Positions 1-64,000 of a DNA stretch of 64,000 bases are shown in pieces (position 1 is the stretch's first letter; each line of letters begins with the position of its first letter). The position numbers and the translations under genes were made by a program. Source of the DNA: Microbacterium sp. YJN-G (GTDB lineage Bacteria > Actinomycetota > Actinomycetes > Actinomycetales > Microbacteriaceae); contig NZ_CP060402.1 in the NCBI RefSeq assembly GCF_015040615.1, positions 2,976,001 to 3,040,000 on the forward strand. Direction: 5' to 3'. The notes beneath the pieces were generated by a model, which did not search any database, was not told the origin of the DNA, and worked only from the letters and a program-made list of their open reading frames with translations.

Positions 1-355
1 CGTCGGTGAGCTTCAGGCGCGGGCTGCGCAGCAGCTCGAGCTCGCGGTCGCGATCGGCGCCGGTCTGCTCGACGAGCACGACGACCCCGGCGGCCTCGGC
101 CTCGCGGATGACCTCGGCGGCGAGCTCGGCGAAATAGGCCAGGCTCAGGTCGGGCAACGCGAGCGCGATCGCGCCGGTGCGGCCCGAGCGCAGGTTGCGT
201 GCCGTGAGGTTCGGCGTGTAGTCGAGCTCGGCGATCGCGGCCTCGACCTTGGCGCGCGTGGCCGGACGGATGTGCGGGTAGTCGTTGATGACGTTCGACA
301 CCGTCTTGATCGAGACGCCCGCCGCAGCGGCGACGTCGTGCAGCGTGACGGCCAC
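1..355 (-). CDS. LacI-family transcriptional regulator, N-terminal part (cut by window edge)
   Basis: About 118 N-terminal residues are visible and the gene continues beyond position 1. The start is a GTG at 355 preceded by AGAGGGAG at good spacing; an in-frame ATG at 373 has no ribosome site. Residues 4-25 form the LacI helix-turn-helix (LHDVAAAAGVSIKTVSNVIN), followed by the hinge region and the start of the periplasmic-binding-protein-like core (TGAIALALPDL). LacI proteins repress carbohydrate genes and are released by a sugar. The target is unknown because the genes to the left are not visible. Confidence 0.93.
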   Translation of the reverse strand, partial: MAVTLHDVAAAAGVSIKTVSNVINDYPHIRPATRAKVEAAIAELDYTPNLTARNLRSGRTGAIALALPDLSLAYFAELAAEVIREAEAAGVVVLVEQTGADRDRELELLRSPRLKLTD

Positions 356-389
356 GTCACTCCCTCTCTTCATGCGGACACAGTCACCC

Positions 390-401
390 TATAACGTTGC
401 A
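390..401 (-). promoter_or_regulatory. LacI-type operator candidate upstream of the cut-off regulator
   Basis: TATAACGTTGCA is a near-palindrome around AACGTT, the usual LacI/GalR operator core, 35 bp upstream of the GTG start. Autoregulation is inferred. It lies exactly where the epimerase remnant loses its similarity. Confidence 0.4.
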
Positions 402-427
402 GATGCCCCATCGGACGGAAGGCGGAC

Positions 428-943
428 GCGTCGAGCGAGACGGTGCTCGGCCCGCCGTTCGACGCGCCGCCGCCCTACATCCCGGTCGACGAGCAGTACC
501 CGCCGCGGCCCGAGTCGGTGTACTCGCTCGTGAAGACGCTCGAGGAGCAGCTGGCGGCCGAGCTGGTGCGCTGGCATCCGGATCTGTCGATCACCGCACT
601 GCGGTTCTCGAACATGATGCTGCCCGAGGATTACGCCGCCTTCCCGGCGTTCGACGACGACGCCCGGCTGCGCAAGTGGAACCTGTGGGGCTACATCGAC
701 GCACGAGACGGCGCGCAGGCCGTGGAGCGCGCCCTGCGGGTGGCCGCACCCGAATTCGATCGCTTCATCATCGCGGCGGCCGACACCGTGATGTCGCGCC
801 CGAACGCCGAGCTGATCGCCGAGGCCTTCCCCGACGTGCCGCTGACGCGCGAGGTGGGCGAGCACGAGACGCTGCTGTCGATCGATCACGCCCGCGAGGT
901 GCTCGGCTACCAGCCGCAGCACTCCTGGCGCGACCACGTCTGA
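428..943 (+). pseudogene. 5'-truncated NAD-dependent epimerase/dehydratase remnant
   Basis: The frame reads from about ASSETVLG, the beta-strand carrying the catalytic Ser in extended SDR epimerases, through the catalytic YxxxK (YSLVK) and the C-terminal substrate-binding half, ending WRDHV. The N-terminal roughly 120 residues, including the GxxGxxG NAD-binding Rossmann motif, are missing; an in-frame stop lies at 392-394. Upstream sequence is instead the LacI promoter region. A GTG at 443 could start a 166-residue protein, but without the nucleotide-binding half it should not work as a dehydrogenase or epimerase. Best read as a deletion remnant of a roughly 300-residue gene. Confidence 0.75.
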
Positions 944-970
944 GTCGGGCTTCATCCCCTGCTACGCTCC

Positions 971-998
971 TTAACGCTGTTCAGGTGAACAGTGTTCA
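971..998 (+). promoter_or_regulatory. Two tandem BioQ-like operators in front of bioY-bioB
   Basis: TTAACGCTGTTCA (971-983) and TGAACAGTGTTCA (986-998) both fit the TGAAC-N3-GTTCA/GTTAC pattern known for the actinobacterial TetR-family biotin repressor BioQ. Their starts are 15 bp apart and they end 24 bp before the bioY ATG. The second is a perfect palindrome outside the central three bases. No bioQ gene is in this window. Confidence 0.7.
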
Positions 999-1022
999 GG
1001 AGATACAGCTCAGGAGGATCTC

Positions 1023-1631
1023 ATGACGTCACTCGCGCTCGGCCGTCCGCGCATCTACTTGACCGATGGGCTGCAGGGCACCCTGGTGCGCGACAGCGCG
1101 CTGGTGCTCGGCGGCGCCGCCGTGATCACGCTGTCGGCGCTGATCATCGTGCCGCTGCCGTTCACGCCGGTGCCGATCACGCTGGCGACCCTCGGAGTCA
1201 TGGCCACCGGAGCCGCGCTCGGTCCGGCGCGCGGAGTTCTGAGCGCCCTCGTGTACCTGCTCGCCGGGGCGGTGGGTGCCCCGATCTTCTCGAACGGGCA
1301 GTCGGGTGTGCTGCTGCCCACGTTCGGATACATCGTCGGCTACGTGGTCGCGGCCTTCATCGCCGGGCAGCTGGCCCGCCGGCGCGCGGACCGGAAGCCG
1401 ATCCCCACCTTCGGACTCGCCGTGCTCAGCACCCTGGTGCTGTACGTGTGCGGAGCGCCGTGGCTCGCCTTCTCCCTCGGAATCGATCTGCCGCAGGCGG
1501 TCATGCTGGGCGTGGTCCCGTTCCTCGTCGGCGATGCACTGAAGGCACTGGCTCTCACCCTGGTCCTGCCGTCGGCCTGGGCATGGATGACCCGGCTCGA
1601 GAAGCGCCGCACCGCGGACGAGCGCGAGTGA
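1023..1631 (+). CDS. bioY: Biotin ECF transporter S component BioY
   Basis: A 202-residue integral membrane protein of BioY length, with about six hydrophobic segments and the conserved Pro-rich start of the S-component fold ([18 protein letters not shown], roughly residues 43-60). BioY binds biotin and works alone or with the EcfAT energy-coupling module; no EcfA or EcfT gene is in view. The ATG is preceded by CAGGAGG. It overlaps bioB by GTGA and lies behind two BioQ-like sites, so uptake and the last synthesis step are probably derepressed together when biotin is scarce. Confidence 0.95.
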
Positions 1632-2707
1632 TCGACTACCACGGGCTCGCCCGCAGCATCCTCGCCGGCGCATCGCTGCGCGAGGATGAGGCCCTCGCGA
1701 TCCTCGACACCCCTGATGCGCAGCTGCTCGACCTGGTGGCCGCGGCCGGCCTGATCCGCCGCGCGCACTTCGGCAACCGGGTGAAGCTCAACTACCTCGT
1801 CAACCTGAAGTCCGGGCTCTGCCAGGAGAACTGCTCCTACTGCTCGCAGGCGCTCGGCGCGACCGCGCCGATCCTGAAGTACTCCTGGCTCAGTGCCGAG
1901 GAGGCCGTCGAGCAGGCACGCGCCGGGATCGGCGGCGGCGCCTCGCGCGTGTGCCTGGTCGCCAGCGGCCGCGGCCCGATGAACCGCGACATCGACCGCG
2001 TCACCGACATCGTCAGCACCCTCAAGGAGGAGCATCCCGGGGTCGAGGTGTGCGCCTGCCTGGGGATCCTCAGGGACGGGCAGGCCGAGCGCCTGGAGTC
2101 GGCCGGCGTCGACGCGTACAACCACAACATCAACACCGCCGAGTCGCACCACGACCGGATCGTGCAGACGCACACCTATCAGGACCGGATCCGCACGATC
2201 GGCAAGGCGAAGCAGGCCAGCCTCTCACCGTGCAGCGGGCTCATCGTCGGGATGGGTGAGAGCAGCGCGCAGATCGTCGAGGCCGTGTTCGCGCTGCGCG
2301 AGCTGGACGTCGACTCGATCCCGGTGAACTTCCTCATCCCCTTCGACGGCACCCCGATGCAGGGCCGCTGGGATCTCACACCGGCGCAGTGCCTGAGGAT
2401 CGTCGCGCTGGTGCGGTTCGCCTGCCCCGCCACCGAGGTGCGGCTCGCCGGCGGCAGGGAGCTGCATCTGCGGTCTCTTCAGCCGCTGGCGCTGCACGCG
2501 GCGAACTCGATCTTCCTCGGCGACTACCTCACCTCGCAGGGCGAGGCCGCGGCCGAGGATCTCGCGATGATCCGCGACAACGGCTTCGTCCCCCAGGAAC
2601 CCCAGGTTCAGGAACCCCTGGTTCAGGAACCTCTGGTCTCCCCGCCGCACGCACCGGTGGTGGTGCGCCGCCGCGGCGCGGGAACCGCGGCGGCGCCGAA
2701 CGCCTGA
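1628..2707 (+). CDS. bioB: Biotin synthase BioB (radical SAM)
   Basis: Converts dethiobiotin to biotin by radical sulfur insertion. The 359-residue protein carries the radical-SAM cluster motif CxxxCxxC as CQENCSYC at residues 65-72, followed by the BioB blocks [12 protein letters not shown] and AGGRELHLR. The start is the GTG at 1628 overlapping the bioY stop (GTGA). No bioF, bioA or bioD is seen, so the cell may rely on imported biotin or precursors unless those genes lie elsewhere. The last 40 residues are an unusual low-complexity tail made partly by a 15-bp tandem repeat (QEPLV units), outside the catalytic barrel. Confidence 0.96.
2594..2638 (+). repeat. Three 15-bp tandem repeats inside the 3' end of bioB
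   Basis: Units CAGGAACCCCAGGTT, CAGGAACCCCTGGTT and CAGGAACCTCTGGTC follow without gaps and encode [15 protein letters not shown] in the BioB tail. The unit length keeps the frame, so copy number could vary without a frameshift. Confidence 0.85.
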
Positions 2708-2783
2708 TCGGCCTGCGGCATTCGCTCGACACAGCACAGGGCGACGTTGACACCGGCGGCGAGCGCGGTCTGCTCGTTGATAT

Positions 2784-2795
2784 CGTTCAAGAACG
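2784..2795 (+). promoter_or_regulatory. Small inverted repeat upstream of the LacI regulator
   Basis: CGTTC-AA-GAACG lies 14 bp before the GTG of the LacI gene, just ahead of its GAAGGAGG ribosome site. It could be an autoregulatory site; it is short and could be chance. Confidence 0.25.
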
Positions 2796-2809
2796 GTGAA
2801 GGAGGCTGA

Positions 2810-3862
2810 GTGACGGATCGGACCGGTGAGTCGCGAGTATGGCGTGCGCCGTCGATCATCGATGTCGCCCGCGAAGCCGGAGTCTCGGCGCAGACCGTCT
2901 CACGCGTCGCCAACGGGATGGACATCGTCCGGCCGGTCACCCGCGACAGGGTGCTCGCCGTCATGGACAGAATGGGCTACCGGCCGAACTCCGCCGGGCG
3001 AGCCCTGAAGAGCGGCAGATTCCGGACGCTGGGCGTCATCATGTCCGAACTCTCCAGCTATGGGAACACCCGGACGCTCGAGGGCTTCGCGACCGCGGCG
3101 TCGAGGTCGGGATACTCGCTGGCGCTGACACCATTGTGGACGATCGCGCAGGCGGGCCTCACGGGAGCGCTCACGCGAATGGCAGATCAACCGGTCGACG
3201 GGCTGATCGTCGTCCTCGAGGAGCACGAGCTCCTGGAATCGGATCTCGTGCGGGTGGCCAAGATCCCCACCGTCGTCGTCACCGCCGGTCGCAAGCACCC
3301 CTACCTGGCGATCGATACCGACCAGGCCCAGGGGGCGCGCCTGGCCACCGAGCACCTCCTCTCGCTCGGGCACCAGACCGTATGGCACATCCGCGGCCCC
3401 GAGAACTCTCACGGCGCTCGTGACCGCGCGCAGTCGTGGGCCGACACCCTCCGCGCGCACGGCCGGGTCGTGCCACCGATCGTGCCGGGCGACTGGAGCG
3501 CGGCATCGGGCTATGCCGCCGGCCGGCGCCTCGCCGCCGATCCGAGCGTGACGGCCGTGTTCGCGTCCAACGACGGGATGGCCCTGGGCGCCATGCGCGC
3601 ATTCCATGAAGCCGGCCGTGACGTGCCGGGATCGGTGAGCGTCGTGGGCTTCGACGACATGGAGCTGTCGGCCGACTTCCAGCCGCCGTTGACCACCGTG
3701 CACCAGTACTTCGATCGCGTGGCGGTGGCTGCGGTCGGCATGCTCGTAGACCGGATCGAGCACAACCGCCACACCGTCGCCGACCCGGTGCCCACCGAGC
3801 TGATCCTGCGCGCGAGCACTGCACCGCCCCCGGTTCCGAGGGCGGCGCTGGCGGGAATCTGA
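2810..3862 (+). CDS. LacI-family transcriptional regulator, likely of the beta-galactoside operon
   Basis: A 350-residue LacI/GalR regulator. The helix-turn-helix spans about residues 14-36 (IIDVAREAGVSAQTVSRVAN), then the hinge and a two-lobe ligand domain with the typical blocks FASNDGMALGAMRAF and VSVVGFDDMELS. The GTG start follows GAAGGAGG at proper spacing. It converges with the beta-galactosidase gene, 12 bp between stops, and is the only regulator beside that operon, so control of galactoside uptake and hydrolysis is a reasonable inference. The 25-residue C-terminal stretch rich in Pro and Ala is variable in the family. Confidence 0.9.
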   Translation: MTDRTGESRVWRAPSIIDVAREAGVSAQTVSRVANGMDIVRPVTRDRVLAVMDRMGYRPNSAGRALKSGRFRTLGVIMSELSSYGNTRTLEGFATAASRSGYSLALTPLWTIAQAGLTGALTRMADQPVDGLIVVLEEHELLESDLVRVAKIPTVVVTAGRKHPYLAIDTDQAQGARLATEHLLSLGHQTVWHIRGPENSHGARDRAQSWADTLRAHGRVVPPIVPGDWSAASGYAAGRRLAADPSVTAVFASNDGMALGAMRAFHEAGRDVPGSVSVVGFDDMELSADFQPPLTTVHQYFDRVAVAAVGMLVDRIEHNRHTVADPVPTELILRASTAPPPVPRAALAGI

Positions 3863-3874
3863 GTCGTCCGGAGT

Positions 3875-6800
3875 TCAGCCCGTCTGGATGCCCTGGAACG
3901 CGAACCGGAACTCGAGGTCGCCGGTCGGCAGCAGGTACCGGTCGAGCGGACGCGAGCCCCAGGAGTCGTCGCCCGCCACCCCCCGGCGCGTCAGCGCCGG
4001 GCGCACGATCGTGCGGTGGATCGGCGGCAGCTCGTGCGGATGCAGTGCGCTCTCGATCTCGGCCGGCGTCCAGCTCAGCGCCGAGAACTCCATGATCGGG
4101 TCGCCCTCGAAGCGCAGGCCCGCGCCCCGGGCATCCGTGATCTCCGCCCAGCGCACGCCGGTGCGGTTGCCGGCCTCCTGCGGACGGATGTACGGGGTGA
4201 GCATGTCGGGGACGTGACGGTCGTAGACACCCAGCCGGGCGCCCTCCCGCCGGTCCACGTAGCACTCCTCGGGGCCGTCGCCGTACCAGCGCACCCGGTC
4301 GTAATCGGCGGGCATCGCCAGCATCGTGGCGAACTCGGGCATCTGCGGCAGGCCGTCGGGCACGTGCATCCGCTGGGTGACCTCCACCCGGCCCGCGCCG
4401 TCGACGAGATAGCTGAGATCGCAGTGCGTCACCGGCGTCGTCGGCAGCTCGTAGCGGTAGCCGATGCGCACCCCGCCGTCGACCTGCTCGACCGAGATGT
4501 CGGCCGGCTCGTGAAACCCGCTGGCGCGACCGTAACGGCTGGCGAGCAGCCACTGCCCCTCCTCGAACGGGCCACCCCAGCCCCGCTCGTTCGCGGTCGG
4601 CGCATGCCAGAAGTTCGGGGTGACGGCGCCCGAGAGCAGCTCGCGACCGCCCGTGCGCGTCTCACCGAAACGGTACGAGGTCAGCCCGTTGAAGATCCGC
4701 GAGAACGTCACGTGGAATCCGGGTCCGTGCACGCCGATGCTCAGCGTGCCCTCGACCAGGCGCGGAGCGGGAGCCGAGACCCGCGCTGCCGGTGCCGTCG
4801 AGCCTGCGGCCGGTGCGCCGACCGTGAGCACGTGCTCGCCGAAGGCGACCTCGTACCCGGCGGGTGCCCACGCCGTCTCGGTCCGCAGGTGCAGCGAGAC
4901 GACGATGGCGTACTCGCCTGCCGCCGCGGGAACCGCGACCGGCAGCGGGTACGCCGCCGACCCGCCCGGCGCGACGTCCGTATCGACGACGCCGGCGGTC
5001 AGGATGCGGCCCACTCGGGTGATCGAGACGCGCGTCTCGTATTCGGCCGACGAGGTCGACATCAGCCGGTTCGTCAGCGTGAACGACGACTCCGACACGT
5101 CGACGACGAAGCCCTGGTACAGCCGCTTCATCTCCTGCGCCTTGGGCGAGGGGGTGTGGTCTGCGAAGAAGATGCCGTTGCCGCTGAAGTCCTGATCGTG
5201 CGGCGCCTCGCCGCTGTCGCCGCCGTAGCCGAAGTACTCGCGGCCGTAGCGGTCGCGCATGAGGATCGCCTGGTCGGCGAAATCCCAGATGAACCCGCCC
5301 TGGAACAGCTCGTCGCGGTGGGCGAGCTCGATGTACTCGCCGACCCCGCCGAAGGAGTTGCCCATCGCGTGCGCGTACTCGCACACGATGAACGGCTTGT
5401 CGCGGTTCGTGCGCAGGTGGTCCTCCACCGCCGCGGCGGGGGTGTACATCTGGCTCGCGATGTCGCTCGTCTCGGGATACCTCGGGTCCCAGTGCACGCC
5501 CTCGTAGTGCACCGGGCGATCGTCGACCGAGCGGAACCAGTCCGCCACGTCACGCAGCACGGTGCCGCCGAAGGACTCGTTGCCGCAGGACCAGATCACC
5601 ACGCTGGCGTGGTTCTTGTCGCGCTCGAGCATGCTGCGGGCACGATCCAGCGCCGCCGGGCGCCACTCGTCGTGGTCGCCGGGCAGGGCGGTGGCGAGCG
5701 ATTCGCCGTGCAGGCGGATGCGGCTCCACCGGGCGTGCGTCTCGAGGTTCATCTCGTCGATGACCATCAGGCCGTACTCGTCGGCGAGGGCGTAGAACGC
5801 CGAGTCGTTCGGGTAGTGGCTGGTGCGCACGGCGTTGACGTTGTGCGCCTTCAGCATCCGGATGTCGGACTCGGTGAGCTCTCGCGACGGCACCCGCCCG
5901 TTCAGTCCGAACTCGTGACGGTTGATGCCGTTGAAGACGACCCGGTCGCCGTTGAGCGACAGCACGCCGTTCTCGATGCCGAAGCGACGGATGCCGACCC
6001 GCTGCGGGATGACCTCGGTCAGCGCTCCGGCGGCGTCGCGCACCTCGATCACGAGGTCGTACAGGTGCGGATGCTCGGGGCTCCACAGCCGGGGCGCGTC
6101 CACCCGCACGACGAACGCTCCGTCGGCATCCCGAACAAGCTCGCCGACGCCCTCGATGCGGGCCGAGACGGCGCCCTCCGCCCCGTCGAGCTGCACTCGG
6201 ACCCGCACCTGGGCGGACGCCAGGTCATCGGCGACGGCTGTGGTCACGCGGATGTCCTCCGCATGCACCCCCGGGCGCCGGTACAGGGTGACGTCGCGGA
6301 AGATGCCCGAGAACCGGAAGAAGTCCTGATCCTCGAGCCACGAACCGGCGCTGTAGGTGAACACCTGCGCGGCGATGCGATTCTCGCCCTCGACGAGCGC
6401 GTCGGTGAGGTCGAACTCGGCGGGTGTGAAGCTGTCGGTGCTGTAGCCGATGTAGCGGCCGTTCACCCACAGCGCGATCGCGCTCTCCGCTCCGTGGAAC
6501 GTGACGCTGAGCCGCTCGCCCTCGGCGAGCGGGTGCTCGAGCGCGAAGGTGCGCACGTAGCATCCGACCGGGTTGTCGCGTTCGGGCACCTGGCCGGGCT
6601 CGATGTCCTCCTGACCGTCCCACGCGTAGCCGACGTTGACGTACTGCGGCCGATCGTAGCCCTCCAGCTGCAGGTGCGAAGGCACCCGGATGTCGTCCCA
6701 CCCCGACACATCCCGCGACGGATCGGCGAAGTCGGGCAGCACCTGACCCTGGTTGCGCGCGAAGAAGAACTTCCACAGCCCGTTCAGCGACTGCTCGAAC

Positions 6801-6931
6801 GAGCTGACCCCCGATCGCGCCTCGTCGAGGTCGGTGAACCAGCGGTGGTCCGAGTGCGCCGCGCGACGGTTCTCCGAGACGAAGGTCGGGTCGGCGATGC
6901 GGTCGATGGCAAAGGCGGGGTCGAATGTCAC
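3875..6931 (-). CDS. lacZ: Beta-galactosidase, glycoside hydrolase family 2 (LacZ type)
   Basis: Hydrolyses terminal beta-D-galactosides. The 1018-residue length matches E. coli LacZ (1023). The acid/base Glu is E452 in WSCGNES and the nucleophile E518 in CEYAHAMGNS. N-terminal sugar-binding and immunoglobulin-like domains precede the barrel and a beta-galactosidase small-chain domain closes the protein. The start is the GTG at 6931, sharing GTGA with the stop of the upstream permease, so it is the last gene of an SBP-permease-permease-lacZ operon. No signal peptide is seen: the enzyme is cytoplasmic and acts on imported oligosaccharide. A longer in-frame reading into the permease gene was rejected. 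Confidence 0.95.
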   Translation of the reverse strand: MTFDPAFAIDRIADPTFVSENRRAAHSDHRWFTDLDEARSGVSSFEQSLNGLWKFFFARNQGQVLPDFADPSRDVSGWDDIRVPSHLQLEGYDRPQYVNVGYAWDGQEDIEPGQVPERDNPVGCYVRTFALEHPLAEGERLSVTFHGAESAIALWVNGRYIGYSTDSFTPAEFDLTDALVEGENRIAAQVFTYSAGSWLEDQDFFRFSGIFRDVTLYRRPGVHAEDIRVTTAVADDLASAQVRVRVQLDGAEGAVSARIEGVGELVRDADGAFVVRVDAPRLWSPEHPHLYDLVIEVRDAAGALTEVIPQRVGIRRFGIENGVLSLNGDRVVFNGINRHEFGLNGRVPSRELTESDIRMLKAHNVNAVRTSHYPNDSAFYALADEYGLMVIDEMNLETHARWSRIRLHGESLATALPGDHDEWRPAALDRARSMLERDKNHASVVIWSCGNESFGGTVLRDVADWFRSVDDRPVHYEGVHWDPRYPETSDIASQMYTPAAAVEDHLRTNRDKPFIVCEYAHAMGNSFGGVGEYIELAHRDELFQGGFIWDFADQAILMRDRYGREYFGYGGDSGEAPHDQDFSGNGIFFADHTPSPKAQEMKRLYQGFVVDVSESSFTLTNRLMSTSSAEYETRVSITRVGRILTAGVVDTDVAPGGSAAYPLPVAVPAAAGEYAIVVSLHLRTETAWAPAGYEVAFGEHVLTVGAPAAGSTAPAARVSAPAPRLVEGTLSIGVHGPGFHVTFSRIFNGLTSYRFGETRTGGRELLSGAVTPNFWHAPTANERGWGGPFEEGQWLLASRYGRASGFHEPADISVEQVDGGVRIGYRYELPTTPVTHCDLSYLVDGAGRVEVTQRMHVPDGLPQMPEFATMLAMPADYDRVRWYGDGPEECYVDRREGARLGVYDRHVPDMLTPYIRPQEAGNRTGVRWAEITDARGAGLRFEGDPIMEFSALSWTPAEIESALHPHELPPIHRTIVRPALTRRGVAGDDSWGSRPLDRYLLPTGDLEFRFAFQGIQTG

Positions 6932-7755
6932 TTGATGGCTCCGGTGATGCCCTGTGCGAAGGCGCGCTGCAGGATGAGGAAGATGAGGATGGTCGGCAGG
7001 GAGGTCAGCAGCACGGCGAGCATGAGCACGCCGTAGTCGGTGACGTAGCCGGCCGTGAGGTTGGCGATGAGCATCGGCATCGTCTGCACCGCGTTGTCGA
7101 GCAGGATCACGCGCGGCCAGAGGAAGTTGTTCCACGAGGCCATGAAGGTGATGACGGCCGCGGCGGCGAAAGTGGACTTCATCGTCGGCATGTAGATGCG
7201 CGCGAAGATGGAGAGCTCCCTCAGTCCGTCGATCCGGGCGGCCTCGATGACCTCGTACGGGAACGAGCGCGACGCCTGCCGGAACAGCAGGATCAGCAGC
7301 GGCGTGGCGATAGAGGGGATGATCACCGCGAACAGCGAGTTGACCATGTCGAACTGCGCGAAGATGCGGAACAGCGGGATCATGATGGCCGCGAACGGGA
7401 TCATCATCGCCAGCATGAGGATCGCCATCACGACATCCTTGCCGCGGGAGTGGTAGATCTCGAAGCCGTAGCCCGCGATCGCGCAGACGATCAGCGACAG
7501 CACCGTCGTGCCGATCGCGATGAGGAACGAGCTGATCATGGCGGCGCCGAGATCCTGCTGCGTGGTCAGCGTCACCAGATTGTCGATGAAGTGCTCGCCG
7601 GGCGTCAGCCGCGACCCCAGCACGTCACGAGTCGAGTTGGTCGAGGAGACCAGCATGAAGTACAGCGGGAAGACCGAGAACAGAGCGAACACGGTCAGGA
7701 ACGCGTAGCCGGGCACGCGTCGCCAGGGGAATCGTCGACTAGTCACGCTTGTCAC
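6928..7755 (-). CDS. Carbohydrate ABC transporter permease, MalG type (CUT1)
   Basis: A 275-residue inner-membrane permease with six predicted segments and the EAA loop (EAARIDGLRELSIFARIYMP, about residues 185-204) that docks on the ATPase. Together with the neighbouring permease and lipoprotein it should import a galactoside. No ATPase gene is in the operon; CUT1 importers in actinobacteria commonly share an MsiK-type ATPase encoded elsewhere. The start is GTG 7755, overlapping the upstream gene by 17 bp; a second GTG at 7746 with AAGGTGG at better spacing is equally possible. Confidence 0.92.
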   Translation of the reverse strand: MTSVTSRRFPWRRVPGYAFLTVFALFSVFPLYFMLVSSTNSTRDVLGSRLTPGEHFIDNLVTLTTQQDLGAAMISSFLIAIGTTVLSLIVCAIAGYGFEIYHSRGKDVVMAILMLAMMIPFAAIMIPLFRIFAQFDMVNSLFAVIIPSIATPLLILLFRQASRSFPYEVIEAARIDGLRELSIFARIYMPTMKSTFAAAAVITFMASWNNFLWPRVILLDNAVQTMPMLIANLTAGYVTDYGVLMLAVLLTSLPTILIFLILQRAFAQGITGAIK

Positions 7756-8707
7756 CCACCTTCATCTGGATGAGAGCCAGCACCGCGACCATGATCAGGA
7801 TCACGTACGAGATCGCGGAGGCGTAGCCGACGTTGGGGTTCTTCAGGAATGCGAGTTCGTAGAGGTAGTGCGACATCGACATCGAGTTGTACGACGGCCC
7901 GCCCTTGGTGAGGGCCCAGGATTCGTCGAACAGCTGCAGGGTGCCGTTGATCGACATGATCGCGGTGAGCACGATCATCGGCCGCAGTTGCGGCACGGTC
8001 ACGAACCAGAACGTCTTGAACGCTCCGGCACCGTCGATGCGCGCGGCCTCGAGGGTGGAGTGGTCGACGTTCTGCAGCGCCGCCAGGAAGAAGATCATGT
8101 TGTAACCGGTCCACCGCCACAGCAGGCCGATGATGATCACGAACCGAGCGGTCCACGGCTCGCCGAGCCAGTTGAGCGGGTCGTGCATGAGGCCAACCGC
8201 CATGAGCGCGTCGTTGACCAGCCCGTCCGTGGCGAACATGGTGCGGAACACCAGTGAGTACGAGACCAGCGAGACGGCGCAGGGCAGGAAGATCATCGTG
8301 CGCCAGAGGGCCTTGCCCCTCAGCTTCGGGTCGTTCAGCAGGTTGGCCAGCACCATCGCCAGGATCAGCATGATCGGCACCTGGATGACCAGATAGAGCA
8401 CCGTGTTGAACATGGTGAGCTTGAAGATCTCGTCGTCGAGCAGCCGGGCGAAGTTCGACCACAGCGGGTCCGCCCAGTTCAGCCGCGATCCCCGGCCCGT
8501 CTGCAGGGAGAGGATGAACGCCTGGATCATGGGCACGAAGCTCAGCAACGTGATCAGCAGGGCTGCCGGGAGGAGGAACCCCCACCCGGTGAGGTTGCGT
8601 CGCCGTGCGGTGTGCAGCCACGGCCCGCGCGGGGTGAAGTCGGGCGGAGGTGTGTTCCGCCGTTGACGGCGCGGAGCATCCGCGGTCACGATCGCCTGAG
8701 TCGCCAC
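7739..8707 (-). CDS. Carbohydrate ABC transporter permease, MalF type (CUT1)
   Basis: A 322-residue permease. A polar N-terminal arm of about 40 residues precedes the first membrane segment (GFLLPAALLITLLSFVPM), and the EAA loop reads LEAARIDGAGAFKTFWFVTV. The chosen start is GTG 8707, eight bases after AGGAG; the frame is open further upstream, but that stretch overlaps the binding-protein gene. It pairs with the downstream MalG-type permease to form the channel. A strong stem-loop separates it from the binding-protein gene. Confidence 0.92.
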   Translation of the reverse strand: MATQAIVTADAPRRQRRNTPPPDFTPRGPWLHTARRRNLTGWGFLLPAALLITLLSFVPMIQAFILSLQTGRGSRLNWADPLWSNFARLLDDEIFKLTMFNTVLYLVIQVPIMLILAMVLANLLNDPKLRGKALWRTMIFLPCAVSLVSYSLVFRTMFATDGLVNDALMAVGLMHDPLNWLGEPWTARFVIIIGLLWRWTGYNMIFFLAALQNVDHSTLEAARIDGAGAFKTFWFVTVPQLRPMIVLTAIMSINGTLQLFDESWALTKGGPSYNSMSMSHYLYELAFLKNPNVGYASAISYVILIMVAVLALIQMKVGDKRD

Positions 8708-8748
8708 AATGCGCACTCCTATTCCATCGAGTTCAAGAGGTGGGTGCT

Positions 8749-8773
8749 CGGGCGGGGCGTCGTGCCCCGCCCG
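8749..8773 (-). other. Intercistronic stem-loop between binding protein and permeases
   Basis: A perfect 10-bp GC stem (CGGGCGGGGC / GCCCCGCCCG) with a five-base loop lies in the 77-bp gap. It has no T-tract. Such hairpins after binding-protein genes typically stabilise the upstream message or attenuate read-through, giving more binding protein than permease. Confidence 0.7.
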
Positions 8774-8784
8774 CGCGGAGAGGG

Positions 8785-10080
8785 TCAGTTCATCGCGAAC
8801 TCGACGTTGGCCTGAGCCTCGTCGAGCGCATCCTCGATGCTGGTGCCGCCGATGACCTTGGTCATCGCGGCGCTGACCGCGTCGCGACCTTCGAAGAAGT
8901 AGACGCCGGTGTTGCTGCTGGGCACCTTGGCCCCGAACTCGATGACCTTCTGGAAGATGGGCTGTCCGCCGAAGAACGCGCTCGGCTCGGCGTACACGCT
9001 GCTGTCGCCTGCGGGGATCCAGTTCGCGACCGCGCCGGCCTTCGGCAGGATCGTGTCGTAGAAGTCGGTCGACCCCGCGAAGGTCGAAGCCAGGAAGTCT
9101 GCCGCGAGCTTCGCGTCGCCGGTGGAGCTGATCGCCCACGACGAGCCTCCGTTGGCGGAATAGTTCGTGGCGTCGGGCACGCCATCGAGCTTCGGCAGGT
9201 CGGTGATGGCCCACTTGCCGGCCTGGTCCTCAGCGGTCTGGATCGACCCGGCGATCCAGATGCCGTTGATGGTGCCCGCGACCGAGCCGTTCACGAAGCT
9301 GCTGATGTACTCGTCCCAGGAGTTCACCTCGACGAACACGCCGGACTCGACCAGCTCGGTGTACACCTTGATGGCGTCGATCAGCACGTCGTTGTCAGCG
9401 ATCGTCGGCTGGCCGTCCTCGTCGAACAGGCTCCCCCCGGCGGACTGCAGGATGATCGACAGCAGATCCGACGAGCCGGCGATGCCGGAGAGCAGCGGCT
9501 TGCCGGTCTTGGCCAGCACGTCCTCGCCCTTGGCGATGAAGTCGTCCCAGGTGGTGTCGGTGAAGTCGTCGACGGTGTAGCCGGCCTGCTCGAGCACGTC
9601 GGTGCGCAGGGCCGAGACCGCGGTGCCCGAGTCGAAGGGCACGCCGTAGTTGACGTCGTCGATCGTGGAGTATGCGGTGACGCTCTTGGGGAACTCCGAG
9701 AAGTCGATGTCGGAGTCGGCGTAGTCACCGAACACGTCGGGATAGTTGATGACGTTCTTCTGGAACGCGGTGTTCTGCATCAGGAAGATGTCGGGCAGCT
9801 CGTCGAACTGCTGCGACTGGGCGATGGTGGTGAGCTTGGCCTGCAGGTCGTCCCAGGGCGTCTCCACGATCTTCAGCTCGAAGTCGGGATGGTCCTTCTG
9901 GTAGACCTTCTCGGCCTCCTTCATCGCGTAGATGTTGAACGACGGATCCCAGGCCCAGACCGTCAGTGTGTTGCCGTCGCCTGAGGCCTCGGCGTCACCG
10001 CCGCTGCCGCATGCGGTCAGCGCGAACAGGGGAAGGATCGCCGCGGCGGCCATCGCCGCAGCCTTTGTCATGCGCTTCAT
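8785..10080 (-). CDS. Sugar ABC transporter substrate-binding lipoprotein (CUT1)
   Basis: A 431-residue family-1 solute-binding protein. The signal peptide ends in lipobox LTAC with the lipidated Cys at residue 24, followed by a Gly/Ser/Asp linker and the mature domain (NTLTVWAWDPSFN...). The C-terminal part keeps the family block NGIWIAGSIQTA. Exported and anchored outside the membrane, it should present a galactose-containing oligosaccharide to the two permeases encoded downstream; this substrate is inferred from lacZ in the same operon. ATG 10080 follows GAGAGGACA. Confidence 0.94.
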   Translation of the reverse strand: MKRMTKAAAMAAAAILPLFALTACGSGGDAEASGDGNTLTVWAWDPSFNIYAMKEAEKVYQKDHPDFELKIVETPWDDLQAKLTTIAQSQQFDELPDIFLMQNTAFQKNVINYPDVFGDYADSDIDFSEFPKSVTAYSTIDDVNYGVPFDSGTAVSALRTDVLEQAGYTVDDFTDTTWDDFIAKGEDVLAKTGKPLLSGIAGSSDLLSIILQSAGGSLFDEDGQPTIADNDVLIDAIKVYTELVESGVFVEVNSWDEYISSFVNGSVAGTINGIWIAGSIQTAEDQAGKWAITDLPKLDGVPDATNYSANGGSSWAISSTGDAKLAADFLASTFAGSTDFYDTILPKAGAVANWIPAGDSSVYAEPSAFFGGQPIFQKVIEFGAKVPSSNTGVYFFEGRDAVSAAMTKVIGGTSIEDALDEAQANVEFAMN

Positions 10081-10162
10081 CGAAGCATGTCCTCTCGGGG
10101 GGATTCACGTGGCCACGGAACGACTCCTCGGCCCTGCCGTGACGTTCGCGTCACTGGCAACT

Positions 10163-10188
10163 CCAAAATGATCACGTAAACATTTTGG
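10163..10188 (-). promoter_or_regulatory. Operator candidate for the beta-galactoside operon
   Basis: CCAAAATG and CATTTTGG form a perfect 8-bp inverted repeat around a 10-base spacer holding an ACGT core (TCACGTAAA), about 85 bp upstream of the binding-protein start. An AT-rich palindrome in the only intergenic region of the operon fits a repressor site, most simply for the LacI protein at 2810-3862. Confidence 0.55.
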
Positions 10189-10248
10189 TTGAAGCAAGTT
10201 CCGTTACACGATCGTGACCTGCGATCAGCGCTCTGACTTCTCTGTGAA

Positions 10249-10272
10249 GGGCTCGGGACGGACCACGAGCCC
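10249..10272 (-). terminator. Possible terminator after the prp/thiolase operon
   Basis: GGGCTCG / CGAGCCC is a 7-bp stem with a 10-base loop, 19 bp beyond the thiolase stop. There is no T-tract on the minus strand, so it may be a weak or Rho-assisted terminator. Between it and the palindrome at 10163 nothing else is recognisable. Confidence 0.4.
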
Positions 10273-10290
10273 CCTTGGGCACTTGTGCGC

Positions 10291-11472
10291 TCAGCCGCGC
10301 TTGAGCAGCGCCGCGAGCGCCTGCCCGCCGCCGATGCACATGGTGACGATCGCGTACTCGCCGCCGGTGCGCTGCAGCCTGAGCGCCGCGCGCACGGTCA
10401 GGATGGCACCGGTGGCGCCGACCGGATGCCCGAGCGCGATCGCGCCGCCGTACGGGTTCACCCGAGCGGGGTCGAGTCCGGTGTCGCGGATGACGGCGAG
10501 GGCCTGCGAGGCGAAGGCCTCGTTCAGCTCCACCGTCGACACCTCGGCGGGCGTCAGCCCGGTCTGCGCGAACAGCTTCTTCAGCGCGAGGGTGGGCGCG
10601 TAGCCCATGATCTCGGGCTCGAGCGCCGCGGTGGTGACCGCCTCGATCGTGGCGAGCACCGGTGCGCCCTCGGCGCGGGCGTCGGCCTCGCGCATGAGCA
10701 CGGTCGCCGCTCCGCCGTCGTTGATGCCCGAGGCGTTGCCGGCGGTGACGGTGCCGTCCTTCGCGAACGCCGACGGCAGCCCGGCGAGCGCCTCGAGGGT
10801 GGTGTCGGGGCGCGGATGCTCGTCCCTCGACACCTGCACGGGCCGGCGGCCCGAGGTGGTGACCTCGACGATCTCCTCGGCGAACGCCGCCTGTGCGGCA
10901 TCCGTCGCGGCACGGCGCTGGGACTCCAGCGCGAACGCGTCCTGCTCGGCGCGGCCGATGCCGAACCGCTCGGCGACGTTCTCGGCGGTGACGCCCATGT
11001 GCTTGTTCGAGAACGGGTCGGTGAGCATCGCGATCGTGCCGTCGACGAGCGAGCGGTCGCCGAGCCGGTCGTTGAAGCGCGCGTTGAAGTCGTAGAACGG
11101 CATCCGGGTCATGTTCTCGGCGCCGCCGGCGACGACGACGTCGGTGCTGCCCCAGAGCAGCTCCTGCGCACCCGACCAGATCGCCTGCAGGCCCGAGCCG
11201 CACAGCCGGTTGACGGTGAACGCCGGGGTGTTCACGTCGAGGCCGGCGGCCAGGGCGATGCGGCGTGAGATGTAGGCGTCTCCGGCGACCTGGCCGATCG
11301 TGCCGATGACGACCTCGCCGACGCGGTCCTTGTCGATGCCCGAGCGGCGCAGCGCCTCGACGGCCGCCGCCGCACCGAGCTCATGCGCGGGGGTGTCCTT
11401 GAACGCGCCGCCGAACCGCCCGACGGGCGTGCGGGCACCGGCGACGATCGCGACCTTCTGCCGCTCGGTCAT
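10291..11472 (-). CDS. Acetyl-CoA C-acyltransferase (thiolase)
   Basis: A 393-residue thiolase with all catalytic residues: nucleophile C91 (RLCGSG), H349 (GHPVGATG) and C379 (CIGGGQ). It either condenses acyl-CoAs or cleaves 3-ketoacyl-CoA. The ATG is fused to the prpC stop (TGATG), so it is translationally coupled as the last gene of the 2-methylcitrate operon. That position suggests supply of propionyl-CoA or acetyl-CoA from a 3-ketoacyl-CoA such as 3-ketovaleryl-CoA, or handling of product acetyl-CoA; sequence alone cannot separate biosynthetic from degradative thiolase. Confidence 0.93.
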
Positions 11473-12656
11473 CAGCTCGCCGCCTCTTCGGGGCGCTCCT
11501 GCACCGCGATGGCCGCCGTGTCGGGCTCGTACTCGTCGATGTGCCGTTCGTCGACGCCGTTGTAAGCCGACAGCGGGCGGATCAGCGCGTTCGACGCCTG
11601 CTGCTCGAGCACGTGCGCGGTCCAGCCGGTCACCCGCGCGGCGATGAACAGCGGGGTGAAGGTGAGCGTGTCGAAGCCGATCAGGTTGTACGCCGGGCCC
11701 GACGGGTAGTCGAGGTTCGGATAGATGCCCTTGCGGGCGACGAACTCGCTCTCGAGGGTGTCGTACAGCTCGGCGACCTCGGGCCGGTCATAGTGCTCGA
11801 CGAGGGTGTCGAGGGCGGCCTTCATGGTCGGCACGCGCGAGTCTCCGCGCTTGTAGACCCGGTGGCCGAAGCCCATGATCTTGCGCTTCTCGGCGAGCGC
11901 GGCATCCAGCCAGCCCTTCACCTCGGATGCCGAGCCGATCTCGTCGAAGATGTGCATGACGGCCTCGTTGGCGCCGCCGTGCAGCGGGCCCTTCAGCGCC
12001 CCGATCGCCCCGACGACCGCGGAATAGATGTCGCTGAGCGTGGAGGTGATCACCCGGGCCGTGAAGGTCGAGGCGTTGAACGAGTGCTCGGCGTAGAGGA
12101 TCATCGAGCGGTTGAAGGCCTCGACGACCACGGGCTCGGGCTCTTCGCCGAAGGTCAGCCAGAGGAAGTTCGCCGCATAGTCGAGGTCGTCGCGCGACTC
12201 GATCAGCGCCTGGCCGCGGCGGCGCCGCTGGCCGTAGGCCACGATCGCCGGCAGCACCGCGAACAGCTTCAGGCTGCGCTCGAGGTTCTGCTCGGGGGTG
12301 CCGACCGCGTCGAGCACGTTGCCCGTGCCGGCGGTCGCGATCGCGCCGATCACGCTGACCGCGGTGCGCACCTCGTCCATCGGGTGCGCATCCAGCGGCA
12401 GAGCGTCGATGGCGTTCTTCACCTTCTCGGGCAGTGCGCGGTTCGCGCGCTCGGTCGCGCGGAACTGCGCCAGCTGCTCGGCGGTCGGCAGCTCGCCGTG
12501 CCAGAGCAGGTAGGCGACCGCCTCGAACGGCTGCGTGGCCGCCAGCTCCTGCACCGGATAGCCGCGGTACAGCAGGCTGTTGGTCTCGGGGTTGACCTTG
12601 CTGATCGCCGTCTCGTCGGCGACGACCCCGGCCAGGCCCTTCTTGATGTCGGTCAT
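11472..12656 (-). CDS. prpC: 2-methylcitrate synthase
   Basis: Condenses propionyl-CoA with oxaloacetate to 2-methylcitrate. The 394-residue protein has the citrate-synthase catalytic His residues H226 (GPLHGGANE) and H265 (GFGHRVYK). It is shorter than hexameric housekeeping citrate synthase and sits between prpB and a thiolase, which favours 2-methylcitrate synthase over a TCA enzyme. AAAGGAG precedes the ATG and the gap from prpB is 34 bp. Some PrpC enzymes also accept acetyl-CoA. Confidence 0.94.
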   Translation of the reverse strand: MTDIKKGLAGVVADETAISKVNPETNSLLYRGYPVQELAATQPFEAVAYLLWHGELPTAEQLAQFRATERANRALPEKVKNAIDALPLDAHPMDEVRTAVSVIGAIATAGTGNVLDAVGTPEQNLERSLKLFAVLPAIVAYGQRRRRGQALIESRDDLDYAANFLWLTFGEEPEPVVVEAFNRSMILYAEHSFNASTFTARVITSTLSDIYSAVVGAIGALKGPLHGGANEAVMHIFDEIGSASEVKGWLDAALAEKRKIMGFGHRVYKRGDSRVPTMKAALDTLVEHYDRPEVAELYDTLESEFVARKGIYPNLDYPSGPAYNLIGFDTLTFTPLFIAARVTGWTAHVLEQQASNALIRPLSAYNGVDERHIDEYEPDTAAIAVQERPEEAAS

Positions 12657-12690
12657 CGTGTGCTCCTTTGCATGCCCGTGGTGCGACCGG

Positions 12691-13590
12691 TCAGCGGTCG
12701 ATCGTGAAGTTGAACACTCCCGAGTCGAAGTGGTTGTAGGACTCGTAGTCGATCAGGTCGTACAGGTCGGCGCGGTGCTGCATCTCGCCGAGCTTCGACG
12801 TCAGGTGCCCCTCGTCGTTCAGCGTATCCAGCGCACGGCCCGCCGCGCCCATCGCGATGCGCAGCAGCGAGACCGGCCAGATGACGATGTTCACGCCGAC
12901 GTCGCGCAGCTGGTCGGCAGAGAACAGCTCGCTCTTGCCGAACTCGGTCATGTTGGCCAGGATCGGCACGTCGACGGCATCCCGGATCGCCGCGAACTCC
13001 TCGAGCGACCGCATCGCCTCGGGGAAGATCGCGTCGGCGCCGGCATCCACCAGCGCCTTGGCGCGGTCCTTCGCCGCCTCGAGCCCCTCGACGGCGGCGA
13101 TGTCGGTGCGCGCCATCACGAGGAAGTTCTCGTCACGTCGCGCGTCGACCGCGGCCCGGATGCGCTTGAGCGCGGTCTGCTCGTCGACGACGGCCTTGCC
13201 GTCGAGGTGGCCGCAGCGCTTGGGGTTGATCTGGTCCTCGATGTGCGCGCCGGCGAGGCCGGCATCCTCGAGGGTCTGGATCGTGCGGGCGACGTTCATC
13301 GGCTCGCCGAAGCCGGTGTCGGCGTCGATGATCGCCGGCAGCTCGGTCATCCGGGCGATCTGCTGACCGCGGCCGGCCACCTCGGTGAGGGTGGTCAGCC
13401 CGATGTCGGGCAGGCCCAGGTCGGCCGAGAGCACGGCGCCCGAGATGTAGACGCCCTCGAAGCCCTTGCGCTCGATGAGCCGAGCGCTCAGCGGGTTGAA
13501 CGCACCCGGAAAGCGCAGCAGTTCGCCCGAGCGCAGCCGCTCGCGGAACTGCCGGCGCTTCTCGTGCGCGGGGGTGGTGGAGTAGAGCAT
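12691..13590 (-). CDS. prpB: 2-methylisocitrate lyase
   Basis: Splits 2-methylisocitrate into pyruvate and succinate, the last step of the cycle. The 299-residue PEP mutase/isocitrate lyase barrel carries the catalytic loop PKRCGHLDGK with Cys 126 and the metal-binding run IIDADTGFGEP near residue 88. The chosen start is ATG 13590, which shares one base with the prpD stop (TGATG). The frame is open far upstream across prpD; that extension has no family similarity and was dropped. Confidence 0.95.
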   Translation of the reverse strand: MLYSTTPAHEKRRQFRERLRSGELLRFPGAFNPLSARLIERKGFEGVYISGAVLSADLGLPDIGLTTLTEVAGRGQQIARMTELPAIIDADTGFGEPMNVARTIQTLEDAGLAGAHIEDQINPKRCGHLDGKAVVDEQTALKRIRAAVDARRDENFLVMARTDIAAVEGLEAAKDRAKALVDAGADAIFPEAMRSLEEFAAIRDAVDVPILANMTEFGKSELFSADQLRDVGVNIVIWPVSLLRIAMGAAGRALDTLNDEGHLTSKLGEMQHRADLYDLIDYESYNHFDSGVFNFTIDR

Positions 13591-15113
13591 CAGAACAGCC
13601 CCTTCGGAGCATCCGCGCCGAGCACGCTCGCCTTCGCGACGATCGACAGCTCGCCGACCTCGTCGGCGGTCAGCTCGGGCAGCCGCTGCACCAGCGACAG
13701 GAAGCGCTCGATCTCGGCGGCATCCAGCACCGGGGCGGCGAGGATGCGGAACTTGCGGATGTACTGCTCGCGGCCGAACGGGCGCGCACCGAGCGGGTGC
13801 GCGTCGGCGACGGCGATCTCGTCGACCACGGTCGAGCCGTCGGCGAGCGTGATCTCCACGCGACCGCCGAACGCCTTCTCGTCGGGGTCGATGGAGTGGT
13901 AGCGGCGGGTCCACTCGGCATCCTCTGCGGTGGTCACCTTGTGCCACAGCTCGACGGTGTCGGCGCGGCCCGCGCGCTCGGGGGTGTACGAGTCGACGTG
14001 GTGCCAGGTGCCGTCCTGCAGCGCGACCGCGAAGATGTACGGGATCGAGTGGTCGAGCGTCTCGCGGGATGCCGTCGGGTCGTACTTCTGCGGGTCGTTG
14101 GCTCCCGAGCCGATCACGTAGTGCGTGTGGTGGCTGGTGTGGATGACGATGCTCTCGATGTTCGCGGGGTCGCGCAGCTCGGGGCGCTCGTTGCCGAGGC
14201 GGCGAGCGAGGTCGATGAGGGCCTGCGCCTGGTACTCGGCCGAGTGCTCCTTGGTGTACGTGTCGAGGATGGCCCGCTTGGCCTCGCCGGCGGCGGGCAG
14301 CGGCACATCGTAGGCGGCATCCGGCCCGTCGAGCATCCACGCGATCACGCCGTCTTCGCCTTCGTAGATCGGCGACGGCGAGGTCTGGCCGCGCATGGCG
14401 CGGTCGACGGCCTCGACGGCCATCTTTCCGGCGAAGGCCGGGGCGTGCGCCTTCCACGTCGAGATCTCGCCCTTGCGGCTCTGCCGGGTGGCGGTGGTGG
14501 TGTGCAGCGCCTGGCCGACGGCCTGGTAGATCGTCTCGGTGTCGAGGCCGAGCAGGGTGCCGATGCCGGCGGCGGCCGAGGGGCCGAGGTGGGCGACGTG
14601 GTCGATCTTGTGCTTGTGCAGGCAGATCGCGCGCACCAGGTCGACCTGGATCTCGTAGCCGGTCGCGATGCCGCGCACGAGCGCGCGACCGTCGGCGCCG
14701 ACGTGCTGCGCGACCGCGAGGATCGGCGGGATGTTGTCGCCGGGGTGCGAGTAGTCGGCCGCGAGGAAGGTGTCGTGGTAGTCGAGCTCGCGCACCGCGA
14801 CGCCGTTCGCCCACGCCGCCCACTCGGGGCTGGTGCGCTTCTCGAGTGCGGCGCCGAAGATGTTCGCGCCCTTGCCGCCGGTGGATGCCGGGTGCGTGAA
14901 CGCCTGCGCACGGGCCGCGACGATGGGTGCACGGGTGAGGGACGCCGCGGCCACGGACGCGTTGTCGATGATGCGGTTGATGATCATGTCGACGACCTCG
15001 GGCTCGACCTCGACCGGGTCGGTCGCGACCTCGGCGATCTTCCAGGCCAGCTGCTGCTCGCGGGGAAGGTCCTCTTCGCTCTTGTAGACGCGGACGTGGT
15101 GGCTGACGGTCAT
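13590..15113 (-). CDS. prpD: 2-methylcitrate dehydratase
   Basis: Dehydrates 2-methylcitrate to 2-methylaconitate. At 507 residues it matches the cofactor-free PrpD/MmgE family, with the blocks [20 protein letters not shown] and [11 protein letters not shown]. Cofactor-free PrpD forms can in some organisms complete the isomerisation alone; no acnD/prpF pair is present here. ATG 15113 is fused with the stop of the upstream GntR gene (ATGA), so regulator and enzymes form one transcript. Confidence 0.95.
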
Positions 15114-15796
15114 GACTGCCCTCTGTTCGAAGTGTGGTCGGGATTCTGGATGCTGTCGAGGATGCTGGTGAGCGCGTTGCGCAGGTGCACGTGCGTGGCA
15201 TGCGCGGCCAGGTCGCCGTCGCGTTCGGCGAGCGCCTCGGCGATGAGCCGGTGCTCGGCGACCGATGCCGCCAGCCGCTCGGGTTTGTCCCTGGCCATGC
15301 GCCGCACGCGCACGAGGTGCGTGCGCACCGTGCGCAGGGCGGCGGCGATGTAGTCGTTGGCGACGGCCGCGTCGACGGCCGCATCGAAGCGGGCGATGAG
15401 CGCGTAGTAGTCGTCGCGTCCCGTCGTCGCGTCAAGGGATGCCGCGGCTGCCGCGAACTCGCCGGCCAGAGCCGCGAACAACTCGGCATCGCCGCGTTCT
15501 GCGGCCAGACGGGCGGCGGACTCCTCCAGGGCACGGCGGATCTCGAAGAGGGAACGGATGTCGTCGGCGTCGATGTCGGTGACGACCGTGACCCGCGGGG
15601 ACTGCTGCTCGACGAGCCCGTCGGCGCTGAGCTGCTGGAGCGCCTCGCGGAGCGGGGTGCGGCTGACGCCGAGGCGGGCGGCCTGCTCGACCTCCGCGAG
15701 AACAGTCCCGGGCGCGAGCGCGCCGGACTGGATCTCCTCCAGCAGAGTCGCATAGGCGCGATCACTGGCTCGGGTGCGCTCGACGGTGGTGCTCAC
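15110..15796 (-). CDS. GntR-family (FCD) regulator of the methylcitrate operon
   Basis: A 228-residue GntR protein: winged helix at about residues 12-75 ([21 protein letters not shown]) followed by an all-helical FCD-like effector domain. It is the first gene of the operon, directly coupled to prpD. The start is taken as GTG 15796; an in-frame GTG at 15832 lies upstream of the TGTATACA element and is less likely. Two TGTATACA-type half-palindromes precede it, so negative autoregulation with induction by a propionate-derived acid is the simplest model. Actinobacteria often use MerR-type or RamB control instead. Confidence 0.88.
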
Positions 15797-15804
15797 ATGG
15801 TTAG

Positions 15805-15864
15805 TGTATACATAAATGATCGCGAGCCGCACCGGTTGGGATCTGAGGCCGAATAACGTATACA
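15805..15864 (-). promoter_or_regulatory. Paired GntR operators of the prp operon
   Basis: TGTATACA (15805-15812, perfect palindrome) and CGTATACA (15857-15864) are 52 bp apart start to start, about five helical turns. GTATAC cores are typical of FCD-type GntR sites. The first overlaps the likely leader just before the regulator start. Confidence 0.6.
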
Positions 15865-15873
15865 GCGGGTACG

Positions 15874-16239
15874 TCAGGCAGCGTGAGTCTCGCTTTCGTA
15901 CAGCCCGATCGAGTTGCCGTCCGGATCACTGATCACGGCCCACCAGCTGCTCTCACTGATCGGCCGCCTCTCCATCAGCAGCGTCGCGCCAGCGTCCAGG
16001 GCCTTCGCCACGGTGTCGTCGATCGAGTCGACCTCCACGTAAGAGCGCGGTTGCGTGAAGTCGTCGCTGCGCGGCGCGAGTCCGCCGCCGCTGATCTTGT
16101 TGGGCGCCTGCCACATCGGGTATCCCTCGTAGCCGGGCATCTCCGCGATCTGCCAGCCGAACAGTCCGGAGTAGAACGCCTGCGCGCGCTCCAGATCGCT
16201 CACCGGGATGTCGATGTGCGTGATGTCGCCGTGTGCCAT
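15874..16239 (-). CDS. VOC-superfamily (glyoxalase/bleomycin-resistance fold) protein
   Basis: A 121-residue protein with a single pair of beta-alpha-beta-beta-beta modules: ITHIDIPVSDLERAQAFYSGLFGW at the N terminus and WAVISDPDGNSIGLYES at the C terminus. H8 and E115 sit where metal ligands occur in glyoxalase-like VOC enzymes, but the other two ligands are not obvious. ATG 16239 follows GAGAGGAA. Substrate unknown. The neighbours (prp operon regulator, EamA exporter) do not define a role. Confidence 0.85.
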   Translation of the reverse strand: MAHGDITHIDIPVSDLERAQAFYSGLFGWQIAEMPGYEGYPMWQAPNKISGGGLAPRSDDFTQPRSYVEVDSIDDTVAKALDAGATLLMERRPISESSWWAVISDPDGNSIGLYESETHAA

Positions 16240-16316
16240 GTCGGTTCCTCTCGTGCGAGCGGGCCGGTGCCGTGCGGACGCCGGCAGGGCAAGTCTCGCT
16301 CCGGTCGCGACGGCGA

Positions 16317-17309
16317 TCAAGAGGGTTCGGCGAACTCCTCATCCGGCACCGCGAGTGCGGGATCTCCTGCCCCAGATGCCGCGGGTTCGCCGAGTTTCAC
16401 GACGACGACTCCGGCCAGCACCAGAGCCGCGCCGACGCCCTGCAGGAGGTTGGGCAGCTGCCCGAGCAGCAGCCATCCGAACAGCAGCGCGGCAACGACT
16501 TCGGCGAGCGCGATGAACGACGCCAGCCGCGATCCGAGCAGCCGGGTCGACGCGATCCCGAGCACGTATGCGAGCGCCGTCGCGATGACCCCGATCGCCA
16601 GCACCGGCACGAACCAGGGCACGGTTCCGAACCGGTAGGCGACGTCATCCGTGTTCCACGCCATCGGCAGGATGCCGACAAGACCGGCGACCGTGAGCCC
16701 GAAGGCGCCGACCAGAAGACCGCAACCTGCGAGCGCGATCGGCGGCAGACCGGTATCGCTCCTGCCGGAGAGCAGGAAGTACGCCGCGGCGCCCACCATC
16801 GCACCGAACGCCCAGAGGATCCCACCCGCATCGACGCTGCGCCCCGACAGCACGTCGAGCATCAGCACGAGCCCGGCGAACGCGATGAGCGCGCCCAGGA
16901 TGCTGCGCCTGGTCGGCTTCTCACCGCGACGGATCCACAACCACAGCACCACCGCGATCGGCGCGGTGTACTCGATGAGCAGCGCCAGTCCGACATCCAT
17001 CACGGCGACGGCCTGGAAGTAGAACAGCTGCGTCGCGGTCACCGCGAGCAGTCCGTACGCGGCGATCATTCCGAGATTGCGACGCAGCAGGCTCCAGCGC
17101 CCGCGCAGCGCGACAACCGTCGGCACCAGCAGCACGAGCGCGGCCACCCAGATGCGCACCGTGACCGCCGCCCCGGGCGTCCAGCCGGCATCGATCAGTC
17201 CGCGCGCCCAGGCGCCCGACATCCCGAACGCGAGCGCAGCCGCGATCGCGAGCGGCAACCCGAGCCGCAACCCCGAGCGCGGGCCACCGTCATTTGCCAC
17301 AGTGCTCAT
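16317..17309 (-). CDS. EamA/DMT-family metabolite exporter
   Basis: A 330-residue membrane protein with ten predicted segments in two EamA repeats of five, the usual DMT topology. A positively charged loop (RRGEKPTRRS) lies near the centre and a soluble Ala/Pro-rich tail ends the protein. Such carriers export amino acids or related metabolites; the substrate cannot be read from sequence. The start is ATG 17309, and the gene is divergent from a CGNR-type regulator with only 39 bp between starts, an arrangement typical of a transporter controlled by the adjacent regulator. Confidence 0.9.
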   Translation of the reverse strand: MSTVANDGGPRSGLRLGLPLAIAAALAFGMSGAWARGLIDAGWTPGAAVTVRIWVAALVLLVPTVVALRGRWSLLRRNLGMIAAYGLLAVTATQLFYFQAVAVMDVGLALLIEYTAPIAVVLWLWIRRGEKPTRRSILGALIAFAGLVLMLDVLSGRSVDAGGILWAFGAMVGAAAYFLLSGRSDTGLPPIALAGCGLLVGAFGLTVAGLVGILPMAWNTDDVAYRFGTVPWFVPVLAIGVIATALAYVLGIASTRLLGSRLASFIALAEVVAALLFGWLLLGQLPNLLQGVGAALVLAGVVVVKLGEPAASGAGDPALAVPDEEFAEPS

Positions 17310-17315
17310 GACCGA

Positions 17316-17346
17316 TGACACTAGCCGCAGGCGATGTAAGGTGTCA
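17316..17346. promoter_or_regulatory. Inverted repeat in the EamA/CGNR divergent gap
   Basis: TGACAC (17316-17321) and GTGTCA (17341-17346) are inverted across 19 bp within a 39-bp gap that must hold both promoters. A binding site for the CGNR protein is inferred. The +strand copy immediately precedes the CGNR start codon. Confidence 0.4.
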
Positions 17347-17348
17347 AC

Positions 17349-17879
17349 ATGATCTTCACCGATGACACGGTCGAGGCGATGCGCGCTGCCGTCCACCTCG
17401 TGAACAGCGCCGAGGATCCCGACACGCTCGCTTCGGCAGAAGACGTCGAGTCCTTCCTCGAGACGTTCCCGTATACGGGGCGGATCGACCATGACGCCGC
17501 AGAGTTGGCCGAGCTCCGAGCACTCCGTCCGCGCTTGCGCCGGATGCTGCTCGCGTCGCGGGACGAGATGGTCGACGGCATCAATCACGCACTGCGCGAC
17601 GTGCGATTCGACGCGCACGTCGTCCGGCACGACGGCGCCGACTGGCACCTTCACGCCGTCGCCGACGATCGGCCGCTCCCCGAGCGCATCCTCGCCGAGA
17701 CCGCTATGGCGCTTCTCGACGTCGTGCGCGCCGACGAGGGCAGCCGCCTCACGGTGTGCGCCGACGAGGAATGCGAAGGCGTCGTCCTCGACCTCTCCCG
17801 CAACCGTTCGCGCCGATACTGCTCGACCGCGTGCACGAACCGCAACGCCGTCGCCGCGTACCGCGCGCGGCGAAGCTGA
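17349..17879 (+). CDS. CGNR zinc-finger transcriptional regulator (ABATE domain)
   Basis: A 176-residue protein: N-terminal ABATE/RsfG-like helical domain, then a C-terminal treble-clef finger with Cys 137, 142, 158 and 162. The eponymous CGNR tetrad reads CTNR (162-165) and is followed by the usual NAVAAYRARR helix. Members are presumed ligand-responsive DNA-binding regulators of adjacent transporters or enzymes. The divergent EamA exporter is the likely target. ATG 17349 follows AAGGTG. Confidence 0.88.
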   Translation: MIFTDDTVEAMRAAVHLVNSAEDPDTLASAEDVESFLETFPYTGRIDHDAAELAELRALRPRLRRMLLASRDEMVDGINHALRDVRFDAHVVRHDGADWHLHAVADDRPLPERILAETAMALLDVVRADEGSRLTVCADEECEGVVLDLSRNRSRRYCSTACTNRNAVAAYRARRS

Positions 17880-17905
17880 GGGCTCGCTGCCTTCATCACA
17901 GCCGG

Positions 17906-18730
17906 TCAGTCGGCCCAGCCGTTGGCGCGAACGATTATCTGGCGCGCACACTGTGCTGCGGCCTCCCCATCGCGCCGCTGGATGAAACCCGCTAGGTCGA
18001 CATGCAGTTGCACGTCCGCGCGGTCCATAGGCATGTCATGCAACTGCACCAGTGCGCGATCGCGCAGCGATTCGTTGATGACATCCGTCAGACGCGCGTA
18101 CATCGTGTTTCCGGATGCCTCCAGCACGAGCCGGTGGAAGCATCCGTCCTGCTCTCCGAAGTCCGCATTCGACCCGTTAGCCCCTGTCGCCCACAGGATT
18201 CCCGCAGCGCTCACGATCCTGCCGCAGATCTCCGGCGATGCTCGCAACGCAGCCATACGTGCCGCTTCAGGCTCGACGGCCAGCCGGATCTCGCTCAACT
18301 CCCGCATCTGCCGTTGCCGGTGAGCGCTGTCCAACCTCCACCGGATCACCTGGCCGTCGAAGAGATTCCATTCGGCTTCGCCTAGGACGACCATGCCGAC
18401 ACGCTTGGTCGGCCGGAGCAGACCGAGCGAGGCGAGAACCCGCGCCGACTCCCTGACGACACTGCGAGATGCGCCGGTGGACGCCTCTAGCTCCTCGACC
18501 GTCAGCACCGCTCCAGGCGCAAGGCTGCCCTCGCAGATCGCACGTCCGAGTTCATCGACCACCCGGGAATATAGGCTCGGCCGCGGCGGAAGACCCGCGC
18601 GAGATGCACCCTTCCGAGCCGAATTTGCCGGGTCGTCAGTGTGTGCCGATGTCGAACCATCCACGGGTTCCCATGCACCTCCATCGCGAAGCGCTGCATG
18701 CGTTCGCTGGCTATGAGCGAGACCCTCCAC
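17906..18730 (-). CDS. GntR-family FCD-domain regulator
   Basis: A protein of up to 274 residues: winged helix (STGASRSVVRESARVLASLGLL) preceded by a poorly conserved N-terminal arm, then an FCD helical bundle with metal-site residues of the type CFHRLVLEASGN and a later His (QLHVDLAGFI). The GTG at 18730 has no clear ribosome site; a GTG within the arm (VDGSTSAH, after GGAGGT at long spacing) is an alternative. It follows an SDR gene by 27 bp on the same strand, and probably controls that SDR and the divergent one at 19585. Confidence 0.85.
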   Translation of the reverse strand: MEGLAHSQRTHAALRDGGAWEPVDGSTSAHTDDPANSARKGASRAGLPPRPSLYSRVVDELGRAICEGSLAPGAVLTVEELEASTGASRSVVRESARVLASLGLLRPTKRVGMVVLGEAEWNLFDGQVIRWRLDSAHRQRQMRELSEIRLAVEPEAARMAALRASPEICGRIVSAAGILWATGANGSNADFGEQDGCFHRLVLEASGNTMYARLTDVINESLRDRALVQLHDMPMDRADVQLHVDLAGFIQRRDGEAAAQCARQIIVRANGWAD

Positions 18731-18757
18731 GATACCGCTGCAGAACCAGCGCGCCGG

Positions 18758-19504
18758 TCACCGCAGCACTCCCTTCTTCACCGGCGAGATGACGAGTTCG
18801 TTGACGCATACATGCGCCGGACTGTCGATGATGAACTGCACGGCGGCCGCCACGTCGTCCGGCGACAGCATCGACGTTCGCGCCGTGGCATCGGGCACCA
18901 CGGGACGCAAACGCAGAAAGTCGCTGTCGACGTCGCCGGGGCAGAGGTTCGTGGCGCGGATACCGAACTGGTTCTCCTGCGCGTTCAACGACTCCGCGAG
19001 CGAGGACAGCGCCGTCTTGGATGCGCTGTATGCGACGCCGGCATCCGGCGAGAATCTCCAGCCGGAATACGAGGAGATGAACACCACGCTTCCGCCGCCT
19101 GCCTCGCGCATACCGGGAAGCACCGCATCCACCGTCGCGGCTGCGCCGATCAGGTTCGTGCTGACGATCGATGAGAACTGTGCGACCTGCTGGTCGCGCC
19201 AGTACCTCTGAGGCGTATTCACCCCTGCAGAGGCGACCACGGTGGTGATCGGTCCGAGCGCCTGTCCGATGCGCGCCGCTGCGTCTTCCACAGCATCGAC
19301 GTCCGAGACGTCGAGCGGCACGAGCATCGCCTCGGCACCCGTATCCTCGACGAGACTTCCGGTGTCGGCGAGTGCGTCCGTCCTGCGACCGGACAGCGCC
19401 ACGGTGTATCCGGATTGGGCCAGGCGCACCGCGCTAGCTCGCCCCATTCCCCCGCCCGCTCCGGTGACCCACGCGATCCGCCGTTCCCCTGTCCCGTTCA
19501 TCAT
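18758..19504 (-). CDS. SDR-family oxidoreductase
   Basis: A classical short-chain dehydrogenase of 248 residues: NAD(P) motif TGAGGGMG at 14-21, ASAG at 91-94 in place of NNAG, catalytic Ser about 145, Y159 and K163 (YSASK). ATG 19504 follows GGGAG; an open frame further upstream crosses the divergent promoter and was rejected. The C terminus ends KKGVLR without the usual DGG motif. Substrate unknown; its neighbours suggest a polyol, sugar or sugar acid. It is divergent from another SDR. Confidence 0.9.
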   Translation of the reverse strand: MMNGTGERRIAWVTGAGGGMGRASAVRLAQSGYTVALSGRRTDALADTGSLVEDTGAEAMLVPLDVSDVDAVEDAAARIGQALGPITTVVASAGVNTPQRYWRDQQVAQFSSIVSTNLIGAAATVDAVLPGMREAGGGSVVFISSYSGWRFSPDAGVAYSASKTALSSLAESLNAQENQFGIRATNLCPGDVDSDFLRLRPVVPDATARTSMLSPDDVAAAVQFIIDSPAHVCVNELVISPVKKGVLR

Positions 19505-19526
19505 TGTCCACTCCCGGCTGTCTGCG

Positions 19527-19564
19527 TATGCTTTATTCTGTCCGAACGTGTTTATAATATGCTT
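19527..19564 (+). promoter_or_regulatory. Divergent promoter with TATAAT box and direct repeats
   Basis: TATAAT (19553-19558) is a consensus -10 for the SDR at 19585. TATGCTT occurs at 19527-19533 and 19558-19564, 31 bp apart, about three turns of helix, flanking that box. A regulator binding both copies would cover the promoter. CTGTCC (19539-19544) and GGACAG (19570-19575) add an inverted pair. Confidence 0.5.
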
Positions 19565-19584
19565 ACACTGGACAGGAGTTCCCA

Positions 19585-20373
19585 ATGGAGATCGAACTGA
19601 CCGGACGCGTCGTCATCGTCACCGGCGCTTCGCGCGGGATCGGACGAACCATCGCCGAGACCTTCGCTGCGGAGGGCGCGGTAGTCGTCGGCCTCGACGT
19701 GCTCTCGCCGGAAAGAGACCCCGGTCTCATCGAGCACTGCCGCTGCGACATCACCGATCTCTCCGCCGTCACCGAAGTCGTCGAAGACGTCGCCCGCCGT
19801 CATGGTGGTGTCGACGTGCTCGTGAACAACGCAGGGGTAAACGCCGAAGGGTCCGTGGAGTCAGTCGACCCTGCACTGTGGGATCGCGCTTTCGACGTCA
19901 ACGTGCGAGGCGTCTTCAACGCATGCCGCGCAGTGATCCCGCACATGAAGGCCCAGCGCTCGGGACGGATCATCAACGCCGCTTCGTTCGCGGCCATCGT
20001 CCCCAGCGTGGATGCTGCAGCCTACGGCGCCACAAAGGCGGCCGTCGTCCAGTTCACGAGGGTTCTCGCCAGCGAACTCGGGCCATGGAGAATCACCGCC
20101 AATGCCTACGCGCCCGGGATGATTCCGACAGACATCAACGGCTTCGCCCAGCTGGAGGGCGATGCCGCGCGCGAACGACTCGATCTGCTCAGCCTGCGCC
20201 GTTGGGGCGATGCAGCCGATGTTGCGCAGCTCCTCTGCTTCCTAGCCAGTGACCTCGCCGGCTATATCACCGGAGCGCTGATCGACATCTCGGGCGGCAA
20301 GCTCGCAACGCAGGCTCCTGCGCTCGCCTACCAGCGCTCCGGCGCCGAGGCGTCAGTGCCCTTCGAGATCTGA
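19585..20373 (+). CDS. SDR-family oxidoreductase (FabG/gluconate-dehydrogenase-like)
   Basis: A 262-residue classical SDR: TGASRGIG at 13-20, NNAG at 81-84, catalytic S134, Y147 and K151 (YGATK). The terminal block GYITGALIDISGGK is the family's cofactor/tetramer end, extended here by about 20 residues. CAGGAG precedes the ATG. It stands alone on the plus strand facing the end of the minus-strand sugar-acid operon; the last 21 bp overlap tail to tail with the aldo/keto reductase gene. Likely a sugar or polyol dehydrogenase. Confidence 0.9.
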   Translation: MEIELTGRVVIVTGASRGIGRTIAETFAAEGAVVVGLDVLSPERDPGLIEHCRCDITDLSAVTEVVEDVARRHGGVDVLVNNAGVNAEGSVESVDPALWDRAFDVNVRGVFNACRAVIPHMKAQRSGRIINAASFAAIVPSVDAAAYGATKAAVVQFTRVLASELGPWRITANAYAPGMIPTDINGFAQLEGDAARERLDLLSLRRWGDAADVAQLLCFLASDLAGYITGALIDISGGKLATQAPALAYQRSGAEASVPFEI

Positions 20374-21183
20374 ATCGACACCGGCGCCGGGCACGGCCAG
20401 CGCATCGAGCGCGAGCATCTGCTGCGCGGTGAGCTCGAAGTCGAAGACACCGAGGTTCTGACGCAGCCGATCGATGCCGGTCGAACGCGGGATCGGAACG
20501 AGATCGTGCTGCAGGTGCCAGCGCAACGCGATCTGGGCCGGAGTCCGACCCTGTGCAACGGCGATGGACGCCAGCACCCGGGAATCGAGCAGCCCCTTCC
20601 CCGAGCCCAGTGGGCTCCACGATTCCGTGACGATCCCGTTCGCAGCGTGGAACTGCCGCTGCTCCAGCCGCGGGATCTGTGGATTCACCTGAATCTGATT
20701 GACAGCGGGGACCACGTCGGTTTCGGCGATCAACCGGCGAAGATGCGCCGTCTTGAAGTTCGAGACTCCGATCGCACGCGTGAGACCGGAATCCAGGAGC
20801 GCCTCGAAGGTCTTCCAGGTGGAGACGTACTCGCCTCGACCGGGAAGCGGCCAGTGGATCAGAAGCAGATCCACATATTCGAGATCCAGTCGTTCGAGTG
20901 CGGCCTCCAGACCCGCGACTGCGCGTCCCTCCCCCTGGAAGTCGCCGTTGAGCTTGGTCGTGACGAAGATGTCGCCGCGGGGCAGACCCGACGCGCGGAT
21001 GCCGGCACCGACACCGCGTTCGTTGCCGTACTTCGTGGCCGTGTCGAAATGCCGGTACCCGAGCTCGGAGGCCACGCTCACGATGCGCTCCGCCGTAGCA
21101 TCGTCCATGGGCCAAGTGCCCAGTCCCAGCCTCGGCATCCGCACCCTGCCGTGCAGAGAGACTTGAGGAATTGTGTCATCCAT
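20353..21183 (-). CDS. Aldo/keto reductase
   Basis: A 276-residue AKR with the full catalytic tetrad D47, Y52, K77 and H110 (FDTATKYGNE, TTKL, LIHWPL) and the NADPH-binding block IPRSTGIDRLRQN. The family reduces aldehydes and ketones, including 2,5-diketogluconate to 2-keto-L-gulonate. That chemistry suits this operon with idonate and gluconate enzymes, but it is inference. ATG 21183 follows GAAGGGG and overlaps the gluconokinase gene by 8 bp; it is the last gene of the long minus-strand operon. Confidence 0.92.
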   Translation of the reverse strand: MDDTIPQVSLHGRVRMPRLGLGTWPMDDATAERIVSVASELGYRHFDTATKYGNERGVGAGIRASGLPRGDIFVTTKLNGDFQGEGRAVAGLEAALERLDLEYVDLLLIHWPLPGRGEYVSTWKTFEALLDSGLTRAIGVSNFKTAHLRRLIAETDVVPAVNQIQVNPQIPRLEQRQFHAANGIVTESWSPLGSGKGLLDSRVLASIAVAQGRTPAQIALRWHLQHDLVPIPRSTGIDRLRQNLGVFDFELTAQQMLALDALAVPGAGVDSDLEGH

Positions 21184-21732
21184 CAAGACGAACCCCTTCT
21201 GAGCTGGTCGGTTCCACTCGCGCTTCGCGCAGCGCGCCGGTGATGATCTCCTCGATCGGCGCCGTCGCCTCCAGTGCGATCCCGGGCTCGTCCGGAGCCA
21301 GCGGCTGCAAGAGGCGGAGCTGGCTGTCGAGGAGGCTGACCGGCAGGTAATGATCGGCGCGTGAGGACATCCGGGCGACGAGGGTTGCCTGATCGGCGGT
21401 GAGCAGGACGAAGCGCGCGTCCGGACTCTCCTGCCGGATCACGTCCCGGTACGCGCGGGTGAGCGCCGAGCATGCGACGACCGCACCGGTCGGATGACGA
21501 CGCAGCTCGGTGCCGACAGCGCGCAGCCAGGGCTGCCGATCCTCATCGGTCAGCGGCACACCGGCGGACATCTTGTCGATGTTCTCCGGTGAATGCAGGT
21601 CATCCGCATCGACGAACGGCACCTGCAGCTCGGTGGCGAGCCGGACTCCGACCGTGGTCTTTCCGGCGCCGGCAACGCCCATCACGACGATGCGCGGCCG
21701 GGCGGCCTCGGCACCGGCCTGGTCCTCTCGAC

Positions 21733-21736
<4 letters not shown>
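21176..21736 (-). CDS. idnK: Gluconokinase
   Basis: Phosphorylates D-gluconate to 6-phosphogluconate. A 186-residue GntK/IdnK-type kinase: Walker A GVAGAGKTT at residues 20-28, then the family run VDADDLHSPENIDKMSAGVPLTD and the lid motif with conserved Arg (VARMSSRADHYLP). ATG 21736 overlaps the upstream dehydrogenase stop by four bases (ATGA). In the context of gluconate 5-dehydrogenase and idonate dehydrogenase it closes the idonate route into the pentose-phosphate pathway. idnK versus gntK cannot be decided by sequence alone. Confidence 0.93.
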
Positions 21737-22506
<770 letters not shown>

Positions 22507-22523
22507 GGTCTTCTCCGCACCCA

Positions 22524-23576
22524 TCAGTAGAACTCGACGGGGTCGACGCGGTTGCGCAGCTCGCATCCGTCGAGCAGCCGGCCTGCGTTGTCGGCGAACA
22601 GCTCGGCGATACGGCGGTCCTCGGCGTCCGTCAGTGCCGCCGTATGCGGGCTGGCGATGAGATTGGGCAGTTCCCACAGCGGGCTGGACTGCGGAAGTGG
22701 CTCGACCGCGAACACATCGAGCACCGCAGTCGCCCCGGGCGAAGCCATCAAGTAGGCGTGCAGCGCCTCTTCGTCGATGACAGTTCCGCGACCGACGTTG
22801 ATGAGGATGCCGCGAGGTCCGAGAGCGGCCAGCACGTCGGCGCCGATCATCCTGTCGGTGGCGTCCGTGCCCGGCAGCGTCGTGACGATCGCATCGATGT
22901 CCCGCAGCTCTTCGAGCACGCGATCCGGGGCGATGATCCGATCGAACTCCTCGAGCTCGACGTTTCGCCGGGACACGCCGACGACCGTCGCTCCCAGCGC
23001 CCGCGCCTTCGCAGCGACCCGACGGCCGATGCCCCCGACGCCGAACACGAGCACCCGCAGGTCCGAGACCTGCCGCATCGTCCAGCGACCGGGCCACTCG
23101 CGCGCGTCCTGCAGTGCGCGCAGTCGCGGCAGGTCTTTGGCCGCGGCGAACAGGCCGAGAATCGCGAACTCCGCGAGAGGTTCGCCGTGCACACCCGCCG
23201 AGGTGGTGAAGGCCACGCGCTCGAGCTCCTCCGTCGTGAGGCCGGCTGCCTTGACCTGCCCCCCGCCGCCGGCGGCCATGGTATGCACCCAGCGGAGCGC
23301 GGGGTTCGCCCGCACCGTTCGCGCAAGTTCCGCGGGGTCGAGATCCGGGATGCCGTACAGCGCATCGGCGGAGTCGATGAGCTCGCGGAAACGGTCGCGG
23401 CGTGCGGCGTCCCGCCGGAACGACGGCTCACCGCTGTAGTCGGCGGCGTGCCGCATCGGAGGGAGCAGTTCGGGTTCGACGATGAGGTCGATCCGCGGCT
23501 CCCGCACGCGGATCACATCCGCGACTCGTTCGTCGAACGGGTTCGCGACGACGACGCGCAATCTTTCAGCAGACAT
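22524..23576 (-). CDS. D-isomer-specific 2-hydroxyacid dehydrogenase
   Basis: A 350-residue NAD(P) 2-hydroxyacid dehydrogenase. The nucleotide motif is FGVGGIGRRV. The catalytic Arg lies in LINVGRGTVIDE, the Glu in FAVEPLPQSSPLWE, and the His in ASPHTAALT. The operon (idonate and gluconate enzymes) makes a 2-keto-sugar-acid reductase of the GhrB type plausible. The N-terminal domain is longer than usual by about 30 residues. It ends one base into the next start (TGATG) and begins 8 bp after the permease gene. Confidence 0.9.
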   Translation of the reverse strand: MSAERLRVVVANPFDERVADVIRVREPRIDLIVEPELLPPMRHAADYSGEPSFRRDAARRDRFRELIDSADALYGIPDLDPAELARTVRANPALRWVHTMAAGGGGQVKAAGLTTEELERVAFTTSAGVHGEPLAEFAILGLFAAAKDLPRLRALQDAREWPGRWTMRQVSDLRVLVFGVGGIGRRVAAKARALGATVVGVSRRNVELEEFDRIIAPDRVLEELRDIDAIVTTLPGTDATDRMIGADVLAALGPRGILINVGRGTVIDEEALHAYLMASPGATAVLDVFAVEPLPQSSPLWELPNLIASPHTAALTDAEDRRIAELFADNAGRLLDGCELRNRVDPVEFY

Positions 23577-23584
23577 CCGGGACC

Positions 23585-24421
23585 TCAGTTCAGGGCCTTG
23601 CGGAGGCCCACAAGGCGCTCGACCAGTACCACGATGAGCACCGAGAACAGGATGAGCACGACGGACAGTGCGGCCACCACAGCATCCGCGGAGTTCTCGA
23701 CGTAGCGCATCACCTGCACCGGCAGCGTCGGCTTGCCCGACTCGGCGACGAACAGCGAGATGACCAGCTCGTCGAACGAGACGATGAATGCGAGCACACC
23801 TCCCGCGATCACGCCGGGAGCGATGATCGGCAGTGTGACGCGACGGAACACCGTGACGCCGGAGGCCCCGAGCACCTTGGCGGCCTCTTCACAGGACGTG
23901 TCGGAGGTCGCAAGGCTCGTGAGCGTCGTACGCATCAGGTACGGGATCGTGATGCCGATATGGCCGAGGATGATGCTGAAGTAGGTGTTCGTCAGCCCCA
24001 TGGGACCCAGCAGCAGCACCAGCCCGAGTGCGATGACGATCGAGGGGACCAGCAGCGGCGAGAGGAAGAACGCCGATACCATCGCCTTGCCGCGGAACTC
24101 GTACCGATGGATCGCCAGTGACGCCGGCACGCCGATCAGCAGCACGATCACGGTGGTGATCCCCGCGGTGATGAGGCTCGTCTGCAGACCAGACATGAAC
24201 TGCGTCTTGGTCGGCAGGAGCTCGTACCACCTGAGGGTGAATCCCTCGGGCGGGAACGAGATGTACTGGTTCGAGCTGAACGAGATCACCACGACGATGA
24301 TCAGCGGTGCCAGCAGGAACAGGTACATCAGCCCGACGAGAATCCGGAACAGGATCGTCCCCGCGCCTGGTGGACGCCGGAGGACGAGCTTCTGCGGGGC
24401 GGAGAGCTGCTGCGCGGTCAT
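23585..24421 (-). CDS. ABC transporter permease, PotC/spermidine type
   Basis: A 278-residue permease with six predicted membrane segments and an EAA loop CEEAAKVLGASGVTVFRRVTLP near residue 190. The family serves polyamine, iron, thiamine, phosphonate and organic-acid importers. ATG 24421 overlaps the stop of the partner permease (ATGA). Together with the two genes upstream it makes a complete channel and motor; the binding protein is missing from the operon. The surrounding catabolic genes argue for a sugar acid or carboxylate rather than polyamine. Confidence 0.92.
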   Translation of the reverse strand: MTAQQLSAPQKLVLRRPPGAGTILFRILVGLMYLFLLAPLIIVVVISFSSNQYISFPPEGFTLRWYELLPTKTQFMSGLQTSLITAGITTVIVLLIGVPASLAIHRYEFRGKAMVSAFFLSPLLVPSIVIALGLVLLLGPMGLTNTYFSIILGHIGITIPYLMRTTLTSLATSDTSCEEAAKVLGASGVTVFRRVTLPIIAPGVIAGGVLAFIVSFDELVISLFVAESGKPTLPVQVMRYVENSADAVVAALSVVLILFSVLIVVLVERLVGLRKALN

Positions 24422-25350
24422 GATGAGAACCCCATCTTCTTGATGATGGCCGTGTAGGCGGCGATGACCGTGCCGAAGAGCACAAGCAGGATCATCGAGA
24501 GCGCCGCGGCGAACGGCCAGTTCAGCAGGCCGGTCGCCTGATCGTAGATCTCCGTCGCGAGCACCTGCACGACACCTCCGCCCAGCAGTCGCGGCGTGAC
24601 GAACGTGGAGATCGACAGCACGAAGACGAGCAGGAAACCTGTCAGGACACCCGGGAGACTGAGCGGAAGCGTGACGCGCGTGAAGACCTTGGCCTTGCTC
24701 GCTCCGAGAGAGCCCGCCGCCTCTTCGAGCTGGGTGCTGATCTGACCGAAGCCGGACATCATCGTCAAGATCGCGTAGGGCATGAAGATCTCGACCAGGC
24801 CGATGATGACGCCGGTCATGTTGTTCGACAGCACCAGCGGCGTCTGGATGAAGCCGAGATCGATCAGAGTGTTGTTGATCAGTCCCTGATTGCCGAGGAT
24901 GACCATCCAGCCGAAGGTGCGCACCACCGCGCTGGTGAGCAGCGGAGCGATCGCCAGGGCGACGAGGATGCCCTTCCACTTGCTCTCCGTGCGCGCCAGG
25001 AACAGCGCGATCGGGTAGGAGACGATGACGCACAGCAGCGCGGTGACCAGCCCCATCCAGAAGGTGTCGACGGTGACCTTCCAGTAGTACGGGTCGGCGA
25101 GCGCCCGGACATAGGTCTCGAGAGTGACGGTCTCGTGGACGACGCCGTTGGGCTCGCCGACGTTGAACGACATGCGCGCCATGAACAGCAGCGGGAAGAC
25201 GAAGCAGACGGCCAGCCCCAGGATGCCCGGGAGCACGAGGGCCAGCGTGATGCGCCGATCGCTGCGGCGGCGGGCCTTCTCGAGCTCGCCGCTTCCCTTG
25301 AAGTCGCTCGGCGAGACGCCTCGGATCAGTGCGGTATCGGTGACGGACAT
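24418..25350 (-). CDS. ABC transporter permease, PotB/spermidine type
   Basis: A 310-residue permease: a charged N-terminal arm (ELEKARRRSDRR), a first membrane helix at about residues 33-58, a large exported loop (the Asn-Gly-Val-Val region), and the EAA loop LEEAAGSLGASKAKVFTRVTLP. It forms the heterodimeric channel with the downstream PotC-type protein and is placed 2 bp after the ATPase gene. Confidence 0.92.
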   Translation of the reverse strand: MSVTDTALIRGVSPSDFKGSGELEKARRRSDRRITLALVLPGILGLAVCFVFPLLFMARMSFNVGEPNGVVHETVTLETYVRALADPYYWKVTVDTFWMGLVTALLCVIVSYPIALFLARTESKWKGILVALAIAPLLTSAVVRTFGWMVILGNQGLINNTLIDLGFIQTPLVLSNNMTGVIIGLVEIFMPYAILTMMSGFGQISTQLEEAAGSLGASKAKVFTRVTLPLSLPGVLTGFLLVFVLSISTFVTPRLLGGGVVQVLATEIYDQATGLLNWPFAAALSMILLVLFGTVIAAYTAIIKKMGFSS

Positions 25351-25352
25351 GG

Positions 25353-26465
25353 TCAGGCCTCCACCGGCTCGGGGATGACCAGTGCGTTGTCGACGTCCCA
25401 GTGCACGCGTGCGGTGTCGCCGATGCGCGGAACCCGCGTGCCGGCGGTGTGGGACTCCGCGTGCAGCAGGCGCTCGCCGACCCGGACCGAGATCGACACC
25501 GCGTCGCCGGTGTAGCTGGTCGTCTCGACGATGCCGTCCACGCCGTCCGGCGCGGCATCGGCATCGCCGGCGACCCAGACCTTGAGGCGGTGCGGCCGCA
25601 CGAGAACGGTCCGGCGCGAGTTCTCGAGCCCGGAGACGCCGACCGCACCCGCAGTGCCGATGCCGTCGACGTCGACGCGATACTGCGTCTCGCCGTTCGC
25701 CGACGTGCCGACCGGCTCTCCGACGGTCGCATCCAGCAGGTTCGCGCGACCGACGAAGTGGGCGACGAACCGTGTGTTCGGCCGCTCGTAGACCTCGTGG
25801 GGTGCACCGAACTGTTCGATCAGCCCGTCGTTCATGATGGCGATCCGATCGGCCATGTCCAGCGCCTCGTCCTGGTCGTGCGTGACGAACAGCGTCGTCG
25901 CCTTGGTGCGCTGCTGGATCGCACGGATCTCGGTGCGCATGGTCTCGCGAAGCTTCGCGTCGAGGTTCGAGAGCGGCTCATCGAGCAGCAGCAGCGTCGG
26001 CTCGACGACCAGCGCCCGCGCGAGCGCGATGCGCTGTTGCTGACCGCCGGAGAGCGCCCTGGTCTGACGCGAGGCGAGGTGCCCGAGCTGGACCATGTCG
26101 AGAGCCTGGGCGACTCGGCGCTTCTGCTCCGCCTTGCCGATCTTGCGCATCTGCAGTCCGAACGCGACGTTGTCGGCGACGTTCATGTGCGGAAACAGCG
26201 CGTACGATTGGAAGACCATGCCCATACCCCGCTTGTGCACGGGGACGCGGGTTATGTCCTTGCCGTCGATGACGATCGCCCCGGCGCTCGGGTCCATGAG
26301 GCCGGCGACCATCCGCAGAGTGGTCGTCTTGCCGCACCCGGAAGGTCCGAGAAGCGCCACGAGGTGCCCCTCCTCGACCTGCATGTTGAGGCGATCGACG
26401 GCGGGATCGATGCCCTTCGCGTACTGCTTGGTGAGGTCGATCAGATCGAGTTTCACGTTCGACAT
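25353..26465 (-). CDS. ABC transporter ATP-binding protein, PotA type
   Basis: A 370-residue ATPase with Walker A GPSGCGKTTT (about 39-48), Q-loop MVFQSYALFP, signature LSGGQQQRIALARAL, Walker B LLLLDEP and switch His in VTHDQDEALDMAD. A C-terminal TOBE domain of about 120 residues follows, as in the PotA/FbpC class. ATG 26465 follows GGGAG; a longer reading upstream is unsupported. It drives the two permeases encoded next. Being TOBE-bearing and dedicated, it is unlikely to be the shared ATPase for the CUT1 importer at 7-10 kb. Confidence 0.93.
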   Translation of the reverse strand: MSNVKLDLIDLTKQYAKGIDPAVDRLNMQVEEGHLVALLGPSGCGKTTTLRMVAGLMDPSAGAIVIDGKDITRVPVHKRGMGMVFQSYALFPHMNVADNVAFGLQMRKIGKAEQKRRVAQALDMVQLGHLASRQTRALSGGQQQRIALARALVVEPTLLLLDEPLSNLDAKLRETMRTEIRAIQQRTKATTLFVTHDQDEALDMADRIAIMNDGLIEQFGAPHEVYERPNTRFVAHFVGRANLLDATVGEPVGTSANGETQYRVDVDGIGTAGAVGVSGLENSRRTVLVRPHRLKVWVAGDADAAPDGVDGIVETTSYTGDAVSISVRVGERLLHAESHTAGTRVPRIGDTARVHWDVDNALVIPEPVEA

Positions 26466-26569
26466 GGATGCTCCCGGATCAGGTGGGCTTCGTTGCGGGC
26501 CTGGTGCGACGGTCATCAGGCCGTCGCTGGTCATGCCATCCTGCCGAAGTTGCCGCCCGGTGTAACGGG

Positions 26570-26592
26570 CATAACCATAGGCAGTCGTTATG
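26570..26592 (-). promoter_or_regulatory. Inverted repeat in the 157-bp gap before the ABC genes
   Basis: CATAAC (26570-26575) and GTTATG (26587-26592) are inverted around 11 bases, about 105 bp before the ATPase start. This is the only sizeable gap inside the long operon, so an internal promoter with its own control is possible. Confidence 0.35.
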
Positions 26593-26622
26593 GGGTCAGA
26601 GTCATTCGCTCCAGCCGCGAGA

Positions 26623-27657
26623 TCACGCGGTGGGATCGGGCGATATCCCCAGGATCACCTTCGCCGATCGAGTGGCATCCGACGCGTGCTCGAACGCCTC
26701 GGCGGCATCCGCGATGTCGAACTCGTGGCTGATCACGTTCTCGATCTGCTCGTCTGCTGCCAGCACGTCTATCGCCTCGTCGATCTCGCTGTCGAAGCGC
26801 TGGGTCCCTTGCAGGTGGACCTCCTTGGCGACCATGGACGCCAACGGAATCGAGAGATCTCCGGGAGGGAGGATGCCCAGCTGCAGGATCGCGCCCCCGC
26901 GGCGGACCACACGCAGTGCCGTGACCAGCGAGGGGACGGCCCCAGCCGCCTCCACGACGATGTCGAACGAATCGTCCGTCAACGCCGGGTCTACGCCGAG
27001 TTGCACGACGGCATCGGCTCCCACACCGAGCGCGGTCCGCAGCGGAGCGCGGTGCAGGTCGGCGGCCGTGATGTGGGAAGCACCGGCTGCCCGCAGCGCA
27101 GAGATGGCCAGCGCTCCGATGGGGCCTGCGCCGCTGACGAGCACTCGCGCGCCCTGCACCCGGTCGCCGAGCAGGCCGACGGCGTGAATCGCCACCGCCA
27201 GCGGCTCGGCGAGGACCGCACGGCGCAGCGGCAGTCCGGCAGGCAGCGGCCGCAGCTGCCCCTCCATGACGATGAGATGCTCTGCGAACCCGCCCTGCGT
27301 ATGGGGCGACGTCGAGGCACTGCCGAGATAGGTTCCGCCCACGGCGAGATTGAGACCGGAGCCGCGCGCAGCACCGACCGCCGGCGTCGGCGTGGCCGGA
27401 TGAATCGCGACGGGCATGCCGGCTGCGACGTCGACGCCTGGTCCTGCCCGGTCCACGACGCCGACCACCTCGTGGCCGAGGGTGAGGGGTTCGACCACCT
27501 CGTAGACGCCGTTGCGCCCCGAGTGGGCATAGTGCAGGTCCGAGCCGCAGATGCCCCCGTAGACGATCCGCACCCGCACCTGTCCGGCTCCCGGATCCGG
27601 AACCGGGAGCTCGTCGACCCGCAGGTCTCCTGCCGCGTGAACCACAACTGCCTTCAT
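26623..27657 (-). CDS. idnD: L-idonate 5-dehydrogenase-like alcohol dehydrogenase (MDR) lacking structural-zinc cysteines
   Basis: A 344-residue medium-chain dehydrogenase resembling IdnD, which oxidises L-idonate to 5-ketogluconate. Catalytic-zinc residues are C37 (GGICGSD), H62-E63 (LGHE) and a later Glu in AEPLAVAIHA; the nucleotide motif is SGAGPIGALA. The lobe that normally carries four structural-zinc cysteines is present in length (residues about 86-112, HPATPTPAVGAARG...) but has no cysteine; C37 is the only Cys in the protein. The start is ATG 27657; the upstream open frame is unrelated. With idnO and idnK in the same operon the idonate route is complete. Confidence 0.85.
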   Translation of the reverse strand: MKAVVVHAAGDLRVDELPVPDPGAGQVRVRIVYGGICGSDLHYAHSGRNGVYEVVEPLTLGHEVVGVVDRAGPGVDVAAGMPVAIHPATPTPAVGAARGSGLNLAVGGTYLGSASTSPHTQGGFAEHLIVMEGQLRPLPAGLPLRRAVLAEPLAVAIHAVGLLGDRVQGARVLVSGAGPIGALAISALRAAGASHITAADLHRAPLRTALGVGADAVVQLGVDPALTDDSFDIVVEAAGAVPSLVTALRVVRRGGAILQLGILPPGDLSIPLASMVAKEVHLQGTQRFDSEIDEAIDVLAADEQIENVISHEFDIADAAEAFEHASDATRSAKVILGISPDPTA

Positions 27658-27698
27658 AGCCGATCCTCTTCTGCTCGTTCTGTGCTCGTAGCGGCCGC

Positions 27699-28436
27699 TC
27701 AGCGCCCGAGATACCCGCCATCGACGGGGATCACTGCCCCATGGACATACCTGGACGCCCCGGACGCGAGGAACAGCGCAGCGCCGGCGATGTCGTCGGC
27801 AGCACCCCACCTCCCGGCGGGTATCCGTTCGCGGATCTGGCGGTCACGCGTCTCGTCCGCCATCAGCGCCGTGTTCATCTCCGTGGCGATGAAGCCGGGA
27901 GCGATGGCGTTCACGCGCACGCCGCGGCCGGCCCACTCGTTCGCGAGCGACTTGGTGAACTGTCCGACGGCGCCCTTCGAGGCCGCGTACGCCGACGCCG
28001 TGAACCCCCCGAAGAACGACAGCATCGATGCGAGGTTGATGACGATGCCGTCGCCGCGTTCGAGCATCGGCCGACCGAAGCCCTGCGCGAGCCGGACGAC
28101 CGCCGTGAGGTTCACATCGAGCACGCGATCCCAGTCCTCGGCGGGGAAGTCCTCGAACGGATGCCGGATGTTGAGACCCGCGTTGTTCACGAGGATGTCC
28201 ACCCGGCTCTCGGCCAGCACGTCGGCGACGACGGCGTCGAGTCCCGCCGTGTCGCCGAGGTCGACCGCCCTGGACCGATAGCGCGGGTGCTGGCGGTCGT
28301 CGGGCCGGCGCTGCAGCCCGATCACCGTGGCGCCGTTGGCGAGGAACAGCTCGGCGATGGCTGCGCCGATACCGGAGCTCGCCCCCGTCACAACGGCTGT
28401 GCGGCCGCTCAGATCGGCGGAGAAGTCGTCGGTCAT
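27699..28436 (-). CDS. SDR oxidoreductase, 2-deoxy-D-gluconate 3-dehydrogenase (KduD)-like
   Basis: A 245-residue SDR opening MTDDFSADLSGRTAVVTG, with TGASSGIG, NNAG, catalytic Ser in NLASM and YAASK, and the end RYVHGAVIPVDGGYLGR typical of KduD/gluconate dehydrogenases. KduD enzymes act on 2-deoxygluconate or 5-keto-4-deoxyuronate; here any sugar-acid keto reduction is possible. ATG 28436 follows AAGGAAG. It shares the operon with the idonate dehydrogenase 41 bp downstream. It differs clearly from the paired SDRs at 28475 and 30194. Confidence 0.88.
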   Translation of the reverse strand: MTDDFSADLSGRTAVVTGASSGIGAAIAELFLANGATVIGLQRRPDDRQHPRYRSRAVDLGDTAGLDAVVADVLAESRVDILVNNAGLNIRHPFEDFPAEDWDRVLDVNLTAVVRLAQGFGRPMLERGDGIVINLASMLSFFGGFTASAYAASKGAVGQFTKSLANEWAGRGVRVNAIAPGFIATEMNTALMADETRDRQIRERIPAGRWGAADDIAGAALFLASGASRYVHGAVIPVDGGYLGR

Positions 28437-28474
28437 GTTCTTCCTTTGCTGGGGTTGCGTCCGAGCGGCGTCGC

Positions 28475-29248
28475 TCACGCGATGTGCGAGCCGCCGTTCA
28501 CGTCGTAGGTCACACCGGTGAGGTATCCGCCATCCGGCCCGAGCAGGAAGGCGACGACGCCTGCCACATCGTCGACGGTGCCGATCCGGCCCACCGGCAG
28601 CTCCTTCAGCAGCACGGCCTTCCGGTCCTCGCCGAGCCTGCCTCCCATGATGTCGGTGTCGATCGATCCGGGAGAGACGGAGTTCGCGGTGATGCCGTGC
28701 GGGCCGAGTTCGCGTGCGAGCGTACGGGCAAGACCCAGCAGCGCGGCCTTGGATGCCGAGTATGCGGCTCGGCCGTACACGCCCCCGCCGCGCTGCGCTG
28801 ATGCCGAGGACACGTTGACGATCCGGCCGACGCGGTTCGCGGCCATGATCTTCGCCGCAGCCTGTGTCAGATGGAACGCGCCGTTGAGGTTGACGTCGAT
28901 GATCCGCCGCCACTCGTCCTCCGAGACCTCGAGGAACGCGGTGGGCGAGCTGATGCCGGCGTTGTTGACGATGCCCACGAGCTGCGGGAGGTCGACCGTC
29001 ACGCGGTCGACGACTCCGACGCTTCCCGCACGGTCGGTGACGTCGAGACCATACCCTCGCGCCGCGATGCCGTGCACGTCGTGGATCTCGGACGCCACAC
29101 GTTCGGCGGCATCGGCGTCGAGGTCGATCACGGCGACCGCCCACCCCTCGCGGGCGAGCCGATGCGCGACCGCACGACCGATCCCGCGCTCTGACGCTGC
29201 ACCGGTGACGATCGCCGTGCGCTCATCGGGAAGTTCCGCGGCGCTCAT
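28475..29248 (-). CDS. SDR-family oxidoreductase (paralogue of 30194-30961)
   Basis: A 257-residue SDR with the long cofactor loop TGAASERGIGRA, NNAG, catalytic Ser in NVSSASAQ and YSASK, and the end YLTGVTYDVNGGSHIA. ATG 29248 overlaps the TIM-barrel gene stop (ATGA). It is closely related to the SDR on the other side of that gene: both share SERGIGRA, DTDIMGGR and LPVGRIGT blocks. Two related dehydrogenases bracketing one isomerase suggests successive oxidation or reduction steps on one substrate, or an epimerisation through a ketone. Confidence 0.88.
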   Translation of the reverse strand: MSAAELPDERTAIVTGAASERGIGRAVAHRLAREGWAVAVIDLDADAAERVASEIHDVHGIAARGYGLDVTDRAGSVGVVDRVTVDLPQLVGIVNNAGISSPTAFLEVSEDEWRRIIDVNLNGAFHLTQAAAKIMAANRVGRIVNVSSASAQRGGGVYGRAAYSASKAALLGLARTLARELGPHGITANSVSPGSIDTDIMGGRLGEDRKAVLLKELPVGRIGTVDDVAGVVAFLLGPDGGYLTGVTYDVNGGSHIA

Positions 29249-30201
29249 GCCGCATCCCCGTCCTGCGGTGCAGTCTGCGCCAGGACCGACCGCAGGTAGT
29301 CGGCGTTCCGCGCGCCGACCGACAGTCCGTCCCCGCCGTAGTGCTCCACGACGAATGCTCCGTTGAACCCGTTGGCCGCCGCCATCTGCAACGCCTCCCG
29401 ATAATCGATGATGCCGAGTTCGATGGCGGTCGGGTGGGTGAGGACCGTGCCGGAAGCCGGGTCCTCCAACCGCATGTAGTTCTTCACGTGCCAGTAGTTC
29501 GTGTGCGGCAGTGTCAGTCTCAGCAGATCTCGCCAGTCCTCGATCGGGCCCTGCCTGCGGATGAGGTTTCCGATGTCCGGGTTCAGCCCGACGGCATCGT
29601 GGTCGATCTCGCCGAGGAACGCCACGGCGTCGTCGCCTGTCCCGAGGAACGTGTCCTCGTACAGCTCCAACGAGAGTCGCACGCCGACCGAGGCTGCGTG
29701 CTCCGCCAGCTCGCGATACGCCGCGACGGCGGCGCGTCGCACATGCGGGTCGGACGGGTACGGCGTGCCGGGCACCGTCCAGAACCAGAGCGCACGCTGT
29801 TGCTCGCTGGTGAGTCGATCGTGCAGACCGAGGCACACGATGTCCACACCGAGCGCGGCTGCGGCATCGATCGTCCGGTGCGAGAAGGCGATGTTCCTCG
29901 CGGCGTTGTGCGGATGGATGACGCTCTCGCGCACCACCGAGATTCCGGGCACCGACAGCCCGAGGTCGTCGATCGTGGCACGGAAGTCGGCGAGACCGCG
30001 CTCGTCGAGGTCACCCAGGCGCAGCCACGCGCTCGGGATCTCGACCGCGCTGTATCCGCTCTGTACGACAGGCCGCAGCATCCGATGCCAGTGATCCGGG
30101 CTGAGGCGATGATTCGGGGGGCCTTCGGCATCCGCCGGACGGAACTGCAGGAGGGCGGCCGCGATCGGATGCTGGATGTGCGGCGCGGTGGTGTCAGCCA
30201 A
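29245..30201 (-). CDS. Sugar phosphate isomerase/epimerase-like TIM-barrel protein
   Basis: A 318-residue member of the xylose-isomerase-like AP-endonuclease-2 fold. Metal-site residues of the family are visible: Glu in LSLELYEDT, Asp/Asn in GLNPDIGN, His in WHVKNY, and Glu in FVVEHYGGDG. Substrates for this fold include keto-sugars, inosose and hydroxypyruvate. The start is taken as TTG 30201, overlapping the upstream SDR by 8 bp; no ATG or GTG lies near in frame. It is sandwiched between two paralogous SDRs. Confidence 0.85.
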   Translation of the reverse strand: MADTTAPHIQHPIAAALLQFRPADAEGPPNHRLSPDHWHRMLRPVVQSGYSAVEIPSAWLRLGDLDERGLADFRATIDDLGLSVPGISVVRESVIHPHNAARNIAFSHRTIDAAAALGVDIVCLGLHDRLTSEQQRALWFWTVPGTPYPSDPHVRRAAVAAYRELAEHAASVGVRLSLELYEDTFLGTGDDAVAFLGEIDHDAVGLNPDIGNLIRRQGPIEDWRDLLRLTLPHTNYWHVKNYMRLEDPASGTVLTHPTAIELGIIDYREALQMAAANGFNGAFVVEHYGGDGLSVGARNADYLRSVLAQTAPQDGDAA

Positions 30202-30961
30202 TGCGGATCCCGCCGTTGATGTTGTATGTCGCGCCGGTGATGTATCCGGCGTCCGATCCGATGAGGAACTCGATCAGTGCGGCGACCTCGTCGGTGGTGC
30301 CGATCCGGCCCACGGGGAGCTGCGCGAGGAAAGTGGGCTTGCGATCGTCGGTGATGCGGCCGCCCATGATGTCTGTGTCGATCGTCGCGGGTGCGACGAC
30401 GTTGACGGTGACGCCGCGAGGAGCCATCTCGAGCGCCACGGCACGGCTGAAGGACTCGATCGCGCCCTTCGCCGCGGCGTACGCCGATTTGCTGTAGGTA
30501 CCTCCGCCGTTCTGTGCAGCCGTCGACCCGATGCTCACCACCCTGCCGTACCCGCGGTCGACGAAGCCGGGCATCACCCGCTTGGTCACCAGGAAAGTGC
30601 CGGTCGCGTTGATGCGCAGAACGCGCTCCCAGAGCGTGAGGTCGGTCTCCAGGAACGGGACCGGCGAACTGATGCCGGCAGCATTGACGAGGGCCTCGAC
30701 GGGCGGCAGGGCGTCCTCGATCGCCGCGACCGCACGGTCCACGTCGCCTTCGGAGCTGACGTCTGCCTGCTCCCCCACCGCCTGCACGCCGAACTCGTCA
30801 CCGAGCTCGGCGGCCACGCGCCGAGCCGCCTCGCCGTCCATGTCGACGATTCCGACGCTCCAGCCGTCGCGAGCGAGTCGGCGCGCAGTTGCGCGGCCGA
30901 TTCCCCGCTCGGATCCGCCGCCGGTCACGATCGCGGTCGAGTGCTCTTCACGGGACGCCAT
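30194..30961 (-). CDS. SDR-family oxidoreductase (first gene of the long operon)
   Basis: A 255-residue SDR: TGGGSERGIGRA, NAAG, catalytic Ser in SIGSTAAQ, YAAAK, and the end YITGATYNINGGIRIG. ATG 30961 follows AAAGGAG and lies directly behind a TATAAT-containing promoter and a TACATAT-T-ATATCTA palindrome. As promoter-proximal gene it probably leads a transcript that can run to 20353. Close paralogue of the SDR at 28475. Confidence 0.9.
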   Translation of the reverse strand: MASREEHSTAIVTGGGSERGIGRATARRLARDGWSVGIVDMDGEAARRVAAELGDEFGVQAVGEQADVSSEGDVDRAVAAIEDALPPVEALVNAAGISSPVPFLETDLTLWERVLRINATGTFLVTKRVMPGFVDRGYGRVVSIGSTAAQNGGGTYSKSAYAAAKGAIESFSRAVALEMAPRGVTVNVVAPATIDTDIMGGRITDDRKPTFLAQLPVGRIGTTDEVAALIEFLIGSDAGYITGATYNINGGIRIG

Positions 30962-30978
30962 ATCGAACTCCTTTGTTT

Positions 30979-30993
30979 TACATATTATATCTA
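30979..30993 (-). promoter_or_regulatory. GntR operator candidate, site 1 (long operon)
   Basis: TACATAT-T-ATATCTA differs from the perfect palindrome TAGATAT-N-ATATCTA at one position. On the minus strand it contains TATAAT, a likely -10, so a bound repressor would cover the promoter of the 30961-20353 operon. Related sites occur at 32823 and 39139. Confidence 0.6.
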
Positions 30994-31027
30994 ATCCTAG
31001 TTCCAGTCTGCGGGTGACCGATCCGCC

Positions 31028-31063
31028 ATCTGATTCCGATCTGGCTCCAGATCGGAATCAGAT
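31028..31063 (-). terminator. Perfect 17-bp stem hairpin directly after gntR
   Basis: ATCTGATTCCGATCTGG and its exact reverse complement are separated by CT, two bases beyond the gntR stop. There is no T-tract on the minus strand. It most likely ends the 32777-31066 transcript before the next promoter; a cruciform or protein-binding palindrome is the alternative. Confidence 0.65.
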
Positions 31064-31065
31064 CG

Positions 31066-31773
31066 TCAGAACTGACTCAACGCCTTCGCCAGCACGCGCT
31101 CGAGATGCGCGCGCGACGCGCTGACGGCCGCCGGCGCATCACCGTCGACGATGGCCTTCCGGATCTGCTCGTGTTCGGTGGCGGCATCCGATGCATCGTC
31201 GACACCATGGAGGAACGACTGACGCGCGCGTTGAGACTGGGCATCCATGCTGCGCGCGAGGCGCGCGAGATATGGATTGCCGGCTTCGCGGAAGATCGTG
31301 TCATGAAACGCATGATCCAACCGCAGATATTCGCGGATCGCGGCGCGATCGGCATCTGAGCCGTCCCCGACGATCCGCGCCCCCGCCGCCCGCTGTCCGT
31401 CGATCAGTTCGCCCAGCTCGGCGGCGAACCGGCGATCTTCCCGCTCGGCCGCCCGTTCTGCGGCCGCGAGTTCCAAGACGAGTCGCGCATCCATGATGAG
31501 ACGCATGTCCTCCGCCGACGGCAGCGGCGCCACGCTGTATCCCTTGTTGGCGACGTAGTCGACCAGACCCGTCGTCTCCAGCTGCACGAGCGCCTCGCGC
31601 ACCGGCGTGGGCGAGACGTCCAGCATCTCCGAGAGCGCTTCGACTCGAAGCGGGGATCCGGGAGGCAGACGGTTCTCGATGAGCATCTCGCCGATGGTCT
31701 GATAGACCTCATCGCGCAGACCCGAACGGCGCACCGGACGCATCCGCGCGTCCCGCAGGGAAGTGGAAGCCAC
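31066..31773 (-). CDS. GntR-family FCD regulator of the sugar-acid regulon
   Basis: A 235-residue FadR-subfamily regulator. The winged helix spans about residues 19-82 (LDVSPTPVREALVQLETTGLV). The FCD bundle has the metal and ligand residues in RLDHAFHDTIFREAGNPYLARL and EHEQIRKAI. GTG 31773 starts 2 bp after the hydroxyacid dehydrogenase stop, so both are cotranscribed. A TAGATAT-type palindrome lies before its own operon, before the long operon and before the twin binding proteins; this gene is the natural candidate for the cognate repressor. The effector is probably a sugar acid. Confidence 0.9.
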   Translation of the reverse strand: MASTSLRDARMRPVRRSGLRDEVYQTIGEMLIENRLPPGSPLRVEALSEMLDVSPTPVREALVQLETTGLVDYVANKGYSVAPLPSAEDMRLIMDARLVLELAAAERAAEREDRRFAAELGELIDGQRAAGARIVGDGSDADRAAIREYLRLDHAFHDTIFREAGNPYLARLARSMDAQSQRARQSFLHGVDDASDAATEHEQIRKAIVDGDAPAAVSASRAHLERVLAKALSQF

Positions 31774-31775
31774 GG

Positions 31776-32777
31776 CTACAGCGTACCGGCCCGCGCCGGA
31801 ACCGCGTTCACGGCGGTCTCCGGCGTCTCACCCGCCGCGACGGCGAGCACCGACCGCATCACGCTCGCGGACACCGCGGCCGTGAAGCCGTCGGTCCAGC
31901 ACAGCGAATGCGGTGCCACGATCACGGAATCCATCGCCAGGAGCGGGTTCTGCCCATCGACCGGCTCCTGCTCGAACACATCCAGCCCGGCACCTGCGAG
32001 TTCACCCGCCTCGAGCCGGCGGATAAGTGCGGTCTCATCCACCACCGAACCGCGCGCGATGTTGATCAGCCGCCCGCCGTGGCCGAGCAGTCCGAGTTCG
32101 CGGTCGCCGATCAGGTGGCGGGTTTCGGGATTCGCCGACACCGTCACGATCGCATAGTCACTCGCGGCCATGACCTCGTCCAGCGGAAGCATCTCCACAC
32201 CGATGTCGTCGGCCTCGGCGGATCGGTCCGATCGGTTGTACGCGACGACCCGCACCCCGAGGGCTGCGACGAGTCGCGCCACCGCCTGCCCGACCCCGCC
32301 GAAACCGACGATGCCGACCGTCGCGCCCTGCAGCCCACGGCCGCGGTGCTCGGCGCGCTCCGCCCAGCGCCCTGTTCTGACGAGTCGATCCTTGATGAGG
32401 ATGTTGTGGGCGAGTCCCAGAAGCAGCGCGAGCGCGGTGTGCGCCATGGGCTCGCGCACCGCATCCGCCGTGTTCGTCAGAACGATTCCCGCCGCGGTGC
32501 ACGCGGCGACATCGACGGCGTCGTAGCCGGCGCCGAATCGGGCGACGTGTCTCAGCCGCCCGCCGGACGGGATCGACGACGCGTCGAACTCCTCCGGTCC
32601 CAGCACGATCGCGGCGTCGAAGCCTTCGAGTTCCCGGGCCCGCAACGGCGACATGGGCTCGTCGAGCACGCACCATTCGAGTCCGCCCTGCGTCAGCCGG
32701 TCCAGGCCGATGTCGCCGAAGATCGTCGTGCCATCCGCCTCGGCGTAGCCGCGGGTGACGGCGACCCTGTAGGTCAT
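31776..32777 (-). CDS. D-isomer-specific 2-hydroxyacid dehydrogenase
   Basis: A 333-residue dehydrogenase: NAD motif VGFGGVGQAVARL, catalytic Arg in LINIARGSVVDE, Glu in FEQEPVDGQNPLL and His in VAPHSLCWTDG. It resembles phosphoglycerate and hydroxypyruvate/glyoxylate reductase types. First gene of the operon with gntR, and only 45% or so similar by eye to the other two hydroxyacid dehydrogenases in the window. It probably reduces a 2-keto acid from the same catabolic route. An operator-like site lies 46 bp upstream. Confidence 0.9.
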   Translation of the reverse strand: MTYRVAVTRGYAEADGTTIFGDIGLDRLTQGGLEWCVLDEPMSPLRARELEGFDAAIVLGPEEFDASSIPSGGRLRHVARFGAGYDAVDVAACTAAGIVLTNTADAVREPMAHTALALLLGLAHNILIKDRLVRTGRWAERAEHRGRGLQGATVGIVGFGGVGQAVARLVAALGVRVVAYNRSDRSAEADDIGVEMLPLDEVMAASDYAIVTVSANPETRHLIGDRELGLLGHGGRLINIARGSVVDETALIRRLEAGELAGAGLDVFEQEPVDGQNPLLAMDSVIVAPHSLCWTDGFTAAVSASVMRSVLAVAAGETPETAVNAVPARAGTL

Positions 32778-32822
32778 GCTGCGCTCCTCCCGGTGCAGCC
32801 TCGGTGCCGCACTCGTGCAGAA

Positions 32823-32837
32823 ACTATTTTATATCTA
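32823..32837 (-). promoter_or_regulatory. GntR operator candidate, site 2 (gntR operon)
   Basis: ACTATTT-T-ATATCTA keeps one arm (ATATCTA, continued as ATATCTAATC) identical to site 1, while the other arm is degenerate. It precedes the dehydrogenase-gntR operon and would give autoregulation. Confidence 0.45.
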
Positions 32838-32838
32838 A

Positions 32839-33780
32839 TCATGTGGTTCGGTTGCCCTCACCGTGCAGCAGCGCGCTGCCGCGCCCCTGCACGGTGTACT
32901 CCCGAAGCACCTCGATGACGACCTCGGCGGCACGTGAGAGCTCCTGATCCTCGGCTGTCGCAAGCGACAGCGTCACCGGGATCACCGGGTCGATCACCCG
33001 GCGGATCGTCCGGTTCGTGCCTTCGAAGAGTGCATGAGCGGTCTTCCTCGGCAGGATCGCCGCGCCGAGACCGCGCTCGACGGCATCCACCAGCGGATAC
33101 GTGTGCTCGATCTCGACCGCGACGCGAAGTTCTCGACCGATATCGAACATCGCGCTCTCCATGCGCTTGCGCAGGGTGTGCTCTGGACGCGGCATGACGA
33201 ACTCCAGGTCGGCGAGTGCCGAAAGCGGCACCTCGTCGTCGGTCGCACCGTCGACGGTCATGCCGTCCGGCGTCACCAGGCAGAGCTCCTCGGTCGAGAC
33301 CCGCTCGAAGCGGATGCCGCGCACGATGCCGGGGTCGTAGATGAGTCCGGCATCGATCTGCCCGAGCCGGATCGCCTGGCTGTGGATCACCGAGAGCGTC
33401 TCGACGATGCGCACGAGGATGCCGGGATACCTGGAGCGGATCATCTGCACGATCGGGATCATGAGGATCGAGAACGTGCTGTACGGGGCGAGCGCGATCG
33501 ACACCGTACCGGTCGGGCTGTCGACGTCACTCGCGATGTCGTGGCGCGCCGACTCCTCCAGGCGGAGGATGCCCTGTGCGTACCGGTACAGGGACCGCCC
33601 CGCTGCTGTGGTCGAGATGCCCTTCCTGCTGCGCACGAGCAGCTGCTGCCCGAACTCGGTCTCCAACGCCGCCACGTGCTGGCTCAGCGCGGGCTGAGCG
33701 ATGTGCAGGATCTCGGCTGCACGCGTGATCGTGCCGCAGTCGACGATCGTCACGAAGTACTGCAGCCTTCGGGTCTCCAT
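32839..33780 (-). CDS. LysR-family regulator, divergent from pxpABC
   Basis: A 313-residue LysR protein (a longer upstream frame is unsupported). The helix-turn-helix spans about residues 3-60 (LQYFVTIVDCGTITRAAEILHIAQPALSQHVAALE), followed by a two-lobe effector domain. ATG 33780 follows a purine-rich GAGAGAAGG. It is divergent from the pxpA operon with a 160-bp gap holding a T-N11-A box, the classical layout for a LysR activator of the neighbouring operon. The pattern of NAC/CynR-like LTTRs fits. Confidence 0.9.
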   Translation of the reverse strand: METRRLQYFVTIVDCGTITRAAEILHIAQPALSQHVAALETEFGQQLLVRSRKGISTTAAGRSLYRYAQGILRLEESARHDIASDVDSPTGTVSIALAPYSTFSILMIPIVQMIRSRYPGILVRIVETLSVIHSQAIRLGQIDAGLIYDPGIVRGIRFERVSTEELCLVTPDGMTVDGATDDEVPLSALADLEFVMPRPEHTLRKRMESAMFDIGRELRVAVEIEHTYPLVDAVERGLGAAILPRKTAHALFEGTNRTIRRVIDPVIPVTLSLATAEDQELSRAAEVVIEVLREYTVQGRGSALLHGEGNRTT

Positions 33781-33806
33781 GTCGCGACCTTCTCTCTCCC
33801 GGCTCG

Positions 33807-33821
33807 ATAAGGGAATCGTAT
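33807..33821. promoter_or_regulatory. LysR box (T-N11-A) between lysR and pxpA
   Basis: ATA-AGGGAATCG-TAT is a T-N11-A motif inside an imperfect palindrome, 27 bp from the lysR start and about 120 bp from pxpA. It is the best candidate recognition site in the divergent gap; a -10/-35 pair is not clear. Confidence 0.45.
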
Positions 33822-33940
33822 GCCTGCATCGGATCTGGGTATTAGCGCATGGCGGAGTGCGATCCATACCGTGAGGTGGAGAGTACCAAGCCGGATCGAT
33901 GCCGATCCACTTGACCGCATCAACGGAGAGGAGACGAAGC

Positions 33941-34714
33941 ATGGCCATCACGGTCGATCTCGTGGCAGACATGGGTGAGAGCTTCGGCGCCTACACGATG
34001 GGCGACGACGACGCGCTCCTCGATATCGTCAGCTCCGCCAACATCGCCTGCGGATTCCACGCCGGCGACCCGCGCGTGATGGACCGGACCGTGGGCGAAT
34101 GCCGCGCACGCGGAGTCGGCATCGGCGCCCACCCGAGCTTCCCCGACCTCGTCGGCTTCGGTCGCCGGACCATGGAGCTCGAACCCGATGAGGTTCGAAC
34201 CGACATCCTCTATCAGCTCGGCGCGTTGTCCGCCTTCGCTCAGGCGCACGGCACCCGCGTCACGCATCTGTGCCCGCACGGCCGGCTGGGCAACCTGGTC
34301 ATCACTCGTCCGGATTACGCCAGGGCGATGGCCGAGGCCGTCCACGGGTTCGATCCTCGCATCATCCTGTTCACCCAGGCCGGCGAGGTCGTACCCGTCG
34401 CCGAGGAGCTCGGGCTGCGCATCGCGATGGTCGGCGCGGTCGACCGCAGCTACGAGGATGACGGAACGCTCACCCCGCGGACGATCCCCGGCGCCGTGCT
34501 GCACGACCCCGACGAGATCGCCAGTCGGACGGTGCGCATGGTGACCGAGGGCACGATCGTCAGCCGCGGCGGCGTGGAGCTGCCGATCTCCTGCGACACC
34601 GTGCTGCTGCACGGCGACGGACCGGATGCCGTCGCGCTGGCGCGACGCATCCGCGCCGAGCTCGAGGGCGCCGGAGTCACGATCGCACCGATCCACGAGA
34701 CCCTGGGAAGCTGA
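33941..34714 (+). CDS. pxpA: 5-oxoprolinase subunit A (LamB/YcsF family)
   Basis: A 257-residue YcsF protein. The family hallmarks are DLVADMGESFGAYTMGDD at the N terminus, ANIACGFHAGDP, IGAHPSFPDLVGFGRR, and the C-terminal CDTVLLHGDGP. With PxpB and PxpC it forms the prokaryotic ATP-dependent 5-oxoprolinase that opens the pyroglutamate ring. ATG 33941 follows GAGAGGAG. It leads an operon of six genes ending at 39119. In this gene company the complex could act on another lactam. Confidence 0.93.
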   Translation: MAITVDLVADMGESFGAYTMGDDDALLDIVSSANIACGFHAGDPRVMDRTVGECRARGVGIGAHPSFPDLVGFGRRTMELEPDEVRTDILYQLGALSAFAQAHGTRVTHLCPHGRLGNLVITRPDYARAMAEAVHGFDPRIILFTQAGEVVPVAEELGLRIAMVGAVDRSYEDDGTLTPRTIPGAVLHDPDEIASRTVRMVTEGTIVSRGGVELPISCDTVLLHGDGPDAVALARRIRAELEGAGVTIAPIHETLGS

Positions 34715-34722
34715 CCGCTCGC

Positions 34723-35433
34723 ATGTCCGAGATCCTGCTCGCCCCCTGCGGAGAAGGCGCCGTACGCGTGACGGCGGTGCACGCGGACGCCGAGGCGCGC
34801 TGGCATGCCGTGCACGCACTGGCGGACTGGCTGCAGGAGCACCCGGTCGACGGTGTCTTCGGCGGCGTACCGACCTACGACTCGCTGTTGATCGAGTTCG
34901 ATCCGGTGCGGATGACCGCAGCCGCGTTGACCCCCTTGATCGAAGTCGCAGCCCTCATCGAGCAGGAAGAGGCGGTGCATGCGCCGCGACGATTCACGCT
35001 GCCGGTCGTCTATGGCGGCGACCACGGGCCCGACCTCGGCTATGTGGCAGAGTTCCTCGGGATCTCGGAGCGCGAGGTCATCGAGCTGCACACCGGCGAA
35101 GAACGCGTCGTGCGGTGTCTCGGCGGCCCCGCCGCCTCCTGCATGATCGACGGGCCCTCGTTCAGTGCACCGATCCCGCGCCTGCCGGACCCGCGCCTCG
35201 AGGTGCCTCCGAATGCGATCTCAGTGGCCGGGCGCCAGGGGGTCATCGGCCCCGTCCGCGCCCCGAGCGGATGGCGGCTGATCGGGCTGAGCCCTGTTGA
35301 GATCATGGATCTCAGCAGCGCGGATCTGATCCCCTACCGTCCCGGTGACGTGATCCGCTTCCGCGAGGTCCAGCCCGATGACTGGGACGACTACCGTGGC
35401 GTTCACCTGCACGAGTTGGCCGAAGCATGCTGA
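34723..35433 (+). CDS. pxpB: 5-oxoprolinase subunit B (KipI family)
   Basis: A 236-residue allophanate-hydrolase-subunit-1 type protein. It has the block LPVVYGGDHGPDLGYVAEF near residue 92, the GFxxG-like RCLGGPAASC, and the C-terminal GVIGPVRAPSGWRLIGLSP. KipI-type proteins are the kinase-like partner of the PxpC subunit. It overlaps pxpC by 7 bp. Confidence 0.92.
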   Translation: MSEILLAPCGEGAVRVTAVHADAEARWHAVHALADWLQEHPVDGVFGGVPTYDSLLIEFDPVRMTAAALTPLIEVAALIEQEEAVHAPRRFTLPVVYGGDHGPDLGYVAEFLGISEREVIELHTGEERVVRCLGGPAASCMIDGPSFSAPIPRLPDPRLEVPPNAISVAGRQGVIGPVRAPSGWRLIGLSPVEIMDLSSADLIPYRPGDVIRFREVQPDDWDDYRGVHLHELAEAC

Positions 35434-36419
35434 TCCTCGATCCCGGACACACCTGGGTGACCGACCTCGGTCGGTTCGCGGGCCCGAGCCGTGGGCTCTC
35501 CGTCAACGGCGCCCTCGACCAGCACTCCGCACAAACGGCCAACGCCCTCGTCGGAAACGACCCCGGCCTTCCCCTTCTGGACGTGCTGCACACCGGGCTG
35601 TCATTCGTCGCCGAGCACGACCTGCTCCTGGCCGTCACCGGCGCGGACTGCGTGGTGCGGATCGACGGGCGCGAGGCGCCGATGTGGCTGCCGGTCAGCG
35701 CTCTGGCCGGGCAGACCGTCGAGATCGGCACGAGCCTTCGAGGACTGCGCAAGTACGTCGCAGTGCGCGGCGGCTTCGATGTGCCGATGCTGCTCGGCAG
35801 TTGTGCGCCCGACAGCATGATCGGGTTCGGCACACGGCTGAACGCCGGTCAGCGTCTGGACGGCCCCCTACCGACGCCCTCGCTGAGGCATCCGGTCTTC
35901 CAGCTCCCGCTCATGCGCCTGACCATCGATCGTCCGCGGTTCCCGGCATCCCCCCTCATCGATGTCACCGACGGCCCCGACTACGCCGAGTTCGGCGATT
36001 CCGCAGAACTGCTGTTCCACGGCGACTACGAGGTCAGCCCGCGCAGCAACCATGTCGGGCTGCGCCTGAGCGGCGAGCTGCCCCGTCGGCAGACGGCCAG
36101 CGAAGTGCTCTCCCGCGGCGTGCCGGTCGGCGCGATCGAGGTGCCCTCTTCCGACGGGCTGCTCGTGCTGCATCGCGGCCGCGGTGTGACCGCTGGCTAC
36201 CCGGTCCTCGCGGTCGTCACGGCGGTCGGCCTCGACGCCATCGCGCAGATCCAGCCCGGCCAGCATCTGCGGTTCCGCCGGGTCAGTCTCGAAGAGGCCC
36301 GCGACCGGCACCTTCAACGTCACGCGCGCCTACAGGAGCTGCGACGCATATGCCTCGACCTCCTTCACGTCCACGGCGTGAGCGCCGCATCGGGCCCCGT
36401 CCACCGGCTGGCCGCCTGA
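35427..36419 (+). CDS. pxpC: 5-oxoprolinase subunit C (KipA / biotin-dependent carboxyltransferase family)
   Basis: A 330-residue allophanate-hydrolase-subunit-2 type protein beginning with a hydrophobic MLILDPGHTWVTDLGRFAGPSRGLSVNGALDQ, the usual PGxxTTVQDxGR region in variant form. It later shows YVAVRGGFDVPMLLGS and the C-terminal GRGVTAGYPVLAVVTAVG. The signature is degenerate relative to Bacillus PxpC, so a changed substrate is possible. ATG 35427 lies inside the end of pxpB, implying translational coupling. Confidence 0.9.
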   Translation: MLILDPGHTWVTDLGRFAGPSRGLSVNGALDQHSAQTANALVGNDPGLPLLDVLHTGLSFVAEHDLLLAVTGADCVVRIDGREAPMWLPVSALAGQTVEIGTSLRGLRKYVAVRGGFDVPMLLGSCAPDSMIGFGTRLNAGQRLDGPLPTPSLRHPVFQLPLMRLTIDRPRFPASPLIDVTDGPDYAEFGDSAELLFHGDYEVSPRSNHVGLRLSGELPRRQTASEVLSRGVPVGAIEVPSSDGLLVLHRGRGVTAGYPVLAVVTAVGLDAIAQIQPGQHLRFRRVSLEEARDRHLQRHARLQELRRICLDLLHVHGVSAASGPVHRLAA

Positions 36420-36456
36420 CCGGCATCCGCCCGCATCACCGAGAGAAAGCAGAAAC

Positions 36457-37134
36457 ATGGTCCACGTCCGCACATCCGTCACCCGCCCCGACCCGAAGCT
36501 CATCGACGGGCTCGCCGCATTCTCGTCCGCGACCATCCACGAGGCCCAGGGCCGCAAGGGAGCCCTTTCGCACCGGATCAAGCCGGTCGACGACGCGATG
36601 TCCTTCTGCGGCCCCGCCATCACCGTCCTCTCGCACCCCGGCGACAACATCATGGTCCAGGTCGCGATCAGCTATGCCGAGGCGGGCGACGTCATCATCG
36701 TCAACGCCGGTCAGCTCGAGCAGTCCGGCTCGTTCGGCGACGTGCTGGCCACCGCAGCGTCCTCGAAGGGCGTGGCCGCGTTCGTCACCGACTCCGGGGT
36801 CCGCGACAGTGCCGACCTGCGCGAGCTCGGCTTCCCGGTGTTCTCCGGGAGCGTGTGCATCGAGGGCACCGTGAAGGAGACCCTCGGCCTGGTCAACCAC
36901 ACGCTCTCGGTCGGCGGCCAGGTCGTCGAGCCGGGCGACATCCTCCGCGGTGACGCCGACGGCATCGTACTCGTCAAGCCCGATGAGGCGGAGGAGGTCA
37001 TCCGTCTCTGCCAGGAGCGCGAGGACCATGAGGCGCAGCTTCGCGACCGTCACCGCGCGCAGGAGGGCTCCGTGATCGAGCTGCACGGACTGCTCGAGAA
37101 GCTCGAGGCCAAGGGCCTGACGGTGGAGGCATGA
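36457..37134 (+). CDS. RraA-like / 4-hydroxy-4-methyl-2-oxoglutarate aldolase family protein
   Basis: A 225-residue protein of the RraA/HMG-CHA aldolase fold. Conserved blocks are FSSATIHEAQGRKGAL, GPAITVLSHPGDNIMVQVAI, GDVIIVNAG, and the active-site run VTDSGVRDSADLRELGFPVFS whose Arg-Asp pair binds substrate and metal. HMG/CHA aldolases split 4-carboxy-4-hydroxy-2-oxoacids to pyruvate plus a ketoacid. True RraA (RNase E inhibitor) is shorter, about 160 residues, and does not fit a catabolic operon. It lies 37 bp after pxpC. Confidence 0.88.
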   Translation: MVHVRTSVTRPDPKLIDGLAAFSSATIHEAQGRKGALSHRIKPVDDAMSFCGPAITVLSHPGDNIMVQVAISYAEAGDVIIVNAGQLEQSGSFGDVLATAASSKGVAAFVTDSGVRDSADLRELGFPVFSGSVCIEGTVKETLGLVNHTLSVGGQVVEPGDILRGDADGIVLVKPDEAEEVIRLCQEREDHEAQLRDRHRAQEGSVIELHGLLEKLEAKGLTVEA

Positions 37135-37135
37135 G

Positions 37136-38302
37136 ATGACCGGCACCACGAGCACAGCAACGGCCGGAACCCGCGAACAGGCGCGACACCGCCGGGAACG
37201 CCTGGCCGCGCTGCTGGCAGGACGCGGACTCGATGCGCTGATCGTCGACTCCCCGGCCGCAGTCGCCTACCTGAGCGACGTCGACATCCGCTCCTTCGCG
37301 CGCCACGGCACGGCGATCGTTCTCCGCGAAGACGGCGGCATCGTGTTCGTCGCCTCCGATGCCGACGCGATCTCGCTCGACGCCGCCGGCTACGACGGCG
37401 AGCGGGCACTGTGGACGCAGGGCTCCGAGAAGACGGCGTTCGCCGGAACCCTGTCCAGCGCCGTACGACGCTCGACCGGTGGCGTGCGCGTCGGCGTGGA
37501 GCGGCCGGAGATCGTGCCGGCCGGGAGCTTCGGCCTGTTCGGCCTGTCGTATCCGCCCGGCACGATCGTCCCCGCCGGCGATGTCGTCGCGGACGCCATG
37601 CGGATCAAGGACGACGATGAGATCGACCGCCTGCGCGCCGCGGCCGTGCTCGCGGAGATCGCGTACACGGCGACGGTTGATCGGATGCATGCCGAGCTGC
37701 GCGCCTACGAGATCGTGCGCAATGTGGATCGTTCGGTGCGCGGCGCGGGCGGGGCCGGATGGTGGTCGCTCTCTGAGCGCGGCGACACGCAGGAGACGGT
37801 GCACTTCCCGCACGACGCGGTCGTGGGGCTGCTGGACCGGCGTCCGGAGACCGGGGTGCTGGATCGCAGCGCGACGCTGCCGTTCCAGGTGCACCCGCTG
37901 TCGCAGTGCTACACGGGGGGCGCTGGCACGACGATCGTGCTTCAGGAGCCGTCTGCGCAGGTGCGCCGCCGTGCCGAGCGTCTTTCGCGCGGCATCCAGT
38001 CGGCGCTCGACGCGATAGCGCCCGGCGTGCCCGGCGATGCCGTGCATCGCGCGTTCACCACCGCGTCCGAAGGCGAGGGCACCCTCGTCGGGTTCTCGGT
38101 CGGCACCGGACCCGGTGAGACGCTCGTCGCCGCGGATGCCGGCGAGGAGCTGCAGCAGCGCATGGCGCTGACTCTGCGAGCGTTCGCCCCGGGCGACGCC
38201 GGCGCACCGGGCGTCTTCTTCCAGAGCACCGTCCTCGTGACGGACGCGGGTGCCGAACGGCTGGACGCCGTCGTCCCGCTGCGCCTCATCGAGTTGTACT
38301 GA
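37136..38302 (+). CDS. M24-fold (creatinase/aminopeptidase P) protein with lost metal ligands
   Basis: A 388-residue protein with creatinase-N-like domain (about 18-150) and a C-terminal pita-bread domain. The five M24 metal ligands (Asp, Asp, His, Glu, Glu) are not kept: the first pair region reads VHPLSQCYTGGAGTT, the His region GFSVGTGPGETL, and the Glu region LTLRAFAPGDAGAPGVFF. It is therefore unlikely to be a metallopeptidase and resembles creatinase, which cleaves C-N bonds without metal. His residues in ETVHFPHDAV are candidate catalytic groups. The ATG follows the aldolase stop by one base. Confidence 0.8.
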   Translation: MTGTTSTATAGTREQARHRRERLAALLAGRGLDALIVDSPAAVAYLSDVDIRSFARHGTAIVLREDGGIVFVASDADAISLDAAGYDGERALWTQGSEKTAFAGTLSSAVRRSTGGVRVGVERPEIVPAGSFGLFGLSYPPGTIVPAGDVVADAMRIKDDDEIDRLRAAAVLAEIAYTATVDRMHAELRAYEIVRNVDRSVRGAGGAGWWSLSERGDTQETVHFPHDAVVGLLDRRPETGVLDRSATLPFQVHPLSQCYTGGAGTTIVLQEPSAQVRRRAERLSRGIQSALDAIAPGVPGDAVHRAFTTASEGEGTLVGFSVGTGPGETLVAADAGEELQQRMALTLRAFAPGDAGAPGVFFQSTVLVTDAGAERLDAVVPLRLIELY

Positions 38303-38324
38303 CCGAGCTTCGAAGGAGCATCAG

Positions 38325-39119
38325 ATGACCTCCGCAATCACCGCCGACGTCCCCACGGCAGAGCTGCCGGGCGGCGTGAGCATGCCGCTCGTCGGCTTCG
38401 GCACTCACCCGCTTCGCGGTGAGGATGCCGCCGCCGCCGTCGCCACCGCGATCGATGTGGGATTCCGCAGCGTCGACACCGCTACGCGCTATCGCAATCA
38501 GGACGCCGTGGGCGACGGCATCCGCCGCTCCGGCATCGCGCGCTCCGAGCTGTTCCTCACTTCCAAGCTGCCGCCCGACTGCGTTGGCCTGGAGCGTCAG
38601 ACGCTGGAGGAGAGTCTCGCGCTGTTCGGCACGGACCACCTCGATCTCTGGCTGATCCACTGGCCCCCTGGGGGCAGCGCCGGCGTCGGAACCTGGAAGC
38701 GGATGCTGGCGCTGCGCGACGAGGGCATGGTGCGCGCGATCGGCGTGAGCAACTACTCGCTGAAGCTCCTCGACGAGCTCGAGCGCGAGACCGGCGAATA
38801 CCCTGCGGTGAACCAGGTGCAGTGGAGCCCCGTCCACTACAGCGAACGGCTCGCAGCCGGGTGCGCGCACCGCGCGATCACGCTCGGGGCCCACAGCCCG
38901 TTCCGGAGTGCTCGCCTCGATGACCCTGTTCTGGTCGAGATCGCAGCCCGCCACCGCGCCTCGACGCGCCAGGTCATCGTCAAGTGGAACGTGCAGCACG
39001 GCGTGGCGATCGTGCCGAAGTCCGCACATCGAGAGCGCATGGCCGAGAACCTGGACATCGGCTTCGACCTGTCACCCGAGGAGATCACGGCGATCGACGA
39101 CCTGAGCGAACTCGAATGA
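38325..39119 (+). CDS. Aldo/keto reductase
   Basis: A 264-residue AKR with catalytic D51, Y56, K81 and H112 (VDTATRYRNQ, TSKL, LIHWPP) and the NADPH block IVPKSAHRERMAEN. ATG 38325 follows GAAGGAG; a longer frame into the M24-like gene is rejected. Last gene of the pxpABC operon, presumably reducing or oxidising a carbonyl product of the pathway. Only moderately similar to the AKR at 20353. Confidence 0.92.
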   Translation: MTSAITADVPTAELPGGVSMPLVGFGTHPLRGEDAAAAVATAIDVGFRSVDTATRYRNQDAVGDGIRRSGIARSELFLTSKLPPDCVGLERQTLEESLALFGTDHLDLWLIHWPPGGSAGVGTWKRMLALRDEGMVRAIGVSNYSLKLLDELERETGEYPAVNQVQWSPVHYSERLAAGCAHRAITLGAHSPFRSARLDDPVLVEIAARHRASTRQVIVKWNVQHGVAIVPKSAHRERMAENLDIGFDLSPEEITAIDDLSELE

Positions 39120-39138
39120 TGGACACGGGCACCATTTC

Positions 39139-39153
39139 TAGATATTCTATATA
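39139..39153 (+). promoter_or_regulatory. GntR operator candidate, site 3 (twin binding proteins)
   Basis: TAGATAT-T-CTATATA matches TAGATAT-N-ATATCTA at 12 of 14 arm positions. TATAAT (39150-39155) overlaps its right arm and would serve as -10 for the binding-protein gene at 39265. Same motif family as 30979 and 32823. Confidence 0.55.
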
Positions 39154-39264
39154 ATCTGAGAATCTCTCATCATCCCACAACGATGTCGGACATGACGAAG
39201 CCCGATCTCTGAGCTTCTGTTTACCGCCGTCGCCCATCCACCCCAGCGGAGAGTGAGCACGACA

Positions 39265-40341
39265 ATGAAGAGCACCAGCATCCGATGGTCAGCGGTCGCC
39301 GCGATCGCAGCATCCGCCCTCGCCGTGAGCGCTTGCGCCGGCACGGCCCCCGAAGCATCCGATGGTGAAGGCATCAGCGGCACGATCAGCCTGATGTCCT
39401 ACACCAGCATCTGGCAGGAAGCGTATCAGGAAGCCGTACTCGACCCGTTCCTCGAGGAGAACCCCGGAGTCACGGTCAACTACCTCTCCAAGCGCACCTC
39501 GGCCGAGATGCTCAGCGCCCTGCAGGCTGAGAAGGACCGGCCCGCCACCGATGTGGCCATCATGGACAGCACGGTCTCGGCCTCGGCGAACGCGCAGGGG
39601 CTGTTCCAGAAGTTCGACGAGTCGGAAGTGCCGAATCTCGCGAACGTCAAGGACGAGTTCCTGGACCCCGAAGGCTACGGCCCCTATGTCATGCTCGATG
39701 CGATCGCGCTGCTGTATGACACCGAACGCATCGACACCGCCCCGGACAGCTGGACCGAGCTGTGGAATTCGGACTACAAGGGTCAGCTCAACATCACCGC
39801 TCCCCCGGCCCTCGGCGGCGTCGCCCTGACGGCAATCACCTCCGAGATGAAGGGAGAGGACTATACCGAATCCATCGACAAGGCGGTCGCCGAGCTGCAG
39901 GAGCTCGCGCCGAGCGTGCAGACCTGGGCGCCGAACCCCGACGAGTACCAGAACATCATCAGCGGCCAGACGATCATGGGCATGGGTCCGAGTGCCCGCG
40001 CGCAGTACTACACCGACCAGGTCGACGGGAAGCTGGGCATCGTGTTCCCGGAGGAGGGGACGACCTACCAGATCAACACGATCAACCTCGTGGAGGGCGC
40101 ACCGAACTCCGAGGCCGCCAAGGCGCTGATCGACTACGCGCTCACGCCCGAGGCGCAGGCAGCTTTCGCCGAGCGGTTGTTCTACGCGCCGGCCGTCGAT
40201 GTCGACCTGCCGGCCGACGTCGCCGATCGGGTCGTCCCCACCGACGGCTCGCTGAAGATCATCGACCTCGACAACGACTTCCTCCAGACGGCCCGCGACG
40301 AGTGGACCGACATCTGGAAGCGGGAGATCATCGGTGGATGA
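39265..40341 (+). CDS. ABC transporter substrate-binding lipoprotein (PotD/iron-type family), copy 1
   Basis: A 358-residue solute-binding protein: signal peptide with lipobox VSAC (Cys 24), then GTISLMSYTSIWQEAYQEAV. It belongs to the class that works with PotABC-like permeases, not with sugar CUT permeases. ATG 39265 follows GGAGAG; the GTG four codons earlier has too short a spacing. No permease or ATPase adjoins it. The binding-protein-less PotABC-type importer at 23.6-26.5 kb is the obvious partner, supported by the shared operator motif. Confidence 0.92.
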   Translation: MKSTSIRWSAVAAIAASALAVSACAGTAPEASDGEGISGTISLMSYTSIWQEAYQEAVLDPFLEENPGVTVNYLSKRTSAEMLSALQAEKDRPATDVAIMDSTVSASANAQGLFQKFDESEVPNLANVKDEFLDPEGYGPYVMLDAIALLYDTERIDTAPDSWTELWNSDYKGQLNITAPPALGGVALTAITSEMKGEDYTESIDKAVAELQELAPSVQTWAPNPDEYQNIISGQTIMGMGPSARAQYYTDQVDGKLGIVFPEEGTTYQINTINLVEGAPNSEAAKALIDYALTPEAQAAFAERLFYAPAVDVDLPADVADRVVPTDGSLKIIDLDNDFLQTARDEWTDIWKREIIGG

Positions 40342-40411
40342 GCTCCCGGGGCGCCCGTCCTCTCGCGCCGCGGCACCCTCCCCTCACACACAGCACCAGA
40401 AAGGCACAGTA

Positions 40412-41500
40412 ATGACGAACAAGAAGAACAGGGCCGCCCGCGCGGTCGTGGCCACGAGCGCCGTCGCTGCGCTGATGACCCTGGCCGCCTGCTCCGGCGG
40501 GGGCAGCACCGGCGCGGACGGCGACGGCGGACTCTCCGGCACCGTCAATGTCATCGGCTACTCGGGAATCTGGCAGGAGCGCTACACCGAGGCCGTCATC
40601 CAGCCGTTCCAGGAGGCGAACCCCGGCGTGACGATCAACTACGTCGCGAAGCGCTCCTCCGCCGAGATGCTCAGCGCACTGCAGAGCCAGCAGTCCAACC
40701 CCGGCACCGATGTCGCACTCATGGACCAGTCCGTCGCCAAGAGCGGAAACGACCAGGGCCTGTTCGCAGAACTCACTGAGGACGAGATCCCGAACCTCGC
40801 GAACGTGAAGGACGAGTTCCTCGACCCTGACGGCTTCGGCCCGGTCGTTCACCTCGACGGCATCGGCATCCTCTATGACACGACCGTGTTCGACGAGGCG
40901 CCGACCAGCTGGGAGGAGCTGTGGAACGACGACTGGAAGGGCAAAGTCAACCTGATGGCGCCGCCCTCGCTGCTCGGCCTCGCTGTGACCGCAGTGGCGT
41001 CCACGCTCGAAGGGGAGGACTACACGCAGAGCGTCGACGAGGGCGTCGCGAAACTCAAGGAGCTGGCTCCGAACGTGCAGACCTTCGCCCCGAACCCCGA
41101 TGAGTGGCAGAGCATCATCACGGGTCAGACGGTCATCGGCGTCGGCCAGAACGCCCGCGGACAGTACTACGCCGACGAGAGCGACGGAAAGCTCGGCATC
41201 GCGTTCCCCGAGGAGGGTACGATCTACCAGCTGAACACCGTCAACCTCGTCGAGAACGCTCCGAACGAGGCGGCCGCACAGGCATTCGTCGACTACACGC
41301 TGTCGGAGGAAGCCCAGCTCGCCTTCGCCGAAGCGCTCTACTACGCACCGTCGGTCGATGTCGACATCCCGGCCGAGACGGCGGAGCGCATCGTCGCCAC
41401 CGACGGCTCGATCGAGATCCTGCCGCTTGAGACCGAGTTCCTCGCGTCCGTCCGTGACTCGTGGACCGAGATCTGGAAGAAGGACATCATCTCGCAGTAG
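40412..41500 (+). CDS. ABC transporter substrate-binding lipoprotein (PotD/iron-type family), copy 2
   Basis: A 362-residue paralogue of the preceding protein, sharing EEAD-like and EFLDP blocks, LAPNVQTFAPNPDEW, FPEEGTIYQLNTVNLVE and APSVDVDIPA. Lipobox LAAC (Cys 27). ATG 40412 follows AAAGG; the gap to copy 1 is 70 bp without a terminator, so both are cotranscribed and end at the strong hairpin at 41518. A duplicated receptor may widen substrate range for one importer. Confidence 0.92.
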   Translation: MTNKKNRAARAVVATSAVAALMTLAACSGGGSTGADGDGGLSGTVNVIGYSGIWQERYTEAVIQPFQEANPGVTINYVAKRSSAEMLSALQSQQSNPGTDVALMDQSVAKSGNDQGLFAELTEDEIPNLANVKDEFLDPDGFGPVVHLDGIGILYDTTVFDEAPTSWEELWNDDWKGKVNLMAPPSLLGLAVTAVASTLEGEDYTQSVDEGVAKLKELAPNVQTFAPNPDEWQSIITGQTVIGVGQNARGQYYADESDGKLGIAFPEEGTIYQLNTVNLVENAPNEAAAQAFVDYTLSEEAQLAFAEALYYAPSVDVDIPAETAERIVATDGSIEILPLETEFLASVRDSWTEIWKKDIISQ

Positions 41501-41517
41501 TCGAGACGACAACCGCC

Positions 41518-41555
41518 GCGTGCGCCGGGTCGGACCGCTCCGACCCGGCGCACGC
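41518..41555 (+). terminator. Strong terminator hairpin after the twin binding proteins
   Basis: A perfect 17-bp GC stem with a CCGC tetraloop starts 17 bp after the stop of copy 2. It lacks a T-tract. It excludes any MFS start codon upstream of about 41556. Confidence 0.8.
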
Positions 41556-41579
41556 TCATGTGCAGAACCGGAGGATCAC

Positions 41580-42764
41580 ATCGTCACGCCCCCGCGCAGC
41601 GCGGCCGCCATCGGCATCGCGCTGGCCGCACTGAATCTGCGGACGGCTGTCGCCTCGCTCTCGCCCATCATCGACTTCGTCGTCCGCGACGTGCCGCTGT
41701 CGACGGCCGCCATCATCGTGCTCGGGATGCTGCCGCCGCTGTGCTTCGCGGCCGGCGCCCTGATCACCCCGGCGATCGCCAACGCCGTCGGGGTCGATCG
41801 GGCCGCGGTCGCATCCCTCGGCGCTCTCGCGCTAGGACTCGCCGTGCGCGGACTGGCCCCCGACGACTCCTGGCTGATCATCGGGAGCACCACGGCTTTC
41901 CTCTGCATCGGCGTGCTCAACGTGCTTCTGCCCCCGCTGGTGAAGAAGCACTTCTCGGATCGGATCGGACCGATCACGTCGCTGTACACGACGCTGATGG
42001 CGGTGGGAACGTTCCTCCCGCCGCTGACGGTGGTGCCTCTGGCGCACGTATGGGGATGGCGCGCGGCGCTGCTCGTCTGGTGCGCGCTCGCCGTGGCTGC
42101 CCTGGTCCCCTGGATCCTCGTCGCCCGCGGCGCGTCGGACGAGGCGGGGGCTCATCCCCGCAGTCCCGTCTTCTCCCCTGCCCTCGCGCGATCACCGATC
42201 ACGTGGGGGGTGACGGCGCTGTGCGCGACCGCCGGGTTCATCGCGTACGCGATCTTCGCCTGGTATCCGCTCCTGCTCGCCGACACCACGGCACTCGATG
42301 CCGGGTCGATCGGAATGGCACTGGCAGTCTACGCGGCGATGGGCGCGCCGGCCAGCTTCGTCCTGCCGGCCATCGTCGCACGGTACCGCGCCGTCGGCAG
42401 CTGCGTTCTCGGGGGCGGCGCGATGTTCGCCATCGCGTTCTGCGGGATGCTGATCGCCCCGCAGGACGGCATCTGGATATGGGCGGTGCTGGGAGGAGCC
42501 GGGCAGCTGATGTTCCCGCTGTCGTTGGTGCTCATCAATTTGCGCACGCGCACGATGCGCGGATCGGTCGCCCTGAGCACCGTCGTCCAGAGCGCCGGCT
42601 ACCTGGTCGCGGCGACCGGCCCGCTCGTCCTGGGGCTGCTGCATGCGGCGACCGGAGGGTGGAACGCCGCACTGCTCATGCTCGTCGTCGTCGCCCTGAT
42701 CGGCACCGGGCTGGGGCTGCTCGCTGCCCGCAGCAGCTGGCTCGAAGACTCCGTGAAGCTCTGA
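41580..42764 (+). CDS. MFS transporter, CynX/NarK-like, with no canonical start codon
   Basis: About 394 residues with twelve predicted membrane segments, opening ALNLRTAVASLSPIIDF and containing the MFS loop regions, most like the cyanate-permease (CynX) family. The first membrane helix must begin near position 41610, but no ATG, GTG or TTG lies in frame between the terminator hairpin (ends 41555) and it. GGAGG at 41570-41574 is followed five bases later by ATC (41580), suggesting initiation at ATC, or a start lost by mutation or sequencing error. GTG 41520 is in frame but inside the hairpin. Substrate unknown. Confidence 0.75.
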   Translation: MVTPPRSAAAIGIALAALNLRTAVASLSPIIDFVVRDVPLSTAAIIVLGMLPPLCFAAGALITPAIANAVGVDRAAVASLGALALGLAVRGLAPDDSWLIIGSTTAFLCIGVLNVLLPPLVKKHFSDRIGPITSLYTTLMAVGTFLPPLTVVPLAHVWGWRAALLVWCALAVAALVPWILVARGASDEAGAHPRSPVFSPALARSPITWGVTALCATAGFIAYAIFAWYPLLLADTTALDAGSIGMALAVYAAMGAPASFVLPAIVARYRAVGSCVLGGGAMFAIAFCGMLIAPQDGIWIWAVLGGAGQLMFPLSLVLINLRTRTMRGSVALSTVVQSAGYLVAATGPLVLGLLHAATGGWNAALLMLVVVALIGTGLGLLAARSSWLEDSVKL

Positions 42765-42806
42765 GCGGCCGCACGGCGCATCGCCGACGCGCAGCCCAGG
42801 CGCCGT

Positions 42807-43670
42807 TCAGCGCGGCGGTCGGCGAAGCTGCTCGATGACGACCGAGTGGTCCTCGTCACCACGGCCGTCCTCGACGACTGCGGCGAACAGGTCCGCCAGG
42901 ACGTCGGTGATCGGCACAGCGGCACCGAGTTCGCCGGCGAGACTTGCGACGTAACGGAGGTCCTTCAGCTGATTGACCGCGCTACCGCTGGGCGTGTACT
43001 GATGGCTCAGCAAGCGCTCGCGCTTCGCAGCGAGCAGGGCACTGGAGGCGAGTCCGCCGGCGAAGATGTTGCACAGCGCCGAGCGGTCGATGTCGGCGCG
43101 CTCTGCAAGCGCGAGCGCCTCGGCGAGTGCGCCGAGGGTCCCGGCGACGACGACCTGATTGCAGAGCTTTGCGACGCTGCCCGCGCCCGGATCGCCGAAT
43201 CGCTGCACGACCGAGCCGATCGTGTTCAGGATCGGCTCGATGGCGCGCCAGTCCGGCAGTCGTGCACCCACCATGATGCTCATCGTCCCGGCCAGAGCCC
43301 CGGCCTCCCCGCCACTCATCGCGGCATCCGCGACGGCGATCGAGAATGGGGCGAGTTCGCTCTCGAGGTCGCGGATCCGCGACGGCGACGTCGTGCTCAT
43401 CACGATGACGCGCTCAACGCCTTCTCGATGCCAGCGCGCCCAGACTTCCGGTCCCGTGACCGCGCGGAACTGATCCACGTCCGGCAGCACGGAAAGCACC
43501 GTTGCGGCTGCCGCGTCACCCGGCGTCGCCACTATTCGCACCCCGGAGCGCGGGATCGACTTGCCGCGGGGATCGGTGCGGTTCCACACGATCGGCTGCG
43601 ATCCCGCCTCTGCCAGATTGCGGGTGATGCCGATCCCCATCGGCCCCAGGCCGAGCACAGCGACGTTCAC
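42807..43670 (-). CDS. NAD(P)-dependent 3-hydroxyisobutyrate dehydrogenase-like reductase
   Basis: A 287-residue beta-hydroxyacid dehydrogenase. The Rossmann motif is LGLGPMGIGITRNL, the substrate loop is VADAAMSGGEAGALAGTMSIMVG, and the catalytic Lys lies in SVAKLCNQV. HIBADH, tartronate-semialdehyde and imine reductases share this fold; the Lys supports a dehydrogenase rather than imine reductase. GTG 43670 follows GAGGGGG. It converges with the MFS gene and is divergent from an SDR-aminotransferase operon. Confidence 0.9.
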   Translation of the reverse strand: MNVAVLGLGPMGIGITRNLAEAGSQPIVWNRTDPRGKSIPRSGVRIVATPGDAAAATVLSVLPDVDQFRAVTGPEVWARWHREGVERVIVMSTTSPSRIRDLESELAPFSIAVADAAMSGGEAGALAGTMSIMVGARLPDWRAIEPILNTIGSVVQRFGDPGAGSVAKLCNQVVVAGTLGALAEALALAERADIDRSALCNIFAGGLASSALLAAKRERLLSHQYTPSGSAVNQLKDLRYVASLAGELGAAVPITDVLADLFAAVVEDGRGDEDHSVVIEQLRRPPR

Positions 43671-43685
43671 GGGCCCCCTCCCTCC

Positions 43686-43702
43686 GCCGCATCCGATGCG
43701 GC
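43686..43702. promoter_or_regulatory. 17-bp palindrome in the 217-bp divergent gap
   Basis: GCCGCATC-C-GATGCGGC is a perfect 8+1+8 palindrome 16 bp before the reductase start. It may be an operator, or a leader hairpin of the minus-strand message. The rest of the gap (43703-43887) shows no clear promoter elements beyond GGAGG before the SDR start. Confidence 0.45.
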
Positions 43703-43887
43703 TCCTTCCGCCATTGTGTCGCGCGCCGCGTGCCCGCGGGTGCGTCGGTTCAATCCGATATGGCGTCATGCAGATCGCCGATGACCCGAATTCCCCGTAG
43801 CACGCACCGTCGCCATAGCGTTGACGACGAACGCGGATATCAGCGCCGCATCGGCATCGCAGCCGACACGACCTTGCGGGAGGACAG

Positions 43888-44637
43888 ATGACGATCAGCG
43901 AATATGGGAAGGCCCTCGTCACCGGAGCGTCGACGGGCATCGGCGCGAAGCTCGTCGAGCGTCTCACCGCAGAGGGCGTCGAAGTGCATGCGATCGCTCG
44001 CGATGCCGAAAGACTCGAGCAGCTGGCCGAGCGGACGGGGGCGATCCCGCACGCGCTCGACCTGGGCGACACCGCGCAGCTCGAGGAGCTCATCCCCTCC
44101 CTGGAGATCGACATCCTCGCCAACATCGCCGGCGTCTCCCGGATGGGCAACATCCTCGACTCCTCGCGCGACGATCTCGACGCCCTCGTCGACATCAACC
44201 TCACGGCCGTTCTCCACCTCGTGCGTCTGGCGCTGCCCGGCATGGTCGAGCGTAACAGCGGGCACATCGTCAACATCAGCTCGATCGCCGCACACTACAA
44301 CTTCTTCGGCCACACCGCGTACCACGCGACCAAGGCTGCGATCCATCAGCTTTCGCGGCAGATCCGCAACGATACGCTCGGCAAGCGCATCCGGGTCACC
44401 GAGGTCTCACCCGGCCGCGTCGAGACAGAGATCTTCGGCCGCAACCTCGGTGGCACGCCAGAGGCGATCGCCGCGGCGCACAAGGAGTACTTCGAGGGTT
44501 ACGAGTCGCTGACGACGCAGGACGTCACCGATGCGATCATGTTCGCTCTGAGGATGCCGCGCCACGTCAATGTGGGCCTGCTCGAGCTGATGCCGACCTT
44601 CCAGGTTCCGGGCGGACTGACCTTCGACCGCCAGTGA
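43888..44637 (+). CDS. SDR-family oxidoreductase
   Basis: A 249-residue SDR: TGASTGIG near residue 12, a NIAG in place of NNAG, catalytic Ser in NISSIAAHYNFFGHTAYHATK with Tyr and Lys at the YxxxK. The end QVPGGLTFDRQ lacks the usual DGG. The class resembles serine/3-hydroxy-acid dehydrogenases of the YdfG type (VxxVxPGxVxTE block present as VTEVSPGRVETE). ATG 43888 follows GGGAGG. It overlaps the frame of the next gene's upstream region by four bases. In an operon with an aminotransferase, oxidation of a hydroxy-amino or hydroxy acid is plausible. Confidence 0.88.
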   Translation: MTISEYGKALVTGASTGIGAKLVERLTAEGVEVHAIARDAERLEQLAERTGAIPHALDLGDTAQLEELIPSLEIDILANIAGVSRMGNILDSSRDDLDALVDINLTAVLHLVRLALPGMVERNSGHIVNISSIAAHYNFFGHTAYHATKAAIHQLSRQIRNDTLGKRIRVTEVSPGRVETEIFGRNLGGTPEAIAAAHKEYFEGYESLTTQDVTDAIMFALRMPRHVNVGLLELMPTFQVPGGLTFDRQ

Positions 44638-44678
44638 CCCACCCATCAACCATCGCTTCCAATGTCGAAGAGGACGTC

Positions 44679-45887
44679 ATGAACACCACGAAGATCGCCG
44701 ACCGCGTCGAACGGATCCAGGAGTCAGCGAGCGGAGCGGCCGCACAGCGCGTCCGCGACCTGCGCGCCCAGGGCGTGCCCGTGCTCAGCCTCACTGTCGG
44801 TGAGCCGGACTTCGACACCCCCGAGAACATCAAGCGCGCAGCCGAACAGGCGCTGCGCGAAGGCGACACCAAGTACACGCCGGTCAACGGGACGCCGGAA
44901 CTGCAGCGCGCGATCCTCGCACGGGTCGCACGGCGCACCGGTGTGGAGTACTCCGCCGACGAGCTGGCGGTCGGCGGCGGCGGCAAGCAGGTCATCTTCC
45001 TGGCGTTCATGGCCACCGTCGAGGACGGCGACGAGGTGATCATCCCCGCTCCCTACTGGGTCTCGTACCCCGACATGGTGCTGGCCAACGGCGGCGAACC
45101 GGTGATCGTCCCCACGTCCGAGCAGGACGGGTTCCTGCTCACCCCCGATGCCCTGCGGACCGCGATCACCGATCGCACCGTGTGGCTCGTGCTCAACACA
45201 CCCAGCAACCCCACCGGAGCGGTGTACGGCCACGACGACCTCGCCGCCCTCGCGGATGTGCTGCGGGAACACCCCCATGTGAACGTGCTGACCGACGAGA
45301 TCTACGACGAACTGCACTACGGCCAGGGGCAAGTCGCGAGCCTGATCGAGGTGGCGCCTGATCTGCGCGACCGCGTCGTCACGGTGAACGGCGTCTCGAA
45401 GACGTACGCCATGACCGGCTGGCGCATCGGCTGGGGCACCGGCCCCCGGGAGATCATCGGCGCGGCGAACAAGCTGCAGTCGCAGATCTCCTCGTGTACG
45501 GCGTCGGTGAGTCAGGCCGCCGCTGTCGAGGCGCTCACCGGCGACCAGTCCTTCGTCGCCGAATCCGTCGAGGTCTATCGGCGTCGCCGCGACCTCGCTG
45601 TCGAGGGTTTCAACAGCATCCCCGGCCTGAGCTGCACTTCCCCGGACGGAGCGTTCTACGTCTACGTGAACTGCGCCGGCGTGATGGGGCGCACCGCTCC
45701 GAACGGAACGAAGATCGACTCGGATGAGGCTCTGACGCTCCACCTGCTCGACCGCGCGAAGGTCGCGGTGGTGCACGGCGCCGCCTACGGCCTCTCGCCG
45801 TACTTCCGGATCTCGTTCGCGACGAGCGAGGAGATCATCCAGGACGCAATCGACAGCATCCGCGCCGCAATCGCAGAGCTGGTCTGA
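44679..45887 (+). CDS. PLP-dependent aminotransferase, class I/II (aspartate-aminotransferase 1-beta type)
   Basis: A 402-residue fold-type-I aminotransferase. PLP lysine is K241 in SKTYAMTGWRIGW, with the conserved LNTPSNPTG, TDEIYDELHY and the C-terminal carboxylate-binding Arg in YFRISFATS. ATG 44679 after AGAGG is chosen; GTG 44634, overlapping the SDR stop, would add 15 residues without conservation. Between two SDRs it likely interconverts an amino acid and a keto acid made by them. Substrate specificity is not evident. Confidence 0.92.
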   Translation: MNTTKIADRVERIQESASGAAAQRVRDLRAQGVPVLSLTVGEPDFDTPENIKRAAEQALREGDTKYTPVNGTPELQRAILARVARRTGVEYSADELAVGGGGKQVIFLAFMATVEDGDEVIIPAPYWVSYPDMVLANGGEPVIVPTSEQDGFLLTPDALRTAITDRTVWLVLNTPSNPTGAVYGHDDLAALADVLREHPHVNVLTDEIYDELHYGQGQVASLIEVAPDLRDRVVTVNGVSKTYAMTGWRIGWGTGPREIIGAANKLQSQISSCTASVSQAAAVEALTGDQSFVAESVEVYRRRRDLAVEGFNSIPGLSCTSPDGAFYVYVNCAGVMGRTAPNGTKIDSDEALTLHLLDRAKVAVVHGAAYGLSPYFRISFATSEEIIQDAIDSIRAAIAELV

Positions 45888-45897
45888 GGGGATGGCC

Positions 45898-46593
45898 ATG
45901 ACCGCACACGATGACCGACCGGTCGCCCTGGTCACCGGAGCCACTGGCGGGATCGGCGGGGAGATCGCGCGCCGGCTGGCCACCGACCACCGGGTCCTCG
46001 CCGTCGGACGCAATGCCGGAACGCTGTCACGGATCTCCCAGGTACCCGGGATCGAGGGCGTTTCGCTCGATCTGCTGGATCTGCCGTCGATGGAGGCGTA
46101 TATCTCGATACTGCCCCGGCTGGACGTGATCGTGCACTCTGCCGCCGTCAGCGATCGATTCCGGGTGGAGGAGGCCGATGCCGCCGAGTGGCGCCGACAG
46201 CTGGACATCAACGTCGTGGTGCCGGCCGAGGTCACCCGGTATGCGCTGCCGCAGCTGCGGGCGGCGCAGGGCAAGGTCGTGTTCATCAATTCCGGCGCTG
46301 GACTGCGGTCCTACCCATCGCACACGCTGTACTCCGCGACGAAGTTCGCGCTGAAGGCGCTGGCCGACGGGCTTCGCGGGGAGGAACGCGAGAACGGCGT
46401 GAGCATCGCGACCGTCCACCCTGGTCCCACCGACACACCGATGCTTGCCGGGGATCTGCGCAAGGCGGATCGCGAGTACGAGTCGGAGAAGTACATCCGG
46501 CCAGAGTCGGTGGCCGCCACGGTGCGCCTCATCGTAGATGCCACGCCCGATGCGCAGGTCACCGACATCGTCATCAGACCGCGCGTGGAGTAG
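45898..46593 (+). CDS. SDR-family oxidoreductase
   Basis: A 231-residue SDR with TGATGGIGGEIARRL, an HSAA in the NNAG position, INSGAGLRSYPSHTLYSATK as the Ser/Tyr/Lys region, and VHPGPTDTPM. Short length and end VIRPRVE resemble the cytoplasmic carbonyl-reductase-like (YueD/sepiapterin) branch. ATG 45898 has the better spacing to GAGGGG; ATG 45892 is possible. Third gene of the SDR-aminotransferase-SDR operon, 10 bp after the aminotransferase. Confidence 0.88.
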   Translation: MTAHDDRPVALVTGATGGIGGEIARRLATDHRVLAVGRNAGTLSRISQVPGIEGVSLDLLDLPSMEAYISILPRLDVIVHSAAVSDRFRVEEADAAEWRRQLDINVVVPAEVTRYALPQLRAAQGKVVFINSGAGLRSYPSHTLYSATKFALKALADGLRGEERENGVSIATVHPGPTDTPMLAGDLRKADREYESEKYIRPESVAATVRLIVDATPDAQVTDIVIRPRVE

Positions 46594-46598
46594 AGCGC

Positions 46599-47369
46599 GT
46601 GAGCAGGACGAATCCGCCGCCCCACGGAAGTCCCGCCGGCTACGACGCCGGATGCCGCTCGAAGGGCGGGTGTGCTCATGATGCCGCCAGCGCGCTTCTG
46701 ACCTGCGTCGAGGCGGCTCAGCGGCGCCGCGGCGACTTCATGCTCGCGCGGCTTCCCGCCGACGTGCCGCTGCCCCGGCATGAAGCACCCGACGCGACGA
46801 CCGGCTCCGGGCGCGATGCCTCGGAGGTCCATGGCACCTCGTGGGGATACCGCCGCGGCTGCCGCTCCCCGTACGCGTGTCCCAACTGGCGAACGGGTTC
46901 TCCGACCTGTGCCGATGCGCGTGCGCAGTACGTCCGAAGCTGGTCCCAACGGCGCCGGAACGCCCCTGATGCGCAGAGCATGCACGGCACGTCCGCCATG
47001 TACCTGCTCGGCTGCCGCGATCCGCAACTGTGCCCGGGAGATGAGCAGGGTCGGACGTGCACGCAGGCTCGTCGCGAGTACCGCCTGCAACTGCGCAGCA
47101 CAAAAGGCAAGATGCCGAAGCAGGAGCACGTCGACGCGGGGTTCGCGAAGCGGCGGATCGAGGCCTGGCTCGCCGACGGCTGCTCCATACGCGAGATCGC
47201 CCGCCGCACGGGGTGCGGGCGATCGACCATCGCGGCTATCGCCCGGCCGGAGAATTCCGGCCGGACGCGCATCTCACCGCAGACACTGCGCCGGATCTGC
47301 GCCGCGGCCGCACCGGATGGTCATGAGTCGCTCTCACTCGTCTCGGAGCCGCCCCTGTACCCGCGGTGA
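46599..47369 (+). CDS. Triple His-Cys-Cys-Cys motif protein with C-terminal helix-turn-helix
   Basis: A 256-residue protein without a named family that I recognise. It has three copies of H-G-[ST]-x3-Y-x2-G-C-R-x4-C-x8-10-C-x2-A: H9/C19/C25/C36, H78/C88/C94/C104 and H129/C139/C145/C154, each able to supply four metal ligands. Residues about 183-217 (RRIEAWLADGCSIREIARRT... STIAAIAR) look like a helix-turn-helix. The motif recalls the HGTxxxYxxGCRCxxC pattern common in actinophage proteins. GTG 46599 starts 5 bp after the SDR stop; the last 49 bp overlap the convergent cupin gene. Probably a DNA- or RNA-binding regulator, possibly phage-derived. Confidence 0.72.
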   Translation: MSRTNPPPHGSPAGYDAGCRSKGGCAHDAASALLTCVEAAQRRRGDFMLARLPADVPLPRHEAPDATTGSGRDASEVHGTSWGYRRGCRSPYACPNWRTGSPTCADARAQYVRSWSQRRRNAPDAQSMHGTSAMYLLGCRDPQLCPGDEQGRTCTQARREYRLQLRSTKGKMPKQEHVDAGFAKRRIEAWLADGCSIREIARRTGCGRSTIAAIARPENSGRTRISPQTLRRICAAAAPDGHESLSLVSEPPLYPR

Positions 47370-47950
47370 TCCGGGTTGGGCGCGAGCGTCCAGCCGTCGC
47401 CGTCCGCGACGACGAGGTTCTTCATGCCGCCGGCCTCGGCGATCACGCCGTAGTCCTGTCCGGCGTCCGCGGCGTAGCAGAACAGCGTCACGAACGGCTC
47501 GTCGCCGACGTTCACGCTGCGGTGGATCCAGTGACCAGGAACGTTGACGGCCTTGCCGGGGGTGAGCTCGATCGCGGCCGACTGGCCGTCGAGCGTCTCG
47601 AGCAGCATGACGCCGTGCCCGCTCAGGCAGTGGTACAGCTCGGCGCGGTCGCTGATCGCGTGGATGTGCCCGCGGGTCACCGCGAACTCCTCGCCGTAGC
47701 GACCGGGCAGCAGCGTGCTCGTGCCGACGATGAGGGCGCCTGGACCCTCCTGGTAGCGGTGGTCGTCGACCCAGTAGATCAGCTCGTCGCCGCCGCGCGC
47801 GGCGACGGCGGCCTGCCAGGCGGCGTCGTCGCGGTACACGCCGGCCATGTCGCCGAGGAACTTCTCGTAGCGCCGGCTGCGCCCCTCGATGCCGCCGTTC
47901 GGCGAGATCTCCAGGACGACCGGGGTGTCGACGGCTTTGGGGGTGCTCAC
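47321..47950 (-). CDS. Cupin-type glucose-6-phosphate isomerase family protein
   Basis: A 209-residue cupin matching archaeal-type phosphoglucose isomerase. The metal ligands align in spacing: H95, H97 (TRGHIHA), E104 (AELYHCLSG) and H143 (VPGHWIHRS). The family interconverts aldose and ketose phosphates. The housekeeping enzyme of actinobacteria is the unrelated large PGI, so this copy probably serves the adjacent kinase pathway. GTG 47950 follows GAGGAGG. It is divergent from the FGGY kinase over 77 bp and its 3' end overlaps the triple-motif gene by 49 bp. Confidence 0.88.
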   Translation of the reverse strand: MSTPKAVDTPVVLEISPNGGIEGRSRRYEKFLGDMAGVYRDDAAWQAAVAARGGDELIYWVDDHRYQEGPGALIVGTSTLLPGRYGEEFAVTRGHIHAISDRAELYHCLSGHGVMLLETLDGQSAAIELTPGKAVNVPGHWIHRSVNVGDEPFVTLFCYAADAGQDYGVIAEAGGMKNLVVADGDGWTLAPNPDHRGYRGGSETSESDS

Positions 47951-47968
47951 GATTGCCTCCTCGTAACT

Positions 47969-47986
47969 TGTAATTACAGGTATACT
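47969..47986. promoter_or_regulatory. Divergent promoter with TGTAATTACA palindrome
   Basis: TGTAATTACA (47969-47978) is a perfect 10-bp palindrome in a 77-bp gap, directly followed by TATACT (47981-47986), a plausible -10 for the kinase operon. GntR- or ROK-type control is possible; no regulator gene adjoins. Confidence 0.5.
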
Positions 47987-48027
47987 CCGAAACACCTCGA
48001 AACCCGAAACCGGACAGGGATGGATCT

Positions 48028-49536
48028 GTGATCATCGCGCACGACCTGGGCACGACCGGCAACAAGGCGTCCCTGCATCACGACGACGGCCGCCCCGTGG
48101 CATCCGTCACCGTGCCGTATCCGGCCCGCTTCGCGGCCGGCGGCTTCGCCGAGCAGAACCCGCAGGACTGGTGGGATGCCGTCGTCACCGCCACCCGCGA
48201 TCTGCTCGCGCGCACTGAGACCGCCGCCTCCGACGTGGCCGGGCTCGTCGTGAGCGGCCAGATGATGGGCGCGGTGCTGCTCGATGCCGACGGAGCGCCC
48301 ACCCGTCCGGCGATCATCTGGGCCGACACCCGCGCCGCTGCGCAGGTGCGCGAGCTCGAGGCGGCGCTCGGCTCCGAGCACGCCTACCGCCTGCTCGGAC
48401 ACCGCCTGAACCCCACCTACTCGCTCGCGAAGATCATGTGGGTGCGCGACAACGAGCCCGACATCTGGGCGCGGGTGCGCCGCGTCTGCGTCGCGAAGGA
48501 CTTCATCGTGCTGCGCCTCACCGGTCGTCTCGCGACCGACCGTTCGGATGCCTCGGGCACGAACGCCTACGATCAGCAGGCCGGCACCTGGTCGGACGAG
48601 GTGCTCGGCGCCGCGCGGCTCGACCCGGCACTGTTCCCCGAGATCCTCGACTCCACCGCGATCGCCGGCACGCTCACCGCGTCCGCCGCCGAGGCGCTCG
48701 GCCTCACCACAGACGTGCGCGTCGTGATGGGCGGCGGCGACGGCCCGATGGCCGCCGTCGGTTCGGGCATCGTCGCCCCCGAGGACGGCGCGTACGTGTG
48801 CCTCGGCACCAGCTCTTGGATCTCGTTCGCGGCGGATGCTCCGCTCCCCGACCCGCAGCTACGGACCTTCACCTTCGACAACGTCGTACCCGGATCGTTC
48901 GTGCCCACGGCGACGATGCAGGCCGGCGGAGCATCCGTGCAGTGGATCGCCGAGGCGCTCTCCCCCGACCCGTCGCGCCCCGAGACCGGGCGGCTCACGG
49001 CCGAGGCGGCGGACGGCATCGACACCGAAGACCTCTACTTCCTGCCGTACCTGCTCGGCGAGCGCTCCCCCATCTGGGACCCGGATGCTCGCGGCGCGTT
49101 CGTCGGCCTCGGCAGGCACCACACCCGCGCGCACCTCGTGCGCGCCGTGCTCGAGGGCACCGCGTTCAACCTGCTCAGCTGCATCCGGGCGTTCCGCGAG
49201 TCGGGCGCGGTGATCGACCGCATCGACGCGGTCGGCGGCGGCGCGCAGAGCGACGCCTATCTGTCGGTGCTCGCCGACGTCTGGGGCGTGCCGGTGCGCA
49301 GGCGCACGGTCGTCGAAGAGGCCAACAGTCTGGGGGCGGCCGTCACGGCCGCCGTCGGCCTCGACCTCGCCGAGTTCTCGGCTGCCCGCGCGCTCAGCGA
49401 GGTGACCGCCGAGTTCACTCCGGATGCCGCCCGCCACGCGGTCTACGCCGAGCGGCACGCCCGCTTCACCGACGCCTACGAGGCGCTCAAGCCCTGGTTC
49501 GCCGGTGCCCCGCGCGCGCAGGAGGGCACCCGCTGA
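48028..49536 (+). CDS. FGGY-family carbohydrate kinase (xylulokinase-like)
   Basis: A 502-residue two-domain kinase: the phosphate-1 motif DLGTTGNKASLH at residues 6-17, the SGQMMG substrate strip of xylulokinases, the catalytic Asp in GGGDGPMAAVGSG, and the adenosine motif GGGAQSDAYLSVLADVWG. It resembles xylulokinase, but no xylose isomerase is nearby. It leads an operon of five genes. The neighbours (lactonase, PdxB-like dehydrogenase, cupin isomerase) suggest the phosphorylated product is oxidised rather than sent to the pentose-phosphate pathway. GTG 48028 follows AGGGATGG. Confidence 0.92.
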   Translation: MIIAHDLGTTGNKASLHHDDGRPVASVTVPYPARFAAGGFAEQNPQDWWDAVVTATRDLLARTETAASDVAGLVVSGQMMGAVLLDADGAPTRPAIIWADTRAAAQVRELEAALGSEHAYRLLGHRLNPTYSLAKIMWVRDNEPDIWARVRRVCVAKDFIVLRLTGRLATDRSDASGTNAYDQQAGTWSDEVLGAARLDPALFPEILDSTAIAGTLTASAAEALGLTTDVRVVMGGGDGPMAAVGSGIVAPEDGAYVCLGTSSWISFAADAPLPDPQLRTFTFDNVVPGSFVPTATMQAGGASVQWIAEALSPDPSRPETGRLTAEAADGIDTEDLYFLPYLLGERSPIWDPDARGAFVGLGRHHTRAHLVRAVLEGTAFNLLSCIRAFRESGAVIDRIDAVGGGAQSDAYLSVLADVWGVPVRRRTVVEEANSLGAAVTAAVGLDLAEFSAARALSEVTAEFTPDAARHAVYAERHARFTDAYEALKPWFAGAPRAQEGTR

Positions 49537-50492
49537 TGGCCGTGATCCTCGTCACCAGCCGCTCCTTCTCGGACGGCGACCTCGACCTCGTGGCGCGTGC
49601 CGCCGACGCCGGGCATGAGATCGTGCGCGGCCCCGCCCACCACGACCTCGACGAGCTGCGCCCCCTGCTGCAGCGCGCCGACGCGTGGATCGCCGGCACC
49701 GGCCCGGTCACCGACGCGCACCTCGCCGCGGCGCCGTCGCTGACGATCGTGGCCCGCTACGGCGTCGGCTACGAAGCCGTCGACCTCGAAGCAGCGGTCG
49801 CCCGCGGCATCCTCGTGACGAACACCCCCGGCGCGAACGCCGATGCCGTCGCCGACCACGCCGTGGGCCTCATGCTCGCGGCGCTGCGCACCATCCCCGA
49901 CGGCGACCGCCGGGTGCGGGCGGGCGACTGGAGCGTGCGCCGCGGGCGCGAGCTCGGCGCGGCGACCGTCGGCGTCGTCGGGTTCGGCCGCATCGGGCAG
50001 GGCGTCGCGCGCCGCCTCAGCGGCTTCGGCTGCCGCATCCTCGCGTCCGACCCATTCCTCCCCGAGGAGCGGATGCGGGATGCCGGCGCCGAACCCACCG
50101 ACCTCGACGAGCTGTTCCGCACCGCCGACGTGATCACGCTGCACGCCCCCGGCGGGCAGCGGCTGGTCGACGCGGCACGGGTCGCGAGCATCCGTCCCGG
50201 CACCGTGCTGGTGAACACCGCCCGCCCCGACCTCGTCGACGAGGCGGCGATCGCCGGCGCGCTGCGCGACGGCATCCTCACCGCCTTCGCCGCCGACACC
50301 CTCGACGGCGACACGGCGGCGAGCGCGAGCCCCCTGCTCGCCGACGACCTCGCCGACCGGGTGATCGTCACCCCGCATCTGGCCGCGCAGACCACGCAGG
50401 CCGTCGACAACATGGGCCGCCTGTCGCTCGACGACGTCATCGCCGTGCTGCGCGGCGAGGCGCCCACCCACCCCGTAAGGAGCAGCGCATGA
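49536..50492 (+). CDS. D-isomer-specific 2-hydroxyacid dehydrogenase (SerA/PdxB-like)
   Basis: A 318-residue NAD-dependent dehydrogenase with VGFGRIGQGVARRL, LVNTARPDLVDE (the catalytic Arg is kept, the usual Gly after it is Pro), FAADTLDGD and TPHLAAQTTQA. The expected Glu of the catalytic triad lies in a region reading DTLDGDTAAS, so the acidic partner may be Asp. The fold includes erythronate-4-phosphate and 3-phosphoglycerate dehydrogenases, so a phospho-aldonate is a plausible substrate. ATG 49536 is fused with the kinase stop (TGATG). Confidence 0.88.
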   Translation: MAVILVTSRSFSDGDLDLVARAADAGHEIVRGPAHHDLDELRPLLQRADAWIAGTGPVTDAHLAAAPSLTIVARYGVGYEAVDLEAAVARGILVTNTPGANADAVADHAVGLMLAALRTIPDGDRRVRAGDWSVRRGRELGAATVGVVGFGRIGQGVARRLSGFGCRILASDPFLPEERMRDAGAEPTDLDELFRTADVITLHAPGGQRLVDAARVASIRPGTVLVNTARPDLVDEAAIAGALRDGILTAFAADTLDGDTAASASPLLADDLADRVIVTPHLAAQTTQAVDNMGRLSLDDVIAVLRGEAPTHPVRSSA

Positions 50493-51412
50493 CCCGCCCC
50501 GATGACTACATGGGCTTCGTCGGTGTCACCACCGGCTCGTCGTCGATCATGAAGGTGTTCCCGCTGTGGGCCGACATCCTCGGCCTGCCCACGCGCACCC
50601 TCGTCGGCCACGACCTGCCGATGGATGCCGACCCGTCGGTGTACCGCGCGATGGTCGAGCAGATCCGCGATGACGAGCAGCACCGCGGCGCACTGGTCAC
50701 GACCCACAAGATGAACGTGTTCGCCGCGGCATCCGACCTGTTCGACGAGCTCGACCCGTTCGCGGTGTCGTGCAGCGAGATCTCGAGCATCTCGAAACGC
50801 GGCGACCGGCTCATCGGCCGCGCGAAGGACCCGATCACGGTCGACCTGGCGCTGAACGACTTCCTGCCCGCCGGCCACTTCGCGCGCACCGGCGCTGAGG
50901 TCGTCATCCTCGGCGCCGGCGGCTCGGGCACGGCGCTCAGCTGGGCGCTCGCGGAGCGCGCCGACGCACCCGCGCGGGTGACGGTCACCGCCCGTTCGCA
51001 GGACAAGCTCGACCACCTGCGCGAGGTGCACCGCCAGCACGGCACCGCCGAGGATCTCATCCGCTACGTGGTCACCGAGACCCCCGAGGATGCCGATGCC
51101 CTGGTCGCCGCGGCCCCCGCCGGCTCGGTGATCGCCAACGCCACCGGCCTCGGCAAGGACCGCCCCGGTTCGCCGCTGACGGACGCCGTGGAGTACCCCG
51201 AGCACGCCTGGGTGTGGGAGTTCAACTACCGCGGGTCGCTGGAGTTCATGCATCAGGCGCTGGCGCAGCGCGAGGTGCGCTCGCTGCAGGTCGTCGACGG
51301 CTGGCGGTACTTCATCCACGGCTGGTCGCAGGTCGTCGCCGACGTGTTCGAACTCGACCTGACGCCCGAGATCGTCGAGCGGCTCGCGACCGCCGCGGAG
51401 TCGGTGCGCTGA
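50489..51412 (+). CDS. Shikimate dehydrogenase-like NAD(P) oxidoreductase
   Basis: A 307-residue protein with the AroE layout. The N-terminal substrate domain opens FVGVTTGSSSIMKVFPLWADIL, with Ser residues where AroE binds shikimate, and has ALVTTHKMNVF supplying the catalytic Lys. The Rossmann part carries LGAGGSGTALSWAL, and the C-terminal block is WVWEFNYRGSLEFMHQA. The usual Asn/Asp pair of true AroE is altered and the biosynthetic aro genes are absent, so it is an AroE-like dehydrogenase of unknown substrate. ATG 50489 overlaps the upstream stop (ATGA) after AAGGAG. Confidence 0.85.
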   Translation: MTRPDDYMGFVGVTTGSSSIMKVFPLWADILGLPTRTLVGHDLPMDADPSVYRAMVEQIRDDEQHRGALVTTHKMNVFAAASDLFDELDPFAVSCSEISSISKRGDRLIGRAKDPITVDLALNDFLPAGHFARTGAEVVILGAGGSGTALSWALAERADAPARVTVTARSQDKLDHLREVHRQHGTAEDLIRYVVTETPEDADALVAAAPAGSVIANATGLGKDRPGSPLTDAVEYPEHAWVWEFNYRGSLEFMHQALAQREVRSLQVVDGWRYFIHGWSQVVADVFELDLTPEIVERLATAAESVR

Positions 51413-52377
51413 TGTCGTCCGCCGGGGTGGTGCGCACGGTGCTCGGCGACGTCGATCCGGCGTCGCTGGGGCGGGTGAACTACCACGAGCACCTGTTCCA
51501 GGTCTCGCCCCTCCTCCCCGGCGACGAACTCGACGACGAGGGCGCGTCTGGCGCCGAGGCCGCGCTGCTGAAGGCGAGCGGCTTCGAGGCCATGGTCGAT
51601 GCGACCCCCTTCGGGCTCGGCCGGAATCCGGAGGCGCTGGCGCGGATCTCGGCATCCACCGGGCTGGCCATCGTCGCGACCACGGGCCGGCACCGCGAGG
51701 CCCACTACGCCGCCGACCACCCCACCCGGGACTGGTCGGTGGATCGGCTCGCGGAGCTGTTCACGGCCGACGTGGCGGTCGGCATGCCGGCATCCGATTC
51801 CGCGCCGAAGGGATCTCGGGCGACCGGGCCCGCCAGCGAGCCGGTGCGGGCCGGGATGCTGAAGGGCGGCGCCGACTACTGGCGGATCAGCCCGTTCGAG
51901 CGGACGACGCTCGAGGCGCTGGCCGCCGCGCACCGCGCCACCGGCGCCCCGATCATGGTGCACCTGGAGTTCTGCACGGCCGCACACGAGGTGCTCGACC
52001 TGCTGGCATCCGCGGGTGTCGCCGCCGACCGCGTCGTGCTCGCGCACGCCGACCGCGACCCGGATGCCGGACTGCACCTGTCGCTCACCGAGCGCGGCGC
52101 CTACCTGGGTTACGACGGCTTCGCCCGTCCGCGCACCCGGTCGGATGCCGAACTGCTCGCGCTGACGGCATCCGTGGTCTCCGGCGGCGGAGCCGACCGC
52201 ATCGTGCTCGGCGGCGACGTCGCCCGCCGCACCCGCTACATCGCCTACGGCGGCATGCCCGGCCTCGCCTATCTCGGCGAGCGGTACGTGCCGCGGCTGC
52301 GCACCCTGGTCGGCGACGACGCCGTCGAGCGGATGCTGACCGCCAACCCCGCCCGCCTGCTGACGCTTTCCGCCTGA
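51412..52377 (+). CDS. Phosphotriesterase-family lactonase
   Basis: A 321-residue amidohydrolase-fold enzyme with every metal ligand of the PTE family: H25 and H27 (YHEHL), K151 (bridging, in GMLKGG), H184 (VHLEF), H212 (AHADRDPD) and D269 (LGGDVARR). Bacterial homologues outside true phosphotriesterases are lactonases, including phospho-furanose lactonases acting on pentonolactone 5-phosphates. In an operon with a sugar kinase and two dehydrogenases, a phosphorylated lactone is the likely substrate. ATG 51412 is fused with the upstream stop (TGATG). Confidence 0.9.
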   Translation: MSSAGVVRTVLGDVDPASLGRVNYHEHLFQVSPLLPGDELDDEGASGAEAALLKASGFEAMVDATPFGLGRNPEALARISASTGLAIVATTGRHREAHYAADHPTRDWSVDRLAELFTADVAVGMPASDSAPKGSRATGPASEPVRAGMLKGGADYWRISPFERTTLEALAAAHRATGAPIMVHLEFCTAAHEVLDLLASAGVAADRVVLAHADRDPDAGLHLSLTERGAYLGYDGFARPRTRSDAELLALTASVVSGGGADRIVLGGDVARRTRYIAYGGMPGLAYLGERYVPRLRTLVGDDAVERMLTANPARLLTLSA

Positions 52378-52386
52378 AGGAGCATC

Positions 52387-52683
52387 ATGACCGAACCCAC
52401 CATCCTGCACGCGACCTTCACCGCCCGTCCGGGTGAGGGCGACCGGGTCGCCGCGCTGCTGCGAGACTTCGCGGATGCCGTGCGCGCCGAACCGGGCAAC
52501 GTGGTGTTCGACGCAACCCAGCTGGTGGAGGATCCCGAGCGCTTCTTCGTCTACGAGGAGTACGTCGACGAGGCGGCCTTCCAGGCGCACCTCGCCAACC
52601 CCGCCGGCGGCCCCTTCAACGCCGCCCTGCAGGAGCTCATCGTCGAGCCGCACTCGCAGCTGACGTTCCTGCGCCGGATCTGA
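52387..52683 (+). CDS. ABM-domain protein (putative quinol monooxygenase, YgiN-like)
   Basis: A 98-residue dimeric alpha/beta-barrel protein: TILHATFTARPGEGDRVAALL, FDATQLVEDPERFFVYEEYVDEAAFQAHLANP, matching the ABM family in length and order. Members act as cofactor-free monooxygenases, but many in catabolic operons have no proven role, and LsrG of this family isomerises a phosphorylated signal molecule. It ends the kinase-lactonase operon, 9 bp after the lactonase, after GAAGGAG. Confidence 0.9.
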   Translation: MTEPTILHATFTARPGEGDRVAALLRDFADAVRAEPGNVVFDATQLVEDPERFFVYEEYVDEAAFQAHLANPAGGPFNAALQELIVEPHSQLTFLRRI

Positions 52684-52722
52684 GGCTTGCGGCGCTGCGC
52701 GCGCCCCGCGCAGCATCCGGCA

Positions 52723-52801
52723 CCCGATCTGCTGACCTGTGCCCGATCTGCTGACCTCTCGGGCCGATTCGTCCGTAGATCGGGACGACCTCAGCAGATC
52801 G
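52723..52801. repeat. Intergenic repeat: two direct and one inverted copy
   Basis: CCCGATCTGCTGACCT occurs at 52723-52738 and again at 52742-52757; its core returns inverted as TCAGCAGATCG at 52791-52801. The direct-direct-inverted layout in a convergent gap resembles REP-like or fossil mobile elements. Layout is similar to the elements at 62284 and 63455, but the sequence differs. Confidence 0.6.
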
Positions 52802-52836
52802 TGCGCACCTCGGCGTGGGCGGGCCCGAACGGGAAA

Positions 52837-52864
52837 GGGCCCCTCGCCCGAAGGCGAGGGGCCC
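52837..52864 (-). terminator. Terminator of the fucose-importer operon
   Basis: GGGCCCCTCGCC / GGCGAGGGGCCC is a 12-bp stem whose loop is TTCG on the minus strand, an exceptionally stable tetraloop, followed by TTTCCC. It lies 24 bp beyond the binding-protein stop and between convergent operons. Confidence 0.85.
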
Positions 52865-52887
52865 GATCCGCGGATCAGATCAGCGGG

Positions 52888-53889
52888 TCACTCGTAGAGG
52901 ACGTCGGCGATCTTCGGGTCGTCGATGTTGGTCGCGTCGTACCAGTACGAACCGGTGTCGTAGAACTCGTCGATCGACTCGCCGTTGGCTGCCGCCACGG
53001 CCGACTCGACGGTGCGGGCGCCGATGCCGATCGGGTCCTGGGTGATCGCGCCGGCCATGGTGCCGTCCTTGATCGCCGCGATCTGGGCTGCGCCCGAGTC
53101 GAAGCCGATGATGGTCAGCTTGCCCTTCTCGAGGCCGAGCTCCTTGACGGCGTTCACGACGCCGATGGCCGAGCCCTCGTTGGTGCCGTAGATGCCCTTG
53201 AGGTTCGGGTGCGCAGCGATCATCGTCTTGGCGATGTCGGCCGACTTCAGGTGGTCGCCGTCACCGTACTGGATGTCGACGATCTTGATGTTCGGGAAGT
53301 CTGCCTCGATCTTCTCGACGAAGCCGTCACGACGCTCGACACCGGTCGAGTTGATCTGCGAGTGGCCGACGATCGCGACCTCGCCCTCGCCGCCGATCAG
53401 CTCTGCCATGTGCTCAGCGGCCAGCGCGCCGGCGACCTTGCTGTCGGTCGCAGCCAGACTCAGGCCCACGTCGCCGTTGCATGGGGCGTCGAAGTAGACG
53501 ACCGGGATGTCCTTGGCCTTGGCCTGCTCGAGCGGGGCGACGCACGCCTCGGGGTCGAGCGCGGCGTAGCCGATGGCATCCGGGTTGCTGTTGATCGCGG
53601 TGGTGAGCATGTCGAGCTGCTGCGCGATCTCGGTCTCGGCCGCGGGACCCTCGAAGGTCACGCGAACGCCGAGCTCTTCGGCCTTCTGCTCGGCGCCGGT
53701 CTTGACGGCCTGCCAGAACTGGTGCTGGAAGCCCTTCGAGACCAGGGCGATGTACATCTCGCCGTCGCCTGCCGGTGCACCGCCCTCGGGTGCCTCTTCG
53801 ACAACCTCGCCGCCGGCACAGCCGGCCATGACGAGTGCGGACGCTGCGAGCAGCGCTGCGAATGCAGACGTCTTCTTGCTGAATCGCAT
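52888..53889 (-). CDS. Sugar ABC transporter substrate-binding lipoprotein (CUT2, ribose/fucose type)
   Basis: A 333-residue periplasmic-binding-protein type I (RbsB-like) receptor. The signal peptide ends in MAGC (Cys 24), followed by an acidic linker and MYIALVSKGFQHQFWQAVKTGAEQKA. The domain shows the two-lobed pattern with YFDAPCNGD and GFDSGAAQIAAI. It is the last gene of an ATPase-permease-receptor operon. The adjoining fucose-oxidation genes point to L-fucose or a similar 6-deoxy sugar. Confidence 0.93.
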   Translation of the reverse strand: MRFSKKTSAFAALLAASALVMAGCAGGEVVEEAPEGGAPAGDGEMYIALVSKGFQHQFWQAVKTGAEQKAEELGVRVTFEGPAAETEIAQQLDMLTTAINSNPDAIGYAALDPEACVAPLEQAKAKDIPVVYFDAPCNGDVGLSLAATDSKVAGALAAEHMAELIGGEGEVAIVGHSQINSTGVERRDGFVEKIEADFPNIKIVDIQYGDGDHLKSADIAKTMIAAHPNLKGIYGTNEGSAIGVVNAVKELGLEKGKLTIIGFDSGAAQIAAIKDGTMAGAITQDPIGIGARTVESAVAAANGESIDEFYDTGSYWYDATNIDDPKIADVLYE

Positions 53890-53952
53890 GGAAACTCCAT
53901 TGTTCTGTGGACGCCGGCCGGGGCCGGCTGTGTGGACTTCTGGTGCTGTGCC

Positions 53953-54044
53953 GGGGTGCGGATCGCTCCGCGGGGGTGCGGATCTCTCCGCGGGTTCGGC
54001 CAGGGGCCGATCGGGGTGGCGGCAGGCACGGGTTCGCCGCCACC
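53953..54044 (-). repeat. Tandem 20-bp repeats and a stem-loop between permease and receptor genes
   Basis: GGGGTGCGGATCGCTCCGCG (53953-53972) is followed by a copy with one change (53973-53992); each folds as a GCGGA/TCCGC hairpin. GGTGGCGGC (54015-54023) and GCCGCCACC (54036-54044) form another 9-bp stem just after the permease stop. The 163-bp gap probably stabilises or boosts the downstream receptor message. Confidence 0.65.
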
Positions 54045-54052
54045 TCGAATCA

Positions 54053-55084
54053 TTAGGTGCGCTGGCGGTTGCGCAGCGAGTCGAAGAACACGGCCAGCAG
54101 CACGACGACGCCGACGACGACGTTCTGCCACTCCGACTGGATCGACATGATCCGCAGGCCGTTCACCAGCACGCTCATGATGAGCGCACCGATCACGGTG
54201 CCGATGATCGAGCCGCGTCCGCCCAGCAGCGAGGTGCCGCCGATGATGACGGCGGCGATCGCCTGCAGCTCGTAGCCCATGCCGATCTGCGGCTGAGCCG
54301 AGTCGAGGCGCGAGGCGATCACGACGCCCGCGACGCCGATGAAGGCGCCCGCGAACATGTAGACGAAGATCGTCCAGCGGCGGGTGTTGACACCCGAGAG
54401 GCGGGTGGCCTCCTCGTTCGAGCCGATCGCGAAGGTGTAGCGGCCCAGCAGGGTCTTCGACAGCACGATGGCCGAGATGATCGCCAGCACGATGGTGATC
54501 AGCACGGCGTTCGGGATGCCGGGGATCATCACGCCGAGGGCGATCTTCTTGAAGTCGGGAGCCGAGGTCGAGAAGTAGATCGGGCGCACGCCCGAGATGA
54601 CCAGGGCGAGACCGCCGGCGATCATCATCATCGCGAGGGTCGCGATGAACGGGGGCAGGCGCAGGAAGGTGATGTTCACGCCGTTGATGAGGCCCATCAG
54701 CACACCGGTGCCGATGCCGCCGAGCACGCCGACCCAGATCGGCAGGCCCCAGTTGGTGATGAACACACCGGTCATCACCGCACACAGGGCCATACCGGTT
54801 CCGAGCGACAGGTCGATGCCGCCGGTGATGATGACGAACGTGGTGCCGAGGGCGAGGATCGCGATCACGGCGGTCGACAGCAGCACGGTGGTCATGTTGC
54901 TAACGGTGAAGAACGCGGGGCTGGCGATCGAGAAGAAGATCACCAGCACCACGAGGGTGCCGAATGCCAGCGACTGCTGCAGCTGGCGCTTGAGCAGGCC
55001 CTTGACGTCGCGAGCGTCGGTGTTCTCGCTGACGGCCTGCTGGACGACGGTCGTCGTCGATCCGGAGTGGGATGGGTTGCTCAT
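54053..55084 (-). CDS. Sugar ABC transporter permease, RbsC type (CUT2)
   Basis: A 343-residue permease with about ten hydrophobic segments and the family blocks LALGTTFVIITGGIDLSLG and IGGTSLLGGRGSI. A 35-residue hydrophilic arm precedes the first helix. ATG 55084 overlaps the ATPase stop (ATGA); the longer open frame upstream lies inside the ATPase gene and was rejected. It forms the homodimeric channel for the importer. Confidence 0.93.
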   Translation of the reverse strand: MSNPSHSGSTTTVVQQAVSENTDARDVKGLLKRQLQQSLAFGTLVVLVIFFSIASPAFFTVSNMTTVLLSTAVIAILALGTTFVIITGGIDLSLGTGMALCAVMTGVFITNWGLPIWVGVLGGIGTGVLMGLINGVNITFLRLPPFIATLAMMMIAGGLALVISGVRPIYFSTSAPDFKKIALGVMIPGIPNAVLITIVLAIISAIVLSKTLLGRYTFAIGSNEEATRLSGVNTRRWTIFVYMFAGAFIGVAGVVIASRLDSAQPQIGMGYELQAIAAVIIGGTSLLGGRGSIIGTVIGALIMSVLVNGLRIMSIQSEWQNVVVGVVVLLAVFFDSLRNRQRT

Positions 55085-56586
55085 CGGTCTTCCTCCCCGT
55101 GGGCTGCGAGCTGCATGATCTTCTCCTGGCTGGCTTCCTCGTTGCGGAGGGTGCCGGTGATCCGTCCGTTCGCGAACACGGCGATGCGGTTCGCGACGCG
55201 CAGGATCTCCGGCAGCTCCGACGAGATGACGATGATGGACTTGCCGGATGCCGCGAGCTGCTGCATCAGGCGGTAGATCTCCTCCTTGGCCCCGACGTCG
55301 ATGCCACGGGTGGGCTCGTCGAAGATGAGGATGTCGCAGTCGCGCATCAGCCACCGGGCGATGACGACCTTCTGCTGGTTCCCCCCGGACAGCAGCTTGA
55401 CGATCTGGTTGACCGAGGGGGTCTTCACGCGCAGCTGCTGCACGTAGTCCTTGGTCTGGTTCTTCGCCTTGCGGTCGCCCATCCAGCCGAGCGCGTTGGC
55501 GTAGTTGCTCAGCGACGCCAGCACGGTGTTGAACGTGACGTCCTGCTCGAGCATGAGGCCGAGCAGCTTGCGGTCCTCGGACAGGTAGCCGATGCCGCGG
55601 CGCACGGCATCCTCGGGATGCCGGATGCGGGCGCGCTGCCCGGCGACGGTGATGGTGCCGCTGTCGCGGTGGTCGGCGCCGATGATCGCGCGGGCGGTCT
55701 CGGTGCGGCCGGCGCCCATCAGCCCGGCGAAGCCGAGGATCTCACCGCGGTGCAGCTGGAACGAGACGTCCTTCAGCAGCGACCTGGTCGACAGGTCCTG
55801 CACGTCGAGCACGATCGGGTCGCCGAGGTGCTCGCGCGCCTCGGGGCGCGCACCCTCGTCGATGACCCGACCGACCATCATCTCGATGATCTTCGGGATG
55901 CTGACCTCGCTCTTCTCGAGCGAGCCGATGTACTGGCCGTCTCGCAGCACCGAGACGCGGTCGGCCAGGCGCTTGAGCTCGTCCATGCGGTGCGAGATGT
56001 AGACGATGCCGGTGCCGCCGGCCTTCAGCTGCTCGATGAGGCGGAACAGCGTCTCGACCTCGGTGTCGGTGAGGGCCGAGGTCGGCTCGTCCATGATGAG
56101 CACCTTGGCGTTGAACGACAGCGCCTTGGCGATCTCGACCATCTGCTGCTCGGCGACGGTGAGGTCGCCGACGAGCGAGCGCGGGTCGAGGTCGATGCCC
56201 AGGCGGCGCAGCAGGTCGCGGGTCTCGCGGTTCAGCTTGCGCTCGGAGAGGAAGGGACCGACCTTGGGCTCGCGGCCGACGAAGATGTTCTGCGCGACCG
56301 TGAGGTCGGGCATCATGTTCAGCTCCTGGTGGATGATCGTGATCCCGAGCTGCTGCGCCTGCAGCGGGCTGGTCAGCTCGACCTGCTCGCCTTCGAAGGT
56401 GATGGTGCCCTCGTCGCGCGTGTAGATGCCCGAGAGGATCTTCATCAGCGTCGACTTGCCGGCGCCGTTCTCCCCCACCAGCACCAGCACCTCGCCGGCG
56501 CGCACCTCGAGGTGCACGTCCTTGAGCGCCTGCACGCCGGGAAAGCCCTTGCTGATTCCCTCGACTTTGAGGATCGGATCGCTCAT
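55081..56586 (-). CDS. Sugar ABC transporter double ATPase, RbsA type (CUT2)
   Basis: A 501-residue tandem ATPase. Domain 1 has Walker A GENGAGKST (about 38-46), signature TVAEQQMVEIAKAL and Walker B LIMDEPTSALT. Domain 2 has the usual degenerate Walker A (GLMGAGRTE), signature LSGGNQQKVVIARWL and Walker B LIFDEPTRGID. This fused form is diagnostic of CUT2 importers. ATG 56586 with GGGAG at nine bases is preferred over GTG 56592. First gene of the importer operon, with about 200 bp of upstream control region. Confidence 0.94.
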   Translation of the reverse strand: MSDPILKVEGISKGFPGVQALKDVHLEVRAGEVLVLVGENGAGKSTLMKILSGIYTRDEGTITFEGEQVELTSPLQAQQLGITIIHQELNMMPDLTVAQNIFVGREPKVGPFLSERKLNRETRDLLRRLGIDLDPRSLVGDLTVAEQQMVEIAKALSFNAKVLIMDEPTSALTDTEVETLFRLIEQLKAGGTGIVYISHRMDELKRLADRVSVLRDGQYIGSLEKSEVSIPKIIEMMVGRVIDEGARPEAREHLGDPIVLDVQDLSTRSLLKDVSFQLHRGEILGFAGLMGAGRTETARAIIGADHRDSGTITVAGQRARIRHPEDAVRRGIGYLSEDRKLLGLMLEQDVTFNTVLASLSNYANALGWMGDRKAKNQTKDYVQQLRVKTPSVNQIVKLLSGGNQQKVVIARWLMRDCDILIFDEPTRGIDVGAKEEIYRLMQQLAASGKSIIVISSELPEILRVANRIAVFANGRITGTLRNEEASQEKIMQLAAHGEEDR

Positions 56587-56680
56587 GCCCACCTGCTCCC
56601 TCGGAGGTCGTTGTCGATTCGCTTGGAATCCATTTCAAACATCGGGTCAATTGTGCGCTTCATCATCGCATCGCGCAAGT

Positions 56681-56699
56681 TGTATCTAAATGTATCTAA
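56681..56699 (-). promoter_or_regulatory. Direct TGTATCTAA repeats upstream of the importer operon
   Basis: TGTATCTAA occurs at 56681-56689 and 56691-56699, in phase with one helical turn. It lies in the AT-rich 197-bp gap between the importer operon and the epimerase gene, both on the minus strand. The gap also holds TTGGAATCCATTTCAAA, an imperfect palindrome (around 56622-56638). Both are operator candidates. Confidence 0.45.
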
Positions 56700-56783
56700 C
56701 GATGATCGGCATCGCCAGACCTGTAATAACATCTTCATCACAACCCGGTCGGCACGCGTGCGGCGGCTGTCCATGAGGCCGTT

Positions 56784-57653
56784 TCAGTGCAGCCGGATCG
56801 AGTCCACCGCGATGAGCTTGTCGCGGATGAAGCGGTTGGCGTGGGCACCGAGCTCTTCGTTGTCGGTCCACAGGTTGCGCCAGATGCCCAGCATCCGGCT
56901 GAGGTCCTCGGCGACGACCGCCGACGAGAACGACTCGAACACCACCGGGCCGTCGTAGCCGATGCGCCCGAGCGCCTTGAAGAAGTTGTCGAAGTCGACC
57001 GTGCCCGTGCCGAGGTAGCCGCGGTGGCTCTCGCCGATGTGCACGTAGCGCAGCTGCGGGGCGGCATCCAGCACCGGAGCCGCCATATCCGACTCCTCGA
57101 TGTTCATGTGGTACGTGTCCAGGTGGATGCCGAGGTTGGGCCGGTCGACCTCGGCGAGGTACGCGATGGCCTGCCGCGCCGTGTTGAGCACGTTGGTCTC
57201 GTAGCGGTTGACGACCTCGAGCGAGACGCTGACGCCACGGGATGCCGCATGGTCGGCGACCCGTGCGATCACCGCGCGGCTGCTCTCCAGGCCCTGCGGG
57301 GTGACCGGCATCATGTACTTGCGCATGGCGGAGTAGATGACGCCGCAGAAGTGCGTGCCGCCCATGTCGGCGAGCACGTCGACGGCGCGGATCAGCAGCG
57401 CCTCGCCTGCGGCGACGGCCTCGGGGTCCTCGCTGGTGACGTCGGTGGCATCCGACAGCCCGAGCGAGGCGCTCACGGCGAGGCCGTGCTCGGCGAGCGC
57501 CGCCTTCGCGGCATCCACATCGAAGGAGAACGGATCCATCAGCGGGAACTCGATCAGGTCGAATCCGGCCTGCGCGGTCTTCTCGACGGCCAGGCGGATG
57601 CCGTCGGCGTCGAAGGTGCCGGTCCAGACCAGGCCATGGCATCCGATGTTCAT
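56784..57653 (-). CDS. Ketose 3-epimerase-like sugar isomerase (tagatose/psicose epimerase family)
   Basis: A 289-residue TIM-barrel epimerase with the DTE/DPE metal site: Glu in SLEVVNRYE, Asp in HLDTYHMNIEE, His in HIGESHRGYLG and Glu in VVFESFSS. These enzymes epimerise ketohexoses at C3, and relatives act on L-ribulose and other rare sugars. Placed between fucose importer and mutarotase, it may channel a side sugar (an L-ketose or 6-deoxyketose) into the route; it is not required in the core fucose oxidation pathway. ATG 57653 has a weak upstream purine run. Confidence 0.9.
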   Translation of the reverse strand: MNIGCHGLVWTGTFDADGIRLAVEKTAQAGFDLIEFPLMDPFSFDVDAAKAALAEHGLAVSASLGLSDATDVTSEDPEAVAAGEALLIRAVDVLADMGGTHFCGVIYSAMRKYMMPVTPQGLESSRAVIARVADHAASRGVSVSLEVVNRYETNVLNTARQAIAYLAEVDRPNLGIHLDTYHMNIEESDMAAPVLDAAPQLRYVHIGESHRGYLGTGTVDFDNFFKALGRIGYDGPVVFESFSSAVVAEDLSRMLGIWRNLWTDNEELGAHANRFIRDKLIAVDSIRLH

Positions 57654-57715
57654 GTGATCTCCTCTTCGAGTCGGGGTTCTCGTGTGGGGTGGGTTCGTGT
57701 GGGTCGCGGACGGTG

Positions 57716-58135
57716 TCAGGCGGACGGATGCCCGACCACGCCCTTGCGCAGCAGAGCGTTGCCGTACTTGCGGGTCTCGCCGGTGCGCACCATCAGGTAT
57801 GCGCCCTTGGCGACGTCGTAGTAGGCGAACCGCTCCACGAAGCGGGTCGTCTCGGGGTTCGTGCCCGCGGCATCCATCAGCTCGTGCTGCACGTCGAGCA
57901 CCACGGCATCCGCCGACTCCATCAGGTCCATGCCCGGTGCGTCATCCAGCGGCAGCACCGAGCGGATCGCGGCGACCACCTCGGGGGTCGTGGTGCCGGG
58001 CAGGTCGATGACCCGCTCGCCCAGCGCCCAGGCCGGGAAGTGCGCGTCGGCGACGACCACCGAGTCGGAGTGTCCCATCCGGTCGAGGTGCAGCAGCAGC
58101 TCGCCCGTGAGCAGGGGGTTGATTCCCTCAAGCAT
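57716..58135 (-). CDS. fucU: L-fucose mutarotase (RbsD/FucU family)
   Basis: A 139-residue FucU-type mutarotase, opening MLEGINPLLTGELLLHLDRMGHSD with the conserved His of the family, then VVVADAHFPA and YYDVAKGAYLMVRTGETRKYGNALLRKG, the FucU rather than RbsD ending. It interconverts the anomers of L-fucose for the pyranose-specific dehydrogenase. ATG 58135 follows GAGAGGAA; the longer frame upstream runs through the palindromic control region. Confidence 0.92.
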   Translation of the reverse strand: MLEGINPLLTGELLLHLDRMGHSDSVVVADAHFPAWALGERVIDLPGTTTPEVVAAIRSVLPLDDAPGMDLMESADAVVLDVQHELMDAAGTNPETTRFVERFAYYDVAKGAYLMVRTGETRKYGNALLRKGVVGHPSA

Positions 58136-58154
58136 CCGGTTCCTCTCGTCCTTC

Positions 58155-58217
58155 CGTCTATATGTCACAAAGTGCCGGTATCAGCGGCGGATTTCGAGAC
58201 TTTGCGCCATATAGACG
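58155..58217. promoter_or_regulatory. Inverted pair of a 19-bp motif between fucU and the fucose dehydrogenase gene
   Basis: CGTCTATATGTCACAAAGT (58155-58173) and, inverted, CGTCTATATGGCGCAAAGT (58199-58217) agree at 17 of 19 positions and are separated by 25 bp. As transcript they could fold as a long imperfect hairpin; as DNA they look like a dimeric operator pair. They lie in the 96-bp gap before fucU. Confidence 0.6.
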
Positions 58218-58231
58218 CGTTCTTTGGGGGG

Positions 58232-59221
58232 TCAGGGGGTGGGGATCAGGCGGGCCTCGGCCAGCTCGGCCCACAGCCCGGCGGGGATCTCGAGCGCGGC
58301 GTACTCCGCATTCTGCGTCAGCTGCGCGGGGCGGCTGCCGCCGACCACGACCGAGCGCACCAGGGCCGACTGCAGCGGGAACTGGATCGCCGCCGCCGGC
58401 AGCGGCACGTCGTGGTTGCGGCAGATCGCGGCGATCCGCACCAGGCGATCCCACAGCTCATCGGGCAGCTGACCGTACTCGTAGCGTCCGTCGCGCTTCG
58501 GCTCGCTCTGCGCGAGCAGTCCGGAATTGAAGACGGATGCCGCGACGATCCCGGTGGCGTTCTCAGCGCATGCAGGCAGCACCTCGGTGGCCGCGGGCTG
58601 CTCGAGCAGCGTGTAGCGCCCGGCGACCATGATGAGGTCGAGGTCCGCCTCGCGGACCGCCCGGGTCAGGGCATCCGACACCATCGAGCCGATGCCGATC
58701 GCCTTCACGACGCCCTCGGCGCGCACCTTCTCGAGCGCCGGGAAGGCCGAGGCGAGCGCGAGGTCGAGGTCGTGCCGCTCGGGGTCGTGCAGGTACAGCA
58801 GGTCGATGCGGTCGAGCCCGAGCCGCTCCTGCGACTCGGCGATGCTCGCACGGATGCCCTGCTCGGTGAAGTCCCACTCGCGGCGCAGGTCGTCGGGCAC
58901 GTGGAAGTCGTTGTCGGTGTCCAGGCCGCTCGGCCGGCGCTCGGGGTTCGGGCGCAGCAGGCGCCCGGCCTTGGTCGACACGACGAACTCGTCGCGCGGC
59001 TTGGTCTGCAGGAAGGCACCGAGGCGCTTCTCGCTCAGCCCGAGCCCGTAGTGCGGCGCGGTGTCGTAATAGCGGATGCCGGCATCCCACGCCGCCTCGA
59101 GCACGGCCCAGGCCTCGTCATCGCTCAGCGCGCGGAAGAGGTTGCCCACGTTGGCGGCGCCGTAGCCGAGGGCCGGGATGGCCAGGCCGGCAGCGGCCGC
59201 GGCAGGCTCAGTCGATGACAT
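58232..59221 (-). CDS. L-fucose dehydrogenase / D-threo-aldose 1-dehydrogenase (AKR family)
   Basis: A 329-residue AKR. The catalytic Asp-Tyr lie in [14 protein letters not shown], Lys in VSTKAGR, His in LYLHDPE, and the cofactor block is [14 protein letters not shown]. The variant [12 protein letters not shown] is typical of D-threo-aldose and L-fucose dehydrogenases, which oxidise L-fucose to fuconolactone with NAD(P). It overlaps the fuconate dehydratase gene by 14 bp, so both are cotranslated. Confidence 0.9.
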
Positions 59222-60503
59222 GCTGGCCCGTCCAGGTGTACTTCGCGATGCTGTCGGCCTTCATCTCCATGCTCGTGCCCGGCGCGGTGGGCGCCATGTA
59301 CGAACCGCCCTGGATGTCGGTCGGCACCACGAAGTGCTCGTGCAGGTGATCGACGAACTCGATCATCCGACCCTCGCGGGTGCCGGTGACGGCGACGAAG
59401 TCGAACATCGACAGGTGCTGCACCGCCTCGCACAGCCCGACGCCGCCCGCGTGCGGGCAGACCGGCACGCCGAACTTCGCGGCCAGCAGCAGGTTGGCGA
59501 TGTTCTCGTTGACGCCGGCGACGCGCACCGAGTCGATCTGCATGACCTTGATGGCATCCGCCTGCAGCAGCTGCTTGAAGATCACCCGGTTCTGCGCGTG
59601 CTCGCCGGTGGCAACGCGGATCGGGGCGACGCCACGGGCGATCTCGGCGTGGCCGAGCACGTCATCCGGGCTGGTGGGCTCCTCGATCCAGGCGGGGTTG
59701 AACTCGGCAAGCGCGTTCACCCACTCGATCGCCTCCGACACCTCCCAGCGCTGGTTGGCGTCGATCGCGATCGGGAAGTCGGGGCCGCACACCTCGCGGG
59801 CCTTGCGGAAGCGGCGGATGTCGTCCTCGAGGTCGGCGCCCACCTTGAGCTTGATCTGCGTGAACCCGTCGGCCATCGCCTCGCGGGCCAGGCGCTCGAG
59901 CTTCTCGTCCGAGTAGCCCAGCCAGCCGGGGCTGGTGGTGTAGGCCGGGTAGCCGGTGGCCAGCAGCTCGGCCTCGCGCTCCTCGCGCCCGGGCACAGCC
60001 GCGCGCAGGATCTCCAGGGCCTCCTCGCGGGTGAGGGCGTTGGTCAGGTAGCGGAAGTCGACGAGGTCGACGATCTCTTCGGGGGTCATCCGGCTCAGCA
60101 GCTGCCAGAGCGGCATCCCTGCGCGCTTGGCCTTGATGTCCCACAGCGCGTTGATCGCGGCGCCGATCGCCATGTGCATGACGCCCTTCTCGGGGCCGAG
60201 CCAGCGCAGCTGCGAGTCGCCGATGACGTCGCGGAACGTGCCGCCCATGTCATCCAGCAGCGGCTCGAGCTCGCGACCGACGAGGTGGCCGGCGAGCGCG
60301 TCGATCGCGGCGACCTGCACATCGTTGCCGCGGCCGATGGTGAACACGAACGAGTGGCCGTCGATGCCGTCCTCGGCATCCGTGCGGACGATGACGTAGG
60401 CCGCCGAGTAGTCGGGGTCGGGGTTCATCGCGTCCGAGCCGTCGAGGCTCAGGGACGTGGGGAAGCGGATGTCGCTGGTCTCCAGCGCGACGATACGGCT
60501 CAC
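59208..60503 (-). CDS. fucD: L-fuconate dehydratase (enolase superfamily)
   Basis: Dehydrates L-fuconate to 2-keto-3-deoxy-L-fuconate. The 431-residue length matches FucD/ENOSF1 enzymes. Catalytic elements of the superfamily are present: KxK in QIKLKVG, metal Asp/Glu/Glu in [15 protein letters not shown] and ATGEHAQN, and the His base in [15 protein letters not shown]. The N terminus [22 protein letters not shown] is the FucD signature region. It is the first gene of a minus-strand operon with the dehydrogenase gene, and divergent from the diketo-acid hydrolase gene. Confidence 0.95.
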
Positions 60504-60543
60504 GGCTCTCCTTCGGGTGCGTCAGCGAACATGACGCGGACAC

Positions 60544-60572
60544 TTGGAGTGTAAACATCCGATGTCTATACT
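60544..60572 (+). promoter_or_regulatory. Promoter with palindromic operator between fucD and the FAH-family gene
   Basis: TTGGAG (60544-60549) and TATACT (60567-60572) with a 17-bp spacer form a good sigma-70-type promoter for the plus-strand gene. ACATC-C-GATGT (60555-60565), a perfect palindrome, sits between the boxes, an ideal repressor position. The same gap must contain the fucD promoter. Confidence 0.65.
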
Positions 60573-60648
60573 GTCAACGGCGGCCGCCGCGACGGCATCC
60601 GTCTCCCGCAGTGGTACAAAGCGGTAGAAGATGAGCAGAAGGAGAACC

Positions 60649-61509
60649 ATGAAGTTCGCGCGACTCGGCGAGCCCGGAAGCGAGATCCCCGTCGTCATCG
60701 ACGAGGGACGCACCTTCGATCTGCGGCCCGTGACATCCGATGTGAACGGTGATTTCCTCGCCGCTGATCCGGTGGCGCGCACGCAGGCGGCACTCGATGC
60801 GGGCGAGCTGCCCGAGGTGGCCGACGCCGACGCGCTGCGCATCGGCTCCCCCATCGCCCGGCCCAGCGCCGTCATCTGCATCGGCCAGAACTACGCGGCG
60901 CACGCCCGCGAGTCGGGCGCCGAGCCGCCCACGGTGCCGATCATGTTTCTGAAGACGCCCAACACCGTCGTCGGCCCCGATGACGCCGTGACCATCCCGC
61001 GCGGCAGCGAGAAGACCGACTGGGAGGTCGAGCTCGGCATCGTCATCGGCGCCCGCGCCGCCTACCTCGACTCGGTCGAGGAGGCCGCCGACCACATCGC
61101 CGGCTACGTCGTCGCGAACGACGTCTCCGAGCGCGCGTTCCAGATGGAGGTCTCGGGCGGGCAGTGGTCGAAGGGCAAGATCGCCTTCGGCTTCAACCCG
61201 ACCGGGCCCTGGCTGGTTCCGGCCGCCGAGGTCGACGTGCAGAACCTCGGCCTGCGCAGCTGGGTCAACGGCGAGCCCCGCCAGGACTCGAACACGAACG
61301 ACATGATCTTCGACGTGCGCACGATCGTGCACCACCTCTCGCAGTACGTCACGCTCGAGCCGGGCGACCTGATCCTCACCGGCACCCCGCAGGGCGTGGC
61401 CTTCGGGGGCAAGTTCCCGTACCTCAAGGCCGGAGACGTCGTCGAGATCGAGATCGACGGCCTGGGCCGTCAGCGTCAGGAGTTCATCGCATGGGAGGGC
61501 AAGAAGTGA
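60649..61509 (+). CDS. Fumarylacetoacetate-hydrolase family protein; likely 2,4-diketo-3-deoxy-L-fuconate hydrolase
   Basis: A 286-residue FAH enzyme. The family blocks are ICIGQNYAAHARESG (catalytic His), DWEVELGIVIG (metal Glu pair), YVVANDVSERAFQ (metal Asp) and GDLILTGTPQGVA. In fucose pathways this enzyme cleaves 2,4-diketo-3-deoxyfuconate to pyruvate and lactate; the specific role is inferred from the neighbours. ATG 60649 follows AAGGAG; an ATG four codons upstream in frame at 60631 is less likely. It overlaps the next SDR by GTGA. Confidence 0.9.
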   Translation: MKFARLGEPGSEIPVVIDEGRTFDLRPVTSDVNGDFLAADPVARTQAALDAGELPEVADADALRIGSPIARPSAVICIGQNYAAHARESGAEPPTVPIMFLKTPNTVVGPDDAVTIPRGSEKTDWEVELGIVIGARAAYLDSVEEAADHIAGYVVANDVSERAFQMEVSGGQWSKGKIAFGFNPTGPWLVPAAEVDVQNLGLRSWVNGEPRQDSNTNDMIFDVRTIVHHLSQYVTLEPGDLILTGTPQGVAFGGKFPYLKAGDVVEIEIDGLGRQRQEFIAWEGKK

Positions 61510-62270
61510 CCGAGCAGACGCAGGGCAGCCTCGAAGGCCTGGTGGCGATCGTCACCGGCGGAGCATCCGGAATCGGCGCGGCGATCGCCCGCCGCCTGCA
61601 CGCCGAGGGCGCGCAGATCGCCGTCCTCGACCGCGACATCTCGGGGGCGGATGCCGAATTCGCGGCGTTCACGGCCGACGTGTCCGACCGCGCGTCGGTG
61701 GATGCCGCCGTCGCGGCGGCCGCCGAGCGGTTCGGTCGCATCGACATCGTCATCAACAACGCCGGCATCGGCGCGCAGGGCGACATCGCCGCGAACGACG
61801 ACGACGAGTGGGCGCGCGTGCTCTCCATCAACGTCACCGGCATCGCCCGCGTCACCGCCGCCGCGCTGCCGTGGCTGCGCAAGTCGCCGTCGGCGGCGGT
61901 GTGCAACACGGCATCCATCGCCTCGACGACCGGCCTGCCGCAGCGCGCGCTGTACTCGGCGTCGAAGGGCGCCGTCTCGGCGCTGACCCGCGCGATGGCC
62001 GCCGATCACCTGCGCGAGGGCATCCGCGTCAACGCCGTCAACCCGGGCACCGCCGACACCCCGTGGGTGGGGCGCCTGCTCGATTCGGCCGCCGACCCCG
62101 AGGCCGAGCGCGCCGCACTGAACGCCCGTCAGCCGCACGGCCGCCTGGTCTCGCCCGACGAGGTCGCCGGTGCCGTGCTGTACCTGGTCAGCCCGCTGTC
62201 GGGTTCGACCACCGGCACCTTCATCGAGGTCGACGGAGGCATGGCGCAGCTGCGTCTCCGCTCCGAGTGA
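61506..62270 (+). CDS. SDR oxidoreductase; likely 2-keto-3-deoxy-L-fuconate dehydrogenase
   Basis: A 254-residue classical SDR: TGGASGIG near residue 17, NNAG, catalytic Ser in NTASIASTTGLPQRALYSASK with Tyr and Lys, NPGTADTPWVGRLL and the end GTFIEVDGGMAQLRLRSE. The NPGTADTPW block occurs in 2-keto-3-deoxyfuconate (and rhamnonate) dehydrogenases. It supplies the substrate of the upstream hydrolase. GTG 61506 shares GTGA with that gene; the longer open frame upstream is coding in another frame. Confidence 0.9.
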   Translation: MTEQTQGSLEGLVAIVTGGASGIGAAIARRLHAEGAQIAVLDRDISGADAEFAAFTADVSDRASVDAAVAAAAERFGRIDIVINNAGIGAQGDIAANDDDEWARVLSINVTGIARVTAAALPWLRKSPSAAVCNTASIASTTGLPQRALYSASKGAVSALTRAMAADHLREGIRVNAVNPGTADTPWVGRLLDSAADPEAERAALNARQPHGRLVSPDEVAGAVLYLVSPLSGSTTGTFIEVDGGMAQLRLRSE

Positions 62271-62283
62271 CCCGGCCCTCCGT

Positions 62284-62384
62284 CGTTCCGGTCGCAATTT
62301 CTCCCGCCTGGGTGCCGATCTGCTCCTTCCGGTCGCAAAAACTCCCGCTCGTGCACCGCGCGAGCGGGAGTTTTTGCGACCGGA
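62284..62384. repeat. Palindromic intergenic repeat, copy A
   Basis: A direct module (62284-62307, CGTTCCGGTCGCAATTTC... ending CTCCCGC) is followed by a hairpin of the same sequence: a 24-bp perfect stem 62328-62351 / 62361-62384 around a 9-base loop (stem core GGTCGCAAAAACTCCCGC). The A5/T5 tracts make it a good bidirectional terminator for the SDR gene. A second element of the same layout lies at 63455. Confidence 0.8.
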
Positions 62385-62446
62385 GCGGCCCGGCACGGCT
62401 TGGAAAACCGCAGCGGCCGGCTCACCGAAGATGGAATGGTGGGCGG

Positions 62447-63412
62447 ATGCCACGCCCGCGCCCCCTGCCGCCCGAGCTCGGCCGCCGGTTCACCGTGAAG
62501 GATGCTGCTGCCGCGGGCGTCAACCGCGGACGCCTGCACCGATCGGACCTCGACCGTCCGTTTCATGGCGTGCGCACGCTGGCCCGTGAGGATCACCCCG
62601 ACGCGCCGGATACCTTCGCGAAGCAGCGCATCGAGCGCAGGATGCGGGCGCTGGACTATGCCCCGCGGCTCGGACGACAGCATGTCTACAGTCACGAGAC
62701 GGCCATCGCCCTGTTCGGCGGGCCACTCCCCCTGGTGCGAGAGGATGGTGGACCGGTCGACGGTGGGACTCTCCCCGTGCATGTCAGCACTCTCGGCAAA
62801 GGCCCTCTGGTACGCACCGCAGGAGTCGTCGGCCACCGAATCGCCGCCGATACGCCGTGTTTGCAAACGGGCACGGTCACGGCGGTGCACCCGAGCATCG
62901 CGTGGGCGCAGCTGGGGTCACTCGACCTGCTCGACATCGTGGCGATCGGCGATTACCTCTGCCGCGTGCGCCGGCCGGGAGTCGGACGCACGCACGTCGG
63001 CCGAATGCCGTGGACCACCATCGACGGGCTGCGGGCCGTGCTGGCGGGCGGCAGGCGCGTCGGCATCGGGCGGCTGAGAGAGGCGGCCGAGCTGATCCGC
63101 GAGGACTCCTGGTCACCACGTGAATCGATGCTGAGATGCCGGATCGTGCTGGCCGGCCTGCCCGAACCCCTGCTGAACCCCGACGTGTTCGACCAGCACG
63201 GGCGGTTCCTGGGGTGTGTCGACATGGCCTATCCGCATCTGAAAATCGCCATCGAATACCAGGGCAGGCTTCACCACGCGAGCTACGCGACGGACGTCGA
63301 GCGGATCGCGGCCCTGCGCGCCGCAGGGTGGACGGTGATCGAGGTCGCAGACGCGCTGTACAGCCGTCCGGCTGAGCTCATCGCACGGATCCGGGATGCG
63401 CTGCGCGTCTAG
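62447..63412 (+). CDS. DUF559-type endonuclease-domain protein with AbiEi-like N terminus
   Basis: A 321-residue protein. The N terminus (PPELGRRFTVKDAAAAGVNRGRLHRSDLDRPFHGVR) resembles the winged-helix domain of AbiEi antitoxin-like proteins. The C-terminal third carries a Vsr/DUF559 restriction-like fold with AIEYQGRLHHASY, VERIAALRAAGWTVIEV. Such proteins are numerous in Microbacteriaceae and their role is unproven. A nuclease core residue Asp is expected where this one has Glu-Tyr-Gln, so activity is uncertain. The gene is inserted within the fucose locus and bracketed by two copies of one repeat. Start ATG 62447 lacks a strong ribosome site. Confidence 0.82.
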   Translation: MPRPRPLPPELGRRFTVKDAAAAGVNRGRLHRSDLDRPFHGVRTLAREDHPDAPDTFAKQRIERRMRALDYAPRLGRQHVYSHETAIALFGGPLPLVREDGGPVDGGTLPVHVSTLGKGPLVRTAGVVGHRIAADTPCLQTGTVTAVHPSIAWAQLGSLDLLDIVAIGDYLCRVRRPGVGRTHVGRMPWTTIDGLRAVLAGGRRVGIGRLREAAELIREDSWSPRESMLRCRIVLAGLPEPLLNPDVFDQHGRFLGCVDMAYPHLKIAIEYQGRLHHASYATDVERIAALRAAGWTVIEVADALYSRPAELIARIRDALRV

Positions 63413-63454
63413 CATCCGCCTGGCATCCACCTGGTATCCGCCCTCGCACCCTGC

Positions 63455-63559
63455 CGTTCCGGTCGCAATTTCTCCCGCATCCACTCCGCCCCCTGCCGTT
63501 CCGGTCGCAAAATCTCCCGCTCGCCTGTGGCGGGAGCGGGAGATTTTGCGACCGGAACG
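63455..63559. repeat. Palindromic intergenic repeat, copy B
   Basis: The same design as copy A: a direct module at 63455-63478, then a 26-bp perfect stem 63497-63522 / 63534-63559 with an 11-base loop (stem core GGTCGCAAAATCTCCCGC). It lies between the DUF559 gene and the convergent lactonase gene and probably terminates both. The two copies differ mainly in the A/T run (AAAAAC versus AAAATC) and in the spacer. Confidence 0.8.
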
Positions 63560-63602
63560 TGGTGCGCTCGATGCCCCACCGCCGGTGGCAGCGAAGGGCT
63601 CG

Positions 63603-64000
63603 TCAGCGGATGCCGTAGAAGGCGAGGGGGTTCGACCAGAACAGCGCGTCGGCGTCGAGACCGCGGGATGCCGCCCAGCCGGCCACCGTGCGGAACCAGC
63701 GCTGCCTGCTGCCGACGACGTACGCACCGCGGTCGCCGCGGCCCGCGTCGATTGACGAGACCGGCCAGTCGCTGCCCCACATCAGGCGTTCCGGCCCGAA
63801 CGCGTCGAGGGCGGCATCCAGGAACGGCGCGACCTGAGCATCCGTCCACACCCCGCCGGTCTCGGCGGGCAGACCCGACAGCTTGCAGTGCACCTGCGGG
63901 CCGGCGGCGAGCTCGCGCAGGTCTCCCAGCCACTCCGGGCTCGGCTCGAGCGGAGCATCCGCCGTCCCGATGAGCGGCTTGCCGAGGTGGTCGAGCACGA
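63603..64000 (-). CDS. Amidohydrolase 2 family protein, likely L-fuconolactonase (C-terminal part)
   Basis: About 132 C-terminal residues are visible; the gene begins beyond 64000. The family blocks are LDHLGKPLI (metal His), VHCKLSGL, and RLMWGSDWPVSS with the metal Asp, all typical of the fuconolactonase branch (COG3618). It hydrolyses L-fucono-lactone to L-fuconate, the one step otherwise missing from the fucose genes to the left. The end ALFWSNPLAFYGIR is the usual C terminus. Confidence 0.88.
   Translation of the reverse strand, partial: VLDHLGKPLIGTADAPLEPSPEWLGDLRELAAGPQVHCKLSGLPAETGGVWTDAQVAPFLDAALDAFGPERLMWGSDWPVSSIDAGRGDRGAYVVGSRQRWFRTVAGWAASRGLDADALFWSNPLAFYGIR

Follow-up and report, generated by a model that had tools for sequence, protein, structure and literature searches.

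Which sugar is processed, and by which reactions, when a gene resembling shikimate dehydrogenase (AroE) lies between genes for a sugar kinase, an isomerase, a second dehydrogenase and a putative lactonase? This arrangement is found in a 64,000-nucleotide stretch of the genome of Microbacterium sp. YJN-G (hereafter the window). The original prediction proposed that a sugar is phosphorylated, isomerised, oxidised to a phospho-lactone, opened and oxidised again.

Layout and conservation of the gene set

All six genes at 47321-52683 are real, as confirmed by the listing of open reading frames (ORFs), the sequence and family searches. Five are on the plus strand and encode an FGGY carbohydrate kinase of XylB-like type (48028..49536), a D-isomer-specific 2-hydroxyacid dehydrogenase (49536..50492), an AroE-fold dehydrogenase (50489..51412), a PTE-family protein (51412..52377) and an ABM-domain protein (52387..52683). 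They had been described as fused by overlaps, which is the case for three of the four junctions (TGATG at 49534-49538, ATGA at 50489-50492 and TGATG at 51410-51414), but the PTE and ABM genes are separated by a 9-bp gap (52378-52386). The cupin-type phosphoglucose isomerase (47321..47950, minus strand) is divergent from the kinase, as predicted, in the ORF listing and by its match to PF06560. Its start is likely the GTG at 47950, with GAGGAGG just upstream, rather than the ORF start at 47995, and the divergent gap therefore spans 77 bp.

This gap carries a palindromic operator-like word (47966..47981, core TGTAATTACA). A second copy (56719..56734, core TGTAATAACA) is found upstream of the minus-strand genes of a sugar ABC transporter. 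These encode a substrate-binding protein (52888..53889), whose best NCBIfam matches are D-allose, rhamnose and ribose, all below cutoff, and, by family search, a permease (54053..55084) and an ATP-binding protein (55081..56592). The common word ties the transporter to the operon, and a regulator may act on both. A homologous binding protein, which in such counts may be an unrelated paralog, was found within 8 kb in 90 of the 121 loci described below, and in seven loci the same word precedes a ribokinase gene. The transporter and the common word go beyond the original prediction, as do the KDPG-type aldolase and the exchange of lactonases described below.

Relatives of the AroE-like protein are encoded in at least 580 stretches of the genome collection; the named loci, the top 80 of these, lean to Microbacterium. 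Merging five pairs with the same AroE core reduced 126 loci to 121 distinct ones, from several phyla. Families were called by blast (>60 bits) against references from the window and from plasmid loci, and loci cut by contig ends were retained, which lowers the counts. Within 8 kb of the AroE-like gene we found an FGGY kinase in 107 loci (some matches may be unrelated paralogs), the 2-hydroxyacid dehydrogenase in 105, the cupin in 102 and some lactonase in 105 (PTE in 88, a metallo-beta-lactamase-fold (MBL) protein in 18, both in one). Cupin, kinase, dehydrogenase and a lactonase occur all together in 91 loci. Around the AroE-like gene of six loci (L081, L083, L084, L136, L159, L161), no other member of the set was detected in this 8-kb range. 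The original prediction would have been refuted had these genes been scattered in relatives, but they remain neighbours in several phyla. The ABM gene is an optional member of the set (19 of the 121 loci, 18 of them Microbacterium).

A whole-genome search for the cupin in 299 genomes of the family of the window genome served as an independent control. PF06560 cupins were found in 38 genomes, with strong matches in 36, and all of these 36 are among the 39 genomes with the AroE-like gene (Fisher 1.6e-40). Genomes of this family that lack the AroE-like gene almost never carry the cupin. The gene set is widely conserved but unnamed: the AroE-like gene is called shikimate dehydrogenase or shikimate 5-dehydrogenase in all eight annotated records examined, and among the open-licence PMC papers listed in literature searches we found no description of such a role or gene set.

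Enzyme families and conserved residues

The cupin matches PF06560 with 118.7 bits (Pfam cutoff 20.7), and its solved match is the phosphoglucose isomerase 1j3p (5e-40). All four expected ligands, which we take to bind the metal, are present: H109, H111 and E118 are kept in 108/108 aligned rows and H157 in 107/108. The rows counted for the cupin, aldolase, PTE enzyme, kinase and 2-hydroxyacid dehydrogenase are unmerged and include one reference row each. The kinase passes the cutoff of the xylulokinase XylB model (TIGR01312, 399 bits vs 380), and its solved match is the xylulose kinase 2itm (6.8e-71); two alphaproteobacterial kinases score below this cutoff (346 and 326 bits). The kinases carry a QMMG motif in actinobacteria and QMHG in alphaproteobacteria. 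We had considered QMMG as the mark of a deoxy substrate, and abandoned the idea because the alphaproteobacterial kinases of the module carry QMHG.

The 2-hydroxyacid dehydrogenase retains R230 (111/111 rows), an Asp or Glu at position 259 (110/111) and H281 (110/111). It was originally called PdxB-like, but it scores 96.7 bits against an NCBIfam PdxB cutoff of 434, and we discarded the reading as an erythronate-4-phosphate dehydrogenase. The AroE-like protein passed no cutoff in NCBIfam (June 2026), its best score with the shikimate dehydrogenase models being 40.1 bits vs 252. Its fold is nevertheless that of AroE: the structural model (pLDDT 94.1) matches 2hk9 in Foldseek (4.0e-16, TM 0.72/0.82). 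Like shikimate dehydrogenases, among which we count 5-ketofructose reductase as a family member, it has Lys74 and Asp114 (42/42 rows), presumably the catalytic pair of shikimate dehydrogenase; unlike them, it has the Asn of an NT motif opposite Ser99 in the profile alignment. The cofactor loop varies among the AroE-like proteins, which bears on the use of NAD or NADP. The genome's own PF08501 AroE is encoded elsewhere, apart from the cluster.

The nearest solved relative of the PTE enzyme is 3pnz (1.3e-36), which we take to be Lmo2620, a phospho-furanose lactonase. The six metal ligands claimed for the window enzyme were all recovered (H25, H27, K151, H184, H212, D269) and are kept in 92-94 of the 94 aligned rows. 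The two enzymes also share positive residues on the phosphate side. At the positions matching K242, K244, R275 and Y278 of 3pnz, presumably the residues holding the distal phosphate (the numbers match the 3pnz sequence), the 94 rows have Arg (94), Arg or Lys (92), Arg (92) and Arg (92), i.e., one Arg is retained and two Lys and one Tyr are now Arg. In spite of these similarities, the window protein is far from the phospho-furanose lactonase family NF045706 (96.4 bits, curated cutoff 630).

The lactonase differs between groups: actinobacteria have the PTE enzyme and alphaproteobacteria the MBL protein. The best solved match of the MBL profile is another phospho-lactonase, the L-ascorbate-6-phosphate lactonase UlaG (4.7e-19). 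This similarity is at the profile level only and concerns a protein of relatives, outside the window; for L040, the single MBL member scanned, NCBIfam gave no match at 1e-15. The exchange of one lactonase type for the other supports a phospho-lactone step.

An FGGY kinase, an ABM protein and an RbsABC-type transporter are also found in the processing of autoinducer-2 (AI-2) by the Lsr system, and the ABM protein had been compared with LsrG. The scores of the window proteins do not support this label (LsrG 32 bits vs an NCBIfam cutoff of 135, autoinducer-2 kinase 165 vs 528, LsrB 69 vs 384), and we rejected the LsrG/AI-2 reading.

A candidate oxidative route and its alternatives

We propose, with a probability of about 0.5, that the products of these genes break down an imported ketose by way of phosphorylation and oxidation. 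The transporter would bring in the sugar, the kinase would produce a ketose phosphate and the cupin would isomerise it to an aldose phosphate. We infer that the AroE-fold enzyme, for which no obvious role had been seen in known pathways, oxidises the anomeric carbon to give a phospho-lactone. The PTE enzyme (in alphaproteobacteria, the UlaG-like one) would open the lactone, the 2-hydroxyacid dehydrogenase would convert the resulting phospho-aldonate to a 2-keto phospho-acid, and a KDPG-type aldolase would release pyruvate and a small aldehyde phosphate. The order of steps in the original prediction fits our findings and the set is conserved, even if its PdxB and LsrG labels do not hold; judged from sequence, this order has about even odds. 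Action of the AroE family on sugars has precedents in 5-ketofructose reductase and, for sugar-like rings, in the iminosugar reduction described for AroE and YdiB.

KDPG-type aldolases are frequent neighbours of the AroE-like gene (65 of the 121 loci), in 63 of the 88 loci outside Microbacterium and two of the 33 inside; 53 of the 65 are directly upstream of it on the same strand. The other 56 loci lack one within 8 kb, including 31 of the 33 of Microbacterium, and so does the cluster of the window. The module aldolases keep E41, T69, P90, K129 (presumably the Schiff-base Lys) and F131 in 71/71 rows, with Ser (39) or Arg (29) at position 45. In this genome a KDPG aldolase relative lies outside the window (L168:8081-8755, 188 bits vs a TIGR01182 cutoff of 156). 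It has an ortholog with similar neighbours in a genome without the module (G106), and is therefore not dedicated to the route, which weakens the idea that an aldolase was relocated for this pathway alone.

The proposed route resembles the Entner-Doudoroff pathway in passing from an aldose phosphate to a phospho-lactone and a phospho-aldonate and in ending with a KDPG-type aldolase. It differs in starting with a kinase and a cupin isomerase, in using an AroE fold instead of G6PDH and in having a second dehydrogenase. It may also differ in doing without a dehydratase: in the five minimal operons examined (L124, L134, L140, L143, L147), none is encoded from cupin to PTE. In this stretch the intergenic gaps are at most 220 bp, and two of the five operons have an aldolase while three do not. 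Against this, dehydratase-like genes are present nearby in some places: in L039 a gene annotated as dihydroxyacid/phosphogluconate dehydratase lies at a distance of 3.5 kb from the AroE-like one, and the window encodes a sugar-acid-dehydratase-like protein (59211-60503). The genome has a single PF00920 gene (C1:1393250), which might be IlvD or Edd. Since KDPG-type aldolases release pyruvate and the minimal operons have no dehydratase gene from cupin to PTE, we tentatively suggest a sugar without oxygen at carbon 3, possibly a 3-deoxyketose such as 3-deoxyfructose. The 2-keto acid would then be KDPG, and sugar degradation products might be consumed by a dehydratase-free logic of the Entner-Doudoroff type, a similarly tentative idea. 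To our knowledge, bacteria have not been reported to grow on 3-deoxyfructose, and the kinase's pass of the XylB cutoff would fit a normal pentulose and counts against a 3-deoxyketose. Further points against the proposed route are the kinase motif that differs between the two groups, the variable position 45 of the aldolase, the many loci without a nearby aldolase and the seven ribokinase genes preceded by the operator-like word.

The same gene set and order of steps would serve an ordinary ketohexose, whose 2-keto-3-hydroxy phospho-acid would be cleaved to hydroxypyruvate and glyceraldehyde 3-phosphate. The XylB-type kinase and the ribokinase, RbsD and epimerase-like genes near the module in relatives agree with this, and a PF01261 protein (56784-57653) matches hydroxypyruvate isomerase, but with 67 bits it is far under the cutoff of 353. 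We regard this substrate as rather unlikely, given that the five invariant aldolase residues correspond to a pyruvate-type donor in established KDPG aldolases and that simpler epimerase routes exist for ordinary ketose phosphates.

The reported substrates of 3pnz, said to be D-lyxono- and L-ribono-1,4-lactone 5-phosphate, point to pentoses, as does the kinase score. A pentulose 5-phosphate would be converted to an aldopentose 5-phosphate, a pentono-1,4-lactone 5-phosphate, a pentonate 5-phosphate and onwards. Yet the PTE enzyme is far below the cutoff of that lactonase family, pentulose 5-phosphates are known to feed straight into the pentose phosphate pathway and the cleavage product would be glycolaldehyde phosphate, which makes such a route doubtful.

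The AroE-like enzyme might instead act on the ketone of a keto-sugar within a different order of steps. Among solved structures, its profile matches the 5-ketofructose reductase 7cok in third place (2.7e-7), and its model matches 7cok structurally (8.8e-15, rank 26). The lactone for the lactonase would then have no recognised source between cupin and PTE in the minimal operons, and we find this reading improbable. An ordinary xylulose operon with unrelated passengers accounts for the kinase, but is very improbable and was set aside because the supposed passengers stay together in different phyla and 36 genomes have both the cupin and the AroE-like gene.

If the proposed route is true, sugar breakdown becomes a new function of the AroE fold, and one phospho-lactonase step is filled by two unrelated enzymes. 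Given the number of stretches that encode an AroE-like relative, one assay could correct many annotations. Should the more tentative 3-deoxy substrate be true as well, it would show bacteria feeding on sugar degradation products.

Conservation of the gene set

The ORF listing, the sequence and family searches place six genes in the window, part of a genome of 3.62 Mb: a divergent cupin isomerase gene (47321-47950, minus strand) and five plus-strand genes encoding an FGGY kinase (48028-49536), a 2-hydroxyacid dehydrogenase (49536-50492), an AroE-like protein (50489-51412), a phosphotriesterase-family lactonase candidate (PTE, 51412-52377) and an ABM protein (52387-52683). The original prediction described the five as fused by overlaps; three of the four junctions do overlap, but 9 bp separate the PTE and ABM genes. 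The closest named relatives of the AroE-like protein, among the matches listed, are from Microbacterium (up to 92% identity).

The AroE-like protein is encoded at no fewer than 580 of 589 pattern-matched stretches of the genome collection, in 39 of 299 genomes of Microbacteriaceae and in 15 of 72,556 plasmid records. We sampled 126 loci (7 plasmid, 39 family and 80 named, the latter the best 80 of the at least 580 stretches), which gave 121 after merging five pairs. Among these 121 loci, including the best 80 of at least 580, the AroE-like gene had within 8 kb a kinase in 107, a hydroxyacid dehydrogenase in 105, a cupin in 102, a PTE in 88, a metallo-beta-lactamase-fold (MBL) protein in 18 (both lactonases in 1), a KDPG-type aldolase (PF01081) in 65 and a DeoC in 8; no partner family was found in six. 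The neighbourhood survey proposed earlier for the AroE-like gene and the lactonase thus found the set kept: 91 of the 121 loci (best 80 of at least 580 included) have a cupin, a kinase, a dehydrogenase and a lactonase of either kind. As an independent test of linkage, we searched the cupin family PF06560 over the same 299 genomes. It occurred in 38, and all 36 genomes with strong matches were AroE-positive, whereas the two with weak matches (G103, G268) were AroE-negative (Fisher 1.6e-40 for co-occurrence). The AroE-like gene was solitary in the three AroE-positive genomes lacking PF06560 (G097, G159, G209). The sugar module is real and widely conserved. It is apparently undescribed: no description of this gene set was found among the open PMC papers listed.

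Candidate lactonases and the AroE-like enzyme

An MBL-fold protein occupies the place of the PTE in alphaproteobacteria, in all seven plasmid loci read and in locus L174. It was found in eight of ten named alphaproteobacterial loci (from the best 80 of at least 580), neither lactonase being seen in the other two (L146, L164), and also in L082, L107 and L162. A single-sequence search matched UlaG weakly and a different hydrolase better, but UlaG, an L-ascorbate-6-phosphate lactonase, was the best match of a 12-sequence profile (4.7e-19), a likeness at profile level. The nearest solved relative of the module PTE is 3pnz, which we take to be Lmo2620, a hydrolase of phosphorylated sugar lactones whose K242, K244, R275 and Y278 presumably hold the distal phosphate. 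The matched 3pnz sequence has residues of these kinds at these positions, and they align with R239, R241, R272 and R275 of the module PTE, which are kept in 94, 92 (as R or K), 92 and 92, respectively, of the 94 aligned rows; two lysines and the tyrosine are thus arginines in the module PTEs, whereas one arginine is kept. The exchange of two phospho-lactonase-like folds is the strongest sign in the sequences that this step may open a phospho-lactone.

The AroE-like protein reaches neither a shikimate dehydrogenase cutoff nor that of any Pfam family. Its predicted structure is confident (pLDDT 94.1) and has the AroE fold. Lys74 and Asp114, which align with the catalytic pair of shikimate dehydrogenase, are invariant in 42 of 42 sequences, as are K103, K223 and R248 (K113 in 41 of 42); the Asn of the family's NT motif aligns to Ser99. 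The source genome carries a separate AroE (PF08501). The solved matches of the AroE-like profile include the 5-ketofructose reductase 7cok. AroE-family enzymes can use sugars or sugar-like rings: this reductase acts on a sugar, and one shikimate-dehydrogenase-like protein is reported to be inactive on 5-ketofructose (PMC7954740); AroE and YdiB take part in iminosugar formation, by reducing an imine or a rearranged ketone (PMC9881201). We infer that the AroE-like enzyme oxidises the anomeric carbon of an aldose phosphate.

Aldolase and proposed substrate

Aldolases of the PF01081 type lie within 8 kb in 63 of 88 loci outside Microbacterium versus 2 of 33 Microbacterium loci, and 53 of the 65 aldolase genes immediately precede the AroE-like gene in the same orientation (both counts from the 121 loci with the best 80 of at least 580). 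The window's cluster lacks one, and the source genome has two. The first lies about 23 kb past the window end (L168:8081-8758). Its closest in-module aldolase, that of L109, shares 80% identity with it, and the other four of its top five module matches share 59-69%; the second reaches 35-43% with its five best, and the first likewise only about 35% with more distant module aldolases. An ortholog of the first (84%), with similar gene neighbours, occurs in the module-negative genome G106, so this aldolase is available to the module but not exclusive to it. PF01081 is present in 38 of 39 AroE-positive family genomes versus 127 of the remaining 260, a partly circular enrichment because many of the 38 carry it within the module. 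In an AroE-negative Microbacterium (L176, G215:C1:926001-938000), an aldolase, an FGGY kinase and a hydroxyacid dehydrogenase form a comparable cluster that lacks the AroE-like gene.

We compared five minimal operons (L124, L134, L140, L143, L147) from cupin to PTE. Their order is GntR, cupin, binding protein, ATPase, permease, kinase, hydroxyacid dehydrogenase, (aldolase), AroE-like and PTE, with the aldolase in L140 and L147 only and gaps of at most 220 bp from cupin to PTE. No dehydratase gene lies between cupin and PTE in any of the five. The arrangement suggests that the imported sugar itself may be the substrate of the kinase and that the route has no dehydratase step. The ketose would be phosphorylated, isomerised to an aldose phosphate, oxidised to a phospho-lactone, opened to an aldonate phosphate, oxidised to its 2-keto form and cleaved by a KDPG-type aldolase; we give this order a probability of about one half.

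KDPG-type aldolases release pyruvate and need an acid with a CH2 at carbon 3. Without a dehydratase, this CH2 must arrive with the sugar, and the import would be a 3-deoxyketose, already CH2 at carbon 3; 3-deoxyfructose would yield exactly KDPG. The added DeoC aldolase (8 of the 121 loci, best 80 of at least 580 included) hints at deoxy sugars, and the one tested scored above the deoxyribose-phosphate aldolase cutoff. Against this stand an annotated dehydratase near the module in L039 and a dehydratase-like protein in the window's neighbouring cluster (59211-60503, best 137 bits versus a cutoff of 500). In the main rival reading the sugar is an ordinary ketose and the cleavage would yield hydroxypyruvate. 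A 3-deoxyketose is the favoured but tentative candidate, less likely than not, an argument and not a proof.

Control, neighbours and additions in relatives

The gap between cupin and kinase contains a palindrome with the core TGTNATNACA, and a second copy precedes the ABC transporter genes (binding protein 52888-53889, permease 54053-55084, ATP-binding protein 55081-56592, all minus strand). These are the only exact core sites in the window (0.30 expected), modest evidence on its own since 4 of 100 shuffles gave two or more. Its 14-base word, with up to three mismatches, gave four matches in the window (two sites, both strands; 0.15 expected), a number reached in none of 100 shuffles. Across 65 loci, many closely related, the core occurred 111 times versus 1.9 expected from base composition, at least once in 53 and never in 12, minimal operon L140 among them. 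The sites mostly precede the cupin or kinase and the transporter, and in seven loci a ribokinase-like gene. A GntR-type gene adjoins the module in many relatives; a GntR reference from these matched no ORF in window 40001-64000. We regard the word as a candidate operator.

Beside the transporter (56784-62270) lies a cluster resembling an oxidative 6-deoxysugar pathway, presumably L-fucose-like. It encodes a mutarotase-like protein (88 of 141 bits), an aldo/keto reductase, the sugar-acid dehydratase-like protein, a FAH-family hydrolase (279 of 500 bits) and an SDR, none above the cutoff of its own best named model. Many Microbacteriaceae and two Arthrobacter loci keep such a cluster close to the module. 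Upstream of the cupin, between two SDR genes, lies an aspartate transaminase (44634-45884; 647.8 bits, cutoff 617).

A second module type combines a GlpK-like kinase, galactitol-phosphate-dehydrogenase-like genes and the MBL-fold protein (L044:10461-15783, its kinase above the GlpK cutoff; also L076, L079, L082 and L107). In a further module variant (L042, L070, L074, L137, L139, L151 and L153) the kinase motif reads SGQSLG or SGHSLG and a DeoC-type aldolase is present. Ribokinase and D-ribose pyranase, both above cutoff, adjoin the module at L138:4406-5404, L120:4764-5357 and relatives. A protein near the module at L058:4011-5714 and in 11 further loci (one cluster of 12), which we take to resemble L-fucose/L-arabinose isomerase, had no NCBIfam match at 1e-10. 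Other loci add polyol-type dehydrogenases or a GlpK-type kinase, which would fit several sugars entering at the ketose-phosphate level.
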